From Parafrankia sp. EUN1f (GTDB taxonomy: Bacteria > Actinomycetota > Actinomycetes > Frankiales > Frankiaceae): a DNA stretch of 64,000 bases. The stretch is taken from assembly GCF_000177675.1 (NCBI RefSeq), contig NZ_ADGX01000002.1, positions 1 to 64,000 on the forward strand, read 5' to 3'. Position numbers and translations under genes: made by a program. The notes beneath the pieces were generated by a model that made no database searches, had not been told where the DNA came from, and worked only from the letters and a program-made list of their open reading frames with translations. This document shows, piece after piece, positions 1-64,000 of the stretch; position 1 is the first letter of the stretch; every line of letters begins with the position of its first letter.

Positions 1-330
1 TCACCTGCCACGGCTTCGCCTGCCACGGCTTCGCCTGCCACGGCTTCGCCTGCCACGGCTTCGCCTGCCACGGCTTCGCCTGCCACGGCTTCGCCTGCCA
101 CGGCTTCGCCTGCCACGGCTTCGCCTGCCACGGCTTCGCCTGCCACGGCTTCGCCTGCCACGGCTTCGCCTGCCACGGCTTCGCCTGCCACGGCTTCGCC
201 TGCCACGGCTTCGCCTGCCACGGCTTCGCCTGCCACGGCTTCGCCTGCCACGGCTTCGCCTGCCACGGCTTCGCCTGCCACGGCTTCGCCTGCCACGGCT
301 TCGCCTGCCACGGCTTCGCCTGCCACGGCC
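1..330. repeat. 22-copy 15-bp tandem repeat, in frame inside a crotonase gene
   Basis: The unit TGCCACGGCTTCGCC is repeated 22 times with no interruption. Only the outermost units differ, with A for G at position 3 and C for T at position 330. The unit is a multiple of three, so on the minus strand it adds a pentapeptide (Glu-Ala-Val-Ala-Gly) about 22 times to the end of the enoyl-CoA hydratase without breaking its frame. The array reaches the window edge and may continue. Near-perfect DNA identity, rather than only peptide identity, points to recent slippage expansion. Confidence 0.97.
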
Positions 331-1205
331 TCACCAGCCGCCTGCTTGTTGGTGCGGGCCATGGCCTTCGCGTCCAGGCCTCCGAGGGAGTCGGTACCGA
401 CCTCGGCGTTGTGCGCGTGCGCGGCATGGTGCAGGCCGAACGCGGCGTCCATTCCGGTGCGCAGGCCCTGGATGTCCTCGATCTGGTTGACGGCCTTCTT
501 CGTGAGCGCGAGACCCAGCCTCGGCATCGCGGCGATCCGCCCGGCCATCGCGAACACGAAGTCGGCGAGCTCGGCGCGGGGCACGACGTGGTTGACCATC
601 CCGAGCTGGTGCGCTCGCCACGCCGGGAAGCGGTCGCCGGTGTAGAGGAACTCCTTGGCCGCCCGCGGGTTCATCACCCAGGGGTGGGCGAAGTACTCCA
701 CCCCCGGGATGCCCATCCGCACCACCGGGTCGGAGAAGAAGGCGTCGTCGGAGGCGATGATGAAGTCGCAGCTCCAGGCCAGCATCAGCCCGCCGGCGAT
801 GCAGGCGCCCTGCACCATGGCGATCATCGGCTTGGGGATCTCGCGCCAGCGCCGGCACATGCCGAGGTAGACCTCCGACTCGCGGGCGAAGCGCCCGTCG
901 AGGCCGGGCCGGCCGACGTGGTCCCACCAGATCACGGCCCTGCGGTCGAAGGTCTCGTCGATGTCACGGCCGGGGGTGCCGATGTCGTGCCCGCCGCTGA
1001 AATGTTTCCCGTTGCCGGCGAGCACGATGACCTTCACGTCGTCGTCATCGGTGGCGCGGACGAAGGCGGCGTCCAGCGCGTAGGTGACCTTCGAGTTCTG
1101 CGCGTTGGTGTACTGCGGGCGGTTGACGGTCACGACCGCGACCGGGCCGCGCACCTCGTAGGTGACGACCGCGCCGGTGTCGGCGGCGGGCTCCTGCGTG
1201 GTCAA
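1..1205 (-). CDS. Enoyl-CoA hydratase/isomerase (crotonase) family protein with repeat tail, partial
   Basis: Crotonase-fold enzyme, probably hydrating or isomerising an enoyl-CoA in beta-oxidation-like breakdown in the cytoplasm. The TTG start at 1205 is chosen because GGAGG lies about 7 bases upstream and no ATG or GTG fits better. The oxyanion-hole motif HFSGGHD is at residues 68-74, followed by the [10 protein letters not shown] segment and [13 protein letters not shown]. The folded domain ends near residue 290, a normal crotonase length. After NKQAAG the chain turns into about 110 residues of EAVAG repeats and leaves the window without a stop. The repeat tail is not a crotonase feature. 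The gene diverges from the acyl-CoA dehydrogenase at 1334, so the 128 bases between them should hold both promoters. Confidence 0.88.
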
Positions 1206-1333
1206 GGTCGCGCCTCCAGACTGTGCGGGTCTCCAGACTGTGCGGGTCGGCCGTGACCGTACCAAACAAGTGCTTGGTGGGATAGTGTGTGGCCGCCCGC
1301 CACCGGCACCGCGCGGCGGGCTGGGAGGTCGCC

Positions 1334-2527
1334 ATGGATCTGACCAGTTCCGTTGCCGACGAGGAGTTCCGCCAGCAGGTGCGGCAGTGGCTCGCCGAGA
1401 ACCTCGTCGGGGAGTTCGCCGGCCTGCGCGGGCTGGGTGGCTCCGGCCGGGAGCACGAGGCGTTCGAGGCCCGGGTGGCCTGGAACCGGCATCTGGCCGC
1501 CGCCGGGTGGACCTGCCTGGGCTGGCCGGTCGAGTTCGGTGGGCGCGGGCTCAGTCTGTTTCAGCAGGTGATCTTCCACGAGGAGTACGCCCGTGCCGAC
1601 GCGCCGGCCCGGGTGAACCACCTCGGCGAGGAGCTGCTCGGCCCGACGCTGATCGCGCACGGCACCGACGAGCAGCGTGCCCGCTTCCTGCCCGGCATCG
1701 CCGCGGCGACCGAGCTGTGGTGCCAGGGCTACTCGGAGCCGGATGCGGGCTCCGACCTGGCGTCGGTCCGCACCCGGGCGCGGCTGGACGGTGACCAGTG
1801 GGTGATCGACGGGCAGAAGGTGTGGACGTCGCTGGCGCAGCAGGCCGACTGGTGCTTCGCCGTCGTCCGCACCGATCCGGGCTCACGGCGCCACGCCGGC
1901 CTGTCGTACCTGCTGGTGCCGATGGACCAGCCCGGGGTACAGGTCCGTCCGATCGTGCAGCTGACCGGGACGTCGGAGTTCAACGAGGTCTTCTTCGACG
2001 GCGCGCGGACCGCCGCCGACCTGGTCGTGGGCGCCCCGGGCGACGGGTGGCGGGTGGCGATGGCGACGCTCGGGTTCGAGCGCGGTGTGTCCACGGTCGG
2101 CCAGCAGGTCGGCTTCGCCCGGGAGCTGGACGCGGTGGTCGCCGAGGCGCGGCGCACCGGCGCGGTCGACGACCCGGTGCTCGCCGATCGCCTCGCGCGT
2201 GCCCGGCTCGGTCTGGAGGTGCTGCGCACCCACGCGATGCGGACGCTGAGCGCCCACGACACAGGTTCCGCGGAGCCGGTGTCGTCGTCGGCGGCGTCGG
2301 TCTCGAAGTTGCTGTGGGGGCGCTGGCACCGTGACCTCGGCGAGCTGGCGATGGCGGTGCGCGGCACCGCCGGCCTGACCGTCGCGGAGCCGCCCTACGG
2401 CCTCGATCGGCTGCAGGCGCTCTACCTGTTCAGCCGGGCCGACACGATCTACGGCGGCTCCGACGAGATCCAGCGCAACATCATCGCCGAGCGGGTGCTC
2501 GGTCTCCCGAAGGAGCCACGCGGTTGA
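1334..2527 (+). CDS. Acyl-CoA dehydrogenase family protein
   Basis: FAD flavoprotein of about 397 residues, a typical length for a single-domain acyl-CoA dehydrogenase, expected to introduce the alpha-beta double bond into an acyl-CoA. Visible motifs are YSEPDAGSDLAS followed by INGQKVWTS-like sequence (IDGQKVWTS), the C-terminal REL-type helices, and IYGGSDEIQRNIIAERVLG near the end. The position of the MCAD-type catalytic Glu in the YEG motif is Gly here (YGG), as in many actinobacterial FadE proteins, so the base must come from elsewhere. The ATG at 1334 follows GGGAGG. Its TGA overlaps the TTG start of the next gene, so the SDR is probably translationally coupled. Confidence 0.9.
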   Translation: MDLTSSVADEEFRQQVRQWLAENLVGEFAGLRGLGGSGREHEAFEARVAWNRHLAAAGWTCLGWPVEFGGRGLSLFQQVIFHEEYARADAPARVNHLGEELLGPTLIAHGTDEQRARFLPGIAAATELWCQGYSEPDAGSDLASVRTRARLDGDQWVIDGQKVWTSLAQQADWCFAVVRTDPGSRRHAGLSYLLVPMDQPGVQVRPIVQLTGTSEFNEVFFDGARTAADLVVGAPGDGWRVAMATLGFERGVSTVGQQVGFARELDAVVAEARRTGAVDDPVLADRLARARLGLEVLRTHAMRTLSAHDTGSAEPVSSSAASVSKLLWGRWHRDLGELAMAVRGTAGLTVAEPPYGLDRLQALYLFSRADTIYGGSDEIQRNIIAERVLGLPKEPRG

Positions 2528-3354
2528 CCAGGGCGACCAGCAGCGGTGGTGGCGGTGTGCCGGCGGAGGCGTCGACACCGCCGCCGTACGTGCCCGGGCA
2601 CGGGCTGCTCGAGGAGCGGACGGTGGTCGTGACGGCCGCGGCGGGCGCCGGCATCGGCGCCGCCGTGGTCCGCCGCTGCCTGGAGGAGGGCGCCCGCGCC
2701 GTGGTGCTCAGCGACACCCACTCCAGGCGGCTCGCCGAGGCGACCGAGGCCCTCGGCGCGGAGTTCGGCACCGAGCGCGTCGCGTCGCTGGTCTGCGACG
2801 TCACCCGCGAGGCGGATGTCGCCGCCCTGATCGACGCGGCGGAACGGTTCGGCGGAGTCTCCGTCATGATCAACAATGCCGGTCTCGGTGGCACCGCCTC
2901 CATCGTGGACATGACCGACGAGCAGTGGTCGAAGGTTCTGGACGTCACGCTCAACGGCACGTTCCGCTGCGTGCGCGCCGCCGCCCGGCGGATGATCGAG
3001 CGCGGTACCCGCGGTGTCATCGTCAACAACGCCTCGGTCGTCGGCTGGCGCGCCCAGGAGGGCCAGGCCCACTACGCGGCGGCGAAGGCCGGCGTGATGG
3101 CGCTGACGAGGTGCGCGGCCATCGACGTCGCCGCGCATGGCATCCGGGTGAACGCGGTCGCCCCGAGCCTGGCGATGCACCCGTTCCTGGAGAAGGTGAC
3201 CAGCGCTGACCTGCTCGCCGAGCTCCGGGGCCGGGAGGCGTTCGGCCGCGCCGCGGCGCCGTGGGAGGTCGCGAACGTCATGGTCTTCCTCGCCAGCGAC
3301 TACTCGTCCTACCTGACCGGCGAGGTCGTCTCGGTCAGCAGCCAGCATCCGTAG
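2524..3354 (+). CDS. SDR family oxidoreductase
   Basis: Short-chain dehydrogenase of 276 residues, probably oxidising a 3-hydroxyacyl-CoA or similar alcohol. The cofactor-binding loop is TAAAGAGIGAAV, a variant of TGxxxGIG in which the first Gly is Ala. INNAG and the catalytic YAAAK are present, with Ser in VNNAS ahead of them. The N-terminus carries a proline/glycine-rich extension of about 30 residues before the Rossmann fold. The TTG start at 2524 has AGGAG eight bases upstream and overlaps the preceding stop. Together with the dehydrogenase before it and the thiolase after it, it completes a beta-oxidation-like set. Confidence 0.88.
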   Translation: MTRATSSGGGGVPAEASTPPPYVPGHGLLEERTVVVTAAAGAGIGAAVVRRCLEEGARAVVLSDTHSRRLAEATEALGAEFGTERVASLVCDVTREADVAALIDAAERFGGVSVMINNAGLGGTASIVDMTDEQWSKVLDVTLNGTFRCVRAAARRMIERGTRGVIVNNASVVGWRAQEGQAHYAAAKAGVMALTRCAAIDVAAHGIRVNAVAPSLAMHPFLEKVTSADLLAELRGREAFGRAAAPWEVANVMVFLASDYSSYLTGEVVSVSSQHP

Positions 3355-3402
3355 CCGGCTTCGGTAGCCGGCATCCCTGGCCGGCGTCCGTAGCCGGTGT
3401 CC
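3351..3402. repeat. Short degenerate direct repeats between genes
   Basis: Three copies of GTAGCCGGC/T-type sequence (starting near 3351, 3364 and 3390) and one partial copy near 3379 fill the gap between the SDR and the thiolase. The first copy includes the SDR stop codon. No function is evident; it looks like local slippage duplication. Confidence 0.55.
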
Positions 3403-3422
3403 GTGAGCGACGGGAGACTCAG

Positions 3423-4574
3423 GTGGGTCAGGCCTACATCATCGACGCGGTGCGGACACCGGTCGGCCGGCGCGGTGGCTCGCTGGCGGAGGTGCACTCC
3501 GCCGACCTCGGCGGGCACGTGCTGCGCGCTTTGATGCGGCGCACCGGGATCGACCCGGGCGCCGTCGACGACGTGATCTTCGGCTGCACAGACACCATCG
3601 GCTCCCAGGCCGGCGACATCGCCCGGACGTCCTGGCTGGTCGCCGGCCTGCCCGAGCACGTCCCGGGGGTGACGGTCGACCGGCAGTGCGGCTCCAGCCA
3701 GCAGGCGGTGCACTTCGCCGCGCAGGGCGTCCTGTCCGGGACGGCCGATCTCGTCGTCGCCGGCGGGGTGCAGAACATGTCCGCGATCCCGATCTCCGCG
3801 GCGATGACCGTCGGCGCGCAGTTCGGTTTCAGCACGCCGTTCGCACAGTCACCCGGCTGGCGGGAACGCTACGGCGACCAGGAGGTCTCCCAGTTCCGTG
3901 CGGCGGAGATGATCGCCGAGAAGTGGGGCGTCTCCCGTGAGCAGATGGAACAGTTCGCGTTCGCCAGCCATCAGCGTGCGCTCACGGCGATCGACGAGGG
4001 CCGCTTCGCGCGGGAGATCGAGCCGGTCGGCGACTTCGCGGTGGACGAGGGCCCGCGCCGGCAGACCTCGCTCGCGAAGATGGCCGGCCTGCGCACCCTG
4101 ACCGACGGCGGCCGGCTCACCGCCGCCGTCGCCTCCCAGATCAGCGACGCGGCCTCGGCGCTGCTGGTGGCCTCCGAGGCCGCGGTGCGCACCCATGGGC
4201 TGACACCGCGGGCCCGCGTCCACCACCTCAGCGCGTACGCCGACGACCCGGTGTGGATGCTCACCGCGCCGATCCCGGCGACACGCCGGGCACTGGAGCG
4301 TGCCGGGATGTCGATCGACGACATCGACCTGTTCGAGGTCAACGAGGCGTTCGCCTCCGTCGTGCTGGCCTGGCTGCGGGAGACGGGCGCCGACCACGAC
4401 CGCACCAACGTCAACGGCGGGGCCATCGCGCTGGGGCATCCGATCGGTGCCACCGGCACCAGGCTGATGGCGACGCTGCTGCACGAGCTCGAACGCACCG
4501 GTGGCCGCTACGGCCTGCAGGTGATGTGCGAGGGCGGCGGCCAGGCCAACGTCACCATCATCGAACGCCTCTGA
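3423..4574 (+). CDS. Acetyl-CoA acetyltransferase (thiolase)
   Basis: Degradative-type thiolase of about 383 residues that should cleave a 3-ketoacyl-CoA with CoA. All catalytic elements are visible: nucleophilic Cys89 in VDRQCGSSQQA, His339 in ALGHPIGATG, and the C-terminal Cys369 in VMCEGGGQA. Length fits the family. The GTG at 3423 is preferred over an upstream start because GGGAG precedes it and the protein then begins directly with the conserved strand QAYIIDAVRTPVG. It lies 68 bases after the SDR and 65 before the flavin reductase, all on the same strand, so one transcript is likely. Confidence 0.93.
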   Translation: MGQAYIIDAVRTPVGRRGGSLAEVHSADLGGHVLRALMRRTGIDPGAVDDVIFGCTDTIGSQAGDIARTSWLVAGLPEHVPGVTVDRQCGSSQQAVHFAAQGVLSGTADLVVAGGVQNMSAIPISAAMTVGAQFGFSTPFAQSPGWRERYGDQEVSQFRAAEMIAEKWGVSREQMEQFAFASHQRALTAIDEGRFAREIEPVGDFAVDEGPRRQTSLAKMAGLRTLTDGGRLTAAVASQISDAASALLVASEAAVRTHGLTPRARVHHLSAYADDPVWMLTAPIPATRRALERAGMSIDDIDLFEVNEAFASVVLAWLRETGADHDRTNVNGGAIALGHPIGATGTRLMATLLHELERTGGRYGLQVMCEGGGQANVTIIERL

Positions 4575-4639
4575 CCGTCGCTGCTCGCCGCCCGTCGCTG
4601 TTGACCGCTGCCGCTGACCGTGCCCGCGGGGAGGAACAG

Positions 4640-5857
4640 ATGAACGAGGTCTTCGCGCCGGCCGCGCTCGGCCCGATCACGCTGCGCAACAGGGTGATCA
4701 AATCGGCGACGTTCGAGGGCCGCACTCCGGACGCCCTGGTGACCGACGAGCTGATCGAGTTCCACCGGGAGGTCGCCGCCGGCGGGGTCGGGATGACCAC
4801 CGTGGCCTACTGCGCGGTCGCCCCGGGCGGGCGCACCGACCGCCACCAGATCTGGATGCGTCCGCAGGCCGTCCCGGGGCTGCGCCGGCTGACCGACGCG
4901 GTCCACGCGCACGGCGCGGCGGCCAGCGCGCAGGTCGGGCATGCCGGCCCGGTGGCCAACGCGGCCTCCAACCGGGCCCCCGCCCTCGCACCCAGCCGGA
5001 TGTTCAGCCCGCTCGCGATGCGGCCGGTGCAGGTCCCCGACATCGACGGCATCGCGCGGGTCATCGCCGCCCACGCGGATGCGGCGAAGCTGGCGGAGCA
5101 GGCCGGGTTCGACGCGGTCGAGCTCCACTTCGGTCACAACTACCTGGTCAGCTCGTTCCTGAGCCCCAGGCTGAACCGGCGCGGGGACCGTTACGGTGGG
5201 CCGCTGGAGAACCGGGCACGACTGGCGCGTGAGGTCGCCCGTGCGGTGCGGGAGGCGGTGGGCGACCGGCTGGCGGTGATCGCGAAACTGAACATGGAGG
5301 ACGGTGTTCCGGGCGGCCTCACGGTTCCCGAGTCGCTCCAGGTCGCGGCCTGGCTGGAGGCGGACGGCGCGCTGGACGCTCTGGTGCTGACCGCGGGCAG
5401 CTCGCTGCTCAACCCGATGCTGCTCTTCCACGGCGCCGCGCCGCGGAAGTCCTTCGCGAAGGCCCTCCCGCCGCTGGCGCGCTGGGGATTCCGGCTGGTC
5501 GGCCGATCCTTCCTGCGGGAGTACCCCTACCGGGACGGATTCCTGCTCGAGCGGGCCCGGCAGTTCCGCCGCGAGCTGTCCATGCCGCTGGTGCTGCTCG
5601 GCGGCATCACGAACCTGGACGTGATGCGCGAGGCGATGGCGGAGGGCTTCGACTTCGTCGCCATGGGCCGCGCTCTGCTGCGTGAGCCGGACCTGCTCCT
5701 GCGGATCCAGGCCGAGGAATCCACCCGGTCCGCCTGCGTGCACTGCAACGAGTGCATGCCGACCATCTATTCGGGCACTCGCTGCGTCTACCGCATCAGC
5801 CAGCCGTCCACCGGCCCGGCTGAGCTCGCCCGTCGGCGGCCCGCGAGCCTGTCGTAG
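4640..5857 (+). CDS. NADH:flavin oxidoreductase (old yellow enzyme / 2,4-dienoyl-CoA reductase-like)
   Basis: FMN-binding TIM barrel of the old yellow enzyme family, 405 residues, expected to reduce an activated C=C bond. Motifs include LRNRVIKSATFEGRT at the N-terminus, the substrate-binding HFGHNYLVSSFLSP, and RYGGPLENRARL. Near the end, Cys366, Cys369, Cys372 and Cys381 form a C-x2-C-x2-C-x8-C cluster like the 4Fe-4S site of 2,4-dienoyl-CoA reductase, though with tighter spacing. The C-terminal FAD/NAD domain of that enzyme is absent and the chain stops soon after the cluster. The start has GGGGAGG upstream. It may serve unsaturated intermediates made by the neighbouring dehydrogenase. Confidence 0.88.
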   Translation: MNEVFAPAALGPITLRNRVIKSATFEGRTPDALVTDELIEFHREVAAGGVGMTTVAYCAVAPGGRTDRHQIWMRPQAVPGLRRLTDAVHAHGAAASAQVGHAGPVANAASNRAPALAPSRMFSPLAMRPVQVPDIDGIARVIAAHADAAKLAEQAGFDAVELHFGHNYLVSSFLSPRLNRRGDRYGGPLENRARLAREVARAVREAVGDRLAVIAKLNMEDGVPGGLTVPESLQVAAWLEADGALDALVLTAGSSLLNPMLLFHGAAPRKSFAKALPPLARWGFRLVGRSFLREYPYRDGFLLERARQFRRELSMPLVLLGGITNLDVMREAMAEGFDFVAMGRALLREPDLLLRIQAEESTRSACVHCNECMPTIYSGTRCVYRISQPSTGPAELARRRPASLS

Positions 5858-5979
5858 GCCGCCTGGAGACGGCCTCGGTGACATTTGGTTTGATCAGCCT
5901 GGCGGGGTCGCACGGCCATGTCCCTGGTCGGATGCGACAGCGCCGCTGCTTTCCCCAACGGGCGGGGGGTCTGCCAGAC

Positions 5980-8289
5980 ATGGAATCCGAGGTAGGGCTG
6001 ACCGGCAGGGAGGTTCCTGTCACTCGGCAAGGCCCGGACGACGCGGCCAGCGGCTTCGGGCCGGAGTTTCCGCTGACGATTCCGGAGTCGAGTCGGCGGC
6101 CGGAACGGGCACGCCCGGAGCTGCGGACGCGGTACTCCGATGACTCGCACCGTCCTGCGCCGGCCGGAGACAGTCCGGCGGACAGGGACCTGCTCGGCAT
6201 CGACGGTGATGTGGCCATGCTGGCGAAGCTGGTCGCGGCCCGGAAACCGGATCCGCCGCTGGCGATCGCGTTGCTCGGCCCGTGGGGATCAGGCAAATCC
6301 ACCTTCATGGTGCAGATGCGTAAGCGGGTGGAACGACTCGTCCAGGATGCGGCGAAGGATCCCGACCCCACGAGCACCGCCTTCGTCGGCCGGGTGTTGC
6401 AGGTCGATTTCAACGCCTGGCACTACAGCGACGACCAGGTCTGGACGGGTCTTGTCGACCGCCTGTTCCGCGAGCTCGCCGCGGCACACGACGACAGCCG
6501 TCAGCCGTCCCCTTCCGCGGCGCAGGCGCGGGCACAACGTGACCGCCTGCGCTCTGAGCTGGCCCGCGAGCTGCGGCGGCAACACCGTCTGACAGGCAGC
6601 TTCGAGAAGATCGACGATGTGGCCGGCGGGCAGGGGCGCTTCCAGGACGCCACCGCACCGACGTCGATTTTCGTGGCGATGTGGTCCTGGGCGCGGGACC
6701 TGGCGGCGGACCTGTGGGCAAGCCGGTCGGTGCTGCTGCGGATTGTCGTGTTCGTGGCGGTCGCGGGACTGGCCTGGAGGTACGGCATCAGGCTGGCAGC
6801 CTGGACCGCCGGGCAGGCCCAGGGCGGAAAGGACTCCCCGACACTCGTCCGCCTCGTCCCGTGGTCCGTGATCGTGATCTCGGTTGTCTACCCCGGATGG
6901 AAGATCTATCTGGGAGGCAGGTCGCTCTACAACAGGCTGCGTAGAGGCCTGGAAGGGACGCTGGCCGACGTCCAGTGGAGGATTCACGAACTGGACCGGC
7001 AGCTGATCGTCGCCGACGCCGCGGCAGGGCTCGCGTCGTTCCTGGCGGAGCGTTCCAGCGAGGCCACCTACGCCGGCTATCGCGGCCTGGTCGGCCGGGT
7101 ACGCGACGACCTCGACCAGTTGGCGACGAAGCTTGCGGAGGCCCGCCAGACCTGGGCGGAGGATGAGAAGGCCAGGCTCGCCCCGGTTCCGGCTCCCGCG
7201 TCATCGGCCCAATGGCGGGTGAAGGCCAAACTCTGGTGGGGGCAACGGCGGGCGAGACGGGCAGTCGAGGCCAGGGCCCGCATGCTGAAGATCCTGCCGG
7301 AACGCCGGCCGCTGGAGCGGATCGTGCTGTACATCGACGACCTCGACCGGTGCCCACCGAACGTCGTCGCCGACATGCTGGCCGCGGTTCACCTGCTGCT
7401 CGCGCTGCCGCTGTTCGTGGTCGTGGTCGCGGTCGACCCGGCCTGGTTGAGCCGGGCGGTCCATCAGCATCGTGGCCGACTGTTCGGCAACCAGCCTGGC
7501 GAGGAGTTCTGGACCACGGCCGACTACCTGGAGAAGATCTTCCAGATTCCTTTCATGCTCCCGGAGATGGGCAGCCGGGGCAGGGACTACCTGCGTGAAC
7601 TGCTGCTCGCCGCCAGGACGGACGCCGACCCGGATGCCGACCCGGATGCCGGCCGGGACGCGGTACAGGGCTCGGCGGACACGCGACCACCGGATACCGG
7701 TGACGTGCTGCGCCTGCTCCCTTTCGAGGAGGAGTTCCTGCCCGAGCTCTTTCCGCTGCTCCCGACGCCGCGCGCCTGCAAGCGGCTGCTGAACCTCTAT
7801 CGGCTGATCCGGATCGGCATCCGTCCGGAGCACCGGGCGGACTTCCTGGGGTACGCCGAGACCGCGGGCGCCGAGACCGCGGGCGCCGCGCCGAGCACGC
7901 CTGACGACCCGAGGTGGCGACACACCGGCGGCGAATACCAGGTCGTCGCGGTCCTCCTCGCCGTCCTGATCCGGAAGGCCGACGAGGCCCAGCAGCTTTT
8001 CGATCTTCTGGTCAGGATCGACGGCGAGGACTCGGATATCTCGCGAGTACTCCGGCAGCAGGCACCCAACGTCAAAACCGGCAATATGAACACCCCAGGG
8101 GCGTGGAACGAGGTGGAGGAGCTACGGATCGAGGTCGCGGGCCTGGTCCGTGATCTCAGCGCCAGGTACGGCGGCCGGGACGCTGTGATGCGTGGCACCG
8201 ACGTCTACCAGCGCTGGGTGGCAGACGTGCGCCGCCTCAGCTTCCCGGCCGCCGAGCCCTGGCAGTCCGGGGCGACCCCGGGTGACTGA
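5980..8289 (+). CDS. KAP family P-loop NTPase, membrane-inserted
   Basis: A 769-residue protein with the hallmarks of KAP NTPases. Walker A GPWGSGKST is at residues 100-108 and Walker B LYIDDLDRCPP around residues 450-460. Two hydrophobic helices near residues 251-274 and 290-312 are inserted between the two Walker motifs, as in KAP proteins that sit at the inner face of the membrane. Repeated DADPDADPDA and ETAGAETAGA stretches lie in the C-terminal half. KAP proteins are recurrent partners in prokaryotic conflict and immunity loci. The ATG at 5980 is the best start but has only a G-rich, weak ribosome site. It is the first gene of a forward cassette with the two TIR proteins that follow. 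Confidence 0.87.
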   Translation: MESEVGLTGREVPVTRQGPDDAASGFGPEFPLTIPESSRRPERARPELRTRYSDDSHRPAPAGDSPADRDLLGIDGDVAMLAKLVAARKPDPPLAIALLGPWGSGKSTFMVQMRKRVERLVQDAAKDPDPTSTAFVGRVLQVDFNAWHYSDDQVWTGLVDRLFRELAAAHDDSRQPSPSAAQARAQRDRLRSELARELRRQHRLTGSFEKIDDVAGGQGRFQDATAPTSIFVAMWSWARDLAADLWASRSVLLRIVVFVAVAGLAWRYGIRLAAWTAGQAQGGKDSPTLVRLVPWSVIVISVVYPGWKIYLGGRSLYNRLRRGLEGTLADVQWRIHELDRQLIVADAAAGLASFLAERSSEATYAGYRGLVGRVRDDLDQLATKLAEARQTWAEDEKARLAPVPAPASSAQWRVKAKLWWGQRRARRAVEARARMLKILPERRPLERIVLYIDDLDRCPPNVVADMLAAVHLLLALPLFVVVVAVDPAWLSRAVHQHRGRLFGNQPGEEFWTTADYLEKIFQIPFMLPEMGSRGRDYLRELLLAARTDADPDADPDAGRDAVQGSADTRPPDTGDVLRLLPFEEEFLPELFPLLPTPRACKRLLNLYRLIRIGIRPEHRADFLGYAETAGAETAGAAPSTPDDPRWRHTGGEYQVVAVLLAVLIRKADEAQQLFDLLVRIDGEDSDISRVLRQQAPNVKTGNMNTPGAWNEVEELRIEVAGLVRDLSARYGGRDAVMRGTDVYQRWVADVRRLSFPAAEPWQSGATPGD

Positions 8290-8438
8290 GTACGGCCCGG
8301 TGCCAACCGGCACGTGTAGATGATGCGGGCGGTCAATCGTTAGAGTCGCCCGAGGCGATCAGCTTGGTATGGATGTGTCCACCGCCCGGCGCCCGAGCGC
8401 CAACGGGGACACGGGCGGGGGACAGGGGGCACAGTTCG

Positions 8439-9635
8439 ATGGCGCGGTTCGATGAGGCGCGGCTCCAACGCCTGGGCGGTGTGGACCGGCAGGCCGTTCG
8501 GGATGCGCTGACAGCGGCGTTCCCGTCCCGGGGGCGACTGGAGGTTCTGCTCGACCGCCTCGACCGCAGGCTCACGGACTATGCGTCGGAGGCCAGCCCG
8601 CTGCCGGAGGTGGTGTTCCACGTCGTGCAGAGTGCGTTGGCCGAGGGCTGGCTCGCGCGGCTTCTTGAGGAGGCCGTGCTGATGGTTCCCGGCAACCGCT
8701 CGTTGGCGGGTCTCGGAAACGGACAGCCCGCTGACGGGGAGCCGACGAGCGGACGACTGGCGACAGAGGGCGCCCGGGCGGTGGCCGCTCCGACGGACCG
8801 TGAGGTGATCAGCGAACTGGCGGACGTGTTCTCGGACCAGCTCAGGGCGGGGATCGTGGTGGAGCGCGCGGGGCTGCGGCGGGGCCGGCAGCCCAGCTGG
8901 CATGCCGGAAACGCGGAACTGTTCTGGTCGGAGGTGCACCGCCTGTACAAGGGCGGCGCGGTTCTTGGCGGCTGGCCGAAGCTGCTGCGCGAGGCTCACC
9001 TGGAGCGGCCGGCGAATCCGGTCATCGCCGCGGCGGCGGCCGCGGCAGGCGTCCCGATCGCCGCAGGTATCCCGATCGCCGGCGCCGCGACGACCGTCTC
9101 CTCACCCGAGGATGCCCACGCCGCGGTGGGCACAGTCGGGGCCACGCGTACCGGCGCGGCCAGCGCCACGCCGACGGGCCCGGCCGGCGGATGGGACTTC
9201 TTTATTTCCTACACCGGGGCCGACCAGCAGTGGGCGGAGTGGATCGCCTGGCAGCTGGAAGCAGCGGGTTACTCGGTCTACGTCCAGGCCTGGGACTTCG
9301 TGCCGGGTGCGAACTGGATGAACATGATGACCAGAGGAATCGAGCATTCCCAGCGGACCATCGCGGTGCTCTCCTATCCCTACCTGAACTCGGTGTGGGG
9401 GCGCGCTGAATGGCAGGCAGCGCTGCGCCGTGACCCCGACGGCTTCAGGCGCAAGGTGATACCCGTTCGGGTGGAGAACTGCCCGCGCCCTGAGCTGCTG
9501 GAGACCGTGGTCTCCGTCGACCTGTTCGACCTGACCGAGGACCAGACCACGGACCGTCTCCTCGCGGGTGTCGAGGCCTCCCTCAGCGGCCGGAGGAAAA
9601 AGCCGGAGCAGGCGCCACCCTTCCCGTCTTTCTGA
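8439..9635 (+). CDS. EAD-TIR effector protein
   Basis: A 398-residue protein with three parts. Residues about 3-92 match effector-associated domain 1 (helical, ending LLEEAVLMVPGNRSL). Residues about 119-190 form a second helical adaptor-like domain with FWSEVHRLYKGG. An Ala/Gly/Thr-rich linker leads to a TIR domain at about 252-390 starting WDFFISYTGADQQWAEWIA. The putative NADase glutamate is Glu324 in SVWGRAEWQAAL, after SYPYL, so this TIR is predicted to be active. EAD domains recruit effectors to NTPase sensors by homotypic contacts in known conflict systems. AGGGGG precedes the ATG. It sits 149 bases after the KAP gene and 61 before the STAND gene, so co-transcription is likely. I am unsure which EAD class the second domain belongs to. 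Confidence 0.86.
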   Translation: MARFDEARLQRLGGVDRQAVRDALTAAFPSRGRLEVLLDRLDRRLTDYASEASPLPEVVFHVVQSALAEGWLARLLEEAVLMVPGNRSLAGLGNGQPADGEPTSGRLATEGARAVAAPTDREVISELADVFSDQLRAGIVVERAGLRRGRQPSWHAGNAELFWSEVHRLYKGGAVLGGWPKLLREAHLERPANPVIAAAAAAAGVPIAAGIPIAGAATTVSSPEDAHAAVGTVGATRTGAASATPTGPAGGWDFFISYTGADQQWAEWIAWQLEAAGYSVYVQAWDFVPGANWMNMMTRGIEHSQRTIAVLSYPYLNSVWGRAEWQAALRRDPDGFRRKVIPVRVENCPRPELLETVVSVDLFDLTEDQTTDRLLAGVEASLSGRRKKPEQAPPFPSF

Positions 9636-9696
9636 GCGGAGGAGGTCCTGACGGCCCGCTCGGTGAACAGACGACGACGATGAGAAGATCGGGGCG

Positions 9697-12600
9697 GTGG
9701 TGAGCGGGGGCCCGTACCGCTGGGACTTCTATGTCTCGTGCGCGGACGAAGACAAGGACAAGAAGGTGGGCGAGTGGGTCGCCTGGCATCTTGAGAATGG
9801 CGGCCGCTACAAGGTCCAGCGGCCGGAATGGGGTTCCTCAGGGGATTCTTTGCCTGCGGGAACGGACTGGTCCAGCCGGGTCAAGGACGCCGTCCGTGAG
9901 TCCCGTATCACCGTAGCTCTGGTTTCCGACGCGTATCTCACACAAGTGCTCCGCGCGGTGTCGGATGCCTTCGACGCCGACCCTGATGGTGCGACGGGCA
10001 GGCTGCTGCCTGTCCGTATTGAGGACTGCCCGCCGACCGGACTACTCGCCGGGATCATCCCCGTGAACCTGACCAACCTCCTGAGAACCCAGGAGACCTA
10101 CCTGTCACAGGAGGAGATAGAAGAGGAGAAGAGGAAGAGGGAGGCGGACGCGCGCGATCTGCTCTTCAAGGCCGCGAGCCAGGTCGCCGCGAAGAGCCCT
10201 GCCCGGCCGACGGTCCCGCCGCAGCTACCCGGTCGGCGTATGAGCGGGAGTGGGGCCGCTGCGGGAGCGCCCCACCAGCCGGCCCCCAAGCCGGTGGTGT
10301 GGCTACCCGCGCTGGTCGGAACCGAGGTGCGGCGACCGGAGTTGGCTGAGCGCCTCGTCGGAATGCTGACCGCCGAGAGCGAGGAGCCGCTGCGGGTGGT
10401 CGCCCTGCACGGCGGGCCCGGATTCGGCAAGACGACCCTGGCGAAGCTCGTCTGCCACCGCGACGATGTCCGGGCTGCCTTTCCCGGCGGGCTGCTGTGG
10501 ACCAGCCTCGGCCAGGACCATGGCCAGCTCACCGGCAAGATCAACGCTTTGGTCGTGCGACTGGCGCAGGAGCTGGGCCGAGGTAGCCAGGAGCCACTCC
10601 CATCAGAGCCGGAGCAGGCCGGGATGCGGCTCGGTGAACTGCTCGACGCCCTGCCCCCCGAGAGACGGACGCTGCTCGTCATCGACGACGTCTGGTCGGC
10701 CGCGCAGCTCGGGCCGTTCCTGTCTGGTGGCTCGCGCTGCACCAGACTGGTGACCACCCGAGACCAGCGGACCCTCACTGGTGACCCTTCGGTGGTCTGG
10801 ATCGACATGATGCGCCAGGCCGAAGCGCGGGAGCTGCTGGTCGGGGCGGCGCCAGATCTGCCGGCCACGGTCGCGGACCGCCTCGCCAGGCTTTGTGGCA
10901 GCTGGCCCCTCCTGCTGGACCTGGCGGCCAAGAACCTCAGACGCCGGGTCACCGGGGGGGCGCCGGCCACCGAGGCCGCCGAAGAGCTGATCAAAGGGCT
11001 TGAGGATGCGGGAGTCGTGGCATTCGACGACCCGGTGGGCGACGAGAAAACGCGTGACCGTGCGGTCGAGGCAACCGTCGAGGCGAGTCTGCGGCTCCTG
11101 AACCCGCCGGGCTCGGCCAGGGGACATCTGCTGGACCGCTTTCTCGAGCTGGCCGTGTTCCCCGCGGAAACGGCCATCGACCTCGCTGTGCTCGAGAAGC
11201 TGTGGGGCCACACGGCAGGCTGGGGCGCTTGGCAGGTTCGCCAGTTCCGCGACGTCCTCGTGGACCTTTCTCTCCTCGTTCCTGCTGGGAAGGGCGATCT
11301 CGCCAACCCGGCCGGGTCCCCATGGCTGCACGACGTACTCCACAGGTATCTGGATCGCCGCATCGGGAAGACACTTCCCGGCCTGCATCGTCGCCTTCTG
11401 GAGGCCTTCCGCCGTGACCTGCCGGCCGCGGAGGGGCGGACGGCGTGGTGGCACCTGAGTGACACCCCGGGCAGCGACTACCTGGTCACGCACCTCATCT
11501 ACCATCTTCTCGCCGCACTCCAGACCGATGAGGCGGCCGCCGTCGCCACGGACCCTCGGTGGATCGAGGTCACCCTCCGCCGCACCAGCTCCACCATGAC
11601 CGCTGAACACGACCTGGCCAGCGTCGGCACCGGCCACGCCGTCATCCTCGCGCGCGCGCTCGCCCAGAACGCCCATGTCGTCGCCGGGCCGGCGCTGCCC
11701 GGCGGCGTTGGCCCCACCCTCGCCGCCACCCTCGCAGCCGTCCCCACCCTCGCCTCGAGCGCGGATGAGTACTGCGCGACGATCCCTCGTCCCTGTCTCG
11801 GCCTCGTCTGGTCCACCCAACCGGCCCAGCACGCCCTTCTGCGGACCATTCGCTCGGGGGCGGGCGGATCGGTGAACGCGGTGGCGTTCTCGGCCGACGG
11901 CCGGCTGCTCGCCGCCGGCGGCGGTGACGGGACGGTGCGGCTGTGGAGTCCGGCTACCGGCACCGAACTGCCCGCCTCCCTCGCCCATGGTGAGCCGGTG
12001 AGCACCCTGGCCGGTGCCCCCGCCGGGCAGGTGATCGCTGTCGGCGGCACCGGCGGTGCGGTGCGCCTGTGGGATCCGGTTGCCAGGACGAACGAGGTCC
12101 TCGCCGGTCACGAGCGTGGCGTTACCGCGGTGGCGTTCTCGCCCGACGGCAAACTGCTCGTCACCGCCGGCTACGACGAGAAGGTGCGGCTGCGGGACCT
12201 GGCGGCCAACGTCGAGAAGCCCGCGCTGGTCGGGCTTGACGGCTGGGTGAACGCGGTGGCGTTCTCACCCGACGGCAAGCTGCTCGCCACGGCCGGCTAC
12301 GACGGGACCGTGCGGTTGTGGAACCCGGCGACCGGCGAGAGACAGCCGACCTCCGCCGATCACCGGGACGCGGTCAACGCCGTGGCCTACGCCACCGATG
12401 GCCATCTGATCGCCTTCGGCGGCGCTGACGGCTCCGTGCGGCTCTGGGATCCGGCGATGGAGACGAACAGCCAGGCGCTCGCTGGCGCCGAGGGCAGTGT
12501 CGCCGCCGTGGCGTTCTCGCCGGATGGCAGCCTCCTCGCGGCCAGCGGCGACCGGAAGGTGCGGCTTTGGGAACCCGAAGCCGGCGCCGACCCGATCACC

Positions 12601-13608
12601 ACCCTTGCCGGCCACAGCCTCGGCGTCGCCGCCGTGGCGTTCTCGCCGGACGGCAGTCTCCTCGCCTCAGGCGGCGCCGAGGGGACCGTCCGGCTGTGGG
12701 ACCCGCGGGCCAGCGCCGCCCGTGACCCGGTCGCCGGCCTCGGCGACTGGATGACAGCCGTGGCGTTCTCGCGACAAGGGCTGCTCGCTACCGGCGGCGC
12801 CGACGGGGCGGTGCAGCTGTGGGACCCGGTCCGCGGCACCCCGATCAGGACGCCCTTCACCGGCCATTGCGACATGGTGACCGCCGTGGCGTTCTCACCC
12901 GACGGCCAGTTCCTCGCCGCGGCTGGTCGTGATCAGGCGATCCTGTGGGACCGCGAGAATGGCGGCGAACCGGTCGCGACCCTTGCCGGCCCCGGTAGAG
13001 GTGAATGGGTGACCGCCGTGGCGTTCGATCCTGACGGCCGGTTCCTCGCCGTGGCTGGTCGTGATCAGGCGATCCTGTGGGATCGCGAGAATCGTGGCGG
13101 CCCGGTCGCGACCTTCGCCGTCGGCGATGAATGGGTGACCGCCGTGGGGTTCTCGCCCGACGGGCAGCTCCTCGCCACTGCCAGCAGCGATCGGACGATT
13201 CGGCTGTGGGACCCGGCGGACGCCACCGAACCGACGAGGACCATCGACGGTCACGGCCACGGTGTCACCGCAATGGCGTTCTCGCCCGATGGCAGTCTGC
13301 TGGCCACCGCAGACCAGGACGCGACAGTGCGGCTGTGGGATCCCGAGGGAGATGGCGGGCCGATCACCCTCGCCGGTCACACGGACTGGGTGACCGCTGT
13401 GGCGTTCTCACCCGACGGGCGGTATCTCGCCACCGCGAGCAGAGACCAGACAGTGCGGCTGTGGGACAAGGGAGAGTGGGAGGCCGCCGGGGCCAGGACG
13501 TCGTTGCGGCTCGGGGTAGCCGTCACGGCACTCGCCTGGCACGACGACTCCCTCTGCTGCGCGACCGAACTCGGTCTGTGGCTTCTGCGGTGCCACCGTC
13601 TGCGGTGA
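9697..13608 (+). CDS. TIR-NB-ARC-WD40 STAND NTPase
   Basis: A 1303-residue sensor-type protein. The N-terminal TIR-like domain (about 7-130) starts WDFYVSCADEDKDKK. A charged helix, EEIEEEKRKREADARDLL, links it to an NB-ARC ATPase with P-loop GGPGFGKTT (239-247), Walker B LLVIDDVW (326-333), the TTRD sensor motif and a GSWPLLLDLAA motif. About 14 WD40 repeats (residues 720-1300) follow, enough for two seven-bladed propellers. The TIR lacks the catalytic glutamate: the equivalent of Glu324 in the upstream protein is Ser89 (LRAVSDAF). It is therefore more likely an interaction module than an NADase. Two GTG codons (9697, 9700) can serve as the start. Plant NLR-like layout and neighbours suggest the threat-sensing component of a defence cassette. 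Confidence 0.9.
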   Translation: MVSGGPYRWDFYVSCADEDKDKKVGEWVAWHLENGGRYKVQRPEWGSSGDSLPAGTDWSSRVKDAVRESRITVALVSDAYLTQVLRAVSDAFDADPDGATGRLLPVRIEDCPPTGLLAGIIPVNLTNLLRTQETYLSQEEIEEEKRKREADARDLLFKAASQVAAKSPARPTVPPQLPGRRMSGSGAAAGAPHQPAPKPVVWLPALVGTEVRRPELAERLVGMLTAESEEPLRVVALHGGPGFGKTTLAKLVCHRDDVRAAFPGGLLWTSLGQDHGQLTGKINALVVRLAQELGRGSQEPLPSEPEQAGMRLGELLDALPPERRTLLVIDDVWSAAQLGPFLSGGSRCTRLVTTRDQRTLTGDPSVVWIDMMRQAEARELLVGAAPDLPATVADRLARLCGSWPLLLDLAAKNLRRRVTGGAPATEAAEELIKGLEDAGVVAFDDPVGDEKTRDRAVEATVEASLRLLNPPGSARGHLLDRFLELAVFPAETAIDLAVLEKLWGHTAGWGAWQVRQFRDVLVDLSLLVPAGKGDLANPAGSPWLHDVLHRYLDRRIGKTLPGLHRRLLEAFRRDLPAAEGRTAWWHLSDTPGSDYLVTHLIYHLLAALQTDEAAAVATDPRWIEVTLRRTSSTMTAEHDLASVGTGHAVILARALAQNAHVVAGPALPGGVGPTLAATLAAVPTLASSADEYCATIPRPCLGLVWSTQPAQHALLRTIRSGAGGSVNAVAFSADGRLLAAGGGDGTVRLWSPATGTELPASLAHGEPVSTLAGAPAGQVIAVGGTGGAVRLWDPVARTNEVLAGHERGVTAVAFSPDGKLLVTAGYDEKVRLRDLAANVEKPALVGLDGWVNAVAFSPDGKLLATAGYDGTVRLWNPATGERQPTSADHRDAVNAVAYATDGHLIAFGGADGSVRLWDPAMETNSQALAGAEGSVAAVAFSPDGSLLAASGDRKVRLWEPEAGADPITTLAGHSLGVAAVAFSPDGSLLASGGAEGTVRLWDPRASAARDPVAGLGDWMTAVAFSRQGLLATGGADGAVQLWDPVRGTPIRTPFTGHCDMVTAVAFSPDGQFLAAAGRDQAILWDRENGGEPVATLAGPGRGEWVTAVAFDPDGRFLAVAGRDQAILWDRENRGGPVATFAVGDEWVTAVGFSPDGQLLATASSDRTIRLWDPADATEPTRTIDGHGHGVTAMAFSPDGSLLATADQDATVRLWDPEGDGGPITLAGHTDWVTAVAFSPDGRYLATASRDQTVRLWDKGEWEAAGARTSLRLGVAVTALAWHDDSLCCATELGLWLLRCHRLR

Positions 13609-13784
13609 CCTCCAGCTGGAACCGATCCGCGTGCGCCGGGCCGGTCGTCGGGGCCCGCGGCCGACGCGGCGTCAGCGGTGCCGTGGGGTGCGCCGGCCAC
13701 CAGGCCCTGCCGAAGAGGGAGTGAAAGCTCTAGATATTTGGTGTTATGGTGGGCGCCGTCGATCGAGCAGAGGGCGAGGCGCTC

Positions 13785-14237
13785 ATGCAAAAGCCGCTGG
13801 CCGAAGTCTTCACCTGGCCGCACGACACGCCGCAACTCATCGGCAGCCGGTGCGGCGACTGCGCGGCGACGACGTTTCCCGCGCAGTCCCGCTGCCCCCG
13901 CTGCGGGAGGTCCAGCATGACCGAGCTGCTCCTGCCGCGGCGCGGCCGGCTGGTGGCCTGGACGACGCAGGGTTTCGTTCCCAAGCTGCCGTACGCGGGA
14001 TCCGACAAGGCGGATGGTTTCACTCCGTTCGGGGTCGGCCTCGTGCAGCTGGACGACGTCATCCGGGTCGAGTCGAGGCTGACGGAGAACGACCCGGCGA
14101 AACTGGATTTCGACATGGAGATGGAGCTGTCGATCGTTCCCTTCTATGTCGACGACGCCGGCGACGAGGTCATGACCTTCGCCTTCGCGCCCGTTTCCGA
14201 CAGCACTGACAGCACCGACAGCACCGACGGCCGCTGA
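13785..14237 (+). CDS. Zn-ribbon/OB-fold (DUF35) protein
   Basis: A 150-residue DUF35 protein: a rubredoxin-like zinc ribbon with Cys23, Cys26, Cys37 and Cys40 (CGDC and CPRC), followed by an OB fold. Such proteins form complexes with thiolase-like partners, as ChsH2-DUF35 with Ltp2 in steroid side-chain cleavage, and help bind acyl-CoA. The thiolase partner is probably the next gene, 10 bases downstream. The ATG at 13785 is preferred over 13746 because GAGGGCGAGG lies just upstream and the protein then has normal length. The C-terminus ends in a small tandem DSTDSTDSTDGR stretch from a 9-bp DNA repeat. Confidence 0.88.
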   Translation: MQKPLAEVFTWPHDTPQLIGSRCGDCAATTFPAQSRCPRCGRSSMTELLLPRRGRLVAWTTQGFVPKLPYAGSDKADGFTPFGVGLVQLDDVIRVESRLTENDPAKLDFDMEMELSIVPFYVDDAGDEVMTFAFAPVSDSTDSTDSTDGR

Positions 14238-14247
14238 GGAGTCCACG

Positions 14248-15393
14248 ATGAACGACGTCGCGATCATCGGAGCCGGTCTTCATCCCTTCGGCCGGTTCGG
14301 CGCCAAGTCGGCGTTCGCCATGGGCGCCGAGGCGATCGACCTCGCGCTCGCCGACGCGGGAGTGGGCTGGCAGGACGTCCAGTTCGCCTGCGGGGGCAGC
14401 TGGGAGGTGGCGCAGACCGATCCCCTGACCGGGCTGCTCGGCCTGACCGGTATCCCGTTCATCAACGTCTTCAACGCCTGCGCGACGGCGGCCAGCGCGA
14501 TACAACAGGCGGCCAATGCCATCCGGACCGGTCAGTGCGAGATCGCCGTCGCCGTCGGGCTGGACAAGCATCCGCGTGGGGCCTTCGTCGAGGACCCGAT
14601 GCTGGTGAACATGCCGTCGTGGTACGCGGAGAACGGCCAGTACGTCACGACGAAGTTCTTCGGCATGAAGATCAATCGCTATATGCACGACCACGGAATC
14701 ACCTCCCGGACCCTGGCCCGGGTGGCGGCGAAGAACTTTCGCAACGGCGTGCTCAACCCCAACGCGTTCCGGCGCAAGCCGATCTCCGAGGATGAGATCC
14801 TGGCCTCGCCCGTGCTCAACCACCCGTTGACGCAGTACATGTTCTGCGCTCCGGACGAGGGTGCGGCGGCCGTGGTCCTGTGCCGGGCCGAAATCGCCCA
14901 CCGCTACACCGACGCGCCGGTTTTCGTGCGGGCTTCGGTAATCCGTACCCGCCGTTACGGCGCGTACGAGGTGAACACCACGTGGGCGGCCGTCGAGGAG
15001 GACGCCGCGCCGACGGTGTACGCCTCGCGGGCGGCCTACGAGGCCGCCGGGATCGGCCCCGAGGACGTGGATGTCGTCCAGCTGCAGGACACCGACGCCG
15101 GCGCAGAGGTCATACATCTCGCCGAGAACGGTTTCTGTGTCGACGGTGAGCAGGAGAAGCTGCTCGCCGAGGGCGCCACCGAGATCGGCGGCCGGCTGCC
15201 GGTCAACACCGACGGCGGCCTGATCGCCAACGGCGAGCCGATCGGAGCCTCCGGGCTGCGGCAGGTGCACGAGCTGTTCCGCCAGCTTCGCGGGCAGGCC
15301 GGCGAGCGGCAGGTTCCCGGCAGCCCGCGGGTCGGCTACGCGCAGGTCTACGGAGCCCCCGGCACCGCCGCCGTCACCATCCTTTCCCTGTGA
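14248..15393 (+). CDS. Thiolase-like lipid-transfer (Ltp/SCP2-thiolase type) protein
   Basis: A 381-residue thiolase superfamily protein. Nucleophile Cys78 is present in VFNACATAASA, but the usual GHPxGATG histidine motif is changed to NGEPIGASG, with Glu replacing His. It is therefore unlikely to be an ordinary ketoacyl-CoA thiolase. The immediate upstream DUF35 gene suggests a two-protein complex like the Ltp2/ChsH2 aldolases, which cleave a beta-hydroxyacyl-CoA by retro-aldol chemistry, or a related lyase. Start MNDVAIIGAGLHPFG follows GAGGAG. The following thioesterase-like gene is 149 bases away on the same strand. Confidence 0.87.
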   Translation: MNDVAIIGAGLHPFGRFGAKSAFAMGAEAIDLALADAGVGWQDVQFACGGSWEVAQTDPLTGLLGLTGIPFINVFNACATAASAIQQAANAIRTGQCEIAVAVGLDKHPRGAFVEDPMLVNMPSWYAENGQYVTTKFFGMKINRYMHDHGITSRTLARVAAKNFRNGVLNPNAFRRKPISEDEILASPVLNHPLTQYMFCAPDEGAAAVVLCRAEIAHRYTDAPVFVRASVIRTRRYGAYEVNTTWAAVEEDAAPTVYASRAAYEAAGIGPEDVDVVQLQDTDAGAEVIHLAENGFCVDGEQEKLLAEGATEIGGRLPVNTDGGLIANGEPIGASGLRQVHELFRQLRGQAGERQVPGSPRVGYAQVYGAPGTAAVTILSL

Positions 15394-15542
15394 CCGTGGG
15401 CGGGGCCGGCGGGAGCCGACGTCCCGCGGGCGCCGAGGGCCCGCCGGATTGCTTGCCGGCCGTGGCGACCGACGTGTAGTACGGAAAGGCGTTCTTAAGC
15501 TCGCTGTCTCTGTGGTGCCGCGGTCCGTGCGAGGAGGTAGGT

Positions 15543-16454
15543 ATGTCCGACCCGGGTGGGGGCCGGCCTGCGGTGCTGGCAGACCAGGCCTCGTCCGATG
15601 ATCCGGGTTCCGACGGCGGCCCGTCGTCGGCCTACTTCCGTCGTCTCGACGACGGCCGCTACCAGCCCGGCCGCTTCGCCAGCGGCATCTGGGCGAGCGG
15701 ATCCGTGAGCGGGCGCATCCTCGGCGGTCTGATCGGGCACGTCCTGGTGCAGGAGCAGGCGGAGCCCGGGTACCAGCTCGCCCGGCTCACGGTCGACATG
15801 TTCCGCTCGATCCCGTACGCGCCGCTGCGGGTGACCACGTCGCTGGTCCGGGCCGGCGGGCGGATCAGGGTCGCCGACGTCGACGTCAGCCATGACGGTG
15901 TGACCGTCACCCGTGCGACGGCGGTGTTCCTGCGCCCGTCCAGCAACGCGCCGGGCGAGCTCTGGCACGCCGAGCGCGAGGTCTGGCCCGCCCCGGGGCT
16001 GGGCTCGCCCGTCCCGCAGCAGCCGGAGGGCTCACGTGCCGACGTGCGGCCGATGGTGCGCGGTGACGGGTCCGGCGGCGCGGTGGCTCCGACCGCCGGC
16101 GTCCAGCGGGGTGGGTCGTGGCTGCGTGAGCTGCGTGACGTGGTCGAGGGCACGGCGCTGACACCCCTGGTACGGGCGATGCTGGTAGCCGACATGACCA
16201 GCCCGTTGACCCACCGCGGCACCGGCGGCCTCCAGTACATCAACACGGACTTCACCCTGACGCTGGTCCGCGAGCCGGTCGGCGAGTTCTTCGGCGTGCT
16301 CGCCCAGGACCAGCACGCCGTCGACGGCGTCTCGTTCGGCCTCACGACGATCCACGACGCCGCCGGCCTGCTCGGCACCTGCACGACGACGGCGCTCGCC
16401 AACGCGGGCCGGGCGGATCCGGCGCACCTCCTGGATCGCCAGCGCCGCACCTGA
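15543..16454 (+). CDS. Acyl-CoA thioesterase, TesB-like double hotdog
   Basis: A 303-residue protein matching the actinobacterial TesB-like thioesterase family with two hotdog domains. Segments SAYFRRLDDGRYQPG, GGLIGHVLVQ and LTVDMFRSIPYAPL form the N-terminal half. GGLQYINTDFTLTLVREPVG and FGLTTIHDAAGLLG form the second half. It probably hydrolyses an acyl-CoA to release free acid and CoA. GGAGG lies just before the ATG. It follows the DUF35/thiolase pair on the same strand and may return CoA when intermediates accumulate. The substrate is not predictable. Confidence 0.78.
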   Translation: MSDPGGGRPAVLADQASSDDPGSDGGPSSAYFRRLDDGRYQPGRFASGIWASGSVSGRILGGLIGHVLVQEQAEPGYQLARLTVDMFRSIPYAPLRVTTSLVRAGGRIRVADVDVSHDGVTVTRATAVFLRPSSNAPGELWHAEREVWPAPGLGSPVPQQPEGSRADVRPMVRGDGSGGAVAPTAGVQRGGSWLRELRDVVEGTALTPLVRAMLVADMTSPLTHRGTGGLQYINTDFTLTLVREPVGEFFGVLAQDQHAVDGVSFGLTTIHDAAGLLGTCTTTALANAGRADPAHLLDRQRRT

Positions 16455-16523
16455 GGGGCCAGCACCCGCCGCGTCTGTTCCATCGCTCGCCGTGCCGCAT
16501 CTCGCCGGTTGCGCAGTGCCGCC

Positions 16524-16595
16524 GGTTCCGCGGAACCGCGGTGCGGCTGGTTCCGCGGTGCCGCCCGTTCCGGAGCGCGCCGGTTCCGCGGAACC
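16524..16595. repeat. Two perfect 14-bp palindromes in a gene gap
   Basis: GGTTCCGCGGAACC occurs at 16524-16537 and again at 16582-16595. Each copy is its own reverse complement, and a partial copy lies between them near 16549. The gap from 16455 to 16700 follows the thioesterase stop. The repeats could be hairpin-forming transcription stops or an intergenic repeat family. No gene was seen here. Confidence 0.8.
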
Positions 16596-16700
16596 GCGGC
16601 AGTCCGGCGCGCACCGCTGGACCCCGACACCGGGCGCACGATCGAATGGTCGGGCGGAGCACGCGCACGCGGGTGGACCCGGCGGAAGGAACGAAACGCG

Positions 16701-17507
16701 ATGACCACACCTCCTCTCCCCAGCCCCGGCACGGCGGCGCCGGTGGAGTCCCTGCCGGCAGCCGGGTCGATGAAGCCGGCGACCACCATCGCCCGTGGGC
16801 GGGTCCACGCCGAGCAGGCGAACAAGCGGGTCCGAGCACTGCTCGGCGGCCACGTCGTCGTCGACACGATCCGTCCCGTGCTGGTCTGGGAGGGCCCGCA
16901 CTATCCCGTGTACTACCTGCCAGCCGAGGACGTCCGCGCGACCCTGGAGCCGAACGGGAAGATCGCGCGTTCGCCGAGCCGGGGCGACGCGGTCCGCCAC
17001 GACGTGGTCATCGGCGGCCGGACGGCCCCGGACGCCGCGGGCACCTACCCCGATTCCCCCATCCCGCAGCTGCGCGGCCTCGTCCGACTCGACTGGGACG
17101 CGATGGACGAATGGCTGGAGGAGGACGAGGTCGTCTACGGGCACGCGCGCAACCCCTATCACCGCATCGACATCCTCTCCAGCTCCCGGCAGGTGCGGGT
17201 GGAGATCGACGGCGTGACGGTCGCCGAGTCGACCCGCCCGGTCGTCCTGTTCGAGTCAGGTATCCGCCCGCGCTACTACGTGCCGCTGACCGACGTGCGG
17301 ACGGAGCTGCTGGTGCCGTCGGAGTCGTCCACTCACTGCCCGTACAAGGGCACCGCGGGCTACTTCTCCGTCCAGGTCAACGACAAGGTCCACGAGGACG
17401 TCGTCTGGATCTACCGCACCCCGCTGCCCGAGAGCATCCGTATCGCCGGCCTGGTCTGCTTCTATGACGAGAAGGTCGACGTCTACGTCGACGGGAACCA
17501 CACCTGA
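16701..17507 (+). CDS. DUF427 domain protein with two DUF427 copies
   Basis: A 268-residue protein made of two DUF427 domains in tandem. The first has VVVDTIRPVLVWEGPHYPVY and the second RVEIDGVTVAESTRPVVLFE, each followed by a YY(L/V)P segment and an acidic turn. DUF427 is a small mainly-beta fold whose biochemical role is not established. GGAAGGA precedes the ATG at 16701. It stands between the thioesterase and a TetR regulator on the same strand. I do not assign a function beyond the family name. Confidence 0.85.
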   Translation: MTTPPLPSPGTAAPVESLPAAGSMKPATTIARGRVHAEQANKRVRALLGGHVVVDTIRPVLVWEGPHYPVYYLPAEDVRATLEPNGKIARSPSRGDAVRHDVVIGGRTAPDAAGTYPDSPIPQLRGLVRLDWDAMDEWLEEDEVVYGHARNPYHRIDILSSSRQVRVEIDGVTVAESTRPVVLFESGIRPRYYVPLTDVRTELLVPSESSTHCPYKGTAGYFSVQVNDKVHEDVVWIYRTPLPESIRIAGLVCFYDEKVDVYVDGNHT

Positions 17508-17519
17508 TCTGTCAACGAC

Positions 17520-17534
17520 TAGAACCGCGTTCTG
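17520..17534. promoter_or_regulatory. Candidate operator TAGAAC-N3-GTTCTG
   Basis: An inverted repeat AGAAC-CGC-GTTCT lies about 85 bases ahead of the TetR gene at 17618. Similar TAGAAC-N3-GTT sites occur near 59627 and, more degenerately, at 59810. It is a plausible binding site for the adjacent TetR protein. Confidence 0.45.
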
Positions 17535-17617
17535 TCGTGGTGGGTGACGGTCTCATCGACTGGTGGTCCCCGAGTGGCCAGGTCGGGATGGAATCGGCTT
17601 TCAGGTAGCGTGTAGTT

Positions 17618-18250
17618 GTGGCGAAAGAGGAGACGCTGCCGCAGCCGGTCAGCACCATGACGCCGGCCCAGCTCGAGCGACGGCGCCGGCTGACCGACAC
17701 GGTCATCGAGATGATCGACCAGATGGGTCCCGAGCAGCTGCAGATGCGCGACGTGGCGGAGCGGTCCGGCGTGGCGCTCGGCACCGCGTACCGCTACTTC
17801 TCCTCCAAGGACCACCTGCTCGCGGCGGCCTGGGCGGACTGGCAGCGGCGGCTCACCGACCGGGTCCGCGCCGAGGTGAGCCGGGACGCCTCCCGCAACC
17901 GCTCCGCCCCGGGCGGTGCCTGCACCCGGGTGCAGGCGTTCCTCAGTCGGGAGACGCGGGCGTTCCAGCGGCACCCGAACTTCGCCCGCCTCGTCGCCTA
18001 CGTCGAGGTGTCAAGCGACCCGTTCGCCAGCGAGGAGCTCGCCGGCCTGCGCTCGGACAACTTCGCGACCCTCGTGGCCCTCATGGACGGTGTTCCCGCC
18101 GATGTCGTCCGCCCGGCGATGACGGCCATCAACGCGACGCTCGGCTCCGGCCTCACCGCGTGGATCTGCGGCCGCCTCACTTTCGCCGACTTCTCCCGCC
18201 AGCTGGAGGAGGTCGTCCGCCTCATCCTGGGCCCCTACGACCAGGCCTGA
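17618..18250 (+). CDS. TetR family transcriptional regulator
   Basis: A 210-residue repressor-type protein. The N-terminal helix-turn-helix is clear: MRDVAERSGVALGTAYRYF followed by SSKDHLLAAAW. The C-terminal ligand-binding half is helical and diverse, with no recognisable effector class. GTG at 17618 is the start. A palindromic site sits just upstream, consistent with autoregulation. It is the last gene of the forward block that began at 13.8 kb and converges on the reverse-strand oxidoreductase at 18450. The 199 bases between them hold no gene. Confidence 0.9.
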   Translation: MAKEETLPQPVSTMTPAQLERRRRLTDTVIEMIDQMGPEQLQMRDVAERSGVALGTAYRYFSSKDHLLAAAWADWQRRLTDRVRAEVSRDASRNRSAPGGACTRVQAFLSRETRAFQRHPNFARLVAYVEVSSDPFASEELAGLRSDNFATLVALMDGVPADVVRPAMTAINATLGSGLTAWICGRLTFADFSRQLEEVVRLILGPYDQA

Positions 18251-18449
18251 CGCCCTGGGCGCTCCCGCCGTGGGCGCGCAGCCTCGTGAACTTCCTGGTT
18301 GCTGAGCAACGGCGGTGACCTCTCAGGATGTACCGATGGCCCTGAATGCTTGTCAGGGACGCAACAGTCTCGAGCGCACGTGCGCGGCCGGCGGTGGCGA
18401 CAGCGCACGTGTCCCGGTGAGCAGAGGAGCGCCAGGGCGTCCAGCCCGG

Positions 18450-19310
18450 CTACAGCAGGGCCGCGGCGAGCCTGCGCCACTCCTCACGGGGGAAGGCGGT
18501 CTGGTCCGCGGTGAGCACCTGGAGGGTGACATGGTCCGCGCCCGCGGCCCGGTGCTCCTCCACCCTGCGCCTGATCGCCGCCTCGTCACCCCAGGCGATC
18601 ATCGCGTCGAACACCCGGCCGTCCGCGGATGCCACCTCGTCGGCCTCGAACCCCAGTCGGATCAGGCTGTTGGCGTAGTTAGGGAGGGAGAGGTAGCCGC
18701 GCAGCCACCCGCCCGCGATCGCGTGGGCCTCATCCTTGTCGGAACACAGGACGACGGCCTGCTCGGGCAGCACGAGCGGACCGTCGCCCACCGCCTCCCG
18801 CGCGATCCGGGTGTGCTCCGGCGTGACCAGGTAGGGATGGACACCGCGGGCCCGCCTGGACGCGAGCTCCAGCATGCGGGGGCCGAGTGCGGCGAGGACC
18901 CTCCGGTCCTGGGGGACGGGCTGTTCCGCGGCGTCGAGGCCGTCCAGGTAGGTCGTCATCGCGGTCAGCGGCCGCCGGTATCTGCCGGGCTCCGCGGAGT
19001 CCACGGCGATCGCGTGGCTTACCCCGATGCCGAGCAGCAGCCGGTCGTCGTATTTCGCCGCCAGCGCCGCATAGGAGGCGGCTGCCTGCTCCGGCGGGCA
19101 GTACCAGAGGTTGAGGACGCCGGTCGCCACGACGACGGAGCGAGTGGCGGCGAGCAGGTGCTCGGCGGCCTCGAACGTGTCGCCGCCCATGTCCGGGATC
19201 CACAGCGCGCTGAAGCCGAGCTCCTCGAGCTCGGCGGCGGCCTCGGCGGATTCGCCGGGGTCGCCGTAGCGCAGCTGCTGGCTCCACACGCCGACGCCAG
19301 AGAGGTCCAT
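18450..19310 (-). CDS. LLM class F420-dependent oxidoreductase
   Basis: A 286-residue luciferase-like TIM-barrel protein of the actinobacterial F420-dependent type. The N-terminal SGVGVWSQQLRYGD and LGFSALWIPDMGGDTFEAA, then RLLLGIGVSHA and the LAALGPRMLELASRRARG segment, match the family well. It probably transfers hydride between reduced F420 and an organic substrate. Length is normal. GGAAGG precedes the ATG. The next reverse-strand gene upstream is an SDR about 80 bases away, so the two may share a transcript. Confidence 0.88.
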   Translation of the reverse strand: MDLSGVGVWSQQLRYGDPGESAEAAAELEELGFSALWIPDMGGDTFEAAEHLLAATRSVVVATGVLNLWYCPPEQAAASYAALAAKYDDRLLLGIGVSHAIAVDSAEPGRYRRPLTAMTTYLDGLDAAEQPVPQDRRVLAALGPRMLELASRRARGVHPYLVTPEHTRIAREAVGDGPLVLPEQAVVLCSDKDEAHAIAGGWLRGYLSLPNYANSLIRLGFEADEVASADGRVFDAMIAWGDEAAIRRRVEEHRAAGADHVTLQVLTADQTAFPREEWRRLAAALL

Positions 19311-19391
19311 GCCCTGCCTTCCGGAGAGATCGTGGTCCCGCCGTGCGCCGTCACCCGGCGCTGTGTCGGCGGGACCGCCTGAGTAAGCGAA

Positions 19392-20222
19392 TCAGCCGTC
19401 GGCGCGGGGTGCGCCGTTTCCGGCGGAGTGGATCGCCCGCTCCATTCCGGCGATCATGTCGGGATAGCGCCCGGTCCGCGCGCCCCCGTCGACGCTGTAC
19501 AGGGAGCCGGAGACGAAGGACGCCTGCTCCGAGGCGAGGAAGTAGATGACGTTCGCGACCTCCTCCGGTTCCGCGAACCGCCCGAGCGGGGCGTTGTCGA
19601 CGAACTCGTCGACCAGACCGGGTAGATGCCACAGCCCGGTGGTGAGCCCGGTACGGACCAGGCCCGGGGCGACCGCGTTCACCCGGATTCCGTGCCGGCC
19701 CAGCTCCAGCGCGGCGACCTCGGTCAGCGCCACGGCACCGGCCTTCGCCGCGCAGTAGGCCGCCACACCGCGGCCGGGCTGGACGGCGTTGAGGCTCGCG
19801 ACCGTGACGATCGAACCTCCTCGCCCAGCATCCCGAAGCACGCGGCCGCCGTGCTTGAGGGTCAGGAAAGCCCCGTGGAGACTCAGATCGACAATCCGCC
19901 GCCACTCACCGAAATCGTGGTCGGCGACCTCGCCGAGGGTGCCGCCACCGGCATTGGCGACCACGACGTCGAGGCCGCCGAACCTGGCCGAGGCCAGTGC
20001 GACCAGTGCCGCCACATCGTCCTCGTCGGTCACGTCGCACCGGGCGGCCGCGAAGGCATCGGGGCCGAGCTCGGCACTCAGCGCCGCCAGGCCCGCCTCG
20101 TCGATGTCACCGCCGACGACTCTCCCGCCTTCGGCGACGAACCGCCTGGTGACGGCCCTTCCGATTCCGTTGGCGGCTCCGGTGACGACAGCGACCCACG
20201 CGGAGTGTGTGCCGCCCGTCAC
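19392..20222 (-). CDS. SDR family oxidoreductase
   Basis: Classical short-chain dehydrogenase of 276 residues. The NAD(P) motif VVTGAANGIGRA, the NAGGG motif after a VVVANAGG strand, a catalytic Ser in VASLNA and YCAAK are all present. The C-terminal GGARTGRYPDM follows the usual FVSGSLYSVDGG end. GTG at 20222 is chosen with GAGG upstream. A 10-bp inverted repeat with a nested palindrome lies about 190 bases upstream and may regulate it. The substrate is unknown. Confidence 0.88.
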   Translation of the reverse strand: MTGGTHSAWVAVVTGAANGIGRAVTRRFVAEGGRVVGGDIDEAGLAALSAELGPDAFAAARCDVTDEDDVAALVALASARFGGLDVVVANAGGGTLGEVADHDFGEWRRIVDLSLHGAFLTLKHGGRVLRDAGRGGSIVTVASLNAVQPGRGVAAYCAAKAGAVALTEVAALELGRHGIRVNAVAPGLVRTGLTTGLWHLPGLVDEFVDNAPLGRFAEPEEVANVIYFLASEQASFVSGSLYSVDGGARTGRYPDMIAGMERAIHSAGNGAPRADG

Positions 20223-20410
20223 TGGTCCTCGCCTCGCTGTAAGGGACGGCTGTGCTGGTCCCCGCTGTGAACACCTCGCGCCATCTGGCGGTCCTCCTGG
20301 AAGCGTGGGGCGCCGCTGGTCTCCCGTTCGAGGCCGCGGCCCCGTCGGATTGGGAGCCGGATCGGGCGCCGCGAGCGGCCCGCTCCGGTGGACGCGGAGC
20401 GCTCATGAAC

Positions 20411-20469
20411 GGTGAGACAGCTTCTATCTGACGTTGTAGAGCGACACAGTACGACAGATCTGTCTCACC
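20411..20469. promoter_or_regulatory. Inverted repeat with nested palindrome upstream of SDR
   Basis: GGTGAGACAG at 20411-20420 is perfectly complementary to CTGTCTCACC at 20460-20469. A 10-bp palindrome, ACAGATCTGT, spans 20454-20463 at the right arm. The region is more AT-rich than its surroundings. It lies in the 296-base gap upstream of the SDR at 19392 and could be an operator and promoter for it. No gene was seen in the rest of the gap. Confidence 0.5.
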
Positions 20470-20518
20470 GGAGAACTCGCGACTTTCGCGGTCGTCTCGC
20501 CCGATGCGGCCGCCACGC

Positions 20519-21358
20519 CTACGGGAGCGGGGGGCGAGCCCAGCTCTCACTCAGGTGCACCGCGACCGAACCACCGTCCACCAGGAGGTCCGTTCCCGTG
20601 ATGAACGTCGACTGGGGGCCGAGCAGGAACGAGACCGCGTCGGCCACGTCGTCCGGTGTTCCGATCCGTCCCGCGGGGGCCGCGTCGGTGACGGAGCGCA
20701 GCGCGGCACCCCACGGTCCGTTCAGCTCGAGGCGCCCCATCGGCGTCGAGACCACACCCGGACTCACCGAGTTCACTCGTGCCCTGCTCCGCCCCCAGGA
20801 CGGAGCCGCCGCGCGTACCCGCAGCATCGCGCCCAGCTTGGCCAGGCTGTAGGCGCCGGCCGGTTCCGTGACCACTTCGCCTGACAGGAACGGGAGCTGC
20901 AGCAGCTCGGAGGCGGGTGTGATGGCGAGTGCTCGCTCCTGGTCGGCGGGCAGCCGCGGCGCGAAGTGCCCGGCGGTGCTGGAGATGACCACGCCGGCCC
21001 CGCCGGGCGCGACGACGCGCGCGAACTCGTCGAGGAAGTGCGCGACACCGAGCAGATCCACCCGGATGATCGCGTCCGGCGCCGCCTGCGCCATCGAGAG
21101 GCCGGCCGTGTGGGCGACATGTGTGACGGGGCCCAGGTCGGCGGCGACGTCCGCCAGCGCGGCCACGGACTCTCCCTCGGCCACGTCCACGGGACGGGTG
21201 ACGACCTCGTGCCCCTCATCCCGCAGCGCGCCGGCGACCGCCGCGAGCGTGTGGTCGTTGGCGTCGGCGAGTAACAGGGTTCGGGATCCACCGAACCGGC
21301 GGGCGATCGCCGCGCCCATGCCGCCCACGCCGAGGACGACCACCACGTCCCTGCCCAT
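20519..21358 (-). CDS. SDR family oxidoreductase
   Basis: A 279-residue short-chain dehydrogenase, divergent from its neighbour. The cofactor loop is VVVLGVGGMGAAIARRF (GxGGMG). The catalytic Ser is in VVISSTAGHF and the YSLAK motif is intact. The C-terminus has GTDLLVDGGSVAVHLSESWA. The ATG at 21358 is selected because a strong GGAGG sits 5 bases upstream; the ATG at 21373 has none. The gene is followed, on the same strand, by the operator region of the next SDR. Confidence 0.85.
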   Translation of the reverse strand: MGRDVVVVLGVGGMGAAIARRFGGSRTLLLADANDHTLAAVAGALRDEGHEVVTRPVDVAEGESVAALADVAADLGPVTHVAHTAGLSMAQAAPDAIIRVDLLGVAHFLDEFARVVAPGGAGVVISSTAGHFAPRLPADQERALAITPASELLQLPFLSGEVVTEPAGAYSLAKLGAMLRVRAAAPSWGRSRARVNSVSPGVVSTPMGRLELNGPWGAALRSVTDAAPAGRIGTPDDVADAVSFLLGPQSTFITGTDLLVDGGSVAVHLSESWARPPLP

Positions 21359-21604
21359 CGCAACCTCCGTCATCTCGACAGCCCGCGGCCAAGGCCGGTG
21401 GGACCGCGCTCTGCGTAGCCCCGGCAGCAGCATCCCCTGCGTGCGCCACACGACCGATGACGGTCAGAGATTGTCGACCTTGACATCGACATCGACGGTA
21501 GCAGTCGACCTGGAGCGGGCGCCGGCCTGGCCGTGGCAGCAGGGGCACGACGAGTACCACACGCCGGCGATGCGCACGGCGCTGGAGCGGGCCCGTGACC
21601 GGGG

Positions 21605-22098
21605 TCAACTGCGGCGCTCGTCGAGTTCGCCCATCCGCGGCCGGGGGAGAAGGACCTCGTCCGGCCCTGGCCGTGCCGTGGTTTCGTCGCGGGGGACAAC
21701 GAGGCCGGTGGGCAGATCGTCGCCGCGGAAGAGGGTCTCGGTCACCCCGCCGGCCAGGGCGTCCACGGCCAGGATCACTGCCGCGGCCGTCCAGGAGCTG
21801 CGTTCCTCGGGCCAGTTGACGCCGGCCTCGAACTGCCAGCCGGTCCAGTAGCTGCCGTCGTCGTGACGCAGGTGCTGGATGTCGCGCACCAGCTGGACGG
21901 CGGCGTCGGTCTCCCCGCCAGCTGCAGGGCCATCACACACTCGAGATGGTCCCAGGCATCGGTGTGGTCGCCGGGGGACCAGGGAATCGCCCCGTCGGGT
22001 TCCTGCATCGCCGCGATGGCGTCGGCCGTCTCGGTGATCGCCGCGCGGGTGAGGAGCGTCGGCGTGCCGTCGGACGGCAGGGCGTCTATGTGGCTCAT
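21605..22098 (-). pseudogene. Frameshifted terpene-cyclase/prenyltransferase-like protein
   Basis: Two frames together give one protein. From the ATG at 22098 the first frame reads TRAAITETADAIAAMQEPDG, then DHTDAWDHLECVMALQLAG. Similarity continues in the other frame as GETDAAVQLVRDIQHLRHDD, then SYWTGWQFEAGVNWPEE, to a stop at 21605. Repeated QxxDGxxxW-type segments resemble the alpha-alpha barrel of prenyltransferase/squalene-cyclase-like proteins. The break sits at a C4 run (21913-21916, G4 on the coding strand). One missing G would restore LAGETDAAV. The start ATG overlaps the stop of the upstream racemase (ATGA). The break could be real or a homopolymer sequencing error. The 246 bases after the stop hold no recognisable gene. 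Confidence 0.65.
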
Positions 22099-22886
22099 GG
22101 TGTCCGTGGGGTTCGCTGGTCGAGTCCGATTGCCGCCGGCTCCGGCGCCGCCGTCTGTTGCCGCCAGCCGGCCAGGACGTCCTCGACCGGCGTGCCCGTG
22201 GGCCGCGGGCCGATGGGTGCGGCGGTCGGGGTGCGGGTGAAGCGCGGCGCGGGGGCGGCCTGCTCCGCGCCGTCGACCGTCACGATCGTCTGTCGTTCGG
22301 CCATGTGTGGATGGGTCGACACCTCGCCGAACGCGAGAACCGGCGTCACGCAGGCGTCGGTGCCGGCGAACACCGCCGCCCACTCGTCGCGCGGGCGGGT
22401 GGCGAAGATCCCGGCGAGGCGAGCGCCCACCACAGGCCATCCGGCCCGGTCATACTGGCCCGGCAGCTCCTCGGCGGTGAGCCCGACGCCGGCGAGCAGC
22501 TGGGCGTAGAACTGCGGCTCGATCGCGCCGACCGCGATGTAGCGCCCATCCCCGCAGACATAGGTGCGATAGAACGGCGCGGCCCCGTCGAGGATGTTCG
22601 ACGACCGCTCGTCCGACCAGACCCCCATGGCCCGATGCGCCCAGGCCATCTGCCCGAGCACCCAGCGACGGTTGCGGAGCATCAGATCGTTCATGCCGGT
22701 CGCCCCGGGGCGCTGGACGCGCACGACATCCGCGCCCAGATCCGCGAGCAGCATCGCGGCGTGCGGACCAGGCCCGATGCCGGCCAGCTCCACGACACGC
22801 AGGCGCGCGAGCGGACCGTCACGGCGAGATGTGGGCGGACCAGGCGCGGCATCCGCGGCCGCACTGCCGGGCGTGCTGTCGATCAT
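22095..22886 (-). CDS. CaiB/BaiF (alpha-methylacyl-CoA racemase-like) protein with internal deletion
   Basis: A 263-residue protein; family members have about 360. The N-terminal LRVVELAGIGPGPHAAMLLA and ADVVRVQRPG are typical of alpha-methylacyl-CoA racemase. It then jumps from MLRNRRWV directly to LGQMAWAHRAMGVWSDERSS and on to YICGDGRY-type sequence, omitting roughly 100-150 residues in the middle. That segment normally carries the catalytic His and Asp, so activity is unlikely although the frame is open. GGAGAAAG precedes the ATG at 22886. Its TGA overlaps the ATG of the frameshifted cyclase-like gene, so both members of this pair look degraded. Confidence 0.78.
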   Translation of the reverse strand: MIDSTPGSAAADAAPGPPTSRRDGPLARLRVVELAGIGPGPHAAMLLADLGADVVRVQRPGATGMNDLMLRNRRWVLGQMAWAHRAMGVWSDERSSNILDGAAPFYRTYVCGDGRYIAVGAIEPQFYAQLLAGVGLTAEELPGQYDRAGWPVVGARLAGIFATRPRDEWAAVFAGTDACVTPVLAFGEVSTHPHMAERQTIVTVDGAEQAAPAPRFTRTPTAAPIGPRPTGTPVEDVLAGWRQQTAAPEPAAIGLDQRTPRTP

Positions 22887-23179
22887 GGCTTTCTCCGAAC
22901 GTGCTCTCGACGAATGGAACCGGCCCACCGAGCACCGAGACGCGTTGAGTCCCGTGTCGGTTCAGGGAGCGCGGCTGCTTTCCGACGCGGAGCCGCGCGG
23001 CTCCTGCCCGAGTGCGTGCACCGAGGAAATGCCCGGCCGGAAGCGTTCGACGAACCAGGCGAAGTCCGACGATGTGCACTCGGCGGCACGCTAGAGCGGC
23101 CGCAAGCGCCGAGTCAAGAGTTCCGGACGAGACTCGTCCGGATCAAGTCGATGGTCGGGAGCCTGGAGTTCGGCCGCGA

Positions 23180-23806
23180 TCAGCTGATCGCGGCGCGGGC
23201 GTGGACTCCTGCCAGGACCAGGTCCACGACCTCCTCGGCGTAGGCGCCCCGCCGGGCATGCCAGACGTCGGTCTTGTCCGACGGCATGAGAAGGAAGTTG
23301 TGGATGATGGTCCCGCGGACCGCGTCGACGATCATTTCGGGGCGGGTGCCGTGCGGAAGCTCGCCCCGCGCAATCGCGCGGTTCACCCCCTCTCGGACCA
23401 GCGCGCGGCTGCGCCCTCTGGCCGCGTCGATGTCCGGGAAGGTGACGTCTCCCGTGTAGAGCTTGGTGTCCAGGAGGAGCCGGATCTCCGCGATCCCCGC
23501 GGGCTGGTCCAGGCGGTCGAGCAGGGCCCGGGCCAGGGCGACGAGGTCGCCGCGGATGCTGCCGGTGTCCGGCAGCTCGACGAGGTCCGGCTGCGTCGCC
23601 GCGAAGGCGCTGGAGAGGATCTCCATCTTGGAGGACCAGCGGCGGTAGATCGCGGCCTTGCCGACGCCGGCCCGCGCCGCGATCGCGTCGAAGGTGAAGC
23701 CTGACCAGCCCACCTCGGCGTAGATCTGGATCGCCGCCCCGGCGACCTTCTCCTCGATCGTCGGATCCACTGGGCGCCCGATCCGGCGCCTGGGAGGGGT
23801 GGACAT
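23180..23806 (-). CDS. TetR family transcriptional regulator
   Basis: A 208-residue TetR protein. A basic tail (PPRRRIGRPVDP) leads into the helix-turn-helix FDAIAARAGVGKAAIYRRW, then SSKMEILSSAF. The C-terminal domain resembles the TetR_C-type of many actinobacterial lipid regulators. ATG at 23806 is preferred to 23830 because it gives the usual MSTPPRRR start. A perfect 26-bp palindrome lies 20 bases upstream, between it and the divergent acyl-CoA dehydrogenase at 24011. The protein probably represses both genes. The 293 bases between its stop and the racemase start hold no gene. Confidence 0.92.
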   Translation of the reverse strand: MSTPPRRRIGRPVDPTIEEKVAGAAIQIYAEVGWSGFTFDAIAARAGVGKAAIYRRWSSKMEILSSAFAATQPDLVELPDTGSIRGDLVALARALLDRLDQPAGIAEIRLLLDTKLYTGDVTFPDIDAARGRSRALVREGVNRAIARGELPHGTRPEMIVDAVRGTIIHNFLLMPSDKTDVWHARRGAYAEEVVDLVLAGVHARAAIS

Positions 23807-23825
23807 CGCCCCACCATCCCACAGG

Positions 23826-23851
23826 CCCACATGATCTGTTGATCATGTGGG
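23826..23851. promoter_or_regulatory. Perfect palindromic operator, divergent promoter
   Basis: CCCACATGATC at 23826-23836 and GATCATGTGGG at 23841-23851 are exact inverted repeats of 11 bp around a TGTT spacer. The site lies between the divergent TetR gene (start 23806) and the fused acyl-CoA dehydrogenase (start 24011). This is the expected position and size for a TetR dimer site controlling both. Confidence 0.8.
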
Positions 23852-24010
23852 TATCCCGCCCTGGTTCACGATCCGGCGGTGGTGGCCGTGGCTGTGCGCG
23901 GGTCCTGGGTCATCTTGACGCCGACTGGGCGGTCGAATACTTTGCGCCTGTTACAGAACAAGTTCGTCCGAAATCTCAACCGTTATGGGCGCGGCGAAGG
24001 GGGAGGCGTC

Positions 24011-26170
24011 ATGGCGATCGCCATCAGCGACGAGCACCAGGAGATCGCGCGTACAATGCGGGCCTACCTGGAGAGCCGCGGGGCGCGTGCCGCGGGCCGG
24101 GAACTGCTGAACGCGCCACCCACAGCGGTGCCGGACTTCTGGAAGGGGCTCGCCGAGCTCGGCCTGCTCGGCCTGCACCTCCCGGAGGAGTTCGGCGGCG
24201 GCGGGGCGGGATTTCCGGAGCTCGTCGCGGTGGTCGAGGAGCTCGGCCGGGCCGTCGCCCCCGGGCCTGTGCTGCCGACGATGGCGGTCTCCGCGGTCAT
24301 CGCGGCCGAGGGCAGCCCGGATCTACGAGCGCGGCTGCTGCCGGGCCTCGCCGGTGGCGAGACGGTGGCGGCCATCGGGCTCGGCGGGGCGGTGACCCGC
24401 GACGGCGACGTGCTTTCCGGCGATGGCGGTGCCGTGCTCGGCGGTGCCCTGGCCGAAATCCTGCTGGTTGCCGTCGGTAACGACCTGGTCGTGCTCCCGG
24501 CCTCCGCGCCGGGAGTCGTGGTCGAGGTGCCGGCGTCGAACCTCGACCGTTCTCGTCCGTCGGCCCGGGTGCGCCTCGACAACGTGCCGGTCGCCGCGGA
24601 CGCCGTCCTCGCCGGGGCCCGGCCCTTCGCGGAGGCGGTCGTCCGCACGCTGGTCGCCGCCGAGGCGGTCGGCGGTGCCCACGAGTGCGTGACGGTCGCG
24701 ACCGAGTACGCGAAGGTCCGCGAGCAGTTCGGCCGCACGATCGGCACCTTCCAGGCGGTCAAGCACCACCTGGCGAACATGCTGGTCGCGGCCGAGCTCG
24801 GTACCGCGGCCACCTGGGACGCGGCGCGGGCCGCCGCAGGGTCCCAGGACGAGTTCGCGCTGGCCGCGGCGGTCGCGTCGACATTGGCCGTGCCGGCCTT
24901 CGTCACCAACGCGGAGCGCAACATCCAGCTGCACGGCGGCATCGGCTTCACCTGGGAGCACGACGCCCACCTGCTGCAGCGGCGTGCCGTGGTCCTCAGG
25001 GCGCTGTTCTCGCCGATCGAGGCGGCGGCCGACGTCACCCGCCTGAGCGCGGCCGGTGTGACCCGCGCGACGGCCCTCGACCTGCCGCCCGAGGTCGAGG
25101 CCGAGCGACCGGCTGTCCGCCGCCTCGCGCAGGAGCTCGCCGCACTGCCCGCGGCCGAGCAGCGCGAGCGTCTCATCGAGACCGGCTACGTGCAGCCGCA
25201 CTGGCCGAAGCCGTGGGGGATCGAGGCTCCCGCCGGCCTGCAGCTGGTGATTGAGGAGGAGTTCCGGGCCGCCGGCGTCGCTCGGGTGAACCTGTCGATC
25301 ACCGGCTGGGTCATCCTCACCCTGGTCCAGCACGGCACCCCCGACCAGGTCGACCGGTGGGTCCGGCCCGCGCTGGCCGGGGACGAGATCTGGTGCCAGC
25401 TGTTCAGCGAGCCGGCTGCCGGCTCCGACGCCGCCGCCGTGCGGACCTCGGCGGTGCGGACCGACGGGGGCTGGGTGGTCAACGGCCAGAAGGTCTGGAC
25501 ATCCGACGCGCACCTGGCCCGCTGGGGCCTGGCCACGGTGCGCACCGAGCACGGGGCCGGCAAGCACCAGGGCATCACCACCCTGGTGATCGACATGTCC
25601 GCGCCCGGGGTGGAGATCCGCCCGCTGCGCCAGAGCACCGGCGACAGCATGTTCAACGAGGTCTTCTTCACCGATGTCTTCGTCCCGGACGCCGACGTCG
25701 TCGGGGTGCCGGGAGCGGGCTGGACGGTTGCCCGCGCGACTCTCGGCAACGAGCGGGTCAGCCTCGGTGGCAGCGTCGACATGATGGGATCGGTCGACTA
25801 CCTCGACCTGTACCGGGCACACGGTCACCGGCTGCCCGGCGCAGAGTCCCGGATCGGCGCGCACCTGGCCGAGAACCTCGCGCTGCGCCAGCTGAACCTG
25901 CGCCGCGCCGAGCGGGCGGTCGCCGGTGGCGGCCCAGGACCGGAGGGCAACATCACCAAGCTGGTCGTCGCCGAACACGCGCAGCGAACCGCGACCCTGG
26001 CCGCCGACCTCGTCGGCGAACAGACCGCGTTCAGCGACGAGCTCGGCGGCGTCGGATGGCGCCAGCTGGTATCCCGCGCGGCGACGATCGCGGGCGGAAC
26101 GTCGGAGATCGCCCGCAACCAGATCGCGGAACGCATTCTCGGCCTGCCGCGCGATCCGCTGGCGATCTGA
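24011..26170 (+). CDS. Fused double acyl-CoA dehydrogenase
   Basis: A 719-residue protein holding two acyl-CoA dehydrogenase units. The N-terminal half (about 1-360) has TEYAKVREQFGRTIGTFQAV and HGGIGFTWEHDAHLL. The C-terminal half has IWCQLFSEPAAGSDAA, VNGQKVWTSDAHLARWG, LGNERVSLGG and TSEIARNQIAERILGLPRDP. Single-unit family members have about 380-400 residues. Steroid-degrading actinobacteria use obligate alpha-beta pairs of such chains; this looks like a covalent version. GGGGGAGG precedes the ATG. The divergent TetR and its palindrome suggest substrate-induced expression. The second copy at 56258 has the same design. Confidence 0.9.
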   Translation: MAIAISDEHQEIARTMRAYLESRGARAAGRELLNAPPTAVPDFWKGLAELGLLGLHLPEEFGGGGAGFPELVAVVEELGRAVAPGPVLPTMAVSAVIAAEGSPDLRARLLPGLAGGETVAAIGLGGAVTRDGDVLSGDGGAVLGGALAEILLVAVGNDLVVLPASAPGVVVEVPASNLDRSRPSARVRLDNVPVAADAVLAGARPFAEAVVRTLVAAEAVGGAHECVTVATEYAKVREQFGRTIGTFQAVKHHLANMLVAAELGTAATWDAARAAAGSQDEFALAAAVASTLAVPAFVTNAERNIQLHGGIGFTWEHDAHLLQRRAVVLRALFSPIEAAADVTRLSAAGVTRATALDLPPEVEAERPAVRRLAQELAALPAAEQRERLIETGYVQPHWPKPWGIEAPAGLQLVIEEEFRAAGVARVNLSITGWVILTLVQHGTPDQVDRWVRPALAGDEIWCQLFSEPAAGSDAAAVRTSAVRTDGGWVVNGQKVWTSDAHLARWGLATVRTEHGAGKHQGITTLVIDMSAPGVEIRPLRQSTGDSMFNEVFFTDVFVPDADVVGVPGAGWTVARATLGNERVSLGGSVDMMGSVDYLDLYRAHGHRLPGAESRIGAHLAENLALRQLNLRRAERAVAGGGPGPEGNITKLVVAEHAQRTATLAADLVGEQTAFSDELGGVGWRQLVSRAATIAGGTSEIARNQIAERILGLPRDPLAI

Positions 26171-26189
26171 ACCGTTCCCGCTGACCGGC

Positions 26190-26210
26190 GCACGCCGCGG
26201 CCCCGCGTGC
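26190..26210. terminator. Candidate hairpin between convergent genes
   Basis: GCACGC at 26190-26195 pairs with GCGTGC at 26205-26210 around a 9-base loop, in the 67 bases between the converging dehydrogenase and thiolase stops. The stem is short, so this is a weak call. Confidence 0.3.
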
Positions 26211-26237
26211 ACCCTGACCTGAGCTGACCTGGACGGG

Positions 26238-27401
26238 TCAGTGGACGTCGCGGCCGAGAAGGGCGACGACGGTGAACAGTGCGCCGGCGCCGCCTCCCGA
26301 GCACAGCGCGACCTGGGCGTCGGCGACCTGCAGCGGTCCGCAGGTGCCGCGCAGCTGCTCGACGCCGCGGATGACGCGCTGAAGCATCTGCGGTGCGGCT
26401 CCGGCGTGGCTGAACGACAGCGTGCCGCCGTCGGTGGTGACGGGGTGGCTGCCACCGATCGCGATGTGGCCGTCCTCGGCGAACGGGCCGCCCTCTCCCG
26501 GGCCGCAGAACCCGAACGCCTCCAGCTGGCGGATGATCTCGAACGAGAACGGGTCGTAGAGCTCCAGGACGTCGACGTCATCGCGGCACAGCCCGGAGGC
26601 GTCCAGCGCGAGTTCGAACGCACGCCCGCCGACCTGGCCGTTCACCAGGTCGCCGGACCGGCCGGCATGATCCCAGGCCGGTGGGAAGCGGTAGCTGGGC
26701 CCGAAGTGATCCGCGCCGCCGCCGAGCACCTGCACCGGCGGGTGGCGCAGGTCGGCGGCCCGCCGCGCGGTCGTCAGCAGCAGCGCGCAGCCGCCCTCGG
26801 ACGTCATCGAGCAGTCGAGCAGGTGGAAGGGGTCGGCGACCATCCGGGAGGCGAGCACGTCCGCGGCGGTGAACGGACCGCGGCCGGCGTACACGGCGGC
26901 CGGATTCGCATGCCCGTTGTTGCGGATCGTCGCCGCGACGGTGGCGAGCTGCTCGGGTGTCGTCCCATAGGTGATCATGTGGCGGCGGGCGACGAGCGCG
27001 AACTCGGCGGCGGTGAACAGCCCCCACGGGACGACGAACTCGTTCTCCGGCCGGGTCCACGGCGCGGTCGCGGCTCGCTCGGTGTAGATGCCCGCCTCGG
27101 CCGCGACCACCAGCACGGTGTCGGCCTGGCCGGCCTCGATCGCCGCGGCGGCCTCCAGCACCATCGAGATCCCGAACTGGCTGCCCTGCCAGCAGGGCCC
27201 GAGCCCGAGGTCGTACAGGAGCGCGGCCCCGTCGGCGCCGGCGGACAGACCGTCGACCGCGTCGAGTGGTACCCCCGCGTCAGCCAGGACGCCGGTCACG
27301 GCATCGAGCGTCAGAGTGCGGGAGGTCTCCTCCGGCAGCCGACGCGCCTGGATCGTGTTGTACACACCGGCGATCACCGCTGGTTCCCGGTGGCGGCTCA
27401 T
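26238..27401 (-). CDS. Thiolase-like lipid-transfer protein lacking the nucleophilic Cys
   Basis: A 387-residue thiolase superfamily protein. Core segments include VIAGVYNTIQARRLPEET, AGQADTVLVVAAEAGIYTE, APWTRPENEFVVPWGLFTAA, ELYDPFSFEIIRQLEAFGFC and the SHAGAAPQMLQ region. Aligning the helix before IEAGQAD with canonical thiolases puts Ser where the Cys nucleophile should be (GSQFGISM). Claisen-type thiolysis is therefore unlikely, but lyase activity with a DUF35 partner is possible. ATG at 27401 follows GGGAAG. A fragment of a close relative is found in the relic at 63303-63451. The PadR regulator lies upstream. Confidence 0.82.
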   Translation of the reverse strand: MSRHREPAVIAGVYNTIQARRLPEETSRTLTLDAVTGVLADAGVPLDAVDGLSAGADGAALLYDLGLGPCWQGSQFGISMVLEAAAAIEAGQADTVLVVAAEAGIYTERAATAPWTRPENEFVVPWGLFTAAEFALVARRHMITYGTTPEQLATVAATIRNNGHANPAAVYAGRGPFTAADVLASRMVADPFHLLDCSMTSEGGCALLLTTARRAADLRHPPVQVLGGGADHFGPSYRFPPAWDHAGRSGDLVNGQVGGRAFELALDASGLCRDDVDVLELYDPFSFEIIRQLEAFGFCGPGEGGPFAEDGHIAIGGSHPVTTDGGTLSFSHAGAAPQMLQRVIRGVEQLRGTCGPLQVADAQVALCSGGGAGALFTVVALLGRDVH

Positions 27402-27444
27402 CTCACTTCCCTCTCCAGCCTCTCCAGACGGGTGTCGCCGGTCG

Positions 27445-28086
27445 TCATTCCGGTTCGTCGTAGTCGTGCAGGGGCGGCGGGCCGGCCATCGGCGGGCGTG
27501 GCTCGGTCGGCCGATCGGCGATCTCGTCCCGCAGCTGGGTGAGGTTCGCGAGTTCGGCGTACATCCGGCGCAGCACGTAATCACCGACCGCGTGGGAGTG
27601 ACGCAGCCGCGTCACGCCGTCCAGATGGACCTCACGGGCGCGCCGCCGGCCCCACTGCAGCTCGTCGATCGCGGCTCGGGTCCGTTCCAGGTGCTGGTCG
27701 AGCAGTCGCACGATCCGGTCCGGCTCGCCCTCCGCACCCAGCCACACACGCAGCAGGACGGAATCCTTGACGACGACGGGCTCGTCGTCGGGCAGGTCGT
27801 CCAGCCAGCCGCGCAGCACCGCCCGGCCCGCCGGGGTGATCTCGTGGACGACGGTGTGCCGGGCTCTCGGCGCCGGCACCACCTCGGCGGTGACGAGAGC
27901 CAGCTCGCCGAGGCGGGCCAGCTCCTTGCGGATGTGGCTGACCGCCGGTGCCCAGTAGAAGAAGCGCAGGCTGAAGTCCGCTCGGGTCTTGAGCTCGACC
28001 GCGGACAACGGCACGTCCGCGACCGCCAACAGCCCGAGCACCGCGTAGCTGGTCGGCGGCAGTCCGGCCGCGTCCCGTCGGGCCAC
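27445..28086 (-). CDS. PadR family transcriptional regulator
   Basis: A 213-residue regulator. The winged-helix domain begins LPPTSYAVLGLLAVADVPLS and continues with SHIRKELARLGELALVT and HEITPAGRAVLRGWL, typical of PadR. The C-terminal half (LERTRAAIDELQWG and following) is the usual PadR helical dimerisation domain. GTG at 28086 is chosen because AAGGGGAG lies upstream at good spacing. It is located between the thiolase and the fused CoA transferase, all reverse strand, and may control one or both. Confidence 0.86.
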   Translation of the reverse strand: MARRDAAGLPPTSYAVLGLLAVADVPLSAVELKTRADFSLRFFYWAPAVSHIRKELARLGELALVTAEVVPAPRARHTVVHEITPAGRAVLRGWLDDLPDDEPVVVKDSVLLRVWLGAEGEPDRIVRLLDQHLERTRAAIDELQWGRRRAREVHLDGVTRLRHSHAVGDYVLRRMYAELANLTQLRDEIADRPTEPRPPMAGPPPLHDYDEPE

Positions 28087-28134
28087 TGCTGCACTCCCCT
28101 TCCCACGGCGGCACATCGATGCCGCGCCAGGCTG

Positions 28135-30639
28135 TCATACGCCGGCCGGCCGGTGAGCGATGAGCCCGCGGTCCCGCAACGCCTGGATCTCGGCCGCGGA
28201 CAGTCCGAGCAGACCGCCGTAGACCTCTTCGTCATGCTGTCCGAACATCGGCGCGGCGCGGCGCAGCAGCGGCCCAGGGTGGCTCGCAAGGCGGAACGCG
28301 ACGCCGGGCATCGGGTGTTCGCCGACCACGGGGTGGTGCAGCGGCTCGAAGAAGCCTCGGGTGACATGCCGCGGACTCGTGCGCAGGTCGGCGGCGGGAA
28401 CGACGGGGGCGGCGGGCACACCGGCGGCGGTGAGTTCGGCCGCGGCGTCATCGCGGTCGCGGGGCGCGGCCCAGGCCGCGATCGCCGCGTCGATCCGGTC
28501 GTGGGCGCGGCGCCGGCCGGCGGCGGTGGCCAGGTCGTTCTCGGCTGCCAGGTCGCTCCCGGCTGCCAGGTCGGGACGTCCGAGCAGCTCGCGCAGCCGC
28601 TCCCAGGCGGTGTCGTCGGTTACGGCGATCGCGATCCAGTGGTCGGGTCCGGCGCAACGGTAGACGCCCTGCGGCGCGCCGACCGGTCCGCGGTTTCCGT
28701 CCCGGACGAGCTCGGCGCCGTTCGCCGTGTACTCGATGGTGAGCTCGGCGGCCACGTTGAGTACCGCCTCGACCATGGTGGCCTCGACGAGCGCACCGGT
28801 GCCGGTCCGGTCCCGCTCGGCGAGCGCGACCAGGGTCGCGAACGCGGCGTGCAGCCCGGCGATGGGGTCGCAGGCGCCACGTGGGATCAGTGGTGGGCCG
28901 TCCGCGGTGCCGGTCAGCCAGGCCATCCCGCTGGCCTGCTCCATCGTCTGGGCGAAGCCGGTCCGGTCACGCCAGGGGCCGTCCAGGCCGAAGGCGGGCA
29001 TCCGGGTCAGCACCGCGGCCGGGTTCGCGGCGCGGACGGTGTCCCAGCCCAGGCCCAGGTTCGGCAGGACGCGGGGCGAGAAGTTCTCGATGACGACGTC
29101 GCTGGCCGCGATCAGTCGGCGGGCGACGTCGAGGGCCTGAGGGTCGGTCAGCTCGAGGCTGATGCCGCGCTTGTTGGGGTTGGTGGCGAGGAACATCACG
29201 CCCCACTCCCACCAGTTCTCCTCCGACGGCGGTTTGCCGCCGGAGAAGCGCATCCCGTCCGGGCGGGACACTCCTTCGACCTTGATGACATCGGCGCCGA
29301 GGGAGCCGAGCAGCAGTGTCGCCGACGGCCCTGCCCAGAAGGCCGTCAGATCGAGCACCCGCAGATCCGCCAGCGGCAGCGGCCGTCCGCCCGCCGGCCC
29401 GGCATCGGCTGCTGGCCCGGCATCGCTCGCCGGGCCGGTACCACCCGCCGGGCCGGAAGCGCCCGCGGAAGCCGTGCGGGCCGGCCAGGCGACGGTTCCG
29501 GTGTGCTCGCCGAGGGTGGGCGCGGGCGCCGGCGGGCGGCCGCGGAACTGGCCGAAGCGATAGGGCGTCCGTGGCTGGAAGAAGCCCCCGCGCGGGTTCG
29601 GGATGAACACCTCGCGCGCGGTGAACTGGTCGATCCCGGTGACGGTGCGCGGTGAGCCGATCGGCGACGCCGGGATGCGCAGGGCGGCGGCGAGCTCGAT
29701 GATCTCCTCGGTGGTGTGCCGGGTGGTCCAGGCGTGCACCGCGGCGAGGAACTCCTCCCGGCGGGCGTAGCGGTTGGGAAGCCGTGCCAGGTCCTCGTCG
29801 GCGATCAGGTCGGGCCGGTCGATGAGGAGCAGGAAGTCCTGGAACTGCTGCGCGGTGACCGTGCAGAAGCCGACGAGCCCGTCCTGCGTCGGTTCGATGG
29901 ACGGCAGCTCCGGAACCCGGCTGGATGCCGCCGGGTTACCCGCCGCGGCGGGCGGTGTGCCCATGACCGTGGGGCCGACGACGCTGAGCCCGCCGAGGAT
30001 GACGGTCATGCAGTCCAGCATGGAGACGTCGACGAGATCACCGATGCCGTCACGGCGGGCGCCGCGCAGCGCGGCGAGCGCGACGACTGCCGCGTAGGCG
30101 CCGGTCGCCCACTCGCCGATCCGCCCGCCTGCCGCCAGCGGCGGGCCCTGCGGTGAGCCACGGCCGGCTGTCGACCCGCTCAGCGCCTGGAGCAGGAACT
30201 CGGTCACCGGCTGCTCCTGGTCCTCGCCGGTCGCCGTCAGCCCGAACGGCGTGATCGCGACGACCACTGCCTGAGGATGGGCGTCATGCAGGCTCCGGGC
30301 CAGCTCGGCGATGCGCGCTGCGGTGGGTTCGCCCGCGGCGGCGCAGCGCAGGCCGTCGCCGATGACGATGACGTCCGCCCTCGCCGCCAGGTCCGCGACC
30401 GGCGCGCCGGCGATATCCGCGACGACCGAGCGCTTCGAGGTGTTCAGGTACCGGAACAACGCGCTGTCGCTGTCGGCACGTGCGCCGGATGCGGACCAGC
30501 CGCGCATCGGGTCGCCGGCACCATGTTCGATCTTGACGACGTCGGCGCCGGCGTCCGCGAACATCTTCCCGAGGTAGGGCCCGGCGATGCCGGTGGCCAG
30601 CTCCAGCACGCGGACTCCACCGAGTGGGTGGCCAGCCAT
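28135..30639 (-). CDS. Fused double CaiB/BaiF (family III) CoA transferase
   Basis: An 834-residue protein with two complete family III CoA-transferase domains (about 1-385 and 420-834). A Gly/Ala/Pro-rich linker containing PASDAGPAADAGPAGG joins them. Domain 1 begins VRVLELATGIAGPYLGKMFA and domain 2 LRVLDLTAFWAGPSATLLLG. The catalytic Asp position reads SMLDCM in domain 1 but TMVEAV in domain 2, so Glu replaces Asp in the second half. Normal members are about 400 residues and form interlocked dimers, so the fusion may be a single-chain version with one altered site. An 18-bp repeat (GSDLA-ENDLA) also duplicates in domain 2. GGAG precedes the ATG at 30639. Confidence 0.9.
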   Translation of the reverse strand: MAGHPLGGVRVLELATGIAGPYLGKMFADAGADVVKIEHGAGDPMRGWSASGARADSDSALFRYLNTSKRSVVADIAGAPVADLAARADVIVIGDGLRCAAAGEPTAARIAELARSLHDAHPQAVVVAITPFGLTATGEDQEQPVTEFLLQALSGSTAGRGSPQGPPLAAGGRIGEWATGAYAAVVALAALRGARRDGIGDLVDVSMLDCMTVILGGLSVVGPTVMGTPPAAAGNPAASSRVPELPSIEPTQDGLVGFCTVTAQQFQDFLLLIDRPDLIADEDLARLPNRYARREEFLAAVHAWTTRHTTEEIIELAAALRIPASPIGSPRTVTGIDQFTAREVFIPNPRGGFFQPRTPYRFGQFRGRPPAPAPTLGEHTGTVAWPARTASAGASGPAGGTGPASDAGPAADAGPAGGRPLPLADLRVLDLTAFWAGPSATLLLGSLGADVIKVEGVSRPDGMRFSGGKPPSEENWWEWGVMFLATNPNKRGISLELTDPQALDVARRLIAASDVVIENFSPRVLPNLGLGWDTVRAANPAAVLTRMPAFGLDGPWRDRTGFAQTMEQASGMAWLTGTADGPPLIPRGACDPIAGLHAAFATLVALAERDRTGTGALVEATMVEAVLNVAAELTIEYTANGAELVRDGNRGPVGAPQGVYRCAGPDHWIAIAVTDDTAWERLRELLGRPDLAAGSDLAAENDLATAAGRRRAHDRIDAAIAAWAAPRDRDDAAAELTAAGVPAAPVVPAADLRTSPRHVTRGFFEPLHHPVVGEHPMPGVAFRLASHPGPLLRRAAPMFGQHDEEVYGGLLGLSAAEIQALRDRGLIAHRPAGV

Positions 30640-30722
30640 GGATGCTCCGTCCTTCCAGTCGGAAACGTCGCCCTTCGGGACGTCCCGACCTGCCGACCAC
30701 CCGAGGTCGGAAACCGTCACGG

Positions 30723-32003
30723 TCAGCTCCGCGGGCGGGCGGTCAGGCGCGCCCAGGCGTCGCGGTCACGCTGGTCGGCCAGCCGGCCGACGTGGGTGAC
30801 CACATCGACGTCGCCGGCCTCGGCGCGCAGAGCGCCGGCGGTGCAGCGCTCTCGCGACCGGTGCCGGAACGGGTCGAACTGGTAGTGCCGCATCGCGTTC
30901 TCGTGAGTGATCTTGTTCACGGCGTCTTCCGGCAGGCCGCCGAGGTTCTCCAGCACGTCCTCCGGAGCGTGGGGCCAGTTCGAGTCGGAGTGCGGGAAGT
31001 CCGACTCCCAGCACAGGTTGTCGAGCTCGAACCAGTCGAGCAGGCGGGCACCGACGCGGTCGCTGATGAAACAGGTCAGGATGTGCTTGCGGAAGATGTC
31101 GATCGGGCCGTCCATACCGGCCGGGAAGCTTGGCCGGGCCCACGCGGAATGCCGGCGGCGGACGTGTTCGGACCGCCAGAGGAAGTACGGGATCCAGCCG
31201 ACATCCCCTTCGGTGAGGGAGAAACGCAGGTCCGGGAAGTCCGCCCAGAACTCCGCCCAGACCAGTTCCAGCAGCGAGTAGGACGACATCAGTGACGAGG
31301 CTGCGATGTTCACGCTCGGCGGGGCGTCGGACGAGAACATGGGCGCCCTGGACGAGGAACCGACGTGCAGGCACAGCACGGTTCCCGTGTCGCTGGCGGC
31401 GCGGAACAGCGGATGCCAGTAGTCGGTGTGGATGCTCGGCATCGACAGCGCCTCGGGATTCTCCGAGAAGGTCACGGCGTGGCAGCCCTTGGCGGCGAGC
31501 CGGTGAATTTCCCTGGCCGCCTCGTTGACGTCGAACAGCGGCAGTATCCCGCACGGGATGAACCGGTCCGGGTAGGCGCCGCACCACTCGTCCACGTGCC
31601 AGTCGTTGTACGCCCTGATCATGACGAGGTTGACGTCGCGGTCGGGGCCCTGATTGAGGACCTGGCCGGAGAACCCGGTCCAGTTCGGGAAGTTCAGCCC
31701 GGCGAGCTGCCCGCCGGCGTTCATGTCGCGGACCCGCTCATGCACGTCGTAGCAGCCTGGACGCATCTCGTCGTAGCGGCTCGCGTCGATGTTGAACATC
31801 TCCGGAGGCTTGCCGGCCACCGCGTTCAGCCCGAGGTTGCGACCGCGCCGATCGCCGTAATACCACTGCTGCGCGCCGCTGTCCTCCTCGACGACCCGGG
31901 GTGCCAGTTCCCTGAACTTCGCCGGGACGTGCGCGTCGAACATGGTGGGGGGCTCGGCGATGTGGTCGTCCACGCTGATGAGAATCAGATCGTCGACCTG
32001 CAT
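30723..32003 (-). CDS. Amidohydrolase family protein
   Basis: A 426-residue TIM-barrel amidohydrolase (Amidohydro_2 type). The metal-site pattern is D-x-H (ISVDDHIAEPP), His in LCLHVGSSSRAP, Glu in SLTEGDVGWIP and Asp in ESDFPHSDSNWPHA. These enzymes hydrolyse or decarboxylate small carbonyl compounds; substrates in this subgroup are unknown. AGGAG precedes the ATG at 32003. It is very similar in layout to the proteins at 41538 and 63448, which also stand next to DUF35 and thiolase genes. The DUF35 gene is 63 bases upstream on the same strand. Confidence 0.9.
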   Translation of the reverse strand: MQVDDLILISVDDHIAEPPTMFDAHVPAKFRELAPRVVEEDSGAQQWYYGDRRGRNLGLNAVAGKPPEMFNIDASRYDEMRPGCYDVHERVRDMNAGGQLAGLNFPNWTGFSGQVLNQGPDRDVNLVMIRAYNDWHVDEWCGAYPDRFIPCGILPLFDVNEAAREIHRLAAKGCHAVTFSENPEALSMPSIHTDYWHPLFRAASDTGTVLCLHVGSSSRAPMFSSDAPPSVNIAASSLMSSYSLLELVWAEFWADFPDLRFSLTEGDVGWIPYFLWRSEHVRRRHSAWARPSFPAGMDGPIDIFRKHILTCFISDRVGARLLDWFELDNLCWESDFPHSDSNWPHAPEDVLENLGGLPEDAVNKITHENAMRHYQFDPFRHRSRERCTAGALRAEAGDVDVVTHVGRLADQRDRDAWARLTARPRS

Positions 32004-32066
32004 GACGGCTCCTGTTCGTGTGCTGTGGGCAGGTGGCGGCCCGGGCCGAGGGCCGGTGCGCCGGCT

Positions 32067-32627
32067 TCACGCTGCGTGGGCGGGCGCGAAGTAGGGGAGG
32101 GACGTCCCGGGTTCGATCTCGTGGAACACGACCCGCAGCCGCAGGTCGGCCCGGATCGCGGCGACATCCAGACCGACGAGGCAGGTCATCAGCTGGTAGC
32201 CCTCGTCCAGGGTGACGATCGCGGGAGCGTAGGGGGTCCGGAACGCCGGGCTGGCCGGGCGGTGCACGACGGTCCAGCTGTAGAGGGTGCCGCCGCCGGC
32301 TGAGCGTTCCCAGCGCAGCGCCCGCGACAGGCAGCTTCGGCAGGCCACCGCCGGCGGGAAGCCCGGACGTCCGCAGTCCGAACACCGCTGGAACAGCAGA
32401 TCCCCCCGCGCGCAGCCGACCCAGAAAGGCTCGGTCAGCGGCGTGCGTGGGGCGAACGGTATGCCCGCGGCGGCCGCGCGAAGCTCCCGAGCCCCATCTG
32501 TTGCGAGACTAATAGTCTCGCTGTGAGCGTGCGTGGGGGCGGTCTTCTCTTCCCCCGTGCGTACCTGGCGCACCCGCGGGAGCGGGGCCGTGCCCGACTC
32601 CGCGGCGCCGGCTGAAGGCCCAATCAT
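32067..32627 (-). CDS. Zn-ribbon/OB-fold (DUF35) protein, start unclear
   Basis: The conserved part is clear: FAPRTPLTEPFWVGC, zinc ribbon cysteines in CSDC and CRSC, then the OB fold LYSWTVVHRPASPAFRTPY. Like other DUF35 proteins it should partner a thiolase-like enzyme. The start is a puzzle. The open frame runs to an ATG at 32627 with no clear ribosome site. The palindromic operator at 32503-32521 lies inside that extension. The related relic at 63252 starts with ATG exactly where this gene has ATA (32462), just before the Pro-Phe-Ala-Pro segment. GTG at 32573 is another option. The true protein may be shorter, around 131 residues. Confidence 0.75.
   Translation of the reverse strand: MIGPSAGAAESGTAPLPRVRQVRTGEEKTAPTHAHSETISLATDGARELRAAAAGIPFAPRTPLTEPFWVGCARGDLLFQRCSDCGRPGFPPAVACRSCLSRALRWERSAGGGTLYSWTVVHRPASPAFRTPYAPAIVTLDEGYQLMTCLVGLDVAAIRADLRLRVVFHEIEPGTSLPYFAPAHAA
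32503..32521. promoter_or_regulatory. GACTAATAGTC palindrome (site 1)
   Basis: GCGAGACT and AGTCTCGC are exact 8-bp inverted repeats around AAT. The same 11-base core recurs perfectly at 63203-63213 and, with one change, at 32744-32754. It lies just ahead of the conserved start region of the DUF35 gene, as does the site at 63196. Confidence 0.7.
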
Positions 32628-32742
32628 CTGCTGTGAAATCCCGCCTTGCGGACCCGCGGGGACCGCTGGTCGTCGGTGTCAGGCGGATGGCGAAGCGCGC
32701 CTCGGCGCATCCTGCGGATAGGTGACTCCGCCAGTAGACGAC

Positions 32743-32757
32743 AAACTAATAGTCTCG
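32743..32757. promoter_or_regulatory. GACTAATAGTC-like site (site 2)
   Basis: AAACTAATAGTCTCG matches the right half and core of the palindrome at 32503 but its left arm is imperfect. It abuts the stop of the CoA ligase (32758) in the promoter region of the DUF35 gene, about 235 bases from site 1. Confidence 0.5.
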
Positions 32758-34494
32758 TCAATGGTGTGGAAGATCGGCGTCCGTGGCGAAACGGACCTCG
32801 AGATCGTGCTTGATGACCTTGCCGGACGCATTGTGGGGTAGCGCGTCGACAACGCGTACCCGGCTGGGGACCTTGAAGGCGGCCAGCGTGGCCGCAACCC
32901 AGTCGCGCACATCCGCCGGGTCGAGGGTGGTCCCGTCGCGCGGGACCAGGACGGCCAGCACCTCCTGGCCGAGCTTTTCGTGGGGAACTCCGATCACCGC
33001 GGCCTCGGCGATGTCCGGATGCTCGATCAGCCGGTTCTCGATCTCGATCGGGTAGATGTTCTCGCCGCCACGGATGATCATGTCGCGCAGGCGGCTCTCC
33101 AGGTACACCACGCCATCCACGATCCGGCCGTAGTCCCCGCTGCGATACCAGCCGTCGGCGTCGAGGACCGCCGCCGTGGCACCCTCGTCGTTCCAGTAGC
33201 CGAGGAAGACGCTGGGGCCACGGAGCCAGATCTCGCCCACGGCTCCGTCTGCCGTGATCTCGGCGCCGTCGGCGTCTCGCAGCATCAGCTCCGAGGTCGG
33301 CGTGGGAACCCCGACCGCGCCGGGATGCGCGACGAGCCGGGGACCGCCGATCGCCGTGCCCATCCCGAAGGTCTCGGTCATCCCGTAGCCGCCGCCGACC
33401 CGCACGCCCGGCAGCCGTTCGGCGACGACCCGGGGCAGCTCCGGGGGCATCGGCGCGCCGCCGCATCCGATGCCCCGCAGGGTGACCAGCGTGGCGGGGT
33501 CGAGGTCGGGATGCTCCAGCAGGCGGAGAAACTGGGTGGGGACGCCGGTCCACTGGGTGACGCCGTACCGGCGGGTGAGTTCCAGGTGCGCGGCGGGATC
33601 CCAGCGGCCGGGCGGAGCGAGTACCAGTGTCATGCCGGACCGTGGCGCCGCGCCGAGCAGCGGGCCGAGCCCGGAGATGTGGAAGAGCGGGCTCGCGAGC
33701 ACGCTGACGGCGGCCCCGGCGGGCGGCGGCGCCGCCCCGCTGACCACATCGACCGCGCCGCGCAGGCCCGCGTCCAGGCCGAAGTTGACGACCGCCCGGT
33801 GACTCATCACCGCGCCCTTGGCGCGGCCGGTGGTCCCGCTGGTGAACAGAACGGCGATCGCCTCGTCCTCGCCGATGTCGCCGGCGAACAGGCTCTCGTC
33901 CGCACCCCCGTCCCGGGCGGACGACGATCGGGATCCGACGACGCCGGCCGGGGCGTCGACAGCGGCCGAGGCGGCCAGCTCGTCGAAAGCCACCACCGGC
34001 AGGCCGGCGTCCGGCATCCCGGCGATCCGCTCGAGCCGGCGTTCGTCCCCGACCAGCAGCCTGGGGTCGGTCAGTACGAGGCCGTGGCGCAGCTCGGGAC
34101 CGGTCCACCAGCCGTTCAGGCCGACGACGATCCCACCGAGCAGGACAACCGCCCAGATGGTCAGGGCATGTTCGACACTGTTCGCGCCGACCAGCGCCAG
34201 CCGGTCACCGCGCCGGACGCCGTGCCGGCCGTGCAACACGGCGGCGACGCGTTCCGCGACCGCCGCGGCCTCGGCGTGGGTGACCGTGCGGTCGCCCAGG
34301 ATGAGGTATGGCCGGTCGGCGTGGTCGCGGCCCGCGGCCCGCAGCACCTCCACCACATTGCGCGGCCGGTTCGCGAAAACCGTCATCTCGACGCCGCGAA
34401 CGTCCTCGCGGGCCAGTTCGAATGGCGCACCGGGCCCGACGAGCCTCGGGCGAACTGATTCTGGAACTCGGTGAAGGTCGGGCCACCGAAGCAT
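32758..34494 (-). CDS. Acyl-CoA synthetase (AMP-binding)
   Basis: A 578-residue adenylate-forming ligase that should activate a carboxylic acid to its CoA thioester. The ATP loop LFTSGTTGRAKGAVMSH is near residues 215-230, GYGMTETFGMGTA follows as the A5 motif, then WYRSGDYGRI, and the C-terminal catalytic Lys in NASGKVIKHDL. The ATG at 34494 has GGAAGG upstream; a second ATG at residue 37 is possible. A Ser/Asp-rich loop (GSRSSSARDGGADES) is inserted near residue 190. It lies upstream of the DUF35/amidohydrolase genes on the same strand. Confidence 0.92.
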   Translation of the reverse strand: MLRWPDLHRVPESVRPRLVGPGAPFELAREDVRGVEMTVFANRPRNVVEVLRAAGRDHADRPYLILGDRTVTHAEAAAVAERVAAVLHGRHGVRRGDRLALVGANSVEHALTIWAVVLLGGIVVGLNGWWTGPELRHGLVLTDPRLLVGDERRLERIAGMPDAGLPVVAFDELAASAAVDAPAGVVGSRSSSARDGGADESLFAGDIGEDEAIAVLFTSGTTGRAKGAVMSHRAVVNFGLDAGLRGAVDVVSGAAPPPAGAAVSVLASPLFHISGLGPLLGAAPRSGMTLVLAPPGRWDPAAHLELTRRYGVTQWTGVPTQFLRLLEHPDLDPATLVTLRGIGCGGAPMPPELPRVVAERLPGVRVGGGYGMTETFGMGTAIGGPRLVAHPGAVGVPTPTSELMLRDADGAEITADGAVGEIWLRGPSVFLGYWNDEGATAAVLDADGWYRSGDYGRIVDGVVYLESRLRDMIIRGGENIYPIEIENRLIEHPDIAEAAVIGVPHEKLGQEVLAVLVPRDGTTLDPADVRDWVAATLAAFKVPSRVRVVDALPHNASGKVIKHDLEVRFATDADLPHH

Positions 34495-34639
34495 TTCTGC
34501 CCTTCCGATCGACGCCGACGGGCCGGCCGGCGGCTGCGCTCGGGCCGGCCGGCGTCTGCTCTCATGAAATCGGCGGTGCGGCCCGGTATCTACCAGATGC
34601 CCGGGCGCCCCGAATGTCGTCAGTAGTGCTCAGCAGCCG

Positions 34640-35746
34640 TCAGTAGTCGTCGGTCGGCTCGAAGAGGCCGGCGAACTCGAGCTTGCCGTCGCGGACCCGG
34701 CCGAAATGCAGCCAGTCGCCCTTGAACAGCTGGTGGTCGAACGGGCCGCCGGCGATATGGGTGTTCGGGCCACCGGTGACGGCCGGCATGAAACGGATCC
34801 GTTCGATGCCCTCCTTGACGCCCTCGCCAGTCAGGACGGTGGCACGGTGCAGGGCCTCGACGGTGGTGGCAGCCATATCGTAGGCGAGGCCGGGAATGGC
34901 GTTCGGCCACATCCAGGGGTCCTCGCCGTAGCGGGCGACGAACCGCTCGTGGAACCGGTGCATGCGCGGGTTCTCCGGGCACCACTGGTCGATGCCGACC
35001 CAGCCTTCAAGCTGTTCGAAGCCCCAGATGTACTGCATGAACGCGGTGGTCATGATCCGCGGCGGATCCCAGTCGATCTTTTCCAGTGCTGCGCGTACCG
35101 TCCCGTTCACGACCAGGCCGCCGTAACCGAGCCAGGCCAGCGCATCGGCCTTGGAATCGCGCAGCAGGGCGAACTTCTCCGCGAGCTCGTCGGTGGTGGT
35201 CTTGTTCGTGATCGATTCGACGGCGGCGACCGAGATGCCGAGCCGGCGGCACTCCTGGTGGAAGAACCGGACGTACTCGGGGCTGATCGGCGACCAGGGC
35301 ATGACGACCGCCACGCGTCGGTGACCCTCGCGCTTCAGCCAGTTGACCATCAACGCCGGGTCGCCTCCGACGTCACCGTTGCCGAGCCGGAAGCAGTACT
35401 CGCCGTGGAACGCGTCGGTTCCGCACATGCTGATGAGCGGGACCTTCCGGGCGTTCGCGTGCTCGGCCAGCGCCATCGCCGAATCGGTGTAGTTGGCGCC
35501 CACCACCGCCAGGCAGCCGGCGTCCACCAGCCGGTTGAACGCGTCGATGCCGCCCTTGGCGGTGCCCTGGGGCAGGCCAGCGTTGTCCTCGAAGAGGAAC
35601 TCGTAGCGGCGGTCGAGCAGGCCGCGCTCGATGCCCTCGTCGAAGGCCAGTTGAATTTCTCGCTTGAAACGTTGCCATTCCATGCCCAGCCAGCCGATCC
35701 TGATCGGCTCGAGGCGTAGCCAGCGGTCCTCGATTGACGTCGTCAT
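34640..35746 (-). CDS. Periplasmic-binding-fold protein without signal peptide
   Basis: A 368-residue Leu/Ile/Val-binding-type protein (Peripla_BP_6). PIRIGWLGMEWQRFKREIQL, FEDNAGLPQGTAKGG, AVVGANYTDSAMALAEHANA and PLISMCGTDAFHG are typical of the fold. The N-terminus (TTSIEDRWLRLEP) has no hydrophobic stretch or lipobox, so it is predicted to stay in the cytoplasm, unlike the lipoprotein at 37078. No ABC permease or ATPase is near it. It may sense a metabolite rather than feed a transporter. ATG at 35746 is used, with GGAG upstream. A related but secreted protein lies two genes away. Confidence 0.82.
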   Translation of the reverse strand: MTTSIEDRWLRLEPIRIGWLGMEWQRFKREIQLAFDEGIERGLLDRRYEFLFEDNAGLPQGTAKGGIDAFNRLVDAGCLAVVGANYTDSAMALAEHANARKVPLISMCGTDAFHGEYCFRLGNGDVGGDPALMVNWLKREGHRRVAVVMPWSPISPEYVRFFHQECRRLGISVAAVESITNKTTTDELAEKFALLRDSKADALAWLGYGGLVVNGTVRAALEKIDWDPPRIMTTAFMQYIWGFEQLEGWVGIDQWCPENPRMHRFHERFVARYGEDPWMWPNAIPGLAYDMAATTVEALHRATVLTGEGVKEGIERIRFMPAVTGGPNTHIAGGPFDHQLFKGDWLHFGRVRDGKLEFAGLFEPTDDY

Positions 35747-35834
35747 CGTCCGTACTCCGTCCTGTTCGGTTTGACGCTGGTTCCCGGTTTTCATCGGTCG
35801 TGTCCGGCGAGGTGGGTGGTTGCACTGACGCGGG

Positions 35835-36884
35835 TCATCGGTCGAATGCGGTGAGGGCGTCGTGGTCAGCCGCCGCGGTACCCAGCCGGGTCAGCAGCAG
35901 GCTGGTGACAGCCGGGTCGACCTTGAGGGTGATGGCCCACAGGTAGAGGCCGTGGATGATGCCGCGCCCGATCCCCTGCCAGACGGCATTGTCGGGCGGT
36001 GCCTCGACTCCCGCCGCCCGCAGCCGGTCGAGGTAGTGCGCGACGAGATCCCGTTCGGTTCGGCGGCGGTCGGAAACGGTCAGCGCGGACGCGATGTGGT
36101 AGCCGACGTCGAGGTACCACGGCCCGCGCTGGACCAGCTGCCAGTCGAGGAAGGACGGCCGGCCCGCGCCGTCGAGGAAGACGTTCCCGACATGGGCGTC
36201 GCCGTGGATCACGCACCAGGGCTCATCGTCCTGCCTGGTCAGCGCGGCAAGCGAACGGTAGGCGTGCACCAGCCGCTCGGCGTCGCGCACCTCCGCTGGC
36301 ACGCCGGCGCCGATCGGCCCGTCGAAGTTGACCCGAATGTCGTCCACCCCGCGCAGCTGGAGATAGCTGGTCAGCCGCGGGGCGAGCCATCCGGTGGTGG
36401 CGAGGTCGGCGGCGCCCCAGGTCGAGGCATGCAGCGTGGCGAGCTGCGCGAGGCTTTCGGCGGCCTGGTCGGGGGTGTAGTCGCTGCGCGCGTCGAGGAA
36501 CTGCGCGTGCTCGACGATCACGTCCTCGGTGATGACGACACCCTGCTGTTCCTGCGGGTCGACGTCGGCGTAGACGCTGCGCAGCGTGCGGACGCCGGAT
36601 CTGGCCGCGACGTCCCGGTAGAAGGAGGCCTCCGGAATCCCCGCGTGCCGGAACGCGTGGCCCGCCTCGGTGAAGTAGCCCTTGCCACAAAGATTGGGGG
36701 AAAGCCCTGCCGGGACACCATCCGCGCACTCGATTCGGAACCGGGCGTTGGTGGCGATCCGGCTGATCACGGGTCCTGGCCTGACCGCGGTGACCGTGAT
36801 GCCGGGGAACCGGGCGCCGAGTGCGCCGGTCAGCCAGTCCGGCGAAAGCATCTCGTCGAGCGTGCCAGGAACGGGAACGGTCAT
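35835..36884 (-). CDS. Phosphotransferase-family (APH kinase fold) protein
   Basis: A 349-residue protein of the aminoglycoside-phosphotransferase/ecdysteroid-kinase-like fold. The Brenner motif VIHGDAHVGNVFLD (about 223-236) and the metal-binding FLDWQLVQRGP (about 242) are intact, so it could be an active kinase. Members near acyl-CoA genes are often annotated as phosphotransferases of unknown substrate. GAGAGGC precedes the ATG. It lies between two binding-protein genes on the same strand, 88 bases from the nearest. Confidence 0.86.
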   Translation of the reverse strand: MTVPVPGTLDEMLSPDWLTGALGARFPGITVTAVRPGPVISRIATNARFRIECADGVPAGLSPNLCGKGYFTEAGHAFRHAGIPEASFYRDVAARSGVRTLRSVYADVDPQEQQGVVITEDVIVEHAQFLDARSDYTPDQAAESLAQLATLHASTWGAADLATTGWLAPRLTSYLQLRGVDDIRVNFDGPIGAGVPAEVRDAERLVHAYRSLAALTRQDDEPWCVIHGDAHVGNVFLDGAGRPSFLDWQLVQRGPWYLDVGYHIASALTVSDRRRTERDLVAHYLDRLRAAGVEAPPDNAVWQGIGRGIIHGLYLWAITLKVDPAVTSLLLTRLGTAAADHDALTAFDR

Positions 36885-37077
36885 ACGTAGCCTCTCTCAT
36901 CGCTGTCGCCGCTGTCGCCGCCGTCCGGCCTCGGTGGGCTGGTGGTGGACGGCTGCTCCGCGGGTGCTGTGCGCAGCCGCGGAGCGATGTCCGTCATGAG
37001 ACGCAGGAGCAGGTCGTCACCGCCGTCACGGACGGCCGGTAGCAGCACCAGGTGGCGGGCGCCGGCTCGGTCGGGGG

Positions 37078-38415
37078 TCAGCTGCTGGGCAGCGGGGCGC
37101 CGCAGGACAGCTTCAGGGCCTCGACGTATTTCTTGTCCTGCAGTTTGACGGTGCTGGCACACGGCGCCGAGATGGTGTGGTTGAGCGGCCACTGCGTCTC
37201 GGCGAGCGCGCCGTCCCGGTGGAAGGTGTAGTCACCACCGTTGATGGTGTTCAACAGGTTGTCGACGGTGAGGTCCTTGCCGGTCTTGGCCGCCGCGTCG
37301 AGGAAGAAGTCGGCAGACCAGTAACCGGCCATCGCGACCAGCCCTATCGCCTGGTCCGGGGCGTACTTGGCGAAGTCGGCCTTGAGCTGCTCCACCGCGG
37401 GCGAGTCGGCCTGTGTCGGTGACCACTGGAGCAGCGTGTACGTGCCCTGGAGTCCTGCGTACCCCTCGAGCCGGGGGTCGTAGCCGACGGCGCTCAGGAC
37501 CGCGCCCTGGTAGCCGGCGGCGGCGAGTGCCTCGGCGATTTTCGCGGTCGGCCCGAAGTCCGTGGTCAGCACGACCAGGTCGGGCGGCGCGCCACCGTCG
37601 GCGCTCATGACGTCGCCGATGATCGGGGTGGCGTCGGCCAGCCCGGCCGCCGGAACCGGGCTCTTGTCGTAGACGATCTCCATCCCGGACTGCTTGAAGG
37701 ACTTGGTGATGCTCGCGAGACCGAGACGTGCGTTGTCCTGGTCGGTCCCGACGGCCGCGACGCTGGCCCCGGTGGCCTTGTCACCGAGAATCGACCGCCC
37801 GACCATGCCCCACGCCGAGCTGGTGCTGTGCCCCGAGCTGGGAACGAGGCAGCCGGTGATACCGAAGCCGATCGCGGTGTCGCAGTACGCCTCCTGGGTG
37901 CCCCAGCCGAAGTACGGCACGCCCTCGTCACAGAAGGTGTCCCGATAGTTGGGCGAACGGACCATCGTCGGAACGGCCGCGAAGACATCCTCGTTGACGA
38001 GTGCCTTGGCCTGGGAGACGTTGCGGGCCGGGTCGCTGCCGTCGTCGAGGGTGCCCACATAGTTGATCTTTCGGCCGTTCACGCCGCCATCGGCGTTGGC
38101 CCGGTCGAACCGGACCTTCGCCCCGGCCTCGGCAGCCGCGAGCGCCACCCCGGCGGGGCTGGTCATGCTCAACAGGCCACCGACCCGGATCTCGGTGTCG
38201 GTCACGCCGCGGGCCTGCGGGCCGCCCGGGTCGGCGCATTTCAGGCTGGCCGGGTCCACGGAAATGCCTGTGTTGTCCCAGCCGGTGGCCGGTCCCGGGT
38301 CGAACATCTTCTGATCGATCGCCGTTGGGGCAGTGGAGTCGTCTCCGCTGCCACACGCGGCGATGCAGAGTAAGAGAACACTGGCAGTGACCAGTCCGGC
38401 CTTGGATCGTCTCAT
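37078..38415 (-). CDS. ABC transporter substrate-binding lipoprotein
   Basis: A 445-residue Peripla_BP_6 protein. The N-terminus is a lipoprotein signal: MRRSK, a hydrophobic core, and lipobox LCIAAC, followed by a GSGDDSTAP linker. The mature part has IRVGGLLSMTSPAGVALAAA, FDRANADGGVNGRKI and PYFGWGTQEAYCD. It should bind an organic solute outside the membrane. No permease or ATP-binding genes are seen in the window, so it is an orphan or its partners lie elsewhere. GGAGGAACCG precedes the ATG at 38415. Confidence 0.9.
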   Translation of the reverse strand: MRRSKAGLVTASVLLLCIAACGSGDDSTAPTAIDQKMFDPGPATGWDNTGISVDPASLKCADPGGPQARGVTDTEIRVGGLLSMTSPAGVALAAAEAGAKVRFDRANADGGVNGRKINYVGTLDDGSDPARNVSQAKALVNEDVFAAVPTMVRSPNYRDTFCDEGVPYFGWGTQEAYCDTAIGFGITGCLVPSSGHSTSSAWGMVGRSILGDKATGASVAAVGTDQDNARLGLASITKSFKQSGMEIVYDKSPVPAAGLADATPIIGDVMSADGGAPPDLVVLTTDFGPTAKIAEALAAAGYQGAVLSAVGYDPRLEGYAGLQGTYTLLQWSPTQADSPAVEQLKADFAKYAPDQAIGLVAMAGYWSADFFLDAAAKTGKDLTVDNLLNTINGGDYTFHRDGALAETQWPLNHTISAPCASTVKLQDKKYVEALKLSCGAPLPSS

Positions 38416-38544
38416 CGGTTCCTCCGTGGGTGTGCAGGTGCGGGAAGCCGGGTGTCAGGTGCCCCTGCCGAGGCGCGGAAAGGGACACAGGGCCGGAGAG
38501 CTACGGGAGCCCCGGGCCTTGGGGGGTGGCGGTCGGTCGGGGTG

Positions 38545-40229
38545 TCAGGGCTGGAAGCGATTCCGGAGGACGGATTTGGCGATCTTCCCCATGTCGGTGC
38601 GCGCGAGCGCTTCGACGATCTCGACCTGTTCCGGGATCTTGTAGCGGGCGAGGCCGGCGTGTTCGCAGTGACGGGCCAGATCGGTGAGGTCGACCGGCGT
38701 GGCCCCGGGAACAAGGGTGATCACCGCACAGCAGCGTTCGCCGGTGCGTGGGTCGGGCAGTCCGATGACGGCGACCTCGCCGACCGCCGGGTGGGTGGCG
38801 ATGACCTCCTCGACCTCGCTCGCCGATATGTTCTCGGCGTTGCGGATCACGATGTCCTTGCGCCGGCCGGAGATCCGGACATGCCCGCCCGGGCCGACGA
38901 TGCCGACATCGCCGGTGCGGAAGAAGCCGTCCGGGTCGAACAGGTCCGCCGGGCGTGACCGCCGCTCGCCGATCGGCCGGTCCCGGCCCGCATCCGGCTC
39001 GGCGGCGGCGAGGTAACCCGCGAACATCTGCGGACCGCGAACCAGCAGTTCGCCCTCGACGCCGGCCGGGCAGTCCCGGCCGTCCGGCCCGACGACGCGC
39101 ACCTCGACGCCGGGCGTCGGGCGGCCCTCGGTGCGGGCCAGGTCGTCGTCGGTGTCGTCCAGGGCGCCGTGGGTGGCGAGCGGGAACTCGGTCATACCCC
39201 AGCTCGACACCAGGCCACGTCCACCGAGCCGGTCGGCGATCTCCCGGTGCAGGCCGGCGGGCTTGGCCGCGCCTCCGCTGACCGCCACCCGCAGCCGCGG
39301 GAACAGCGCTGCGTCACCGCCGTCCGCGCTGTCCGCGTCGCTGCGGTGCTGGTCGGCCTGAGCCGCGAGGTATGCCCGCAGGAACGGTGTCGCCGAACCC
39401 AGGATGGTCGCGCCGTGCGCGGCCATCGTCAGCGGGCTGGTCGCCGGGTCGAAGGTGTCCACCAGCAGCAGCCGTGTGCCGGACGCCAGGGCGGCGGCGA
39501 GCATGACGGTGCCGCCGATGTGCGCGATCGGGAAGGCGATCGGGTAGACGTCGTCCGGGCCGAGGCGCATCGCGGTGACCGAGCCGGCCGCGGCGGCCAT
39601 CACCGAGGCGTCGGTGTGCAGCACGCCCTTCGGCGCTGCCGTGGTCCCGGACGTGTAGTAGATCCAGCGGACCGGCTGCCCCACAGCGGCCGAGAGCCGC
39701 GGGGAAGGGGGAGCGGCGGGAGCGGTCCGACACCCGTCGGCAGGCCGAGCCCACCGGCAGCGGCGGCGGCACGGTGGTCGACCGCGACGATGCGAGCGCT
39801 CTGCGCGGCACCGATCGCCGTGGCCATCGCCTGGTGGTCGAATCCGCGCCATGTCGGCGGGACGGCCAGCAGGGTGGTGCCGACCTGCTCGACGATGTAC
39901 GAGACCTCGCGCTCGCGCAGCGTGGGGACGATCGGGTTCTGGCTGACCCCGAGCCGCGCGCAGGCCACGGCCAGCACCACCGCCTCCAGGGAGGTCGGTA
40001 GCTGCCAGCTCACCACCGAGTCGTTGCCGACCCCCAGGTCCAGCAGCCCGGCGGCGGTCGCCGCCGCCGCGTCGCGCATCCCGGCGGCGGTGAGGGTGCG
40101 GCCGAGGTCGTCGAGCAGCAGCGGTGCGTCCGGCGTCGTGTCGGCACGCCGCTGCACGAGCTGCCAGAGGGTGGTGGCGGCCAGACCGGGCGCGGTGGAA
40201 TCCGGTATCGGTGACGCGGCGCTAGTCAA
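38545..40229 (-). pseudogene. Frameshifted acyl-CoA synthetase (AMP-binding)
   Basis: A ligase of about 560 residues split between two frames. From the TTG at 40229 (GGAGG upstream) the first frame encodes DAPLLLDDLGRTLTAAGM and VVSWQLPTSLEAVVLAVACA to about LPTGVGP. The second frame carries IYYTSGTTAAPKGVLHTDA, SSWGMTEFPLATHG, FFRTGDVGIVG and the C-terminal TDMGKIAKSVLR. The switch lies in C-rich runs near 39700-39735 (G4-AA-G5 on the plus strand). A one-base indel would restore a normal enzyme. It may be a real mutation or a homopolymer error. It is followed by a CoA transferase 22 bases upstream on the same strand. Confidence 0.72.
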
Positions 40230-40251
40230 CGGGGCAGCCTCCGTCCGGTCG

Positions 40252-41466
40252 TCACAGCACGGCTCCGTCGACCTTGAGTTGGACGATGTCGTCCCAGCTG
40301 TAGCCGTGCTCCAGCAGGACCTGGTCGGTGTGCTCGCCGTGGCCGGGGGCCGGCGCGAGGGCCGGAGCGACGCCGTCGAACTGCGCGGGACTGGCTACCA
40401 GCGGGTAGGAGAAGGTGTCCTTCTGGACGGTGGTGACGAAGTTGTTCGCGCGCACCTGCGGGTCGTCCGCCGCCTCCCGGGCGGTCTGCACCAGCGACCA
40501 CGGGGTGGCGATCTTCTCCAGCAGGCTGATCCACTCGGCGAGGTCGCGGGAGGCGAAGATCTCGTCGAGGACGGCGATGCAGGCCGGCGCGTTCTCCGCG
40601 CGGCCCGCGGCGGTCGCGAACCGCGGGTCCGTGAGCAGGTCGGTGCGGTCGACGGTCTCGCAGAAGCGGTCGAAGTGCTTCTCCGTCTGGATGCCGGAGA
40701 GGTAGACGAGCCTTCTGTCCCGCGTGGTGTAGGCGGCGACGAACGGGTTCGGCAGCTCATGGTGGCGGTTGCGGGGGATCGCGTCGACGTCGTAGAGCTG
40801 GCTCGCGACCACCCCGGGCCCGAACATCCACATGCCCGAGGAGAGCAGCGAGACGTCGACGACGGCACCGCGGCCGGTGCGCTCTCGCCGGAAGAGCGCG
40901 GCTGCGATGCCGCCAGCCAGGAAGGCGCCCGAGGCGAGGTCGCCGAGCGCCGGACCGGGCTGCGGGACGAACTCGTCACTCACCTGGCTGGCCGCGTGGG
41001 CCATCCCGGTGCGCGCCCAGAAGTCTGTGTGGTCGAAGCCGCCGGCGTCACGTTCCGGCCCTGCCGGCCCGTGCGCGCTCGCCCGGGCGTAGACGAGGTT
41101 CGGGTTGATCGCGGTGAGGTCCTCGGCGTCCACCCGGAACCGACGGCGTGCGTCCGGTAGCAGGTTGGTGATGAAGACGTCGGCGCCTCGCGCCAGCTCC
41201 GCCACGATCTTCTGGCCCTGTTCCGTGCGCTGGTCCACGCCGATGCAGCGCTTCCCGCGGTTCGTGATCTCCCACATGAACGCGACGCCCACCTCGCGCT
41301 CCGGCAGCCCGGCGATGATGTTGCCGCTCATCGGGTCGCGGACGTCGGGCGGCACGATCTTGATGACGTCGGCACCCCAGTCGGCGAGCACGGCGCCGGC
41401 GGACGGCGCGAACGCGTACATCGACGCCTCGATGACGCGCACACCGGCAAGCAGGTCGTAGGGCAT
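40252..41466 (-). CDS. CaiB/BaiF (family III) CoA transferase
   Basis: A 404-residue family III CoA transferase beginning VRVIEASMYAFAPSAGAVLA, with GADVIKIVPPDVRDPM. It has the RGKRCIGVD segment and the NPFVAAYTTRDRRLVYL domain. The catalytic Asp position of formyl-CoA transferases (SMQD) reads SLLSSGM here, so Ser replaces it. Function may still be CoA transfer by another residue, or it may be inactive. ATG at 41466 has GGAG upstream. It lies between the broken ligase and an amidohydrolase on the same strand. Confidence 0.86.
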   Translation of the reverse strand: MPYDLLAGVRVIEASMYAFAPSAGAVLADWGADVIKIVPPDVRDPMSGNIIAGLPEREVGVAFMWEITNRGKRCIGVDQRTEQGQKIVAELARGADVFITNLLPDARRRFRVDAEDLTAINPNLVYARASAHGPAGPERDAGGFDHTDFWARTGMAHAASQVSDEFVPQPGPALGDLASGAFLAGGIAAALFRRERTGRGAVVDVSLLSSGMWMFGPGVVASQLYDVDAIPRNRHHELPNPFVAAYTTRDRRLVYLSGIQTEKHFDRFCETVDRTDLLTDPRFATAAGRAENAPACIAVLDEIFASRDLAEWISLLEKIATPWSLVQTAREAADDPQVRANNFVTTVQKDTFSYPLVASPAQFDGVAPALAPAPGHGEHTDQVLLEHGYSWDDIVQLKVDGAVL

Positions 41467-41537
41467 GACTCTCCGGTTTCTCGTCGGTCTCTCGTTTACG
41501 GGAACGCCGATCGGCGAAGGCGGGACGAGGAACGAAC

Positions 41538-42692
41538 TCAGGCCTGCAGCAGACCGCGCAGGTTCGTTTCGGCGATCTTCACGGCGTCCGCGTCGGGCAC
41601 GTCCGCGAGTGCCTTCTCCAGGTAGGCGCGGTTGTTCGGCCACAGCCCGTCCCCGTGCGGGAAGTCGCCTTCGAACAGCAGGTTGTCGACCGGGACGTCG
41701 GCGAGGCTGCGCAGCGCGAACTGCTCGTCGACCAGGCAGACGTACATGTGCTCGGCGAACACCTCACGGGGCGACCGGTTGGCCTTGACGCCGGCCTGGC
41801 CGATGGAGATGTCCTGGCTCAGGCGGCCGTCGTGAAACGCCTTCTCCGCCCGCTCGAGAATGTACGGAATCCACCCGGCGCCGCCCTCGGAGAGGATGAC
41901 CTTCAGCCGGGGGAAGCGCTCCAGAATGCCGGCGAACAGCCAGTCGACGCCGGCCATCATCGAGTTCACGCCGTTGAGCGCGACGAGCACCGTCGGCGGG
42001 GCGTCCGCCGAGGTCGTGACAAGCCGGGACGAGCTGCCGATGTGCATGCAGACGGGAATGCCGGCCTCGTTCGCCACCGCCCACAGCGGATCCCAGTGGT
42101 CGGTGTGGACCGAGGGAAGTCCGAGCACGGTCGGGTTCTCCGAGAAGGCGATGGCCCGCGCGCCCTTGGCGAGCACCCGCTTCAGTTCCTCGACGGCCTT
42201 CTCGGCGTCGAACAGCGGGAGGATGACGGCGCCGAACAGCCGCTCGGGGTCGGTCGCGCACCATTCGTCGAGCAGGTAGTCGTTGTAGGTGCGCAGGCAG
42301 GCGAGCCCCAGCTCCAGGTCGGTGACGTTCAGGAAGAAGCGGTGCCCGGCGAACCGCGCGTAGTTCGGGAAGCAGAGCTGGCCCCACGTTCCGTCGACGT
42401 CCATGTCCTTAAGCCGCTCGACCGGGTCGTAGCAGCCGGGACGGATCTCGTCGAAGCGGGCGGTACCGGGCGCCGGCGGGTAGCCGGCCTCGGAGAAGCC
42501 GGGCAGCGCACGGCACGAGCCCATCGGGATGTAGGTGAGCTCGCCCTCGTAGAGCCAGGCCTGCCGGCCGTCGACCTCCACGATCTTCGGGCAGCCGTCG
42601 CGGTACTTCGCCGGGACGCGGTCGACCCACAGGTGGGCCGGTTCGATCAGATGGTCGTCCGCCGACATGATTCGGGTGGTCGTTGGCAACAT
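41538..42692 (-). CDS. Amidohydrolase family protein
   Basis: A 384-residue amidohydrolase of the same subgroup as the gene at 30723. IMSADDHLIEPAHLW supplies the D-x-H site, then VCMHIGSSSRLVTTS, LSEGGAGWIPY and FEGDFPHGDGLWPNN. Probable metal-dependent hydrolase or decarboxylase acting on a carbonyl intermediate. ATG at 42692 has AGGAG upstream. It is 46 bases downstream of a thiolase-like gene, which itself overlaps a DUF35 gene. The three form the second copy of the recurrent module. Confidence 0.9.
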   Translation of the reverse strand: MLPTTTRIMSADDHLIEPAHLWVDRVPAKYRDGCPKIVEVDGRQAWLYEGELTYIPMGSCRALPGFSEAGYPPAPGTARFDEIRPGCYDPVERLKDMDVDGTWGQLCFPNYARFAGHRFFLNVTDLELGLACLRTYNDYLLDEWCATDPERLFGAVILPLFDAEKAVEELKRVLAKGARAIAFSENPTVLGLPSVHTDHWDPLWAVANEAGIPVCMHIGSSSRLVTTSADAPPTVLVALNGVNSMMAGVDWLFAGILERFPRLKVILSEGGAGWIPYILERAEKAFHDGRLSQDISIGQAGVKANRSPREVFAEHMYVCLVDEQFALRSLADVPVDNLLFEGDFPHGDGLWPNNRAYLEKALADVPDADAVKIAETNLRGLLQA

Positions 42693-42738
42693 GTGCACTA
42701 CTCCTGTTCGCGACCGTGCCGCTGGTGGGGACGCACGC

Positions 42739-43914
42739 TCAGTGCGGTGCCCCGACGAGCAGGGACGAGGTGAACGACTCCGCGCCACTGGTGACGACGG
42801 CAAGCTGACGGGCGGTGGGCAGCTGGTGGGCGCCGGCCTCGCCGCGCAGCTGCAGGCAGGCCTCCAGCAGGCCGCCGTAGCCGTGCAGCCGCCCGCCGGA
42901 GAGCTGGCCACCGCCGGTGTTCAGTGGCAGATCGCCGGTGGGGCCGATCCGGTCGCCGCCCTCGATGAAGTCGAGCGCCTCGTAGCGGCCGCAGAACCCG
43001 AGGGCCTCCAGCCAGCGCAGTGCGTAGACCGAGAAGCCGTCGTAGACCTGCGCGAGGTCGACGTCGGCCGGTCTGAGGTCGGTCCGCTCCCACATCATGG
43101 CGGCGGACTCGTCGAAACCGGAGGCGGAGCCCATGGCCTCCAGCCGCAGCGCCCGACCGGGGTCCCCGGCCGCGGCCGCGTTCGAGACCACGAACGCCAC
43201 CGAACCGTCGACCGGGACGTCGCAGTCGTAGACACAGATCGGATCGGAGATCATCCGGGCGCCGAGGTACTGGTCGAGGGTGAGCGGATCGCGGTACACG
43301 GCGGCCTCGTTGCGGGCCGCGTAGGAGCGGGTGACGAGCGCGAGCGCGGCGTACTTCTCCCGGCTGGCGCCGGCCAGCTCGATGCGCCGCTGCATCTCCA
43401 TCGCCGCGTAGCAGGGGTAGCCGATCCCGAACGGCGTCGACCACTGGGTGAGCTCACGGCCGAAGCGCACCGGCTGGCCCTGGGTTCCGCCGCCGCCGAG
43501 CAGCGTCGCCGACCGGCTGCCGTACCCCTCCTGCGCGGTGGACTCCCACACCGTCCGGAAACACAGGACATGGGTCGCGAGCCCCGCGGCGACTGCCAGC
43601 ACGGCGTTGACGATCGAGCCGAGCTGGCCGGCGAGCTCGCCGCCGCCGGTGTGCCAGCGCAGGTTGAGCCCGAGCATCGCCCGGACGTCGTCGACACCGG
43701 CGCCGGTGATGCCGGGCGTCGACCAGAACGCGCCCGGGTAGGTCGAGACCCCGTCGATGTCGTCCGGCGTCAGCCCGGCGTCGGCGATCGCGGCCAGTGC
43801 GGCGTCCGCGGTGAGCACCCACGGGTCCACCCGCAGCCGACGGCCGATCGCCGACCGGCCGACCCCGGTGATCAGTGCCGAGTCCTCAGCCCGCCGGCCC
43901 TCACTCCCGCGCAT
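42739..43914 (-). CDS. Thiolase-like lipid-transfer protein
   Basis: A 391-residue thiolase superfamily protein: ALITGVGRSAIGRRLRVDP, VSTYPGAFWSTPG, VYDGFSVYALRWLEALGFCG and GGQLSGGRLHGYGGLLE. No Cys is seen at the nucleophile helix (GGGELAGQLGSIVNAVL). The C-terminal motif reads GGRLHGYG, with His retained. Its 5' end overlaps the DUF35 gene by 14 bases, a strong sign of a stable two-protein complex. A lyase or retro-aldol role is more likely than thiolysis. The amidohydrolase follows. Confidence 0.84.
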   Translation of the reverse strand: MRGSEGRRAEDSALITGVGRSAIGRRLRVDPWVLTADAALAAIADAGLTPDDIDGVSTYPGAFWSTPGITGAGVDDVRAMLGLNLRWHTGGGELAGQLGSIVNAVLAVAAGLATHVLCFRTVWESTAQEGYGSRSATLLGGGGTQGQPVRFGRELTQWSTPFGIGYPCYAAMEMQRRIELAGASREKYAALALVTRSYAARNEAAVYRDPLTLDQYLGARMISDPICVYDCDVPVDGSVAFVVSNAAAAGDPGRALRLEAMGSASGFDESAAMMWERTDLRPADVDLAQVYDGFSVYALRWLEALGFCGRYEALDFIEGGDRIGPTGDLPLNTGGGQLSGGRLHGYGGLLEACLQLRGEAGAHQLPTARQLAVVTSGAESFTSSLLVGAPH

Positions 43915-44425
43915 CGCCGGCTCCTCGAAGCTCGCTGGCCGGGCTCGCCGGACGGAACAGCGGGATGTATGCGTCGCCGGCCTGGCTGAAACACACCCGC
44001 ACCGGCAGACCGACGTGGATCCGCTCCGGCGGGCAGTCGACCACGTTGGTCAGCAGGCGCAGCCCGGGCTGCTCGACCAGCTCGACGTCCGCGACCAGAT
44101 ATGGCGGTGGCATGGAGGGAACCCACTGGTAGCGGTTCAGCGTCCATGACCACACCGTGCCCCGGCCGGACACCGGGTCGAACCCGACGTCGCGGCCCCG
44201 GCAGGCCGGGCAGACCGGCCGCGGCGGGTGCAGGTAGCGCCCGCAGTCACGGCAGTGCGCGATCCGCAGGACGCCGTCCGCGCCCGAGGTCCAGAACGGT
44301 GCCGTCCGTTCCGTCAGCGGGGGCGCCACCCGGCTGAACCCCTCGACCCACGACTGCCCGGGTTCCACTTCGCCGGCCGCGGTGTGCTCGGCGGCCTCGA
44401 CGTGCTCGGCCTGCCTCGTCGTCAT
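43901..44425 (-). CDS. Zn-ribbon/OB-fold (DUF35) protein
   Basis: A 174-residue DUF35 protein. The helical leader PPLTERTAPFW precedes a zinc ribbon with Cys58, Cys61, Cys72 and Cys75, then the OB fold VWSWTLNRYQWVPSMPPPY. The expected role is acyl-CoA binding partner for the overlapping thiolase-like protein. The ATG at 44425 overlaps the P450 TGA (ATGA), and its own stop lies inside the thiolase gene start. P450, DUF35 and thiolase are thus translationally coupled. Confidence 0.88.
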   Translation of the reverse strand: MTTRQAEHVEAAEHTAAGEVEPGQSWVEGFSRVAPPLTERTAPFWTSGADGVLRIAHCRDCGRYLHPPRPVCPACRGRDVGFDPVSGRGTVWSWTLNRYQWVPSMPPPYLVADVELVEQPGLRLLTNVVDCPPERIHVGLPVRVCFSQAGDAYIPLFRPASPASELRGAGDARE

Positions 44426-45681
44426 CCCCACACCACCGGCACCGCGGTCGGCCCGCGCTCGTACATGCCGATGATCCGCGGCGTCTCGGCGTCCGGGTCG
44501 AGGCGCAGGTTCGGGAGGCGGTCGAGCAGCGCGGAGATCGCGGTGAGGATCTCCGCGCGGGCGACGTGCATCCCGAGGCAGATGTGCGGGCCACCGCCGA
44601 AGCCGAGGTGGGCGCCGGGCGGGCGGCTCGGGTCGAACTCGTCCGGCCGTTCCCAGCGGGCCGGATCGCGGTTCGCCGCACCGAAGCACAGGTGTACGAC
44701 CGATCCGGCCGGGACGTCGACGCCGCCGAGCGTGGTGTCCTTCGTCGCGTAGCGGGAGAACATCGGGTCGGTCGGCGTCCAGCGCAGCGACTCCTCGATC
44801 GCGGCGCGCAGCACCGCCCGGTCCGCCTGGGCGGCGGCGAGCCACTGTGGGTGGGTCAGCAGAGCGAACAGGGTGATGCCCATCTGCTTCCACGTCGTGC
44901 CCGAGCCGGCGGCGAGCAGCAGATGGGAGAAACCCAGGATGTCCACGTCGGAGAGCCGATGGCGCTCGCCGTCCTCCTCGGTGACCTCCGCCTGGACCAG
45001 CACGCTGATCAGGTCGTCCGCCGGCTCCCGGCGGCGCTCGGCGATGATCGGGGCCAGGATGTCGACCAGGGTGTGGGCGTCGCGTCCGTCGGCGGTGGCC
45101 GCCGCGCGGATCCGCAACGCGTCGGACACGCCGATGCCGAAGCTGCCGCAGATCGTGAGCAGCGGGATCGCCGCGCAGAAATCCACGTTGAGATCGGAAC
45201 GGCCGAGCGGCTCGATCGTGTCGATCAGGGCGTGCACCGTGGACTCGATCCAGCGTTCGCTCCACCAGCCGCCCCGCTTCGGCACGAACGACGGCTGCAC
45301 CAGGGCGCGGTAGCGGCGGTGCCTCACCCCGTCCATGTAGAGCAGCAACGTGTCGGCCATCGCGCGTTCGGGGCCGGGTGCGCTTGGCGCCGACACGAAC
45401 GTCTCGCTGTCGCGCAGCACCGCCTGGCAGGTGGCGTGGTCGAAGACCGAGAAGTGCGCCAGCTCCGGGTAGGGCAGGCCCTGGAAGAACGCCTCGCCGT
45501 GGAATCCGACCAGCGGCCCGACGATGCCGGGATGCACCGGCCCGGTCTCGCGGAGCTGGTGGAACGCCGGGTAGAGGTCCGTCTCGAAGGCCCCGCCGCG
45601 GGCGGCGTAGACGTCGCTACGCAGGTCGAACAGCTCGCGGATGCGCTGCGGGTCCAGGGTGGGAACGTCACTCGCGACCAT
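44422..45681 (-). CDS. Cytochrome P450
   Basis: A 419-residue bacterial P450 monooxygenase. The I-helix oxygen-binding motif is AAGSGTTWKQ, the ExxR pair is EESLRW, and the haem loop is LGFGGGPHICLGMHVA with axial Cys368. It should hydroxylate a hydrophobic substrate. A [3Fe-4S] ferredoxin of the P450-partner type is encoded three genes upstream in the same block (46988-47263). ATG or GTG starts lie near 45681 and the given start yields a typical length. The stop overlaps the DUF35 start. Confidence 0.94.
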   Translation of the reverse strand: MVASDVPTLDPQRIRELFDLRSDVYAARGGAFETDLYPAFHQLRETGPVHPGIVGPLVGFHGEAFFQGLPYPELAHFSVFDHATCQAVLRDSETFVSAPSAPGPERAMADTLLLYMDGVRHRRYRALVQPSFVPKRGGWWSERWIESTVHALIDTIEPLGRSDLNVDFCAAIPLLTICGSFGIGVSDALRIRAAATADGRDAHTLVDILAPIIAERRREPADDLISVLVQAEVTEEDGERHRLSDVDILGFSHLLLAAGSGTTWKQMGITLFALLTHPQWLAAAQADRAVLRAAIEESLRWTPTDPMFSRYATKDTTLGGVDVPAGSVVHLCFGAANRDPARWERPDEFDPSRPPGAHLGFGGGPHICLGMHVARAEILTAISALLDRLPNLRLDPDAETPRIIGMYERGPTAVPVVWG

Positions 45682-45682
45682 G

Positions 45683-46138
45683 TCAGCCTCGCTCGAGAAC
45701 GACGACGGGAATCCTGCGTGTCGTCCGCTTCGTGTACTCGTTGTAGTTGGGCCACCGCTGGGCCATCAGGCTCCACAGGCGCTCGTGTTCCGCGCCCTCG
45801 GCGGTGCGCGCGGTCGCCGTGAACCGGTCCGCCAGCACCTGCACCTCGACCTTGGGCTGGGCGAGGAGGTTGTGGTACCAGCCGGGATGAGCCGGCGCGC
45901 CTCCCTGGGAGGCGATGACGACGAAGCGGTCGCCGTCCTGGGTGTAGATGAGCGGCGTCGCCCGGCGCTGCCCGGTGCGTCGCCCGGTCGTCCAGAGCAC
46001 CAGGCAGGTCACGCCGTTCCAGCTGTGGCCGGCGGCGCCGCCGGTCTCGACATAACGGCGGACGTGTTCCGCGCCGAACAACGCCAGATCGGGCGCCGTG
46101 TAACCGCCGCCGGTCGTCGGTGCGGGATTTTCCGTCAA
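45683..46138 (-). CDS. Deazaflavin (F420)-dependent nitroreductase family protein
   Basis: A 151-residue protein of the split beta-barrel DDN family: VRRYVETGGAAGHSW, TCLVLWTTGRRTGQRRATPL, IASQGGAPAHPGWYHNLLAQ and the PKVEVQVLADRF segment. It is expected to bind F420 and reduce or modify an organic substrate in the cytoplasm. The TTG at 46138 has GAGGAGG upstream. It lies directly upstream of the P450 on the same strand. Confidence 0.88.
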   Translation of the reverse strand: MTENPAPTTGGGYTAPDLALFGAEHVRRYVETGGAAGHSWNGVTCLVLWTTGRRTGQRRATPLIYTQDGDRFVVIASQGGAPAHPGWYHNLLAQPKVEVQVLADRFTATARTAEGAEHERLWSLMAQRWPNYNEYTKRTTRRIPVVVLERG

Positions 46139-46190
46139 GGATCTCGCCTCCTCTCCCTGGGGCCACCGGAACGGGGCCCCGTTCGCGTCC

Positions 46191-46991
46191 TCAACGGGCG
46201 GTGTAGCCGCCGTCGACCGGCAGCAGGACGCCGGTGATGTTCTTCGACGCGTCCGATGCCAGGAAGAGCGCCGCCTCGGCGCAGTCCTCGGCGGTGAGGT
46301 AGCGGCCCAGTGGCTGGAGGGCGGCGACCTCGTCGAGGTACTGCTGCGCCGGCGGCTGGAACTCGGCGCCGGGGGAGACGGGCGTGAAGTTCGTCAGCGG
46401 CATGGCACCCGGGCAGATGGCGTTGCACCGGATGCCGAACGGTGCGCACTCGATGGCGATACCGCGGGTGATCTGGTTGACCGCGCCCTTCGTCGCGCCG
46501 TAGACGACGCTGCCGAACCCGACGATGCCCGCGACCGAACCGGTGTTGACGATGACACCGCCGCGGTCACCGTCGCGGCCCTGCTGCTTGAACTGCTTCA
46601 CCGCGAACTTGCAGCCGTTGAAGACGCCCCGGAAGTTGACGTCCGTCAGCCGGGCGAAGTCGTCCGCGGTGAAGTCCTCGAACGACGCGCCCGGCTTGAA
46701 GCCGGTGATTCCGACGTTGTTGAACATGATGTCGAGGCGGCCGAAGTTCTCGACGGCCACCGCGATCGCGCCGGCGACCTCGGCTTCCACAGCGACATCA
46801 CAGCGGGTGACCACCGCGGTCCCGCCCGCCGCGCCGACCAGGCGCGCGGTCTCCTTCGCCCAGTCCTCTCGGACGTCGGCGCAGACCACGCGCGCACCCG
46901 CGGCGGCGAACAGCAGGGCGGACGCACGACCCACACCGGAGCCGGCGCCGGTGATCACTGCTGTCTGTCCGGCTAACGATGGTGATGTCAC
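46191..46991 (-). CDS. SDR family oxidoreductase
   Basis: A 266-residue short-chain dehydrogenase. TAVITGAGSGVGRASAL, MFNNVGITG, NTGSVAGIVGFGS and YGATK define the cofactor loop and catalytic triad, and it ends GVLLPVDGGYTAR. Probably oxidises the alcohol produced by the neighbouring P450 or a hydroxyacyl-CoA. GTG at 46991 overlaps the ferredoxin stop (GTGA), so it is coupled to it. Confidence 0.9.
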   Translation of the reverse strand: MTSPSLAGQTAVITGAGSGVGRASALLFAAAGARVVCADVREDWAKETARLVGAAGGTAVVTRCDVAVEAEVAGAIAVAVENFGRLDIMFNNVGITGFKPGASFEDFTADDFARLTDVNFRGVFNGCKFAVKQFKQQGRDGDRGGVIVNTGSVAGIVGFGSVVYGATKGAVNQITRGIAIECAPFGIRCNAICPGAMPLTNFTPVSPGAEFQPPAQQYLDEVAALQPLGRYLTAEDCAEAALFLASDASKNITGVLLPVDGGYTAR

Positions 46992-47263
46992 GAGTTCTCC
47001 CCTGGTTCGGATCGGGCGACGAATCTGAGCGCACCGGACGGGCAGGACTCGACGGCGGCGCGCACCGCGTCCGCGGAGTCGGATTCGTCGAGGACCACGA
47101 CCTTCATCTCGTCGTCAAGGTCGAAGGTCGCGGGTGCCTGGAACAGGCAGGACCCTGAGCCCATGCACAGGTCGCGGTCCACGTGCAGGCTGGATCCGCC
47201 CACGTCAGGACCCCGGTTGCCGTCGGTGGCCATCGGGTCAGCGGGTGCCGGCGACGACGACAT
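46988..47263 (-). CDS. [3Fe-4S] ferredoxin (P450 redox partner type)
   Basis: A 91-residue ferredoxin. Cys33 and Cys39 form CMGSGSC, with Cys74 in SCPSGAL, the three-cysteine pattern of single [3Fe-4S] actinobacterial ferredoxins that donate electrons to P450s. The ATG at 47263 has AGGAG eight bases upstream and overlaps the end of the aldehyde dehydrogenase; an inner ATG at 47233 lacks a site. It probably serves the P450 at 44422. Confidence 0.93.
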   Translation of the reverse strand: MSSSPAPADPMATDGNRGPDVGGSSLHVDRDLCMGSGSCLFQAPATFDLDDEMKVVVLDESDSADAVRAAVESCPSGALRFVARSEPGENS

Positions 47264-48719
47264 GCTTGAGCTCCTGGTACTCCCGGAACCCCGCTACGCC
47301 GCGTTCGCGGCCGATCCCGCTCTGCTTGTACCCGCCCATCGGGGTGTAGGCGTTGGCCGCGCCCCGGTTCACCTGCACCGTCCCGGAGCGGATGCGCTCG
47401 GCGATGGAGAGCCCGAGCCGCAGGTCGGCGGTGTAAACGCCGCCGGACAGGCCGTACTCGCTGTCGTTCGCGATCGCGACGGCATGGTCGACGTCGCGGT
47501 AGCCCTGCACGGTCACCACCGGGCCGAAGACCTCCTGCTGGGCGAGCGGATTGCGGTTGTCGTCGACCACGACGACGGTCGGCTCGACGTAGTACCCGAC
47601 CGGCAGATGAGCCGGGCGACCCCCGCCGGCCACCAGCCGCCCACCGGCCGCCACGCCGGCGGCCACCAGCCGCTCGACACGGTCCCGCTGCGCCGCCGAG
47701 ATGACCGGGCCGACGACGGTCGCCGGGTCGTGGGGGTCACCCACCCGCAGCGCGCCGGCGACGGCAGCGAGCCGCCCGGCGACCTCGTCCAGGCTCTCCT
47801 GCGGCACCAGCACCCTGGTCTGCAGCGCGCAGCCCTGTCCGCTCTGCGAGCCGAAGACGGTCGACACCCCGGCCTCGACGCCGCCCAGGGCGTCGGGAAG
47901 GAAGAGCTGCACCGATTTGCCGCCGAGCTCCAGCAGCAGCCGTTTGACCGTCGGTGCCGCCTGGGCGGCGATCCGCCGGCCCACCGCCGTGGACCCGGTG
48001 AACGACACACAGTCGATCCGCGGGTCGCTGGTCAGCAGTTCCGCGCCGTGGGAGTCACGCTCGACGACGACGTTGAGCACCCCGGGTGGCAGGCCGGCGT
48101 CGAGCCCGGCGGCACCCAGCGCCAGCGCGGTCAGCGGCGTCAGCGGGCTCGGCCGCAGGACGACGCTGCATCCCGCGGCCAGCGCCGAGACCACCTTCCA
48201 CACGTTCGTCTGGAGCGGAAAGTTGTACGGGCTGATCGCCGCGACCACCCCGCACGGCTCGTAACGGCGGATGCTGAGCAGCACGTCGCGGCCGGCCGGG
48301 TCGAACGAGTCCGCCAACGGCAGCTCGTTGTGCTCCCACTCGGGCAGCGTCGCGAACAGGTCCGCCAGCTGACGGGCCTGGTCGAGGGCCATGTCGACCT
48401 GCGCCCACTGCGCGACGAGCTTGGTGGCGCCGGTCTCCCGGATCGCCGTCTCGATCAGTTCGTCGCGGCTCTCCCGAAGCCGATCGGCGAGGCGCCGCAG
48501 CACGGTGACCCGTTCGGCTACCGGGAGGCGACTCCACGGGCCGCCGTCGAACGCCCGCCGCGCCGCGTCGACCGCCTGGTCCACCTGGGCCAGCGAGGCC
48601 GTGGGCACATGAGTGAAACTATGTTCTAATGCTGGGTCTTCGACCGCGAGGGCATCCGACTCTCCGGCTACGGCGCGGCCGTCGATGTAGAGCTGGTCGA
48701 ACGTGAGGTGGTCTGCCAC
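47238..48719 (-). CDS. Aldehyde dehydrogenase family protein
   Basis: A 493-residue NAD(P)-dependent aldehyde dehydrogenase. VSFTGSTAVGRRIAAQA, the catalytic Glu in LLELGGKSVQLFL and nucleophile Cys297 in QSGQGCALQTRVL are present. The C-terminal NAYTPMGGYKQSGIGRERG is standard. GTG at 48719 is chosen with GGAG 8 bases upstream; longer readings extend into the regulatory region. It likely oxidises the aldehyde formed after P450 and SDR steps. It is the first gene of the reverse-strand overlapping block down to the amidohydrolase at 41538. Confidence 0.93.
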   Translation of the reverse strand: MADHLTFDQLYIDGRAVAGESDALAVEDPALEHSFTHVPTASLAQVDQAVDAARRAFDGGPWSRLPVAERVTVLRRLADRLRESRDELIETAIRETGATKLVAQWAQVDMALDQARQLADLFATLPEWEHNELPLADSFDPAGRDVLLSIRRYEPCGVVAAISPYNFPLQTNVWKVVSALAAGCSVVLRPSPLTPLTALALGAAGLDAGLPPGVLNVVVERDSHGAELLTSDPRIDCVSFTGSTAVGRRIAAQAAPTVKRLLLELGGKSVQLFLPDALGGVEAGVSTVFGSQSGQGCALQTRVLVPQESLDEVAGRLAAVAGALRVGDPHDPATVVGPVISAAQRDRVERLVAAGVAAGGRLVAGGGRPAHLPVGYYVEPTVVVVDDNRNPLAQQEVFGPVVTVQGYRDVDHAVAIANDSEYGLSGGVYTADLRLGLSIAERIRSGTVQVNRGAANAYTPMGGYKQSGIGRERGVAGFREYQELKHVVVAGTR

Positions 48720-49027
48720 GAAGCGACTCCGGTCCGTGCGTCCGTAGGTGATGTCGATTCTGAGCTGCGAGTTGCCGGCCGCGGGGTGGTGCGTGTGCAG
48801 GCCGAAGCGGGCGTCGATGCGGGATCGCCGAGGGGAGCCCTGCGGCGAGTCTCTGGTCAGGGCTGCCGGCACCACGTGAATCGCCGTGTCGGCGATCCTG
48901 TATCGAGGTTCTAATTGGTAATCTAGTCAGGTGACTGTAGTCGGGCGACTAACTCAACGCAAGGGCCATCCTGTCGGTCATCGAGGACTCCGGCCGTGCC
49001 GTCCGGGAGCGCCTAGGATGCGACCCT
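48720..49027. promoter_or_regulatory. Divergent promoter region with two tandem inverted repeats
   Basis: The 308 bases between the aldehyde dehydrogenase and the TetR gene hold no other gene. TAGTC-AGGT-GACT at 48924-48936 is followed at once by TAGTC-GGGC-GACTA at 48938-48951, giving two head-to-tail sites with the same half-site and 4-base spacer. An AT-rich stretch with TTCTAATTGGTAATC precedes them. The layout fits an operator for the TetR protein at 49028 acting on both promoters. Confidence 0.55.
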
Positions 49028-49690
49028 GTGGCCCCAGGTAGCAGCGGAGCGGAATCGTCGTCCGGGCCGTGCCCGGACGACGCGGACTCGGTGGCCGAAG
49101 GCGCGGGCCGCGCTCGGCGGCCGCGCGGTCGTGCGGAGGTACGCGAGGCGCTGTTGGAATCGGCGCAGCGGCTGATCGCGCAGCAGGGGCCGTCCAAGGT
49201 GCGGCTGCGTGAGATCGCCGAGGCCGCCGACGTGAACTTCGGCCTCGTCTACCAGTACCTCGGCACCCGGGAAGAGCTGCTGCGGGCTGTGTACCAGCGT
49301 GTCTCGGCCAGGTCGGCGACCCGCTTCGAGCACATCGACGATCTCGCCGACGCGATCGACATCTTCCTGACCGCGGACGACAGCGTCGGGCGCATCATGG
49401 GCTGGGCGGCGCTCGAAGGTGATCCCGCCGACGTGTTCGGGCCCTCGCCTGGACTCCAGCAGGTCGCCTCGATGATGGTCCGGGCCGCGCGGCAGGACGG
49501 CCTGGACCTGCCGGAGGACGAGGCGCGGCTGCTCGCCGCCTTCCTGCAGGTGGTCGCGCTCGGCTGGCGGCTGTTCGGTTCGATCGGCCTCACCGGCGCC
49601 GGTGTCGAGGCGACCTCCGATGTCGACCGTCGGGTACGGGAGTGGATGAGAACGCTGGTCGAGTCGGTCGTACGCGGCGGGACCGGGTAG
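49028..49690 (+). CDS. TetR family transcriptional regulator
   Basis: A 220-residue TetR protein. A basic tail (ARRPRGRAEVREAL) precedes the helix-turn-helix LREIAEAADVNFGLVYQYLG and TREELLRAVYQ. The ligand domain ends LFGSIGLTGAGVEATSD. GTG at 49028 is the start. Tandem inverted repeats at 48924-48951 upstream are likely its target. It may control both the P450/aldehyde dehydrogenase block and the amidohydrolase at 49939. Confidence 0.9.
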   Translation: MAPGSSGAESSSGPCPDDADSVAEGAGRARRPRGRAEVREALLESAQRLIAQQGPSKVRLREIAEAADVNFGLVYQYLGTREELLRAVYQRVSARSATRFEHIDDLADAIDIFLTADDSVGRIMGWAALEGDPADVFGPSPGLQQVASMMVRAARQDGLDLPEDEARLLAAFLQVVALGWRLFGSIGLTGAGVEATSDVDRRVREWMRTLVESVVRGGTG

Positions 49691-49784
49691 GAAACCCGGC
49701 GGGCTCCCTCCGGGGGGTCTGTTTCCTGCCGCAGAACTCGGCCTGGCCGCCGCGCTGTCCGGCCGGCGTCAGTTCGAACCACGA

Positions 49785-49812
49785 AACGGCGGGCCGGGGC
49801 GGCCCGCCCGTT
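49785..49812. terminator. GC-rich hairpin after TetR gene
   Basis: GGCGGGCC and GGCCCGCC pair around GGGGC, and the stem extends through AACGG/CCGTT with one bulge. It is about 95 bases downstream of the TetR stop and ends in TT, a good terminator candidate. Confidence 0.5.
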
Positions 49813-49938
49813 CCTGCCGCGGTCGACGGGCCGCGCGGGTACTGCCGCGACGGCTGACAGGGCGGCTACGCAGGACCCGGAATAGATTCGTGTTCTAGCA
49901 TCTGTCTAGCCCAGTCCGTTCGAGCCGAGGGAGTGCCG

Positions 49939-51153
49939 ATGGGCGCCCGGTACACGATCATCTCCGCCGACACCCACGCCGGCGCGAACCACGAGACCTA
50001 CCGCGAGTACCTGGACCCGTCCTTCCGGGAGGACTTCGACGCCTGGCGGGGGAAGTACAAGAACCCCTGGAAGGACCTGCGCGACACCGACCTTCGCGTC
50101 CGCAACTGGGACGACGAGCGGCGTGACCGAGACCAGCTCGCCGACGGCGTCGTCGGCGAAGTGATCTTCCCGAATACTGTACCGCCGTTCTACCCGGGCT
50201 TCGTGCTGTTCGCCGGCCCTCCCACCGCCGAGGAGTACCGGCACCGCCGCGCCGGCATCCAGGCTCACAACCGGTGGCTCGCGGACTTCTGCGCCCGCAG
50301 GGCGGCGCAGCGCGCCGGCGTCGGGCAGATCTTCCTCAACGACATCGACGACGCCATCGCGGACGCGACCTGGATCAAGGAGCACGGCCTGCGCGGCGGC
50401 GTGCTGCTGCCCAACGTGGCACCCGACGTGAAGTGGGTGAAGCCGCTCTACCACCCGGACTACGACCGGCTCTGGGCGGCACTTCAGGATCTTGAGATCC
50501 CGGTCAACCTGCACGGCGGCACCGGCTCCCCGAACTACGGCCGCTTCGCCGCGGTGCCGGCGATCATGATCAGCGAGGTCGGCTTCTACGGCCTGCGCCC
50601 GTTCGTCCACATGCTGCTCGCCGGTGTGTTCGAGCGCTTCCCACGGCTGAAGTTCGTCATCACCGAGGCCTCGGCCTCGGCCGTTCCACCACTGCTGCGA
50701 CAGCTCGACGACATCATCGCCAAGATCCGCGGCGGTGAGATCGGCGAGCTGAAGTACACCAGCGACAACGCGCTGCCCCGCTCGGCGACCGGGTACTTCC
50801 ACCAGAACTGCTGGGTCGGCGCCAGCTTCCCGCGGCCGGACGACGTCGCCGCCCGCGAGGTGATCGGCCGTGACCGGTGGATGTGGGGCAGCGACTACCC
50901 GCACGACGAGGGAACCGGGCCGTACACCCGCCAGGCGCTGCGTCAGGTGATGCACGACCTGCCCGAGCCGGAGCTGCGCGACCTGTTGGCCGGGAACGCC
51001 GCCCGCCTCTACGACTTCGACCTCGACGCACTCGCGCCGTTGGCCGAACAGTACGGGCCGAGCGCCGAGGAGATCGCCGAGCCGCTCGACGCGCTCCCGG
51101 AGAACTCCAACAGCGCCCTGCTCAACGCGCAGAAGCAACTTCTGACTGTCTGA
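49939..51153 (+). CDS. Amidohydrolase family protein
   Basis: A 404-residue amidohydrolase. The site residues are D-x-H in ISADTHAGAN, His in VNLHGGTGSP, Glu in VITEASASAVPP and Asp in WGSDYPHDEG. It is a more distant relative of the 30723/41538 subgroup and has a C-terminal acidic tail ending NALLNAQKQLLTV-like sequence. ATG at 49939 has GAGGGAG upstream. TCTAGC direct repeats near 49894 and 49905 lie in its promoter. It converges on the reverse genes from 51212 with a strong hairpin between. Confidence 0.88.
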   Translation: MGARYTIISADTHAGANHETYREYLDPSFREDFDAWRGKYKNPWKDLRDTDLRVRNWDDERRDRDQLADGVVGEVIFPNTVPPFYPGFVLFAGPPTAEEYRHRRAGIQAHNRWLADFCARRAAQRAGVGQIFLNDIDDAIADATWIKEHGLRGGVLLPNVAPDVKWVKPLYHPDYDRLWAALQDLEIPVNLHGGTGSPNYGRFAAVPAIMISEVGFYGLRPFVHMLLAGVFERFPRLKFVITEASASAVPPLLRQLDDIIAKIRGGEIGELKYTSDNALPRSATGYFHQNCWVGASFPRPDDVAAREVIGRDRWMWGSDYPHDEGTGPYTRQALRQVMHDLPEPELRDLLAGNAARLYDFDLDALAPLAEQYGPSAEEIAEPLDALPENSNSALLNAQKQLLTV

Positions 51154-51164
51154 AGGCCCGTGCC

Positions 51165-51195
51165 CTGACGTCAGGCCGCAACGGCTTGACGTCAG
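51165..51195. terminator. Strong bidirectional hairpin terminator
   Basis: CTGACGTCAGGCCG at 51165-51178 pairs with CGGCTTGACGTCAG at 51182-51195 around a CAA loop, 14 bp with a single G-U type pair. It lies between the converging stops of the amidohydrolase and the isomerase-family gene and can stop transcription from both sides. Confidence 0.8.
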
Positions 51196-51211
51196 GCGGG
51201 GAATGTGCGGT

Positions 51212-52054
51212 TCAGTAGACGCGAAAGGCGTCGAGGACCGTGCCGGCGTAGGCGGTGTCGCCGGTGATCTCGACTCGACCGTGTCGTGCCTCCCGGCCGG
51301 TTCCCCAGAGGATGAAGTCGGTGACGCTCGTGCGCACGGTGGCGCGCGTCCCGTCCTGTGCCGCCGTGGCGTCGTGGTGGATCTCGGTCGCCTCGGCGTG
51401 GGGGAGGAGCCGCAGCGCCGTGCCGCCCGGTCCGGTGAGGACGAGGGCCAGCGGGTCGGTGAGCAGCTCACGGAACTGTTCGGTGGTCATCTGCCGGATG
51501 CCGCCGATGAGCCAGCGGCTCGCGGCGGCCAGGCGATCGCCGTCGAGGCCGGGCAGGGTGCGCCGGACGGGCCCGCGGGGTGTGATGACGTCCCAGCGGG
51601 TGTGGCAGGTGTGGTCGAAGACGATGGCGTCGGCGAGGCTCGCGAGCGGGTAGGTGCCGGCGGTGCCCATGTTCACGGGCGTGATGGCGAGTTCGTCGGT
51701 AAGCCCGCCGAAGATGGCCAGGACGGCTGGCATCGACGACCTGATGATGTCGAGGAGTTCCGCGGTCGGCCGTTCGGCGACCTCCTGGGTGTGGGCGTCG
51801 ACCGCCGCCTCGAACTCCAGGCCCTGGTCGTAGGGCGTGATCGGGATCAGCCCGGCGAACCCGGCCACGCTGATGGTGAGGTGCGCGAGAGTGGTGTGGA
51901 CCGTCCAGCCGGCGCAGGCGGACGGCGCCGCGAGTTCCTCGGCGTTGAGAGCGCCGAACACGTCGAGAGTCTCTGCGAGGGTCTGCTCGAGCGCCACCAG
52001 GCTGTTGCTGGCGGAGGGTGCGGAGGCGGCGGACGTCGCGGCGTCAGAAGACAT
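51212..52054 (-). CDS. Maleylpyruvate isomerase (mycothiol-dependent) family protein
   Basis: A 280-residue protein with the DinB-like metal-binding fold of mycothiol-dependent maleylpyruvate isomerases. SACAGWTVHTTLAHLTISVA holds the first His ligand, and VFDHTCHTRWD holds the others. The C-terminal domain contains AEATEIHHDAT. Substrate and reaction are uncertain, as the family includes several mycothiol-linked enzymes. The gene overlaps the start region of the downstream SDR by 11 bases, so the two are co-translated. Presence of the family supports an actinobacterial host. Confidence 0.82.
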   Translation of the reverse strand: MSSDAATSAASAPSASNSLVALEQTLAETLDVFGALNAEELAAPSACAGWTVHTTLAHLTISVAGFAGLIPITPYDQGLEFEAAVDAHTQEVAERPTAELLDIIRSSMPAVLAIFGGLTDELAITPVNMGTAGTYPLASLADAIVFDHTCHTRWDVITPRGPVRRTLPGLDGDRLAAASRWLIGGIRQMTTEQFRELLTDPLALVLTGPGGTALRLLPHAEATEIHHDATAAQDGTRATVRTSVTDFILWGTGREARHGRVEITGDTAYAGTVLDAFRVY

Positions 52055-52880
52055 AGTCCTCTCCGGTGGCTCGCAGGGTGATGTCGGTGACCGCGACGCC
52101 GAGCGGCTGGTCGATGAGGTGGACGATCTCGTCCGCGACCTGGGCGGCGGTCAGCGACCAGTAGCGGACGTCCTCAGGGTCGGTCAGCCCGGCGGCTGGC
52201 GTGCCGCCGCCGAAGAAGGCCTGGGCGTGCTCCTGGAACGCGTCGACGCGGTGCGCCGTGAGCGCGGCGGGCGCGGTGAAGTCGATGATCTCGCTGGCCA
52301 GGTTCGTGTCGACGACGCCGCTGGGACGGACGACCGTCACCTTGATGCGGCCCTGGCTTTCGACGCGCAGCGCGTTCGACACGGTGGCGACGGCGGCCTT
52401 GGTCGCACCGTAGACCGCCGCCCCGGCGATGCCGACGTTGCCGTATACCGAGGAGATGTTGACGATGTGCCCGCCGCCCTGGCGGAGCATGTGGTCGTGG
52501 ACGGCGTAGATGCCGTGCAGCACGCCCTTGAGGTTGATGTCGATGCACCGGTCCCAGGCGTCGGCGGCCCGTTCGTGGTCGGCGAAGTGGGCCAGGGGCA
52601 TGATGCCGGCGTTGTTGACGAGCACGTCGACCCGCCTGAGGTCGGCTACCGCGCGGTCGACGACCTCGGAGAACGCCCGGCGGTCGCGGACGTCCAGGCC
52701 GAGCCCGCGGGCCTGGTGGCCCTCGGCGGTGAGGGATGCCGCCAGCTTCTCGGCGCCTTCGGCGTCGACGTCGAGCGCGACCGGGGTCGCGCCGCCCCGC
52801 GCGAGTCGGGTGGTGATCTCCCGGCCGAAGCCGCTCGCTCCGCCGGTGACCAGCACGACCTTGCCGTTCAGATAGCTCAT
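52044..52880 (-). CDS. SDR family oxidoreductase
   Basis: A 278-residue short-chain dehydrogenase. VVLVTGGASGFGREITT, VLVNNAGIMPLAHF, NISSVYGNVGIAG and YGATK are present. The C-terminal extension after the Rossmann core includes FFGGGTPAAGLTDPEDVRYW and VAVTDITLRATGEDYVF, which may be a lid. It is coupled by an 11-base overlap to the isomerase-family gene. The next upstream gene is a pyridoxamine-oxidase-like protein. Confidence 0.9.
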   Translation of the reverse strand: MSYLNGKVVLVTGGASGFGREITTRLARGGATPVALDVDAEGAEKLAASLTAEGHQARGLGLDVRDRRAFSEVVDRAVADLRRVDVLVNNAGIMPLAHFADHERAADAWDRCIDINLKGVLHGIYAVHDHMLRQGGGHIVNISSVYGNVGIAGAAVYGATKAAVATVSNALRVESQGRIKVTVVRPSGVVDTNLASEIIDFTAPAALTAHRVDAFQEHAQAFFGGGTPAAGLTDPEDVRYWSLTAAQVADEIVHLIDQPLGVAVTDITLRATGEDYVF

Positions 52881-52942
52881 GTGTACCTGGCCTCCGTCCT
52901 GCGGGATGTTCGTCGGTGGGGGCTGGAAGGCGGGCGCCAGAA

Positions 52943-53422
52943 CTAGATCTTGCGGTGGTCCCAGGAGGCCACCTTGTCGGGGGTCAGGCGAAGCCAGGCG
53001 TGCCGGCCGTCGTGGTACATCGACCCGTCCGGGTTGGCGATGTACTTCGCGGCGAACAGCCGTTCCGGCGTAGCCAGCTCGGGGTGGTCCTCCTCGCCTG
53101 TGCGGGGGGCGCTGCCGACCTGCTCGAACCTGCCGCGCAGCTCCACACCGTGCAGCTCGCCGAAGTCGTCACCGGCGTCGACGACGACGGCGGCCCGCCC
53201 GTCGCGCAGCAGGTCGGCCCAGCGCTGGCTGCGCACGATCGAGTACAGCCACAGCGAGGTGCCGTCCCAGACGTACCAGAGTGGGCTGACGTGCGGCGCG
53301 CCGCTGGAGGTCAGTGTCGCGACCCGGCACACCCGCTGCTCGGTGAGCAGCGCGTCGACCTCGTCGGAGGTCAGGGCGATCCGACGTCCCCGGCGTTGGG
53401 TGCCTATCAGGTCAGGCTGCAC
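52943..53422 (-). CDS. Pyridoxamine 5'-phosphate oxidase-fold (F420 or FMN) family protein
   Basis: A 159-residue split beta-barrel protein: ALTSDEVDALLTEQRVCRVA, SSGAPHVSPLWYVWDG, and SIVRSQRWADLLRDGRAAVV. The family binds FMN, F420 or haem-related cofactors. Probable flavin/deazaflavin reductase. GTG at 53422 is the start, with GAGG upstream. It is divergent from the IclR gene at 53577, so IclR may regulate it. Confidence 0.84.
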   Translation of the reverse strand: MQPDLIGTQRRGRRIALTSDEVDALLTEQRVCRVATLTSSGAPHVSPLWYVWDGTSLWLYSIVRSQRWADLLRDGRAAVVVDAGDDFGELHGVELRGRFEQVGSAPRTGEEDHPELATPERLFAAKYIANPDGSMYHDGRHAWLRLTPDKVASWDHRKI

Positions 53423-53508
53423 GAGGCCTCGCTCTCATGTCGGCGTTCTCTTCTACTGCGCCCGGCCGGGGCGCTCGGCCTCCGAAGTGGAGATCGAAAA
53501 CAAAGGTG

Positions 53509-53545
53509 TCGAATATTCGATGAGATTTCATCGTTAATTCGATAC
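53509..53545. promoter_or_regulatory. AT-rich palindromic region ahead of IclR gene
   Basis: TCGAATATTCGA (53509-53520) is a perfect 12-bp palindrome. It is followed by a second AT-rich inverted segment, GATGAGATTTCATC, and by TTAATTCGAT. The strong local drop in GC within the divergent gap suggests promoters and an IclR operator. Confidence 0.6.
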
Positions 53546-53576
53546 CGTAGAGTGGCTGCGAGAGAAAGGTCAAGCC

Positions 53577-54503
53577 GTGCCGAACGCCGCATCGCCGCCG
53601 ACGACGCGGGTGCTCGACGTCCTCGAACTCCTCGCCCAGCGCGGGCAGAGCGGGCCCGCTCCGCGGTTGGGTGACCTCGTGCGCGACCTCGGCCTGACCC
53701 AGGCGACCGCCCACGCGATCATGGCAACCCTCTGCGAACGCGGCTGGGCCGTCAGAGACCCGGATCATCGGACGTTCACCCTGGGCCCCGCGCTCGCGGC
53801 GGTGGCGGCCCGAGCCGCCGCCGAGCGCTCGCGTCATCAGCCGGCCAGGGCCGCGGTCCACCGACTCGCGAAAGACCTCGGCTACCCCGCCGCGGTGACC
53901 GAGCGCGTCGGTGACGAGCTCGTCATCACGACCATCGACCTGGGCCCGTGCCAGGTCGCCGACGCCGCGGCCGGAGACCGCTTCCCGTTCGCGGCGCCGC
54001 TCGGCGTCGCCTTCGCCGCCTGGGAGAACAGCGAGGGGCGCCGCGCCTGGATGGACCGCGGCGCGATCACCGACCCCGTGCTGGCCGAGCGCCTCGACGG
54101 CCTGCTCACCGCCACCCGCGAACGCGGCTACACCCTCGAGCGCATGGACCCCGCCATGGCGCAGGCCGCCAAGGCCATGGCGGCCCTGCGCGGTGACCCG
54201 CAGGCCCAGCCGGTTCGGCGAGCGATGGACGGGCTCCTGGCCGAGATCGCCAGCCTCGGCGTGCGATCGACCGCTGTGACGGATCACGACCGGCGGCCCG
54301 TCACGGCGATCGCCGCGCCCGTGTTCGACCCGCATACCCGCCAGGTCACGGCGAGCATCGGCGTCCATCCGCTGCGGGCGCTGTCCGCCAGGCGAACCGA
54401 CGAGATCGCGACCCATGTGACCCGGGCCGCCGCCGCCGTCAACGCGGCGTCCGTCAACGCGGCATCCGACGACGGCAGCAGACCGGCCAGCCCGGACCGA
54501 TAG
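53577..54503 (+). CDS. IclR family transcriptional regulator
   Basis: A 308-residue regulator. The winged helix is TRVLDVLELLAQRGQSGPAP followed by LTQATAHAIMATLCERGWAV and FTLGPALAAVAARAA. The effector-binding domain ends VTAIAAPVFDPHTRQVTAS. Proteins of this type often respond to aromatic or acyl intermediates. GTG at 53577 is used. It lies divergent from the oxidase-fold gene with an AT-rich palindrome between. Confidence 0.9.
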   Translation: MPNAASPPTTRVLDVLELLAQRGQSGPAPRLGDLVRDLGLTQATAHAIMATLCERGWAVRDPDHRTFTLGPALAAVAARAAAERSRHQPARAAVHRLAKDLGYPAAVTERVGDELVITTIDLGPCQVADAAAGDRFPFAAPLGVAFAAWENSEGRRAWMDRGAITDPVLAERLDGLLTATRERGYTLERMDPAMAQAAKAMAALRGDPQAQPVRRAMDGLLAEIASLGVRSTAVTDHDRRPVTAIAAPVFDPHTRQVTASIGVHPLRALSARRTDEIATHVTRAAAAVNAASVNAASDDGSRPASPDR

Positions 54504-54582
54504 TCGCGAGACCACGGCGGGGTGCTGGCTTCGGCGCCGCACCGCCCGCGACACTGCCCGAGATCAAGACATCTCCCCCTCG

Positions 54583-56181
54583 TCAGGGCAGCTCCGGGTG
54601 GGGCGGGGTGTTTTCCGTGAGGTGCCGGGCGGCGGCCCACTGCCGCAGCGTCCCCTTCGCCACCTTCTCGAGGGTCGCGGTCGGCAGCTCCGGCACGACA
54701 TACACGGCGCGGGGGACCTTGAAGTCGGCGAGCTGCCGCTGGCACGCGGTGACGACGGCCTCCTGCAGCGCCGTCTCGTCGGCATCCGCGGCCGCGGCGA
54801 TGACGAACGCGACGGCGACCTCACCTCGAACCGGGTCCGGCCGGGCGACGACGGCGGCCTGGCCTACTCCCGCCACGGTCGTGATGACGCGTTCGATCTC
54901 CGCGGCGGCCACGTTCTCGCCGCCGACCTTGAGCATGTCCTTGGCGCGGCTGGCGAACCTCAGGGCGCCGCTGGGCAGCACCGTCACCCGGTCCCCGGTC
55001 AGCAGCCACCCGTCCTCGAACGAGGCGGCGGTGGCGGCCGGGTCGGCGAGATACCCGGCGAACACGGAAAGGCCACGGACGCCTCCGATGAGCAGATCAC
55101 CGGTCTCGCCGGGGCCGGCGTCGGCGCCGTCGTCCCGGCGGACCCGGACCTGATAGCCAGGCGCCGGCCGGCCGATCGCGCCCTCGTCGACCGGATTGTC
55201 GAGCTCGCTGACGACAGGTGTGCTGACGACCTCGGTCTGGCCCCAGGCGCTGAAGATCCTCACGCCGAGGAGGGCGTCCAGCCGGGGCATCTCGAGACCG
55301 AAGATCCAGCTTCGGTAGCTGTGTTCCGGAACCGGCTGGCTGGTGACGACCTTCAGCAGCAGCGGGAGCAGCCCGGTATGGGTGCACCTGTTGCGGATGG
55401 AGACCTCCCAGAACCGGGAGGCGGAGAACCTGGGCTGGACCACCACGGTGCCGCCGACCCAGAACGTCGGCAACAGCTGCCAGCACAGCGCGTGGGTGTG
55501 AAACAGCGGGGCGTAGATCAGCTGGACGGTGTCCGGCGCCAGCCGCCAGAGCATCGCCCCCACCCGGCCCGCCCACAGGGCGTTGGCGTGGGTGAACAGG
55601 GCCGCCTTGGGGCGGGCCGTGGTTCCGGACGTCAGCTGGACGCACAGCGCCGCCGCCGGGTCGGCCTCCCGGCGGGGAGCCCGCTCAGGGTCACCGACCA
55701 GCTCCGGCACGGTTCCGGTAGCCGGGTCGAGCAGAGCCGTCCACCCGAGCGCGGTCACCGCCGGGCAGTCGGCGAGCCCGAGCCGCGGGTCGGTGACGAT
55801 CCCGACGGCGCCGGTCAGTTCGACGGCGTGCGCGAGCTCATCCTCGACGTACCGGGTGTTCAGGTCGACCGCGACCGCGCCGAGCCGCGCGCACGCGAAC
55901 CAGACCAGCAGGAAGCCCGGGCTGTTGTCCAGATGGATCACGACGGCGTCGCCGGCGCGGACACCCCGACTCGCCAGCCCGGCCGCGACGGCGCGCACGT
56001 CGCGGCCGAACTCGCCGTAGCTCCAGGTGCGGCGCGCTCCGTCCGGCGGCTCCCAGACGAGGAACGGGCGCTCGCCGTACCGCCGCGCCCGCTCCTCCAG
56101 CGCCGAGGTCACGTCCATACCCACGAACGGGTGCAGAGCAGGAAGCTCGATTCCTAAATCGCTGTCCATTTCGGTGGCCAC
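54583..56181 (-). CDS. Acyl-CoA synthetase (AMP-binding)
   Basis: A 532-residue adenylate-forming ligase. The ATP loop is CVQLTSGTTARPKAALFTHA (about residues 178-197), with SAWGQTEVVSTPVVSE, WLLTGDRVTVLPSGALRFAS and the C-terminal catalytic Lys region TATLEKVAKGTLRQW. It should activate an acid substrate for the pathway. GTG at 56181 is used; ATG at 56169 is an alternative and the ribosome site does not decide. The fused acyl-CoA dehydrogenase follows upstream at 56258. Confidence 0.91.
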   Translation of the reverse strand: MATEMDSDLGIELPALHPFVGMDVTSALEERARRYGERPFLVWEPPDGARRTWSYGEFGRDVRAVAAGLASRGVRAGDAVVIHLDNSPGFLLVWFACARLGAVAVDLNTRYVEDELAHAVELTGAVGIVTDPRLGLADCPAVTALGWTALLDPATGTVPELVGDPERAPRREADPAAALCVQLTSGTTARPKAALFTHANALWAGRVGAMLWRLAPDTVQLIYAPLFHTHALCWQLLPTFWVGGTVVVQPRFSASRFWEVSIRNRCTHTGLLPLLLKVVTSQPVPEHSYRSWIFGLEMPRLDALLGVRIFSAWGQTEVVSTPVVSELDNPVDEGAIGRPAPGYQVRVRRDDGADAGPGETGDLLIGGVRGLSVFAGYLADPAATAASFEDGWLLTGDRVTVLPSGALRFASRAKDMLKVGGENVAAAEIERVITTVAGVGQAAVVARPDPVRGEVAVAFVIAAAADADETALQEAVVTACQRQLADFKVPRAVYVVPELPTATLEKVAKGTLRQWAAARHLTENTPPHPELP

Positions 56182-56209
56182 CCCTCAACCAGGCGTCGGT
56201 GGACGTCGG

Positions 56210-56244
56210 TCAGTTCCCAGGTCAGTCGATCAGTTCCCAGGTCA
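56210..56244. repeat. Two 15-bp direct repeats at a 20-bp period
   Basis: TCAGTTCCCAGGTCA occurs at 56210-56224 and 56230-56244. Twenty bases are two helix turns, so two protein units could bind on one face. The repeats lie in the 76-base gap upstream of the CoA ligase. Confidence 0.55.
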
Positions 56245-56257
56245 ACTGTGCGCGTCC

Positions 56258-58360
56258 TCAGCTGGGCATCAGCTCGCGTGGGAGCCCGAGTATGCGCTCG
56301 GCGATCACGTTGAGCTGGATTTCGACCGTTCCCCCACCGATCAGCTGCGGCGGCACGGTGAGATAACGCCCCGCCGCCTGGCCGCCGGGGCCGTCGGCGA
56401 TGGCCGCGGCCGGCCCGGTCCATCGCAGCGCGCGCTCGGCGATCTGGGTCACCAGCGTGGCCGAGGCGATCTTGGAGACGCTCGACTCAGCGCCGGGTCG
56501 GAGCCCCGACAGGCTGCGCAACGTGGTGCGCAGGGCCAGCGCGGCCAGGGCGTGGGCCATCGCGAACGTCGCGCCCACGTCCCGCCGGACGTCGCCCGGG
56601 TCCGCGGCGAGTGCCTGGCCGGCGGCGAGATCGAGCAGGTCGGTCGGGATGTGCTGCATCCCGCTGATGCTCACCCGCTCGTTGCCGAGCGTGGTCCGCG
56701 CGAGCCCCCACCCGCGGTTGACCTCTCCGACGAGCCGGTCGTCCGGCACGAACACGTCGTTGAAGAAGACCTCGTTGAACAGGTAGCCGCCATTCGCCTC
56801 GCGTAGCGGCCGGATCTCCAGACCGGGCGAGGTCATGTCGACGAGGAAGTAGGAGATTCCCCTGTGCTTCGGAGCCGCCGGATCGGTCCGGGCCAGGCAG
56901 ATGCCGAAGTGCGCCTCGTGCGCGTTCGACGTCCAGACCTTCTGGCCGTTGAGCCGCCAGCCACCTTCGACCTTCTCGGCGCGGGTCGACAGGGCGGCGA
57001 GGTCGGAGCCGGCGCCGGGCTCGCTGAACAGCTGGCACCACACGAGCTCGCCGCGCAGCGTCGGCGGGACGAAGAAGTCCTTCTGCTCCTCGGTGCCGTA
57101 GGCGAGGATGGTGGGCAGCGCCCAGTCTCCGATGATCAGCCTTGGTGGCGCCACCTCGGCCCGCTCGTACTCCTGCTGGATCACCAACTGCTCGACCGGG
57201 GTCGCCGCGATCCCGTAGGGCTTCGGGTAGTGGGGCACCACCAGGCCCTCGGCCGCGAGCCGCTCGCGCCGGGCCGGGCCTTCGGCCGGCAGCGCCGCAA
57301 CCTCGCCGAGCAGCCCGGCGATGCGGGCGCGGAAGGCGGGGTCCGCGGCGGAGAGATCGGCGCTGAAGTCACGGGACGTGCCGTGCACCAGTGCGCCCAG
57401 CCGGTGCTCCCAGCCGGAGACGGGACCGAGCAGGCTCTCCAGCGTCATCGCCCGGCGCCAGTACAGGTGCGCGTCGTGCTCCCAGGTGTAGCCGATCCCG
57501 CCCAGCAGCGTGATCGTCTCCAGCCCGATCCCGGTCGCGCGGGGCAGGCACGCGACAGCCGCGCCGGCCGCGGCCACCGCGAGCTGATCGTCGCCCTGCT
57601 CCATCGCCCGCGCCGCGTCCCACGCCGCGGCGGACATCGTCTGCACGTCGACGAACAGCCGGGCGCACTTGTGCTTGATCGCCTGGAAGGACCCCACCGG
57701 GCGGCCGAACTGCTCGCGCACCTTCACGTAGTCGACGCCGGTTGTCACGCACCACCGCACCAGCCCCACAGCCTCGGCGGCGAACAGCACGGCCGCCACC
57801 GCGCGGACCTGCTCGGCTTCGACCTCGACGACCTGGTCGGGGTGGACGGCCACCTCGGCCAGGGTCACCGTGCCGACGGCCCGGGTCTGGTCGACGGGCG
57901 CGGCCGCGACCGCCACCACGGCGGGCCCCGGCCGGGCGGTGAACCAGAGCTGGCCACCGCCCGGGGTGACCGCCCCGAGGAGCAGCAGCGTCGCCTCCGG
58001 CGCGCCGAGGATGGGGCCGGTCGTCCCGCTGACCCGGTAGGCGCCGTCCGCCGTGGGGGCCGCCGTCAGGCCCGCGGTGGTCAGCGCGCTCGGCAGCAGC
58101 GGCCCGGGGAGCAGGCTGCTCGCCGTCTCCTCGAGCACCACGGCGAGGGTGACGAAACCGGCGTCGGCCCCGCCGAGGTCCGCCGGCAGGTGCAGCGAGG
58201 TGAGGCCCTGCTCCACGATGCCCGGCCAGCAGTCCGGCGCCGCGCCGGCGGTCCAGCGCGCCAGGCCTTCCCGCACCTGCTCGGACGACGAATACCGGGA
58301 CACGAACCCGCGGACCGAATCGGCCAGCGCCTTGTGATCCTCGTCGAGACCGATGGACAC
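56258..58360 (-). CDS. Fused double acyl-CoA dehydrogenase
   Basis: A 700-residue protein built like the gene at 24011. The N-terminal half contains VDYVKVREQFGRPVGSFQAI and LGGIGYTWEHDAHLYWRRA. The C-terminal half has VWCQLFSEPGAGSDLAA, LNGQKVWTSNAHEAHFG, LGNERVSISGMQHI and GGTVEIQLNVIAERILGLP. Expected reaction is flavin-dependent alpha-beta desaturation of a bulky acyl-CoA. GTG at 58360 follows AGGAGGG. It is flanked by a CoA ligase and an amidohydrolase on the same strand. Confidence 0.9.
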   Translation of the reverse strand: MSIGLDEDHKALADSVRGFVSRYSSSEQVREGLARWTAGAAPDCWPGIVEQGLTSLHLPADLGGADAGFVTLAVVLEETASSLLPGPLLPSALTTAGLTAAPTADGAYRVSGTTGPILGAPEATLLLLGAVTPGGGQLWFTARPGPAVVAVAAAPVDQTRAVGTVTLAEVAVHPDQVVEVEAEQVRAVAAVLFAAEAVGLVRWCVTTGVDYVKVREQFGRPVGSFQAIKHKCARLFVDVQTMSAAAWDAARAMEQGDDQLAVAAAGAAVACLPRATGIGLETITLLGGIGYTWEHDAHLYWRRAMTLESLLGPVSGWEHRLGALVHGTSRDFSADLSAADPAFRARIAGLLGEVAALPAEGPARRERLAAEGLVVPHYPKPYGIAATPVEQLVIQQEYERAEVAPPRLIIGDWALPTILAYGTEEQKDFFVPPTLRGELVWCQLFSEPGAGSDLAALSTRAEKVEGGWRLNGQKVWTSNAHEAHFGICLARTDPAAPKHRGISYFLVDMTSPGLEIRPLREANGGYLFNEVFFNDVFVPDDRLVGEVNRGWGLARTTLGNERVSISGMQHIPTDLLDLAAGQALAADPGDVRRDVGATFAMAHALAALALRTTLRSLSGLRPGAESSVSKIASATLVTQIAERALRWTGPAAAIADGPGGQAAGRYLTVPPQLIGGGTVEIQLNVIAERILGLPRELMPS

Positions 58361-58404
58361 GTCCGTCCCTCCTTCACAGAGCCCTTGGGAGACGCCGGGG
58401 GAGG

Positions 58405-59577
58405 TCAGACGCCGATGAGCGAGGCCGCGTTGTCGTGCATGACGAGCCTGATCTCGGCGTCATCGAAGCCGGCCGCGGCCAGGTCCTTGGTGAACGACAG
58501 TGGATCGGCCAGTCCCTCGACGTGCGGCCAGTCGGATCCCATCAGCATCCGCTCCACGCCGATCAGCTTCTTGAGCTCGGCGAGGTCGTTCTCGTGGAAC
58601 GGCGAAACCCAGACCTGGCGCCGGAAGGTCTCCCGCGGGTCCTCCGCCCACGCCTCGCCGCCCTGCACGAAGGACTTCTTCAGGGACTTGAACAGCGGGG
58701 TGACCCAGTCCGAGCCGGTCTCGATCGCGGCGAACCGCAGCTGTGGGTTGCGATGCATCGTGCCCTGCGCGAGCAGCGCGGCGAACGTGTCCGCCACGGC
58801 CGTCGGCGAGAGCAGGGCCCGCAGCGGGCTGCGGCGGAACGCCTCGGTCTCGTCGCTCTCGCTCCACCAGCCGATCAGCTCCGAATACACGTCGTCGCCG
58901 CCGTGGTAGGCGCACACCACCCGCGCCTCGTTCGCCAGCGCCCAGAACTCGTCGAACATCCGGTCGGCCGGCGACTTCAGACCCATCTCGGTGCGCACCG
59001 GACCGGCCCGCATCACCACGATGCGGGCTCCCTTGCCCAGCGCCCACCGCAGCTCGGCGACCGCCGCCGCCGGATCCGACAGCGAGATGTACGGTGCGGC
59101 GAAGATCTTCTCCTGGTAGGCGAAGCCCCAGTCGTCGTCCAGCCACCGGTTGAAGGCCCGGAAGGCGGCCCGCGCCGCGGGCAGGTCGTTCTGCAGTGCC
59201 CGCTCCATGCCGACCCCGAGGGTCGGGAAGAAGTAGGCGCCGTCCAGGCCCAGCTCGTCCATGACCCGCAGCCGGGCGTCCCGGTCCCGGTACTCGGGGC
59301 GGGGCGGGGCCAGCTCGCCGAACAGGTTGATGACCGGGCCGCCGACCTCGCCCCGGAAGTACTGCTCCAGCGCGCCGGGCTTGGCCAGCGCGGTGAACGC
59401 GGGGTTGGGCAGGAACTTGTTGACCTTCCCGCCGACCAGCAGCCGCGTGCGGCCACCGACCTCCGCCCACTGCATGCAGCGCTTGGCGAACTCGGGCTCG
59501 ATGTGGCGGGTGAAGGCGTCGAGGGCCTCGTAGTAGTGATTGTCCGCGTCGAAAGCGCGCAGTCCATCCGTAGTCAC
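58405..59577 (-). CDS. Amidohydrolase family protein
   Basis: A 390-residue amidohydrolase. RAFDADNHYYEALDAF carries the D-x-H site, VVCAYHGGDDVYSE the His, AAIETGSDWVTP the Glu region and MLMGSDWPHVEG the Asp. GTG at 59577 has GGGAGG upstream. It is divergent in sequence from the 30723 subgroup. It is followed by the double dehydrogenase, so it may act on a ring or side-chain intermediate. A TAGAAC-type site lies about 50 bases upstream. Confidence 0.88.
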   Translation of the reverse strand: MTTDGLRAFDADNHYYEALDAFTRHIEPEFAKRCMQWAEVGGRTRLLVGGKVNKFLPNPAFTALAKPGALEQYFRGEVGGPVINLFGELAPPRPEYRDRDARLRVMDELGLDGAYFFPTLGVGMERALQNDLPAARAAFRAFNRWLDDDWGFAYQEKIFAAPYISLSDPAAAVAELRWALGKGARIVVMRAGPVRTEMGLKSPADRMFDEFWALANEARVVCAYHGGDDVYSELIGWWSESDETEAFRRSPLRALLSPTAVADTFAALLAQGTMHRNPQLRFAAIETGSDWVTPLFKSLKKSFVQGGEAWAEDPRETFRRQVWVSPFHENDLAELKKLIGVERMLMGSDWPHVEGLADPLSFTKDLAAAGFDDAEIRLVMHDNAASLIGV

Positions 59578-59626
59578 GCCGCAACCTCCCCAGGTGGGCC
59601 TCGAACACACGGCTCGCCTCCCAAGA

Positions 59627-59641
59627 TAGAACGCAGTTTCA
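59627..59641. promoter_or_regulatory. Candidate operator TAGAAC-N3-GTTTCA
   Basis: TAGAAC-GCA-GTTTCA resembles the site at 17520 (TAGAAC-CGC-GTTCTG). It is upstream of the amidohydrolase start at 59577. Confidence 0.4.
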
Positions 59642-59770
59642 TGTGCGTGCCACTGGGGGAGCGCCTGGATGGCCTGCCCGTCTGTCGGGCAGCCGGCCGA
59701 GCCTGCTGAATATTTTATCCAACACGTGCAGCTTAGTGTGCTGGCAACTCCTGTCGACTGGTCGAGGTCG

Positions 59771-59800
59771 GCTCGGGGTCGCCTTGGCGCGACCCCGAGC
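59771..59800. terminator. 12-bp perfect hairpin terminator
   Basis: GCTCGGGGTCGC pairs with GCGACCCCGAGC around CTTGGC, a 12-bp stem with a 6-base loop. It sits about 100 bases downstream of the aldehyde dehydrogenase stop (reverse strand), the expected place for its terminator. Confidence 0.65.
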
Positions 59801-59809
59801 GAGACCTTT

Positions 59810-59826
59810 CTAGACTCTGGTTCTAG
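59810..59826. promoter_or_regulatory. CTAGACT-N3-GTTCTAG imperfect inverted repeat
   Basis: CTAGACT-CTG-GTTCTAG has 5 of 7 arm matches with a 3-base spacer, and shares the GTTCTA half-site seen at 17520 and 59627. Confidence 0.35.
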
Positions 59827-59901
59827 CAGCTCGGGCGGCGGAGAAGTCGCACTCGCCGACCGGACAGCGGCCCAGGAAGTCGCCGGGCGCGGGAGGCGAG
59901 G

Positions 59902-61404
59902 TCAACGCGCCGCGCCTTCGCGGTACCTGGCCGGCGCATCGTCCAGCAGGATCGTCTTCGTCTCCAGGTAGGGCAGCAGGCCCTCGAGCCCGCCTTCCCG
60001 CCCGATGCCCGACTGCTTGAACCCGCCGAACGCGATACCGGTGTCGGCCCGCATCGCGTTGTGGCCGACCGTCCCGGACCGCAGCTTGCCGGCCACCGCA
60101 CGCGCCCGGTCGACGTCCTCGGTGAACACCGCGGCGTTCAGCCCGTAGATCGTGTCGTTCGCAATCCTGATCGCGTCGGCCTCGTCGGCCGCCGAGATCA
60201 CACTGAGCACCGGGCCGAAGATCTCCTCCTGGGCGATCGTGGAGCTGTTGTCGACGTCGCCGAAGACCGTCGGTTCGATGTAGTAACCGCGCTCCAGGTG
60301 GCCCGGCCGCCCGCCGCCGGTGATGAGCTTCGCGCCGCTGTCGACGCCGGCCTGGATGTAGCCCTCGACGCGATCACGCTGCCGGGCCATCGCCAGCGGG
60401 CCCATCTGAGTCGCCGGGTCATAGGGGTCGCCCACGACCACCTGGGAGAACACCTGCGCGAGAGTTTCGACGAACTCGTCGTGCACGCCGCGCGGGACGA
60501 CGATGCGGGTGAGCGAGGCACAGATCTGGCCGGCCAGGAAGCACTCGGCGCCGGCGAGGGCCGTGGCGGCCTTCGTCAGGTCGGCGTCGTCCAGCACGAC
60601 CGCGGCGGACTTCCCGCCGAGCTCGAGCGTGTACCGGGCGATGCGCTGCCCGCACAGCGACGCGATCCGCCGGCCGGCGGCGGTGGAGCCGGTGAAAGCG
60701 ATCTTGTCGACCCGGGGGTCGGTCACCAGCCGCTCGGACACCGCGCGGTCGGCCGTCAAGATGTTGAACACGCCCGGTGGCAGCCCGGCGGCCTCGGCGC
60801 ATTCGGCCAGCACGTACGCCGACCCCGGTGCCTCGGGGGCCGCCTTGAGCACGACCGTGCAGCCTGCCAGCAGCGCCGGCGCGACCTTCTGGACGGCCAG
60901 CTGCAGGGGCACGTTCCAGGGGATGATCGCGCCCACGACGCCGACCGGTTCCCGGACGAGCAGGCCGAACCCGCTGCCGACCGTCGGCGTGACCGGTTCC
61001 TCGAACGGATAGCTGTCGGCGAGGCCGGCGTAGTACTCGAAGACGCCCGCGGCCATCGGCGCCATGTGCGGGGCCACCGACGCGAGCGCACCGGACTCCC
61101 GGGGCCACAGCTCCTTGATGCCCTCGCCGCGGGTCGCCAGCTCGGCGGCGAGCCGGCGCAGGAAGGCCGCGCGCTCGGTGTGCGTGAGCGAGGGCCACGG
61201 CCCGTCGTCGAAGGCCGAGCGGGCGGCGGCGACGGCCCGGTCCAGATCCGCCTCGCCGGCCTCGGCGACCCGGAGGAAGACCTCCTCCGTCGCCGAGTCG
61301 ACGACGTCGATCAACGCGGTGGATAACGGGGCGACCCACTGGCCGCCGATGAACAACCGGTCCGGGTGCTGTACGTGTCGCTCGATGCCTGTCGCCACGC
61401 TCAT
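59902..61404 (-). CDS. Aldehyde dehydrogenase family protein
   Basis: A 500-residue NAD(P)-dependent aldehyde dehydrogenase. IAFTGSTAAGRRIASLC, catalytic Glu in TLELGGKSAAVVLDD and nucleophile Cys295 in FLAGQICASLTRIV are intact, with GGFKQSGIGREGGLEG near the end. AAGGAGG precedes the ATG. It is 108 bases downstream of a zinc alcohol dehydrogenase, so the two probably convert an alcohol via aldehyde to acid, which the CoA ligase could then activate. Confidence 0.93.
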   Translation of the reverse strand: MSVATGIERHVQHPDRLFIGGQWVAPLSTALIDVVDSATEEVFLRVAEAGEADLDRAVAAARSAFDDGPWPSLTHTERAAFLRRLAAELATRGEGIKELWPRESGALASVAPHMAPMAAGVFEYYAGLADSYPFEEPVTPTVGSGFGLLVREPVGVVGAIIPWNVPLQLAVQKVAPALLAGCTVVLKAAPEAPGSAYVLAECAEAAGLPPGVFNILTADRAVSERLVTDPRVDKIAFTGSTAAGRRIASLCGQRIARYTLELGGKSAAVVLDDADLTKAATALAGAECFLAGQICASLTRIVVPRGVHDEFVETLAQVFSQVVVGDPYDPATQMGPLAMARQRDRVEGYIQAGVDSGAKLITGGGRPGHLERGYYIEPTVFGDVDNSSTIAQEEIFGPVLSVISAADEADAIRIANDTIYGLNAAVFTEDVDRARAVAGKLRSGTVGHNAMRADTGIAFGGFKQSGIGREGGLEGLLPYLETKTILLDDAPARYREGAAR

Positions 61405-61512
61405 CGCGTGCCTCCTTAGTTCTCTGACGCCGGGGCCGGACGTCGCGGGTTTGGCACCTCTGTCCGCGGGCGTCCCAGCCCCGTACAGGCCGTTGGCGCG
61501 GTGCCGGCCGAG

Positions 61513-62631
61513 CTAGCCGAAGGTGATGACGCCACGGATGTTTCGACCGGCGTGCATGTCCGCGAAGCCATCGTTGATCTGCTCCAACGAGTAGCGGGTC
61601 GTGATCAGCTCGTCCAGGCGCAGCTTGCCGGCTCGGTACAGCTCCAGCAGCGCCGGGATGTCCCGCATCGGGTTACATGCGCCGAACAGCGAGCCCTGCA
61701 GCCGCTTCTGGAACAGCACGAGCTCATGCAGCGACAGTGGCAGGCTGCCGTCCGCAAGGATGTTGCCCAGCCCGACGACGACGCAGGTTCCGGCCTTGCG
61801 GATGCTCGAGAACGCCGCGCCGATGTGCGCGCCGTTCGTCACCCCCACACAGACGATCGTCGCGTCGGCACCCTGCCCGTTGGTGTGCGCTCGGGCGATC
61901 TCGGTCGCCTCCTCGACGGAGGCCACGGCGTGCGTGGCGCCGAAGCCCAGTGCCTTCCGGCGCTTCCACTCCACCGGGTCGACCGCGACGAGCACCCGAG
62001 CGCCGGCATGGGCGGCGCCCTGCACCGCGTTCATCCCGATGCCCCCGGCTCCGAGGACGATGACGACGTCGCCGGCCCGGACCTGGGCCGAGTTCACCGC
62101 CGCGCCCCAGCCGGTCGACACGCAGCAGCTGGTCAGGCAGGCCGACACCAGGTCGAGATCGGTGGAGACCTTGACGGCCGAGTTCACGGACAGGGCCGTG
62201 TACTCGCTGAAGGTCGAGATTCCGGCCATCTGGCCCAGCGGCCTGCCGTCCAGGGACAGCCGGCTGGAGCCGTCCTCGCGCGCACCGGAGAGCGTACGGA
62301 TTCCGTTGTCGCAGAGGTTCTGCATCCCCGACGAGCACCAGCGGCACCGCCCGCACGCCGGCAGGAAAGGCAGGACGACGTGGTCCCCGACCTGCCATCC
62401 GTCGGTGTGCGGGCCGACCTGCTCGACGATTCCCGCTCCCTCGTGGCCGCCGACGAGCGGTAGCGCACCCGTGAACGGCATGTCGCCGGTCGCGATGTGG
62501 TCATCGGAATGGCATAACCCGGCCGCGACCATCCGGACGATGAGTTCTCCCCGCCGGGGTGGCTCGATCTCGATTTCGGTGATCTGCCATTTCCCGGGCT
62601 GTTCGTGCAGCACGGCCGCCCTGCTCTTCAT
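61513..62631 (-). CDS. Zinc-dependent (NDMA-type) alcohol dehydrogenase
   Basis: A 372-residue medium-chain alcohol dehydrogenase. Catalytic zinc ligands are Cys40 (GLCHSDDH) and His63 (GGHEGAG). The structural zinc site is Cys93, Cys96, Cys99 and Cys107. The nucleotide loop is VLGAGGIGMNAVQGA, and CCVSTGWGAAVNSA follows. The pattern matches the class III-like NDMA-dependent group common in actinobacteria. It should oxidise a primary alcohol to aldehyde for the downstream aldehyde dehydrogenase. Confidence 0.93.
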   Translation of the reverse strand: MKSRAAVLHEQPGKWQITEIEIEPPRRGELIVRMVAAGLCHSDDHIATGDMPFTGALPLVGGHEGAGIVEQVGPHTDGWQVGDHVVLPFLPACGRCRWCSSGMQNLCDNGIRTLSGAREDGSSRLSLDGRPLGQMAGISTFSEYTALSVNSAVKVSTDLDLVSACLTSCCVSTGWGAAVNSAQVRAGDVVIVLGAGGIGMNAVQGAAHAGARVLVAVDPVEWKRRKALGFGATHAVASVEEATEIARAHTNGQGADATIVCVGVTNGAHIGAAFSSIRKAGTCVVVGLGNILADGSLPLSLHELVLFQKRLQGSLFGACNPMRDIPALLELYRAGKLRLDELITTRYSLEQINDGFADMHAGRNIRGVITFG

Positions 62632-63195
62632 ATCTCCTCCGTTTCGGACGGATTGCGTCTATATCTGTAGACCGTGGTCCGCGTGCGCGCAAGGGGGAGT
62701 CGTCGCTCCCCGCGCCGGCCAGCCGTGGGCGCGCCGGCCACGAGCTGCGGGAAGGCGCGGGAGACGATCAGGGCCGGCGCCGGGGGTCTGACGGGTGAAT
62801 CAGCCGACAAGGCGCGTCCAAACGCCCTCCGCGTCGTTCTCCTCGACGAATGAGCCCGTGCTGCTGCCCAGGAGCGTGTTTTGGTACGTGAACCTCGTCG
62901 CCGTCGATGACTTCGACGCGGCGATCAGCTCGGTGACCTCCGCCGTGCAGACCGTGGGGCCTGCCTGGCCGGCAGCCCACCACCTGACGGCCGCGCCGGG
63001 GCGGACCTCGACGACCTGCAGGCTGGAAGACTATTGAGCTCCAAACGGGAGTGTGGTGAAGTGGATCGTCCACACTAGCCGGTGTCTTCGTGGCGGCTTC
63101 ACGATGCCCAGTGCAGCGTGGTCTGCCGAGCCGCAGGCCGAAGGAGGCGGTGAGGGGTGCCGTGAGCGATTCATCTCTCGCAGTTCCGTCACCAT
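62632..63195. other. Gene-poor region with no confident gene
   Basis: This stretch separates the alcohol dehydrogenase from the relic at 63252. A short reverse-strand reading (roughly 63030 to 62795) encodes LQVVEVRPGAAVRWW and RFTYQNTLL-type sequence. It might be the end of a decayed SRPBCC-like gene, but it has a stop just upstream and no clear start. Nothing else convincing was seen. Confidence 0.5.
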
Positions 63196-63220
63196 CCGCT
63201 CGGACTAATAGTCCGAGCGG
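63196..63220. promoter_or_regulatory. GACTAATAGTC palindrome (site 3)
   Basis: CCGCTCGGACT and AGTCCGAGCGG are exact 11-bp inverted repeats around AAT. The core GACTAATAGTC is identical to the site at 32507-32517. It lies about 30 bases before the DUF35-like start at 63252. Confidence 0.75.
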
Positions 63221-63251
63221 TGATGCATGGTTGTGACCCCAGGCGGCCGGG

Positions 63252-63451
63252 ATGTCGTTCGCCCCGCGCGCGCCGCTGACCGAACCGTTCTGGGCGGCGT
63301 GTGCCGGGCGGCCACCGCGCCCTGGACCCGGCCGGAGAACGAGTTCGTCATCCCCTGGGGAATGTTCACCGCCGCCGAGGTCGCGCTGTGCACCGCGGGC
63401 GGGGCCGGCGCGCTCTTCCTCACCCTCGTTCTCCTGGGAAGGCTCTCATGA
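63252..63451 (+). pseudogene. Chimeric relic of DUF35 and thiolase-like genes
   Basis: The first 50 bases encode MSFAPRAPLTEPFWAACA, the N-terminus of a DUF35 protein like that at 32067 (FAPRTPLTEPFWVGC). Near 63302 the homology jumps, in another frame, to a thiolase-like piece: RAATAPWTRPENEFVIPW, then GMFTAAEVAL. This matches the gene at 26238 (RPENEFVVPWGLFTAAE). It then jumps in frame to the C-terminal LCTAGGAGALF, which matches LCSGGGAGALF there. Two large deletions have thus collapsed a DUF35-thiolase pair. The relic's TGA overlaps the ATG of the amidohydrolase. Confidence 0.72.
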
Positions 63452-64000
63452 GCAGCACCGCAACGAGCAGCACCGCAACGAGCAGCACCGCAACGAGCAG
63501 CACCGCCGCGAGCAGCACCGCCGCGAGCGGCGCCGGCCTGCCCACCGGCCTCGACCCCGCGCTGTTCTTACCCGAGCCCGGCCCGCGGGCCGTCCGGTAC
63601 ACCGTCATCTCCGTCGACGATCACGTTGTCGAGCCTCCGCACCTGTTCGAGGGGCGGGTTCCGGCACGGTTCGCCGACGCTGCCCCACGCATCGTCGAAA
63701 CCGACCAGGGCCACCAGGTGTGGCACTTCGAGGACCAGACCTTCACCCAGGTCGGGATGAACGCCGTCGCCGGGCGGCGACCGGAGACGGTGAAGCTGGA
63801 GCCGTTGCGGTTCGAGCACATGCGTCCCGGCTGCTACGACATCGACGCCAGGGTCCGGGACATGGACGTCAACGGGATCTGGGCGTCGGTGAACTTCCCC
63901 TCGCAGATCTCCGGCTTCTGCGGCCGGGTGTTCTTCGGTGCCCGGGACCGGGATCTCGGCCTCGCCTGCGTGCGTGCGTGGAACGACTGGCTCCACGAGG
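63448..64000 (+). CDS. Amidohydrolase family protein, partial
   Basis: At least 184 residues, running off the window. A Ser/Thr/Ala leader made of five 15-bp repeats is followed by VISVDDHVVEPPHLFEGRVP and MRPGCYDIDARVRDMDVNG. These match the 30723 protein (ISVDDHIAEPP, MRPGCYDVHERVRDM). ATG at 63448 overlaps the relic stop and has GGGAAGG upstream. A rare TTA codon is at 63568-63570. It is the third amidohydrolase of the module. Confidence 0.88.
   Translation, partial: MSSTATSSTATSSTATSSTAASSTAASGAGLPTGLDPALFLPEPGPRAVRYTVISVDDHVVEPPHLFEGRVPARFADAAPRIVETDQGHQVWHFEDQTFTQVGMNAVAGRRPETVKLEPLRFEHMRPGCYDIDARVRDMDVNGIWASVNFPSQISGFCGRVFFGARDRDLGLACVRAWNDWLHE
63451..63525. repeat. Five-copy 15-bp in-frame tandem repeat
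   Basis: AGCAGCACCGCAACG is repeated three times and AGCAGCACCGCCGCG twice. Each unit adds SSTAT or SSTAA to the amidohydrolase N-terminus without changing frame. The unit length is the same as that of the array at 1-330. Confidence 0.95.

What the first reader, a model, noticed from the sequence alone, without database searches (positions are those of the whole stretch)
63252..63451. Composite relic fusing a DUF35 start to two pieces of a thiolase
Seen: sequence matching a DUF35 N-terminus, then two separate thiolase segments joined with large deletions and one frame change. Its promoter palindrome and coupling to the amidohydrolase survive. Inferred: module decay after duplication or transfer, with the amidohydrolase retained.
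Basis: seen in the sequence. Interest (0 to 1): 0.5.

Follow-up and report, generated by a model that had tools for sequence, protein, structure and literature searches.

The report
Deletion scar of a redundant operon
A short stretch of a soil actinobacterium's chromosome is the collapsed remains of a second copy of a breakdown-pathway gene cluster; a sister species deleted the same copy separately and also kept only the start region and the last genes, so the find is real but of an ordinary kind.

Summary
The relic is real. Window 63162-63451 joins the 5' end of a DUF35 gene, 84 bp of thiolase codons 109-136 and the thiolase 3' end, directly before an intact amidohydrolase (AMH1, 63448-64731). 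All seven fetched Pseudofrankia-group loci carry one intact colinear cluster DUF35-AMH2-CaiB-PadR-thiolase-AMH1-aldolase, so the scar is that cluster's front and tail with the middle deleted. The same genome keeps the five missing genes, intact, in a second cluster at 26.2-32.6 kb.

The closest genome (G003) has a different deletion at the same locus, so the losses were at least partly independent. There the second cluster is also a scar (only PadR intact), and its working copy sits elsewhere. The DUF35 5' part differs from its sister mostly by synonymous changes, so decay is recent.

The palindrome lies 46 nt inside the gene, not upstream. A stop codon sits at 63234-63236. The ATGA overlap survives, but no frame from the native start reaches it. 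The scar is not a recent duplicate of the 26-kb cluster: it groups with the Pseudofrankia type (A+B clade rejected, AU p 0.0004).

Ordinary in kind; unusually well resolved.

The parts
63162..63303 (+). 5' end of a DUF35 (zf-ChsH2/OB) gene, GTG start; remnant with nonsense codon TGA at 63234-63236
   Evidence: Start at fixed 46-nt spacing to the palindrome centre shared with all 7 Pseudofrankia-group copies and the sister locus; codons AAGMSFAPRAPLTEPFWAACA match intact DUF35
63141..63147 (+). Shine-Dalgarno-like AAGGAGG of the DUF35 remnant
   Evidence: seen in sequence; also in the sister
63196..63220 (+). Perfect 25-nt palindrome (12-bp arms, one central base) inside the DUF35 codons; likely operator of the cluster's PadR-like regulator (inferred)
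   Evidence: SGACTANTAGTCS occurs once in each of 10 genomes that have the cluster and 0 times in the 5 that lack it; conserved at this place with varying codons
63305..63388 (+). Thiolase piece 1 (codons about 109-136 of the intact thiolase), frame shifted against the DUF35 remnant
63374..63451 (+). Thiolase C-terminus with stop codon; Pseudofrankia-type residues TAGGAGALFLTLVLLGR; overlaps piece 1 by a repeat at the deletion point
63448..64000 (+). AMH1, intact amidohydrolase (Amidohydro_2); runs on to contig position 64731, followed by a class II aldolase (64746-65480)
   Evidence: dS 0.143, dN 0.031 against the sister
32067..32627 (-). Cluster A: intact DUF35 (zf-ChsH2 + OB_ChsH2_C); palindrome of this copy at about 32503-32521
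30723..32003 (-). Cluster A: AMH2, amidohydrolase, 37% identical to AMH1
28135..30720 (-). Cluster A: tandem CoA-transferase family III (CaiB), 861 aa
27445..28116 (-). Cluster A: PadR-like regulator; the only gene of the cluster left whole at the matching site of the sister
26238..27401 (-). Cluster A: intact thiolase, nearest full-length relative within this genome

Best explanation
Window 63162-63451 is the deletion scar of a second copy ('B') of a catabolic operon DUF35-AMH2-CaiB-PadR-thiolase-AMH1-aldolase. Because another copy ('A', 26.2-32.6 kb) supplies DUF35 to thiolase, those genes of B were redundant. They were removed by illegitimate deletions that fused the front of the operon (ribosome site, start, palindrome) to its tail. 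What stayed is the non-redundant pair AMH1-aldolase, under the old front end. Shown: the scar's anatomy, the intact operon in relatives, a different deletion at the same locus in the sister, and selection on AMH1 and aldolase. Inferred: that B once held all seven genes in this lineage, that redundancy was the reason for loss, that the palindrome is the PadR-like protein's operator, and that it still controls AMH1. A and B are separately diverged (transferred or anciently duplicated) versions, not a recent duplication.
For: Pieces match the intact genes in order and sense. Seven of 7 Pseudofrankia-group loci fetched have the colinear seven-gene cluster with the thiolase just before AMH1. The sister has DUF35 codons beyond the window's breakpoint joined straight to the thiolase C-terminus, lacks thiolase piece 1 and has its own 1-nt deletion, so the two deletions differ. 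The DUF35 5' part differs from the sister at 8 of 47 codons: 6 synonymous, 1 missense, 1 nonsense (Fisher p 0.001 to 0.01 by how the nonsense codon is counted), so it was coding until after the two species split. AMH1 and aldolase dN/dS are 0.21 and 0.14. B groups with the Pseudofrankia type at 97/96 and A+B as one clade is rejected, p-AU 0.0004. Of the other 5 genus-g1 genomes searched, only G003 has an AMH1 over 80% or a strong thiolase match. argH puts G000 nearer genus g2 (87%) than g7 (78-81%), while the operon genes are nearer g7, which points to transfer. In G003 cluster A is itself a scar keeping only PadR whole, with junctions at short shared sequences, and its intact cluster lies elsewhere.
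Against: No copy of B with the middle intact was found in genus g1, so its full gene content there is inferred from Pseudofrankia. The relic tree rests on 192 columns (99 filled for the sister). argH is a single marker. No remnant of AMH1 or aldolase follows the thiolase of cluster A in either genome, so reciprocal loss from two complete copies is not shown: A may never have had them. The palindrome of the sister's B copy carries two mismatches, so control of AMH1 by it is not conserved. No empty site for the sister's third copy could be shown.
Confidence: 0.87

Rival explanations
1. Recent duplication of cluster A within this lineage, followed by decay of the copy at 63 kb.
For: Both are in one window, and cluster A's thiolase is 89% identical in DNA to piece 1.
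Against: The seven Pseudofrankia-group copies are about as close in piece 1 (85-91%), and B's thiolase end is 84-86% to G028, G033 and G034 but 74% to A. B shares the 46-nt start spacing and the residues TAGGAGALFL-LVLLGR with that group, A does not. A+B clade rejected, p-AU 0.0004.
Confidence: 0.07
2. The scar keeps a job: it is a leader that holds the operator and ribosome sites, so that AMH1-aldolase stays under the operon's own control. The deletions would be adaptive operon shortening, repeated in two species. (This can be true together with the best explanation.)
For: Both species kept the same two ends. The palindrome is perfect in the window with 12-bp arms. The GGGAAGG ribosome site of AMH1 lies in the thiolase remnant. 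A frame from ATG 63227 ends at the ATGA overlap in both species.
Against: The two frames encode different peptides (74 and 50 aa). The sister's palindrome has two mismatches. Loss of the redundant middle alone predicts the same remains.
Confidence: 0.3
3. A functional small fusion protein (74-aa frame 63227-63451).
For: An open frame exists.
Against: No Pfam or NCBIfam match at E 0.01. The sister frame has a different middle, length and deletion. The DUF35 codons are read out of frame in it.
Confidence: 0.03
4. Assembly artefact or chance similarity.
For: Draft genome of 396 contigs.
Against: The region is inside a 121-kb contig. The sister, assembled apart, has a like scar at the same place. 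E-values reach 3.6e-24.
Confidence: 0.01

Closest known systems
Intact DUF35-AMH2-CaiB-PadR-thiolase-AMH1-aldolase cluster of the Pseudofrankia group (L167-L173; named twins L059-L062)
   Same: Same gene ends in the same order; same start-to-palindrome spacing of 46 nt; same thiolase C-terminal residues; AMH1 84-88% identical
   Different: In the window the rest of DUF35, AMH2, CaiB, PadR and most of the thiolase are gone from this locus
Sal/Ltp2-type thiolase-fold retro-aldolases with DUF35 partners (PMC12329534, PMC11321319; listing and start of abstract seen only)
   Same: The intact cluster pairs a thiolase with a DUF35 protein (zf-ChsH2 + OB_ChsH2_C in Pfam); the thiolase matches PDB lipid-transfer and thiolase chains
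   Different: Substrate and reaction of this cluster unknown and not tested; the relic itself encodes neither protein
Displacement of genes by transferred homologues with decay of the resident copy ('xenologous gene displacement', 'gene displacement in situ'; terms found in papers listed, texts not read)
   Same: Two separately diverged versions of one operon in one genome, one of them decaying
   Different: Here the decaying copy keeps its non-redundant tail genes and its front end, and two sister species did so by different deletions

Membership tests
Pseudogene or deletion scar of the DUF35-thiolase operon | Collinear homology to intact genes | tested here: met
Pseudogene or deletion scar of the DUF35-thiolase operon | Frames broken (stop, frameshift, large deletions) | tested here: met
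   TGA 63234-63236, one frame change, thiolase codons 137 to about 361 missing, and everything between DUF35 codon ~73 and thiolase codon 109 missing
Pseudogene or deletion scar of the DUF35-thiolase operon | Intact orthologous locus in relatives | tested here: met
   7 of 7 Pseudofrankia-group loci that carry AMH1; none in genus g1
Pseudogene or deletion scar of the DUF35-thiolase operon | Composite not conserved as a protein | tested here: met
   sister has a different composite; no family match
Displacement by a transferred (xenologous) operon | Two versions not related by recent duplication | tested here: met
   p-AU 0.0004 on 192 columns; 46-nt spacing and residues
Displacement by a transferred (xenologous) operon | Direction and donor of transfer | tested here: inconclusive
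   operon genes discordant with argH, but one marker only; no empty site shown
PadR-regulated operon | PadR-like regulator in the cluster | tested here: met
   AphA structure 1yg2 at E 1.4e-5; Pfam PadR or Vir_act_alpha_C matches in 9 of 10 copies scanned, only one over the curated cut-off, none for the copy of G009
PadR-regulated operon | The palindrome is bound by that regulator | not testable with these tools
   only co-occurrence: 10 of 10 genomes with, 0 of 5 without

The most novel reading that the evidence does not exclude
In two sister species, different deletions collapsed the same redundant operon onto its own start region, so that a conserved intragenic operator for a PadR-like regulator now directly precedes AMH1-aldolase. 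The scar would be a selected regulatory leader, and repeated front-to-tail collapse a general way by which displaced operons keep their non-redundant genes under the original control. The sister's cluster-A scar, which kept only the regulator whole, would be the other half of the same process.
Probability: 0.28. Interest if true: 0.5.

Novelty: new member of a known kind. Interest (0 to 1): 0.33.

Why it matters
It is a datable, two-species example of how an operon is whittled down once another version of it is present: which parts go, which stay, and by what deletions. It also exposes a candidate operator, seen about once per genome, that sits inside the first gene of a PadR-like-regulated cluster, which a simple binding test could settle.

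Tried and rejected
Recent duplication of cluster A as source: rejected by the relic tree and shared residues. A first version of that tree (p-AU 0.056) had the window's thiolase end out of register by one base; it was corrected and only the latter is used. Reciprocal loss from two complete copies: no AMH1 or aldolase remnant after either cluster-A thiolase, so left open. Palindrome as an upstream promoter element: rejected, since it is intragenic. Vertical descent of A in both species: first doubted because dS of A genes to the sister's C7 copy is 0.47-0.66, against 0.07-0.23 for 40 syntenic genes of 46 listed. The reason turned out to be that the C7 copy is another locus and the syntenic one is a scar. 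Empty site for the C7 copy: its flanks lie on two contigs of the window's genome, so nothing can be said. An extra open frame at 62795-63037 gave no significant Pfam match (best E 0.16). Literature: no paper holding DUF35, thiolase and amidohydrolase together (this library only); searches gave listings and abstract starts only, no paper was opened.

Own errors: the aldolase query was in the wrong frame and was redone; the script stopped part-way and was redone; G033's extra thiolase (70%) on C98 has no other gene of the cluster nearby and was used only as an outgroup.

Full report
What is there. The best matches in the whole 9.35-Mb genome are in the same window: the intact thiolase at 26.2-27.4 kb (E 3.6e-24 for piece 1; 1e-6 for the end) and the intact DUF35 gene at 32.1-32.6 kb (E 1e-7), both on the minus strand. 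Neither composite frame matches any Pfam or NCBIfam model at E 0.01.

The intact form. The downstream amidohydrolase, AMH1, has orthologues of 82-88% identity in Frankiaceae. In all seven genus-g7 loci that carry it (G027, G028, G029, G030, G032, G033, G034; an eighth g7 genome, G031, has no strong match to AMH1 or the thiolase), the order is DUF35-AMH2-CaiB-PadR-thiolase-AMH1-class II aldolase on one strand within about 9 kb (DUF35 and AMH2 of G034). So the relic is the two ends of one operon. In the window's genome the five missing genes exist once more, intact, as cluster A (26.2-32.6 kb), which lacks AMH1 and aldolase. Outside Frankiaceae, 70 of the 75 other AMH1 relatives fetched show no DUF35-thiolase pair on the stretch held.

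Where the gene begins. In all seven g7 copies, a GTG, ATG or TTG lies exactly 46 nt before the centre of a conserved palindrome and in frame with DUF35, and so does GTG 63162 in the window and its counterpart in the sister. The two cluster-A type copies have no such start at 46 nt. The distance from palindrome to the conserved DUF35 codons varies between copies but keeps the frame. So the palindrome is inside the gene, and the DUF35 remnant starts at 63162, not 63252. The encoded residues at the palindrome vary (RTNSP, RTISP, GTTSP, GTISP, ETISL) while the symmetry is largely kept. The core SGACTANTAGTCS is found once in each of 10 genomes that have the cluster and not in the 5 without; the backward control gives 1-8 per genome. 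The cluster-A copy of the window has a perfect palindrome too, but with A and T at the flanking places, so it is not in that count. In F. gtarii the palindrome lies between the PadR-like gene and the thiolase. It is probably the operator of the co-encoded PadR-like protein (nearest solved relative AphA, E 1.4e-5); this is inference.

The sister. Of the five other genus-g1 genomes searched, only G003 has this locus. Along the window, 40 of 46 listed genes have their counterpart on G003 contig C8 with dS 0.07-0.23. At the relic, G003 keeps the DUF35 codons through GEL, which the window lacks, joined to the thiolase C-terminus. It lacks thiolase piece 1, which the window keeps, and has a private 1-nt deletion. 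So at least one deletion on each side happened after the two species split. The shared 5' DUF35 codons (63162-63302) differ at 8 of 47 codons: 6 synonymous, 1 missense, 1 nonsense. This fits a gene that was under selection until after the split. Both mismatches in the sister's palindrome are synonymous. AMH1 and aldolase remain constrained (dN/dS 0.21, 0.14).

A second scar. At the place of cluster A, G003 has only pieces: both ends of the neighbouring acyl-CoA-ligase-like gene (name from recall), a 66-bp scrap of CaiB, and a PadR-like gene of full length, 96% identical to the window's. Two junctions fall at shared sequence of 10-11 bp, one at 2 bp. G003's intact five-gene cluster lies on another contig, C7, at dS 0.47-0.66 from cluster A. 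Several versions of this operon have thus come and gone, each scar keeping a different part.

Origin of the two versions. On 192 aligned bases the B remnants fall with the Pseudofrankia type (97/96); holding A and B together as one clade costs 17.8 log units, p-AU 0.0004. B also shares the 46-nt spacing and thiolase residues TAGGAGALFL-LVLLGR with that group, whereas A has residues nearer to F. gtarii. In trees of the full genes, both A (thiolase, AMH2, CaiB, PadR) and B (AMH1, aldolase) stand beside g7 with F. gtarii outside, while argH puts G000 at 87% to g2 and 78-81% to g7. This suggests transfer from near Pseudofrankia, but argH is one marker, and an old duplication is not excluded.

How it works. 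Best reading: with DUF35 to thiolase supplied by another copy, the same genes in B were free to go. Deletions fused the front of the operon to its tail, leaving AMH1 and aldolase to be read from the old start region. AMH1 has its own ribosome site (GGGAAGG) in the thiolase remnant. Translational coupling from the native start no longer works in either species, though a frame from ATG 63227 still ends at the ATGA in both. Whether the front end still controls AMH1 is not known.

Verdict. It is a new, well-resolved example of a known process. The organism's name is not given by any search; that it is a Parafrankia-like strain is recall only.

Noticed in passing
G003:C8 about 300.7-302.6 kb (L218, L219); window 26.2-35.0 kb: In the sister genome the place of cluster A is a second composite scar: ends of an acyl-CoA-ligase-like gene, a 66-bp CaiB scrap and an intact PadR-like gene; the rest is deleted.
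   Followed up: yes
window 63196-63220; 32503-32521: Operon-specific palindrome with core GACTANTAGTC inside the DUF35 codons; its SGACTANTAGTCS form occurs once per genome in 10 of 10 genomes with the cluster.
   Followed up: partly
window 41544-44320 (-): Another DUF35-thiolase-amidohydrolase set (28-36% identical) in the same order within the window.
   Followed up: no
window 62841-63005: 165 bp absent from the sister, flanked by a 9-bp direct repeat CCTCGACGA: deletion there or insertion here; no family match to its frame.
   Followed up: partly
window 63451-63530: 15-bp tandem repeats encode a Ser/Thr/Ala-rich N-terminal extension of AMH1 that differs from the sister and is only partly matched in relatives.
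   Followed up: no
window 56258-58360 and about 4575-13745: An acyl-CoA-dehydrogenase-like frame of 700 aa and a stretch of about 9 kb (with a 1303-aa frame) have no counterpart at the syntenic place of the sister, where the gaps are about 0.2 and 1.2 kb.
   Followed up: no
window 28135-30720 (-): Tandem CoA-transferase family III protein of 861 aa, less conserved (76%) than most neighbours between cluster A and the sister's C7 copy.
   Followed up: no
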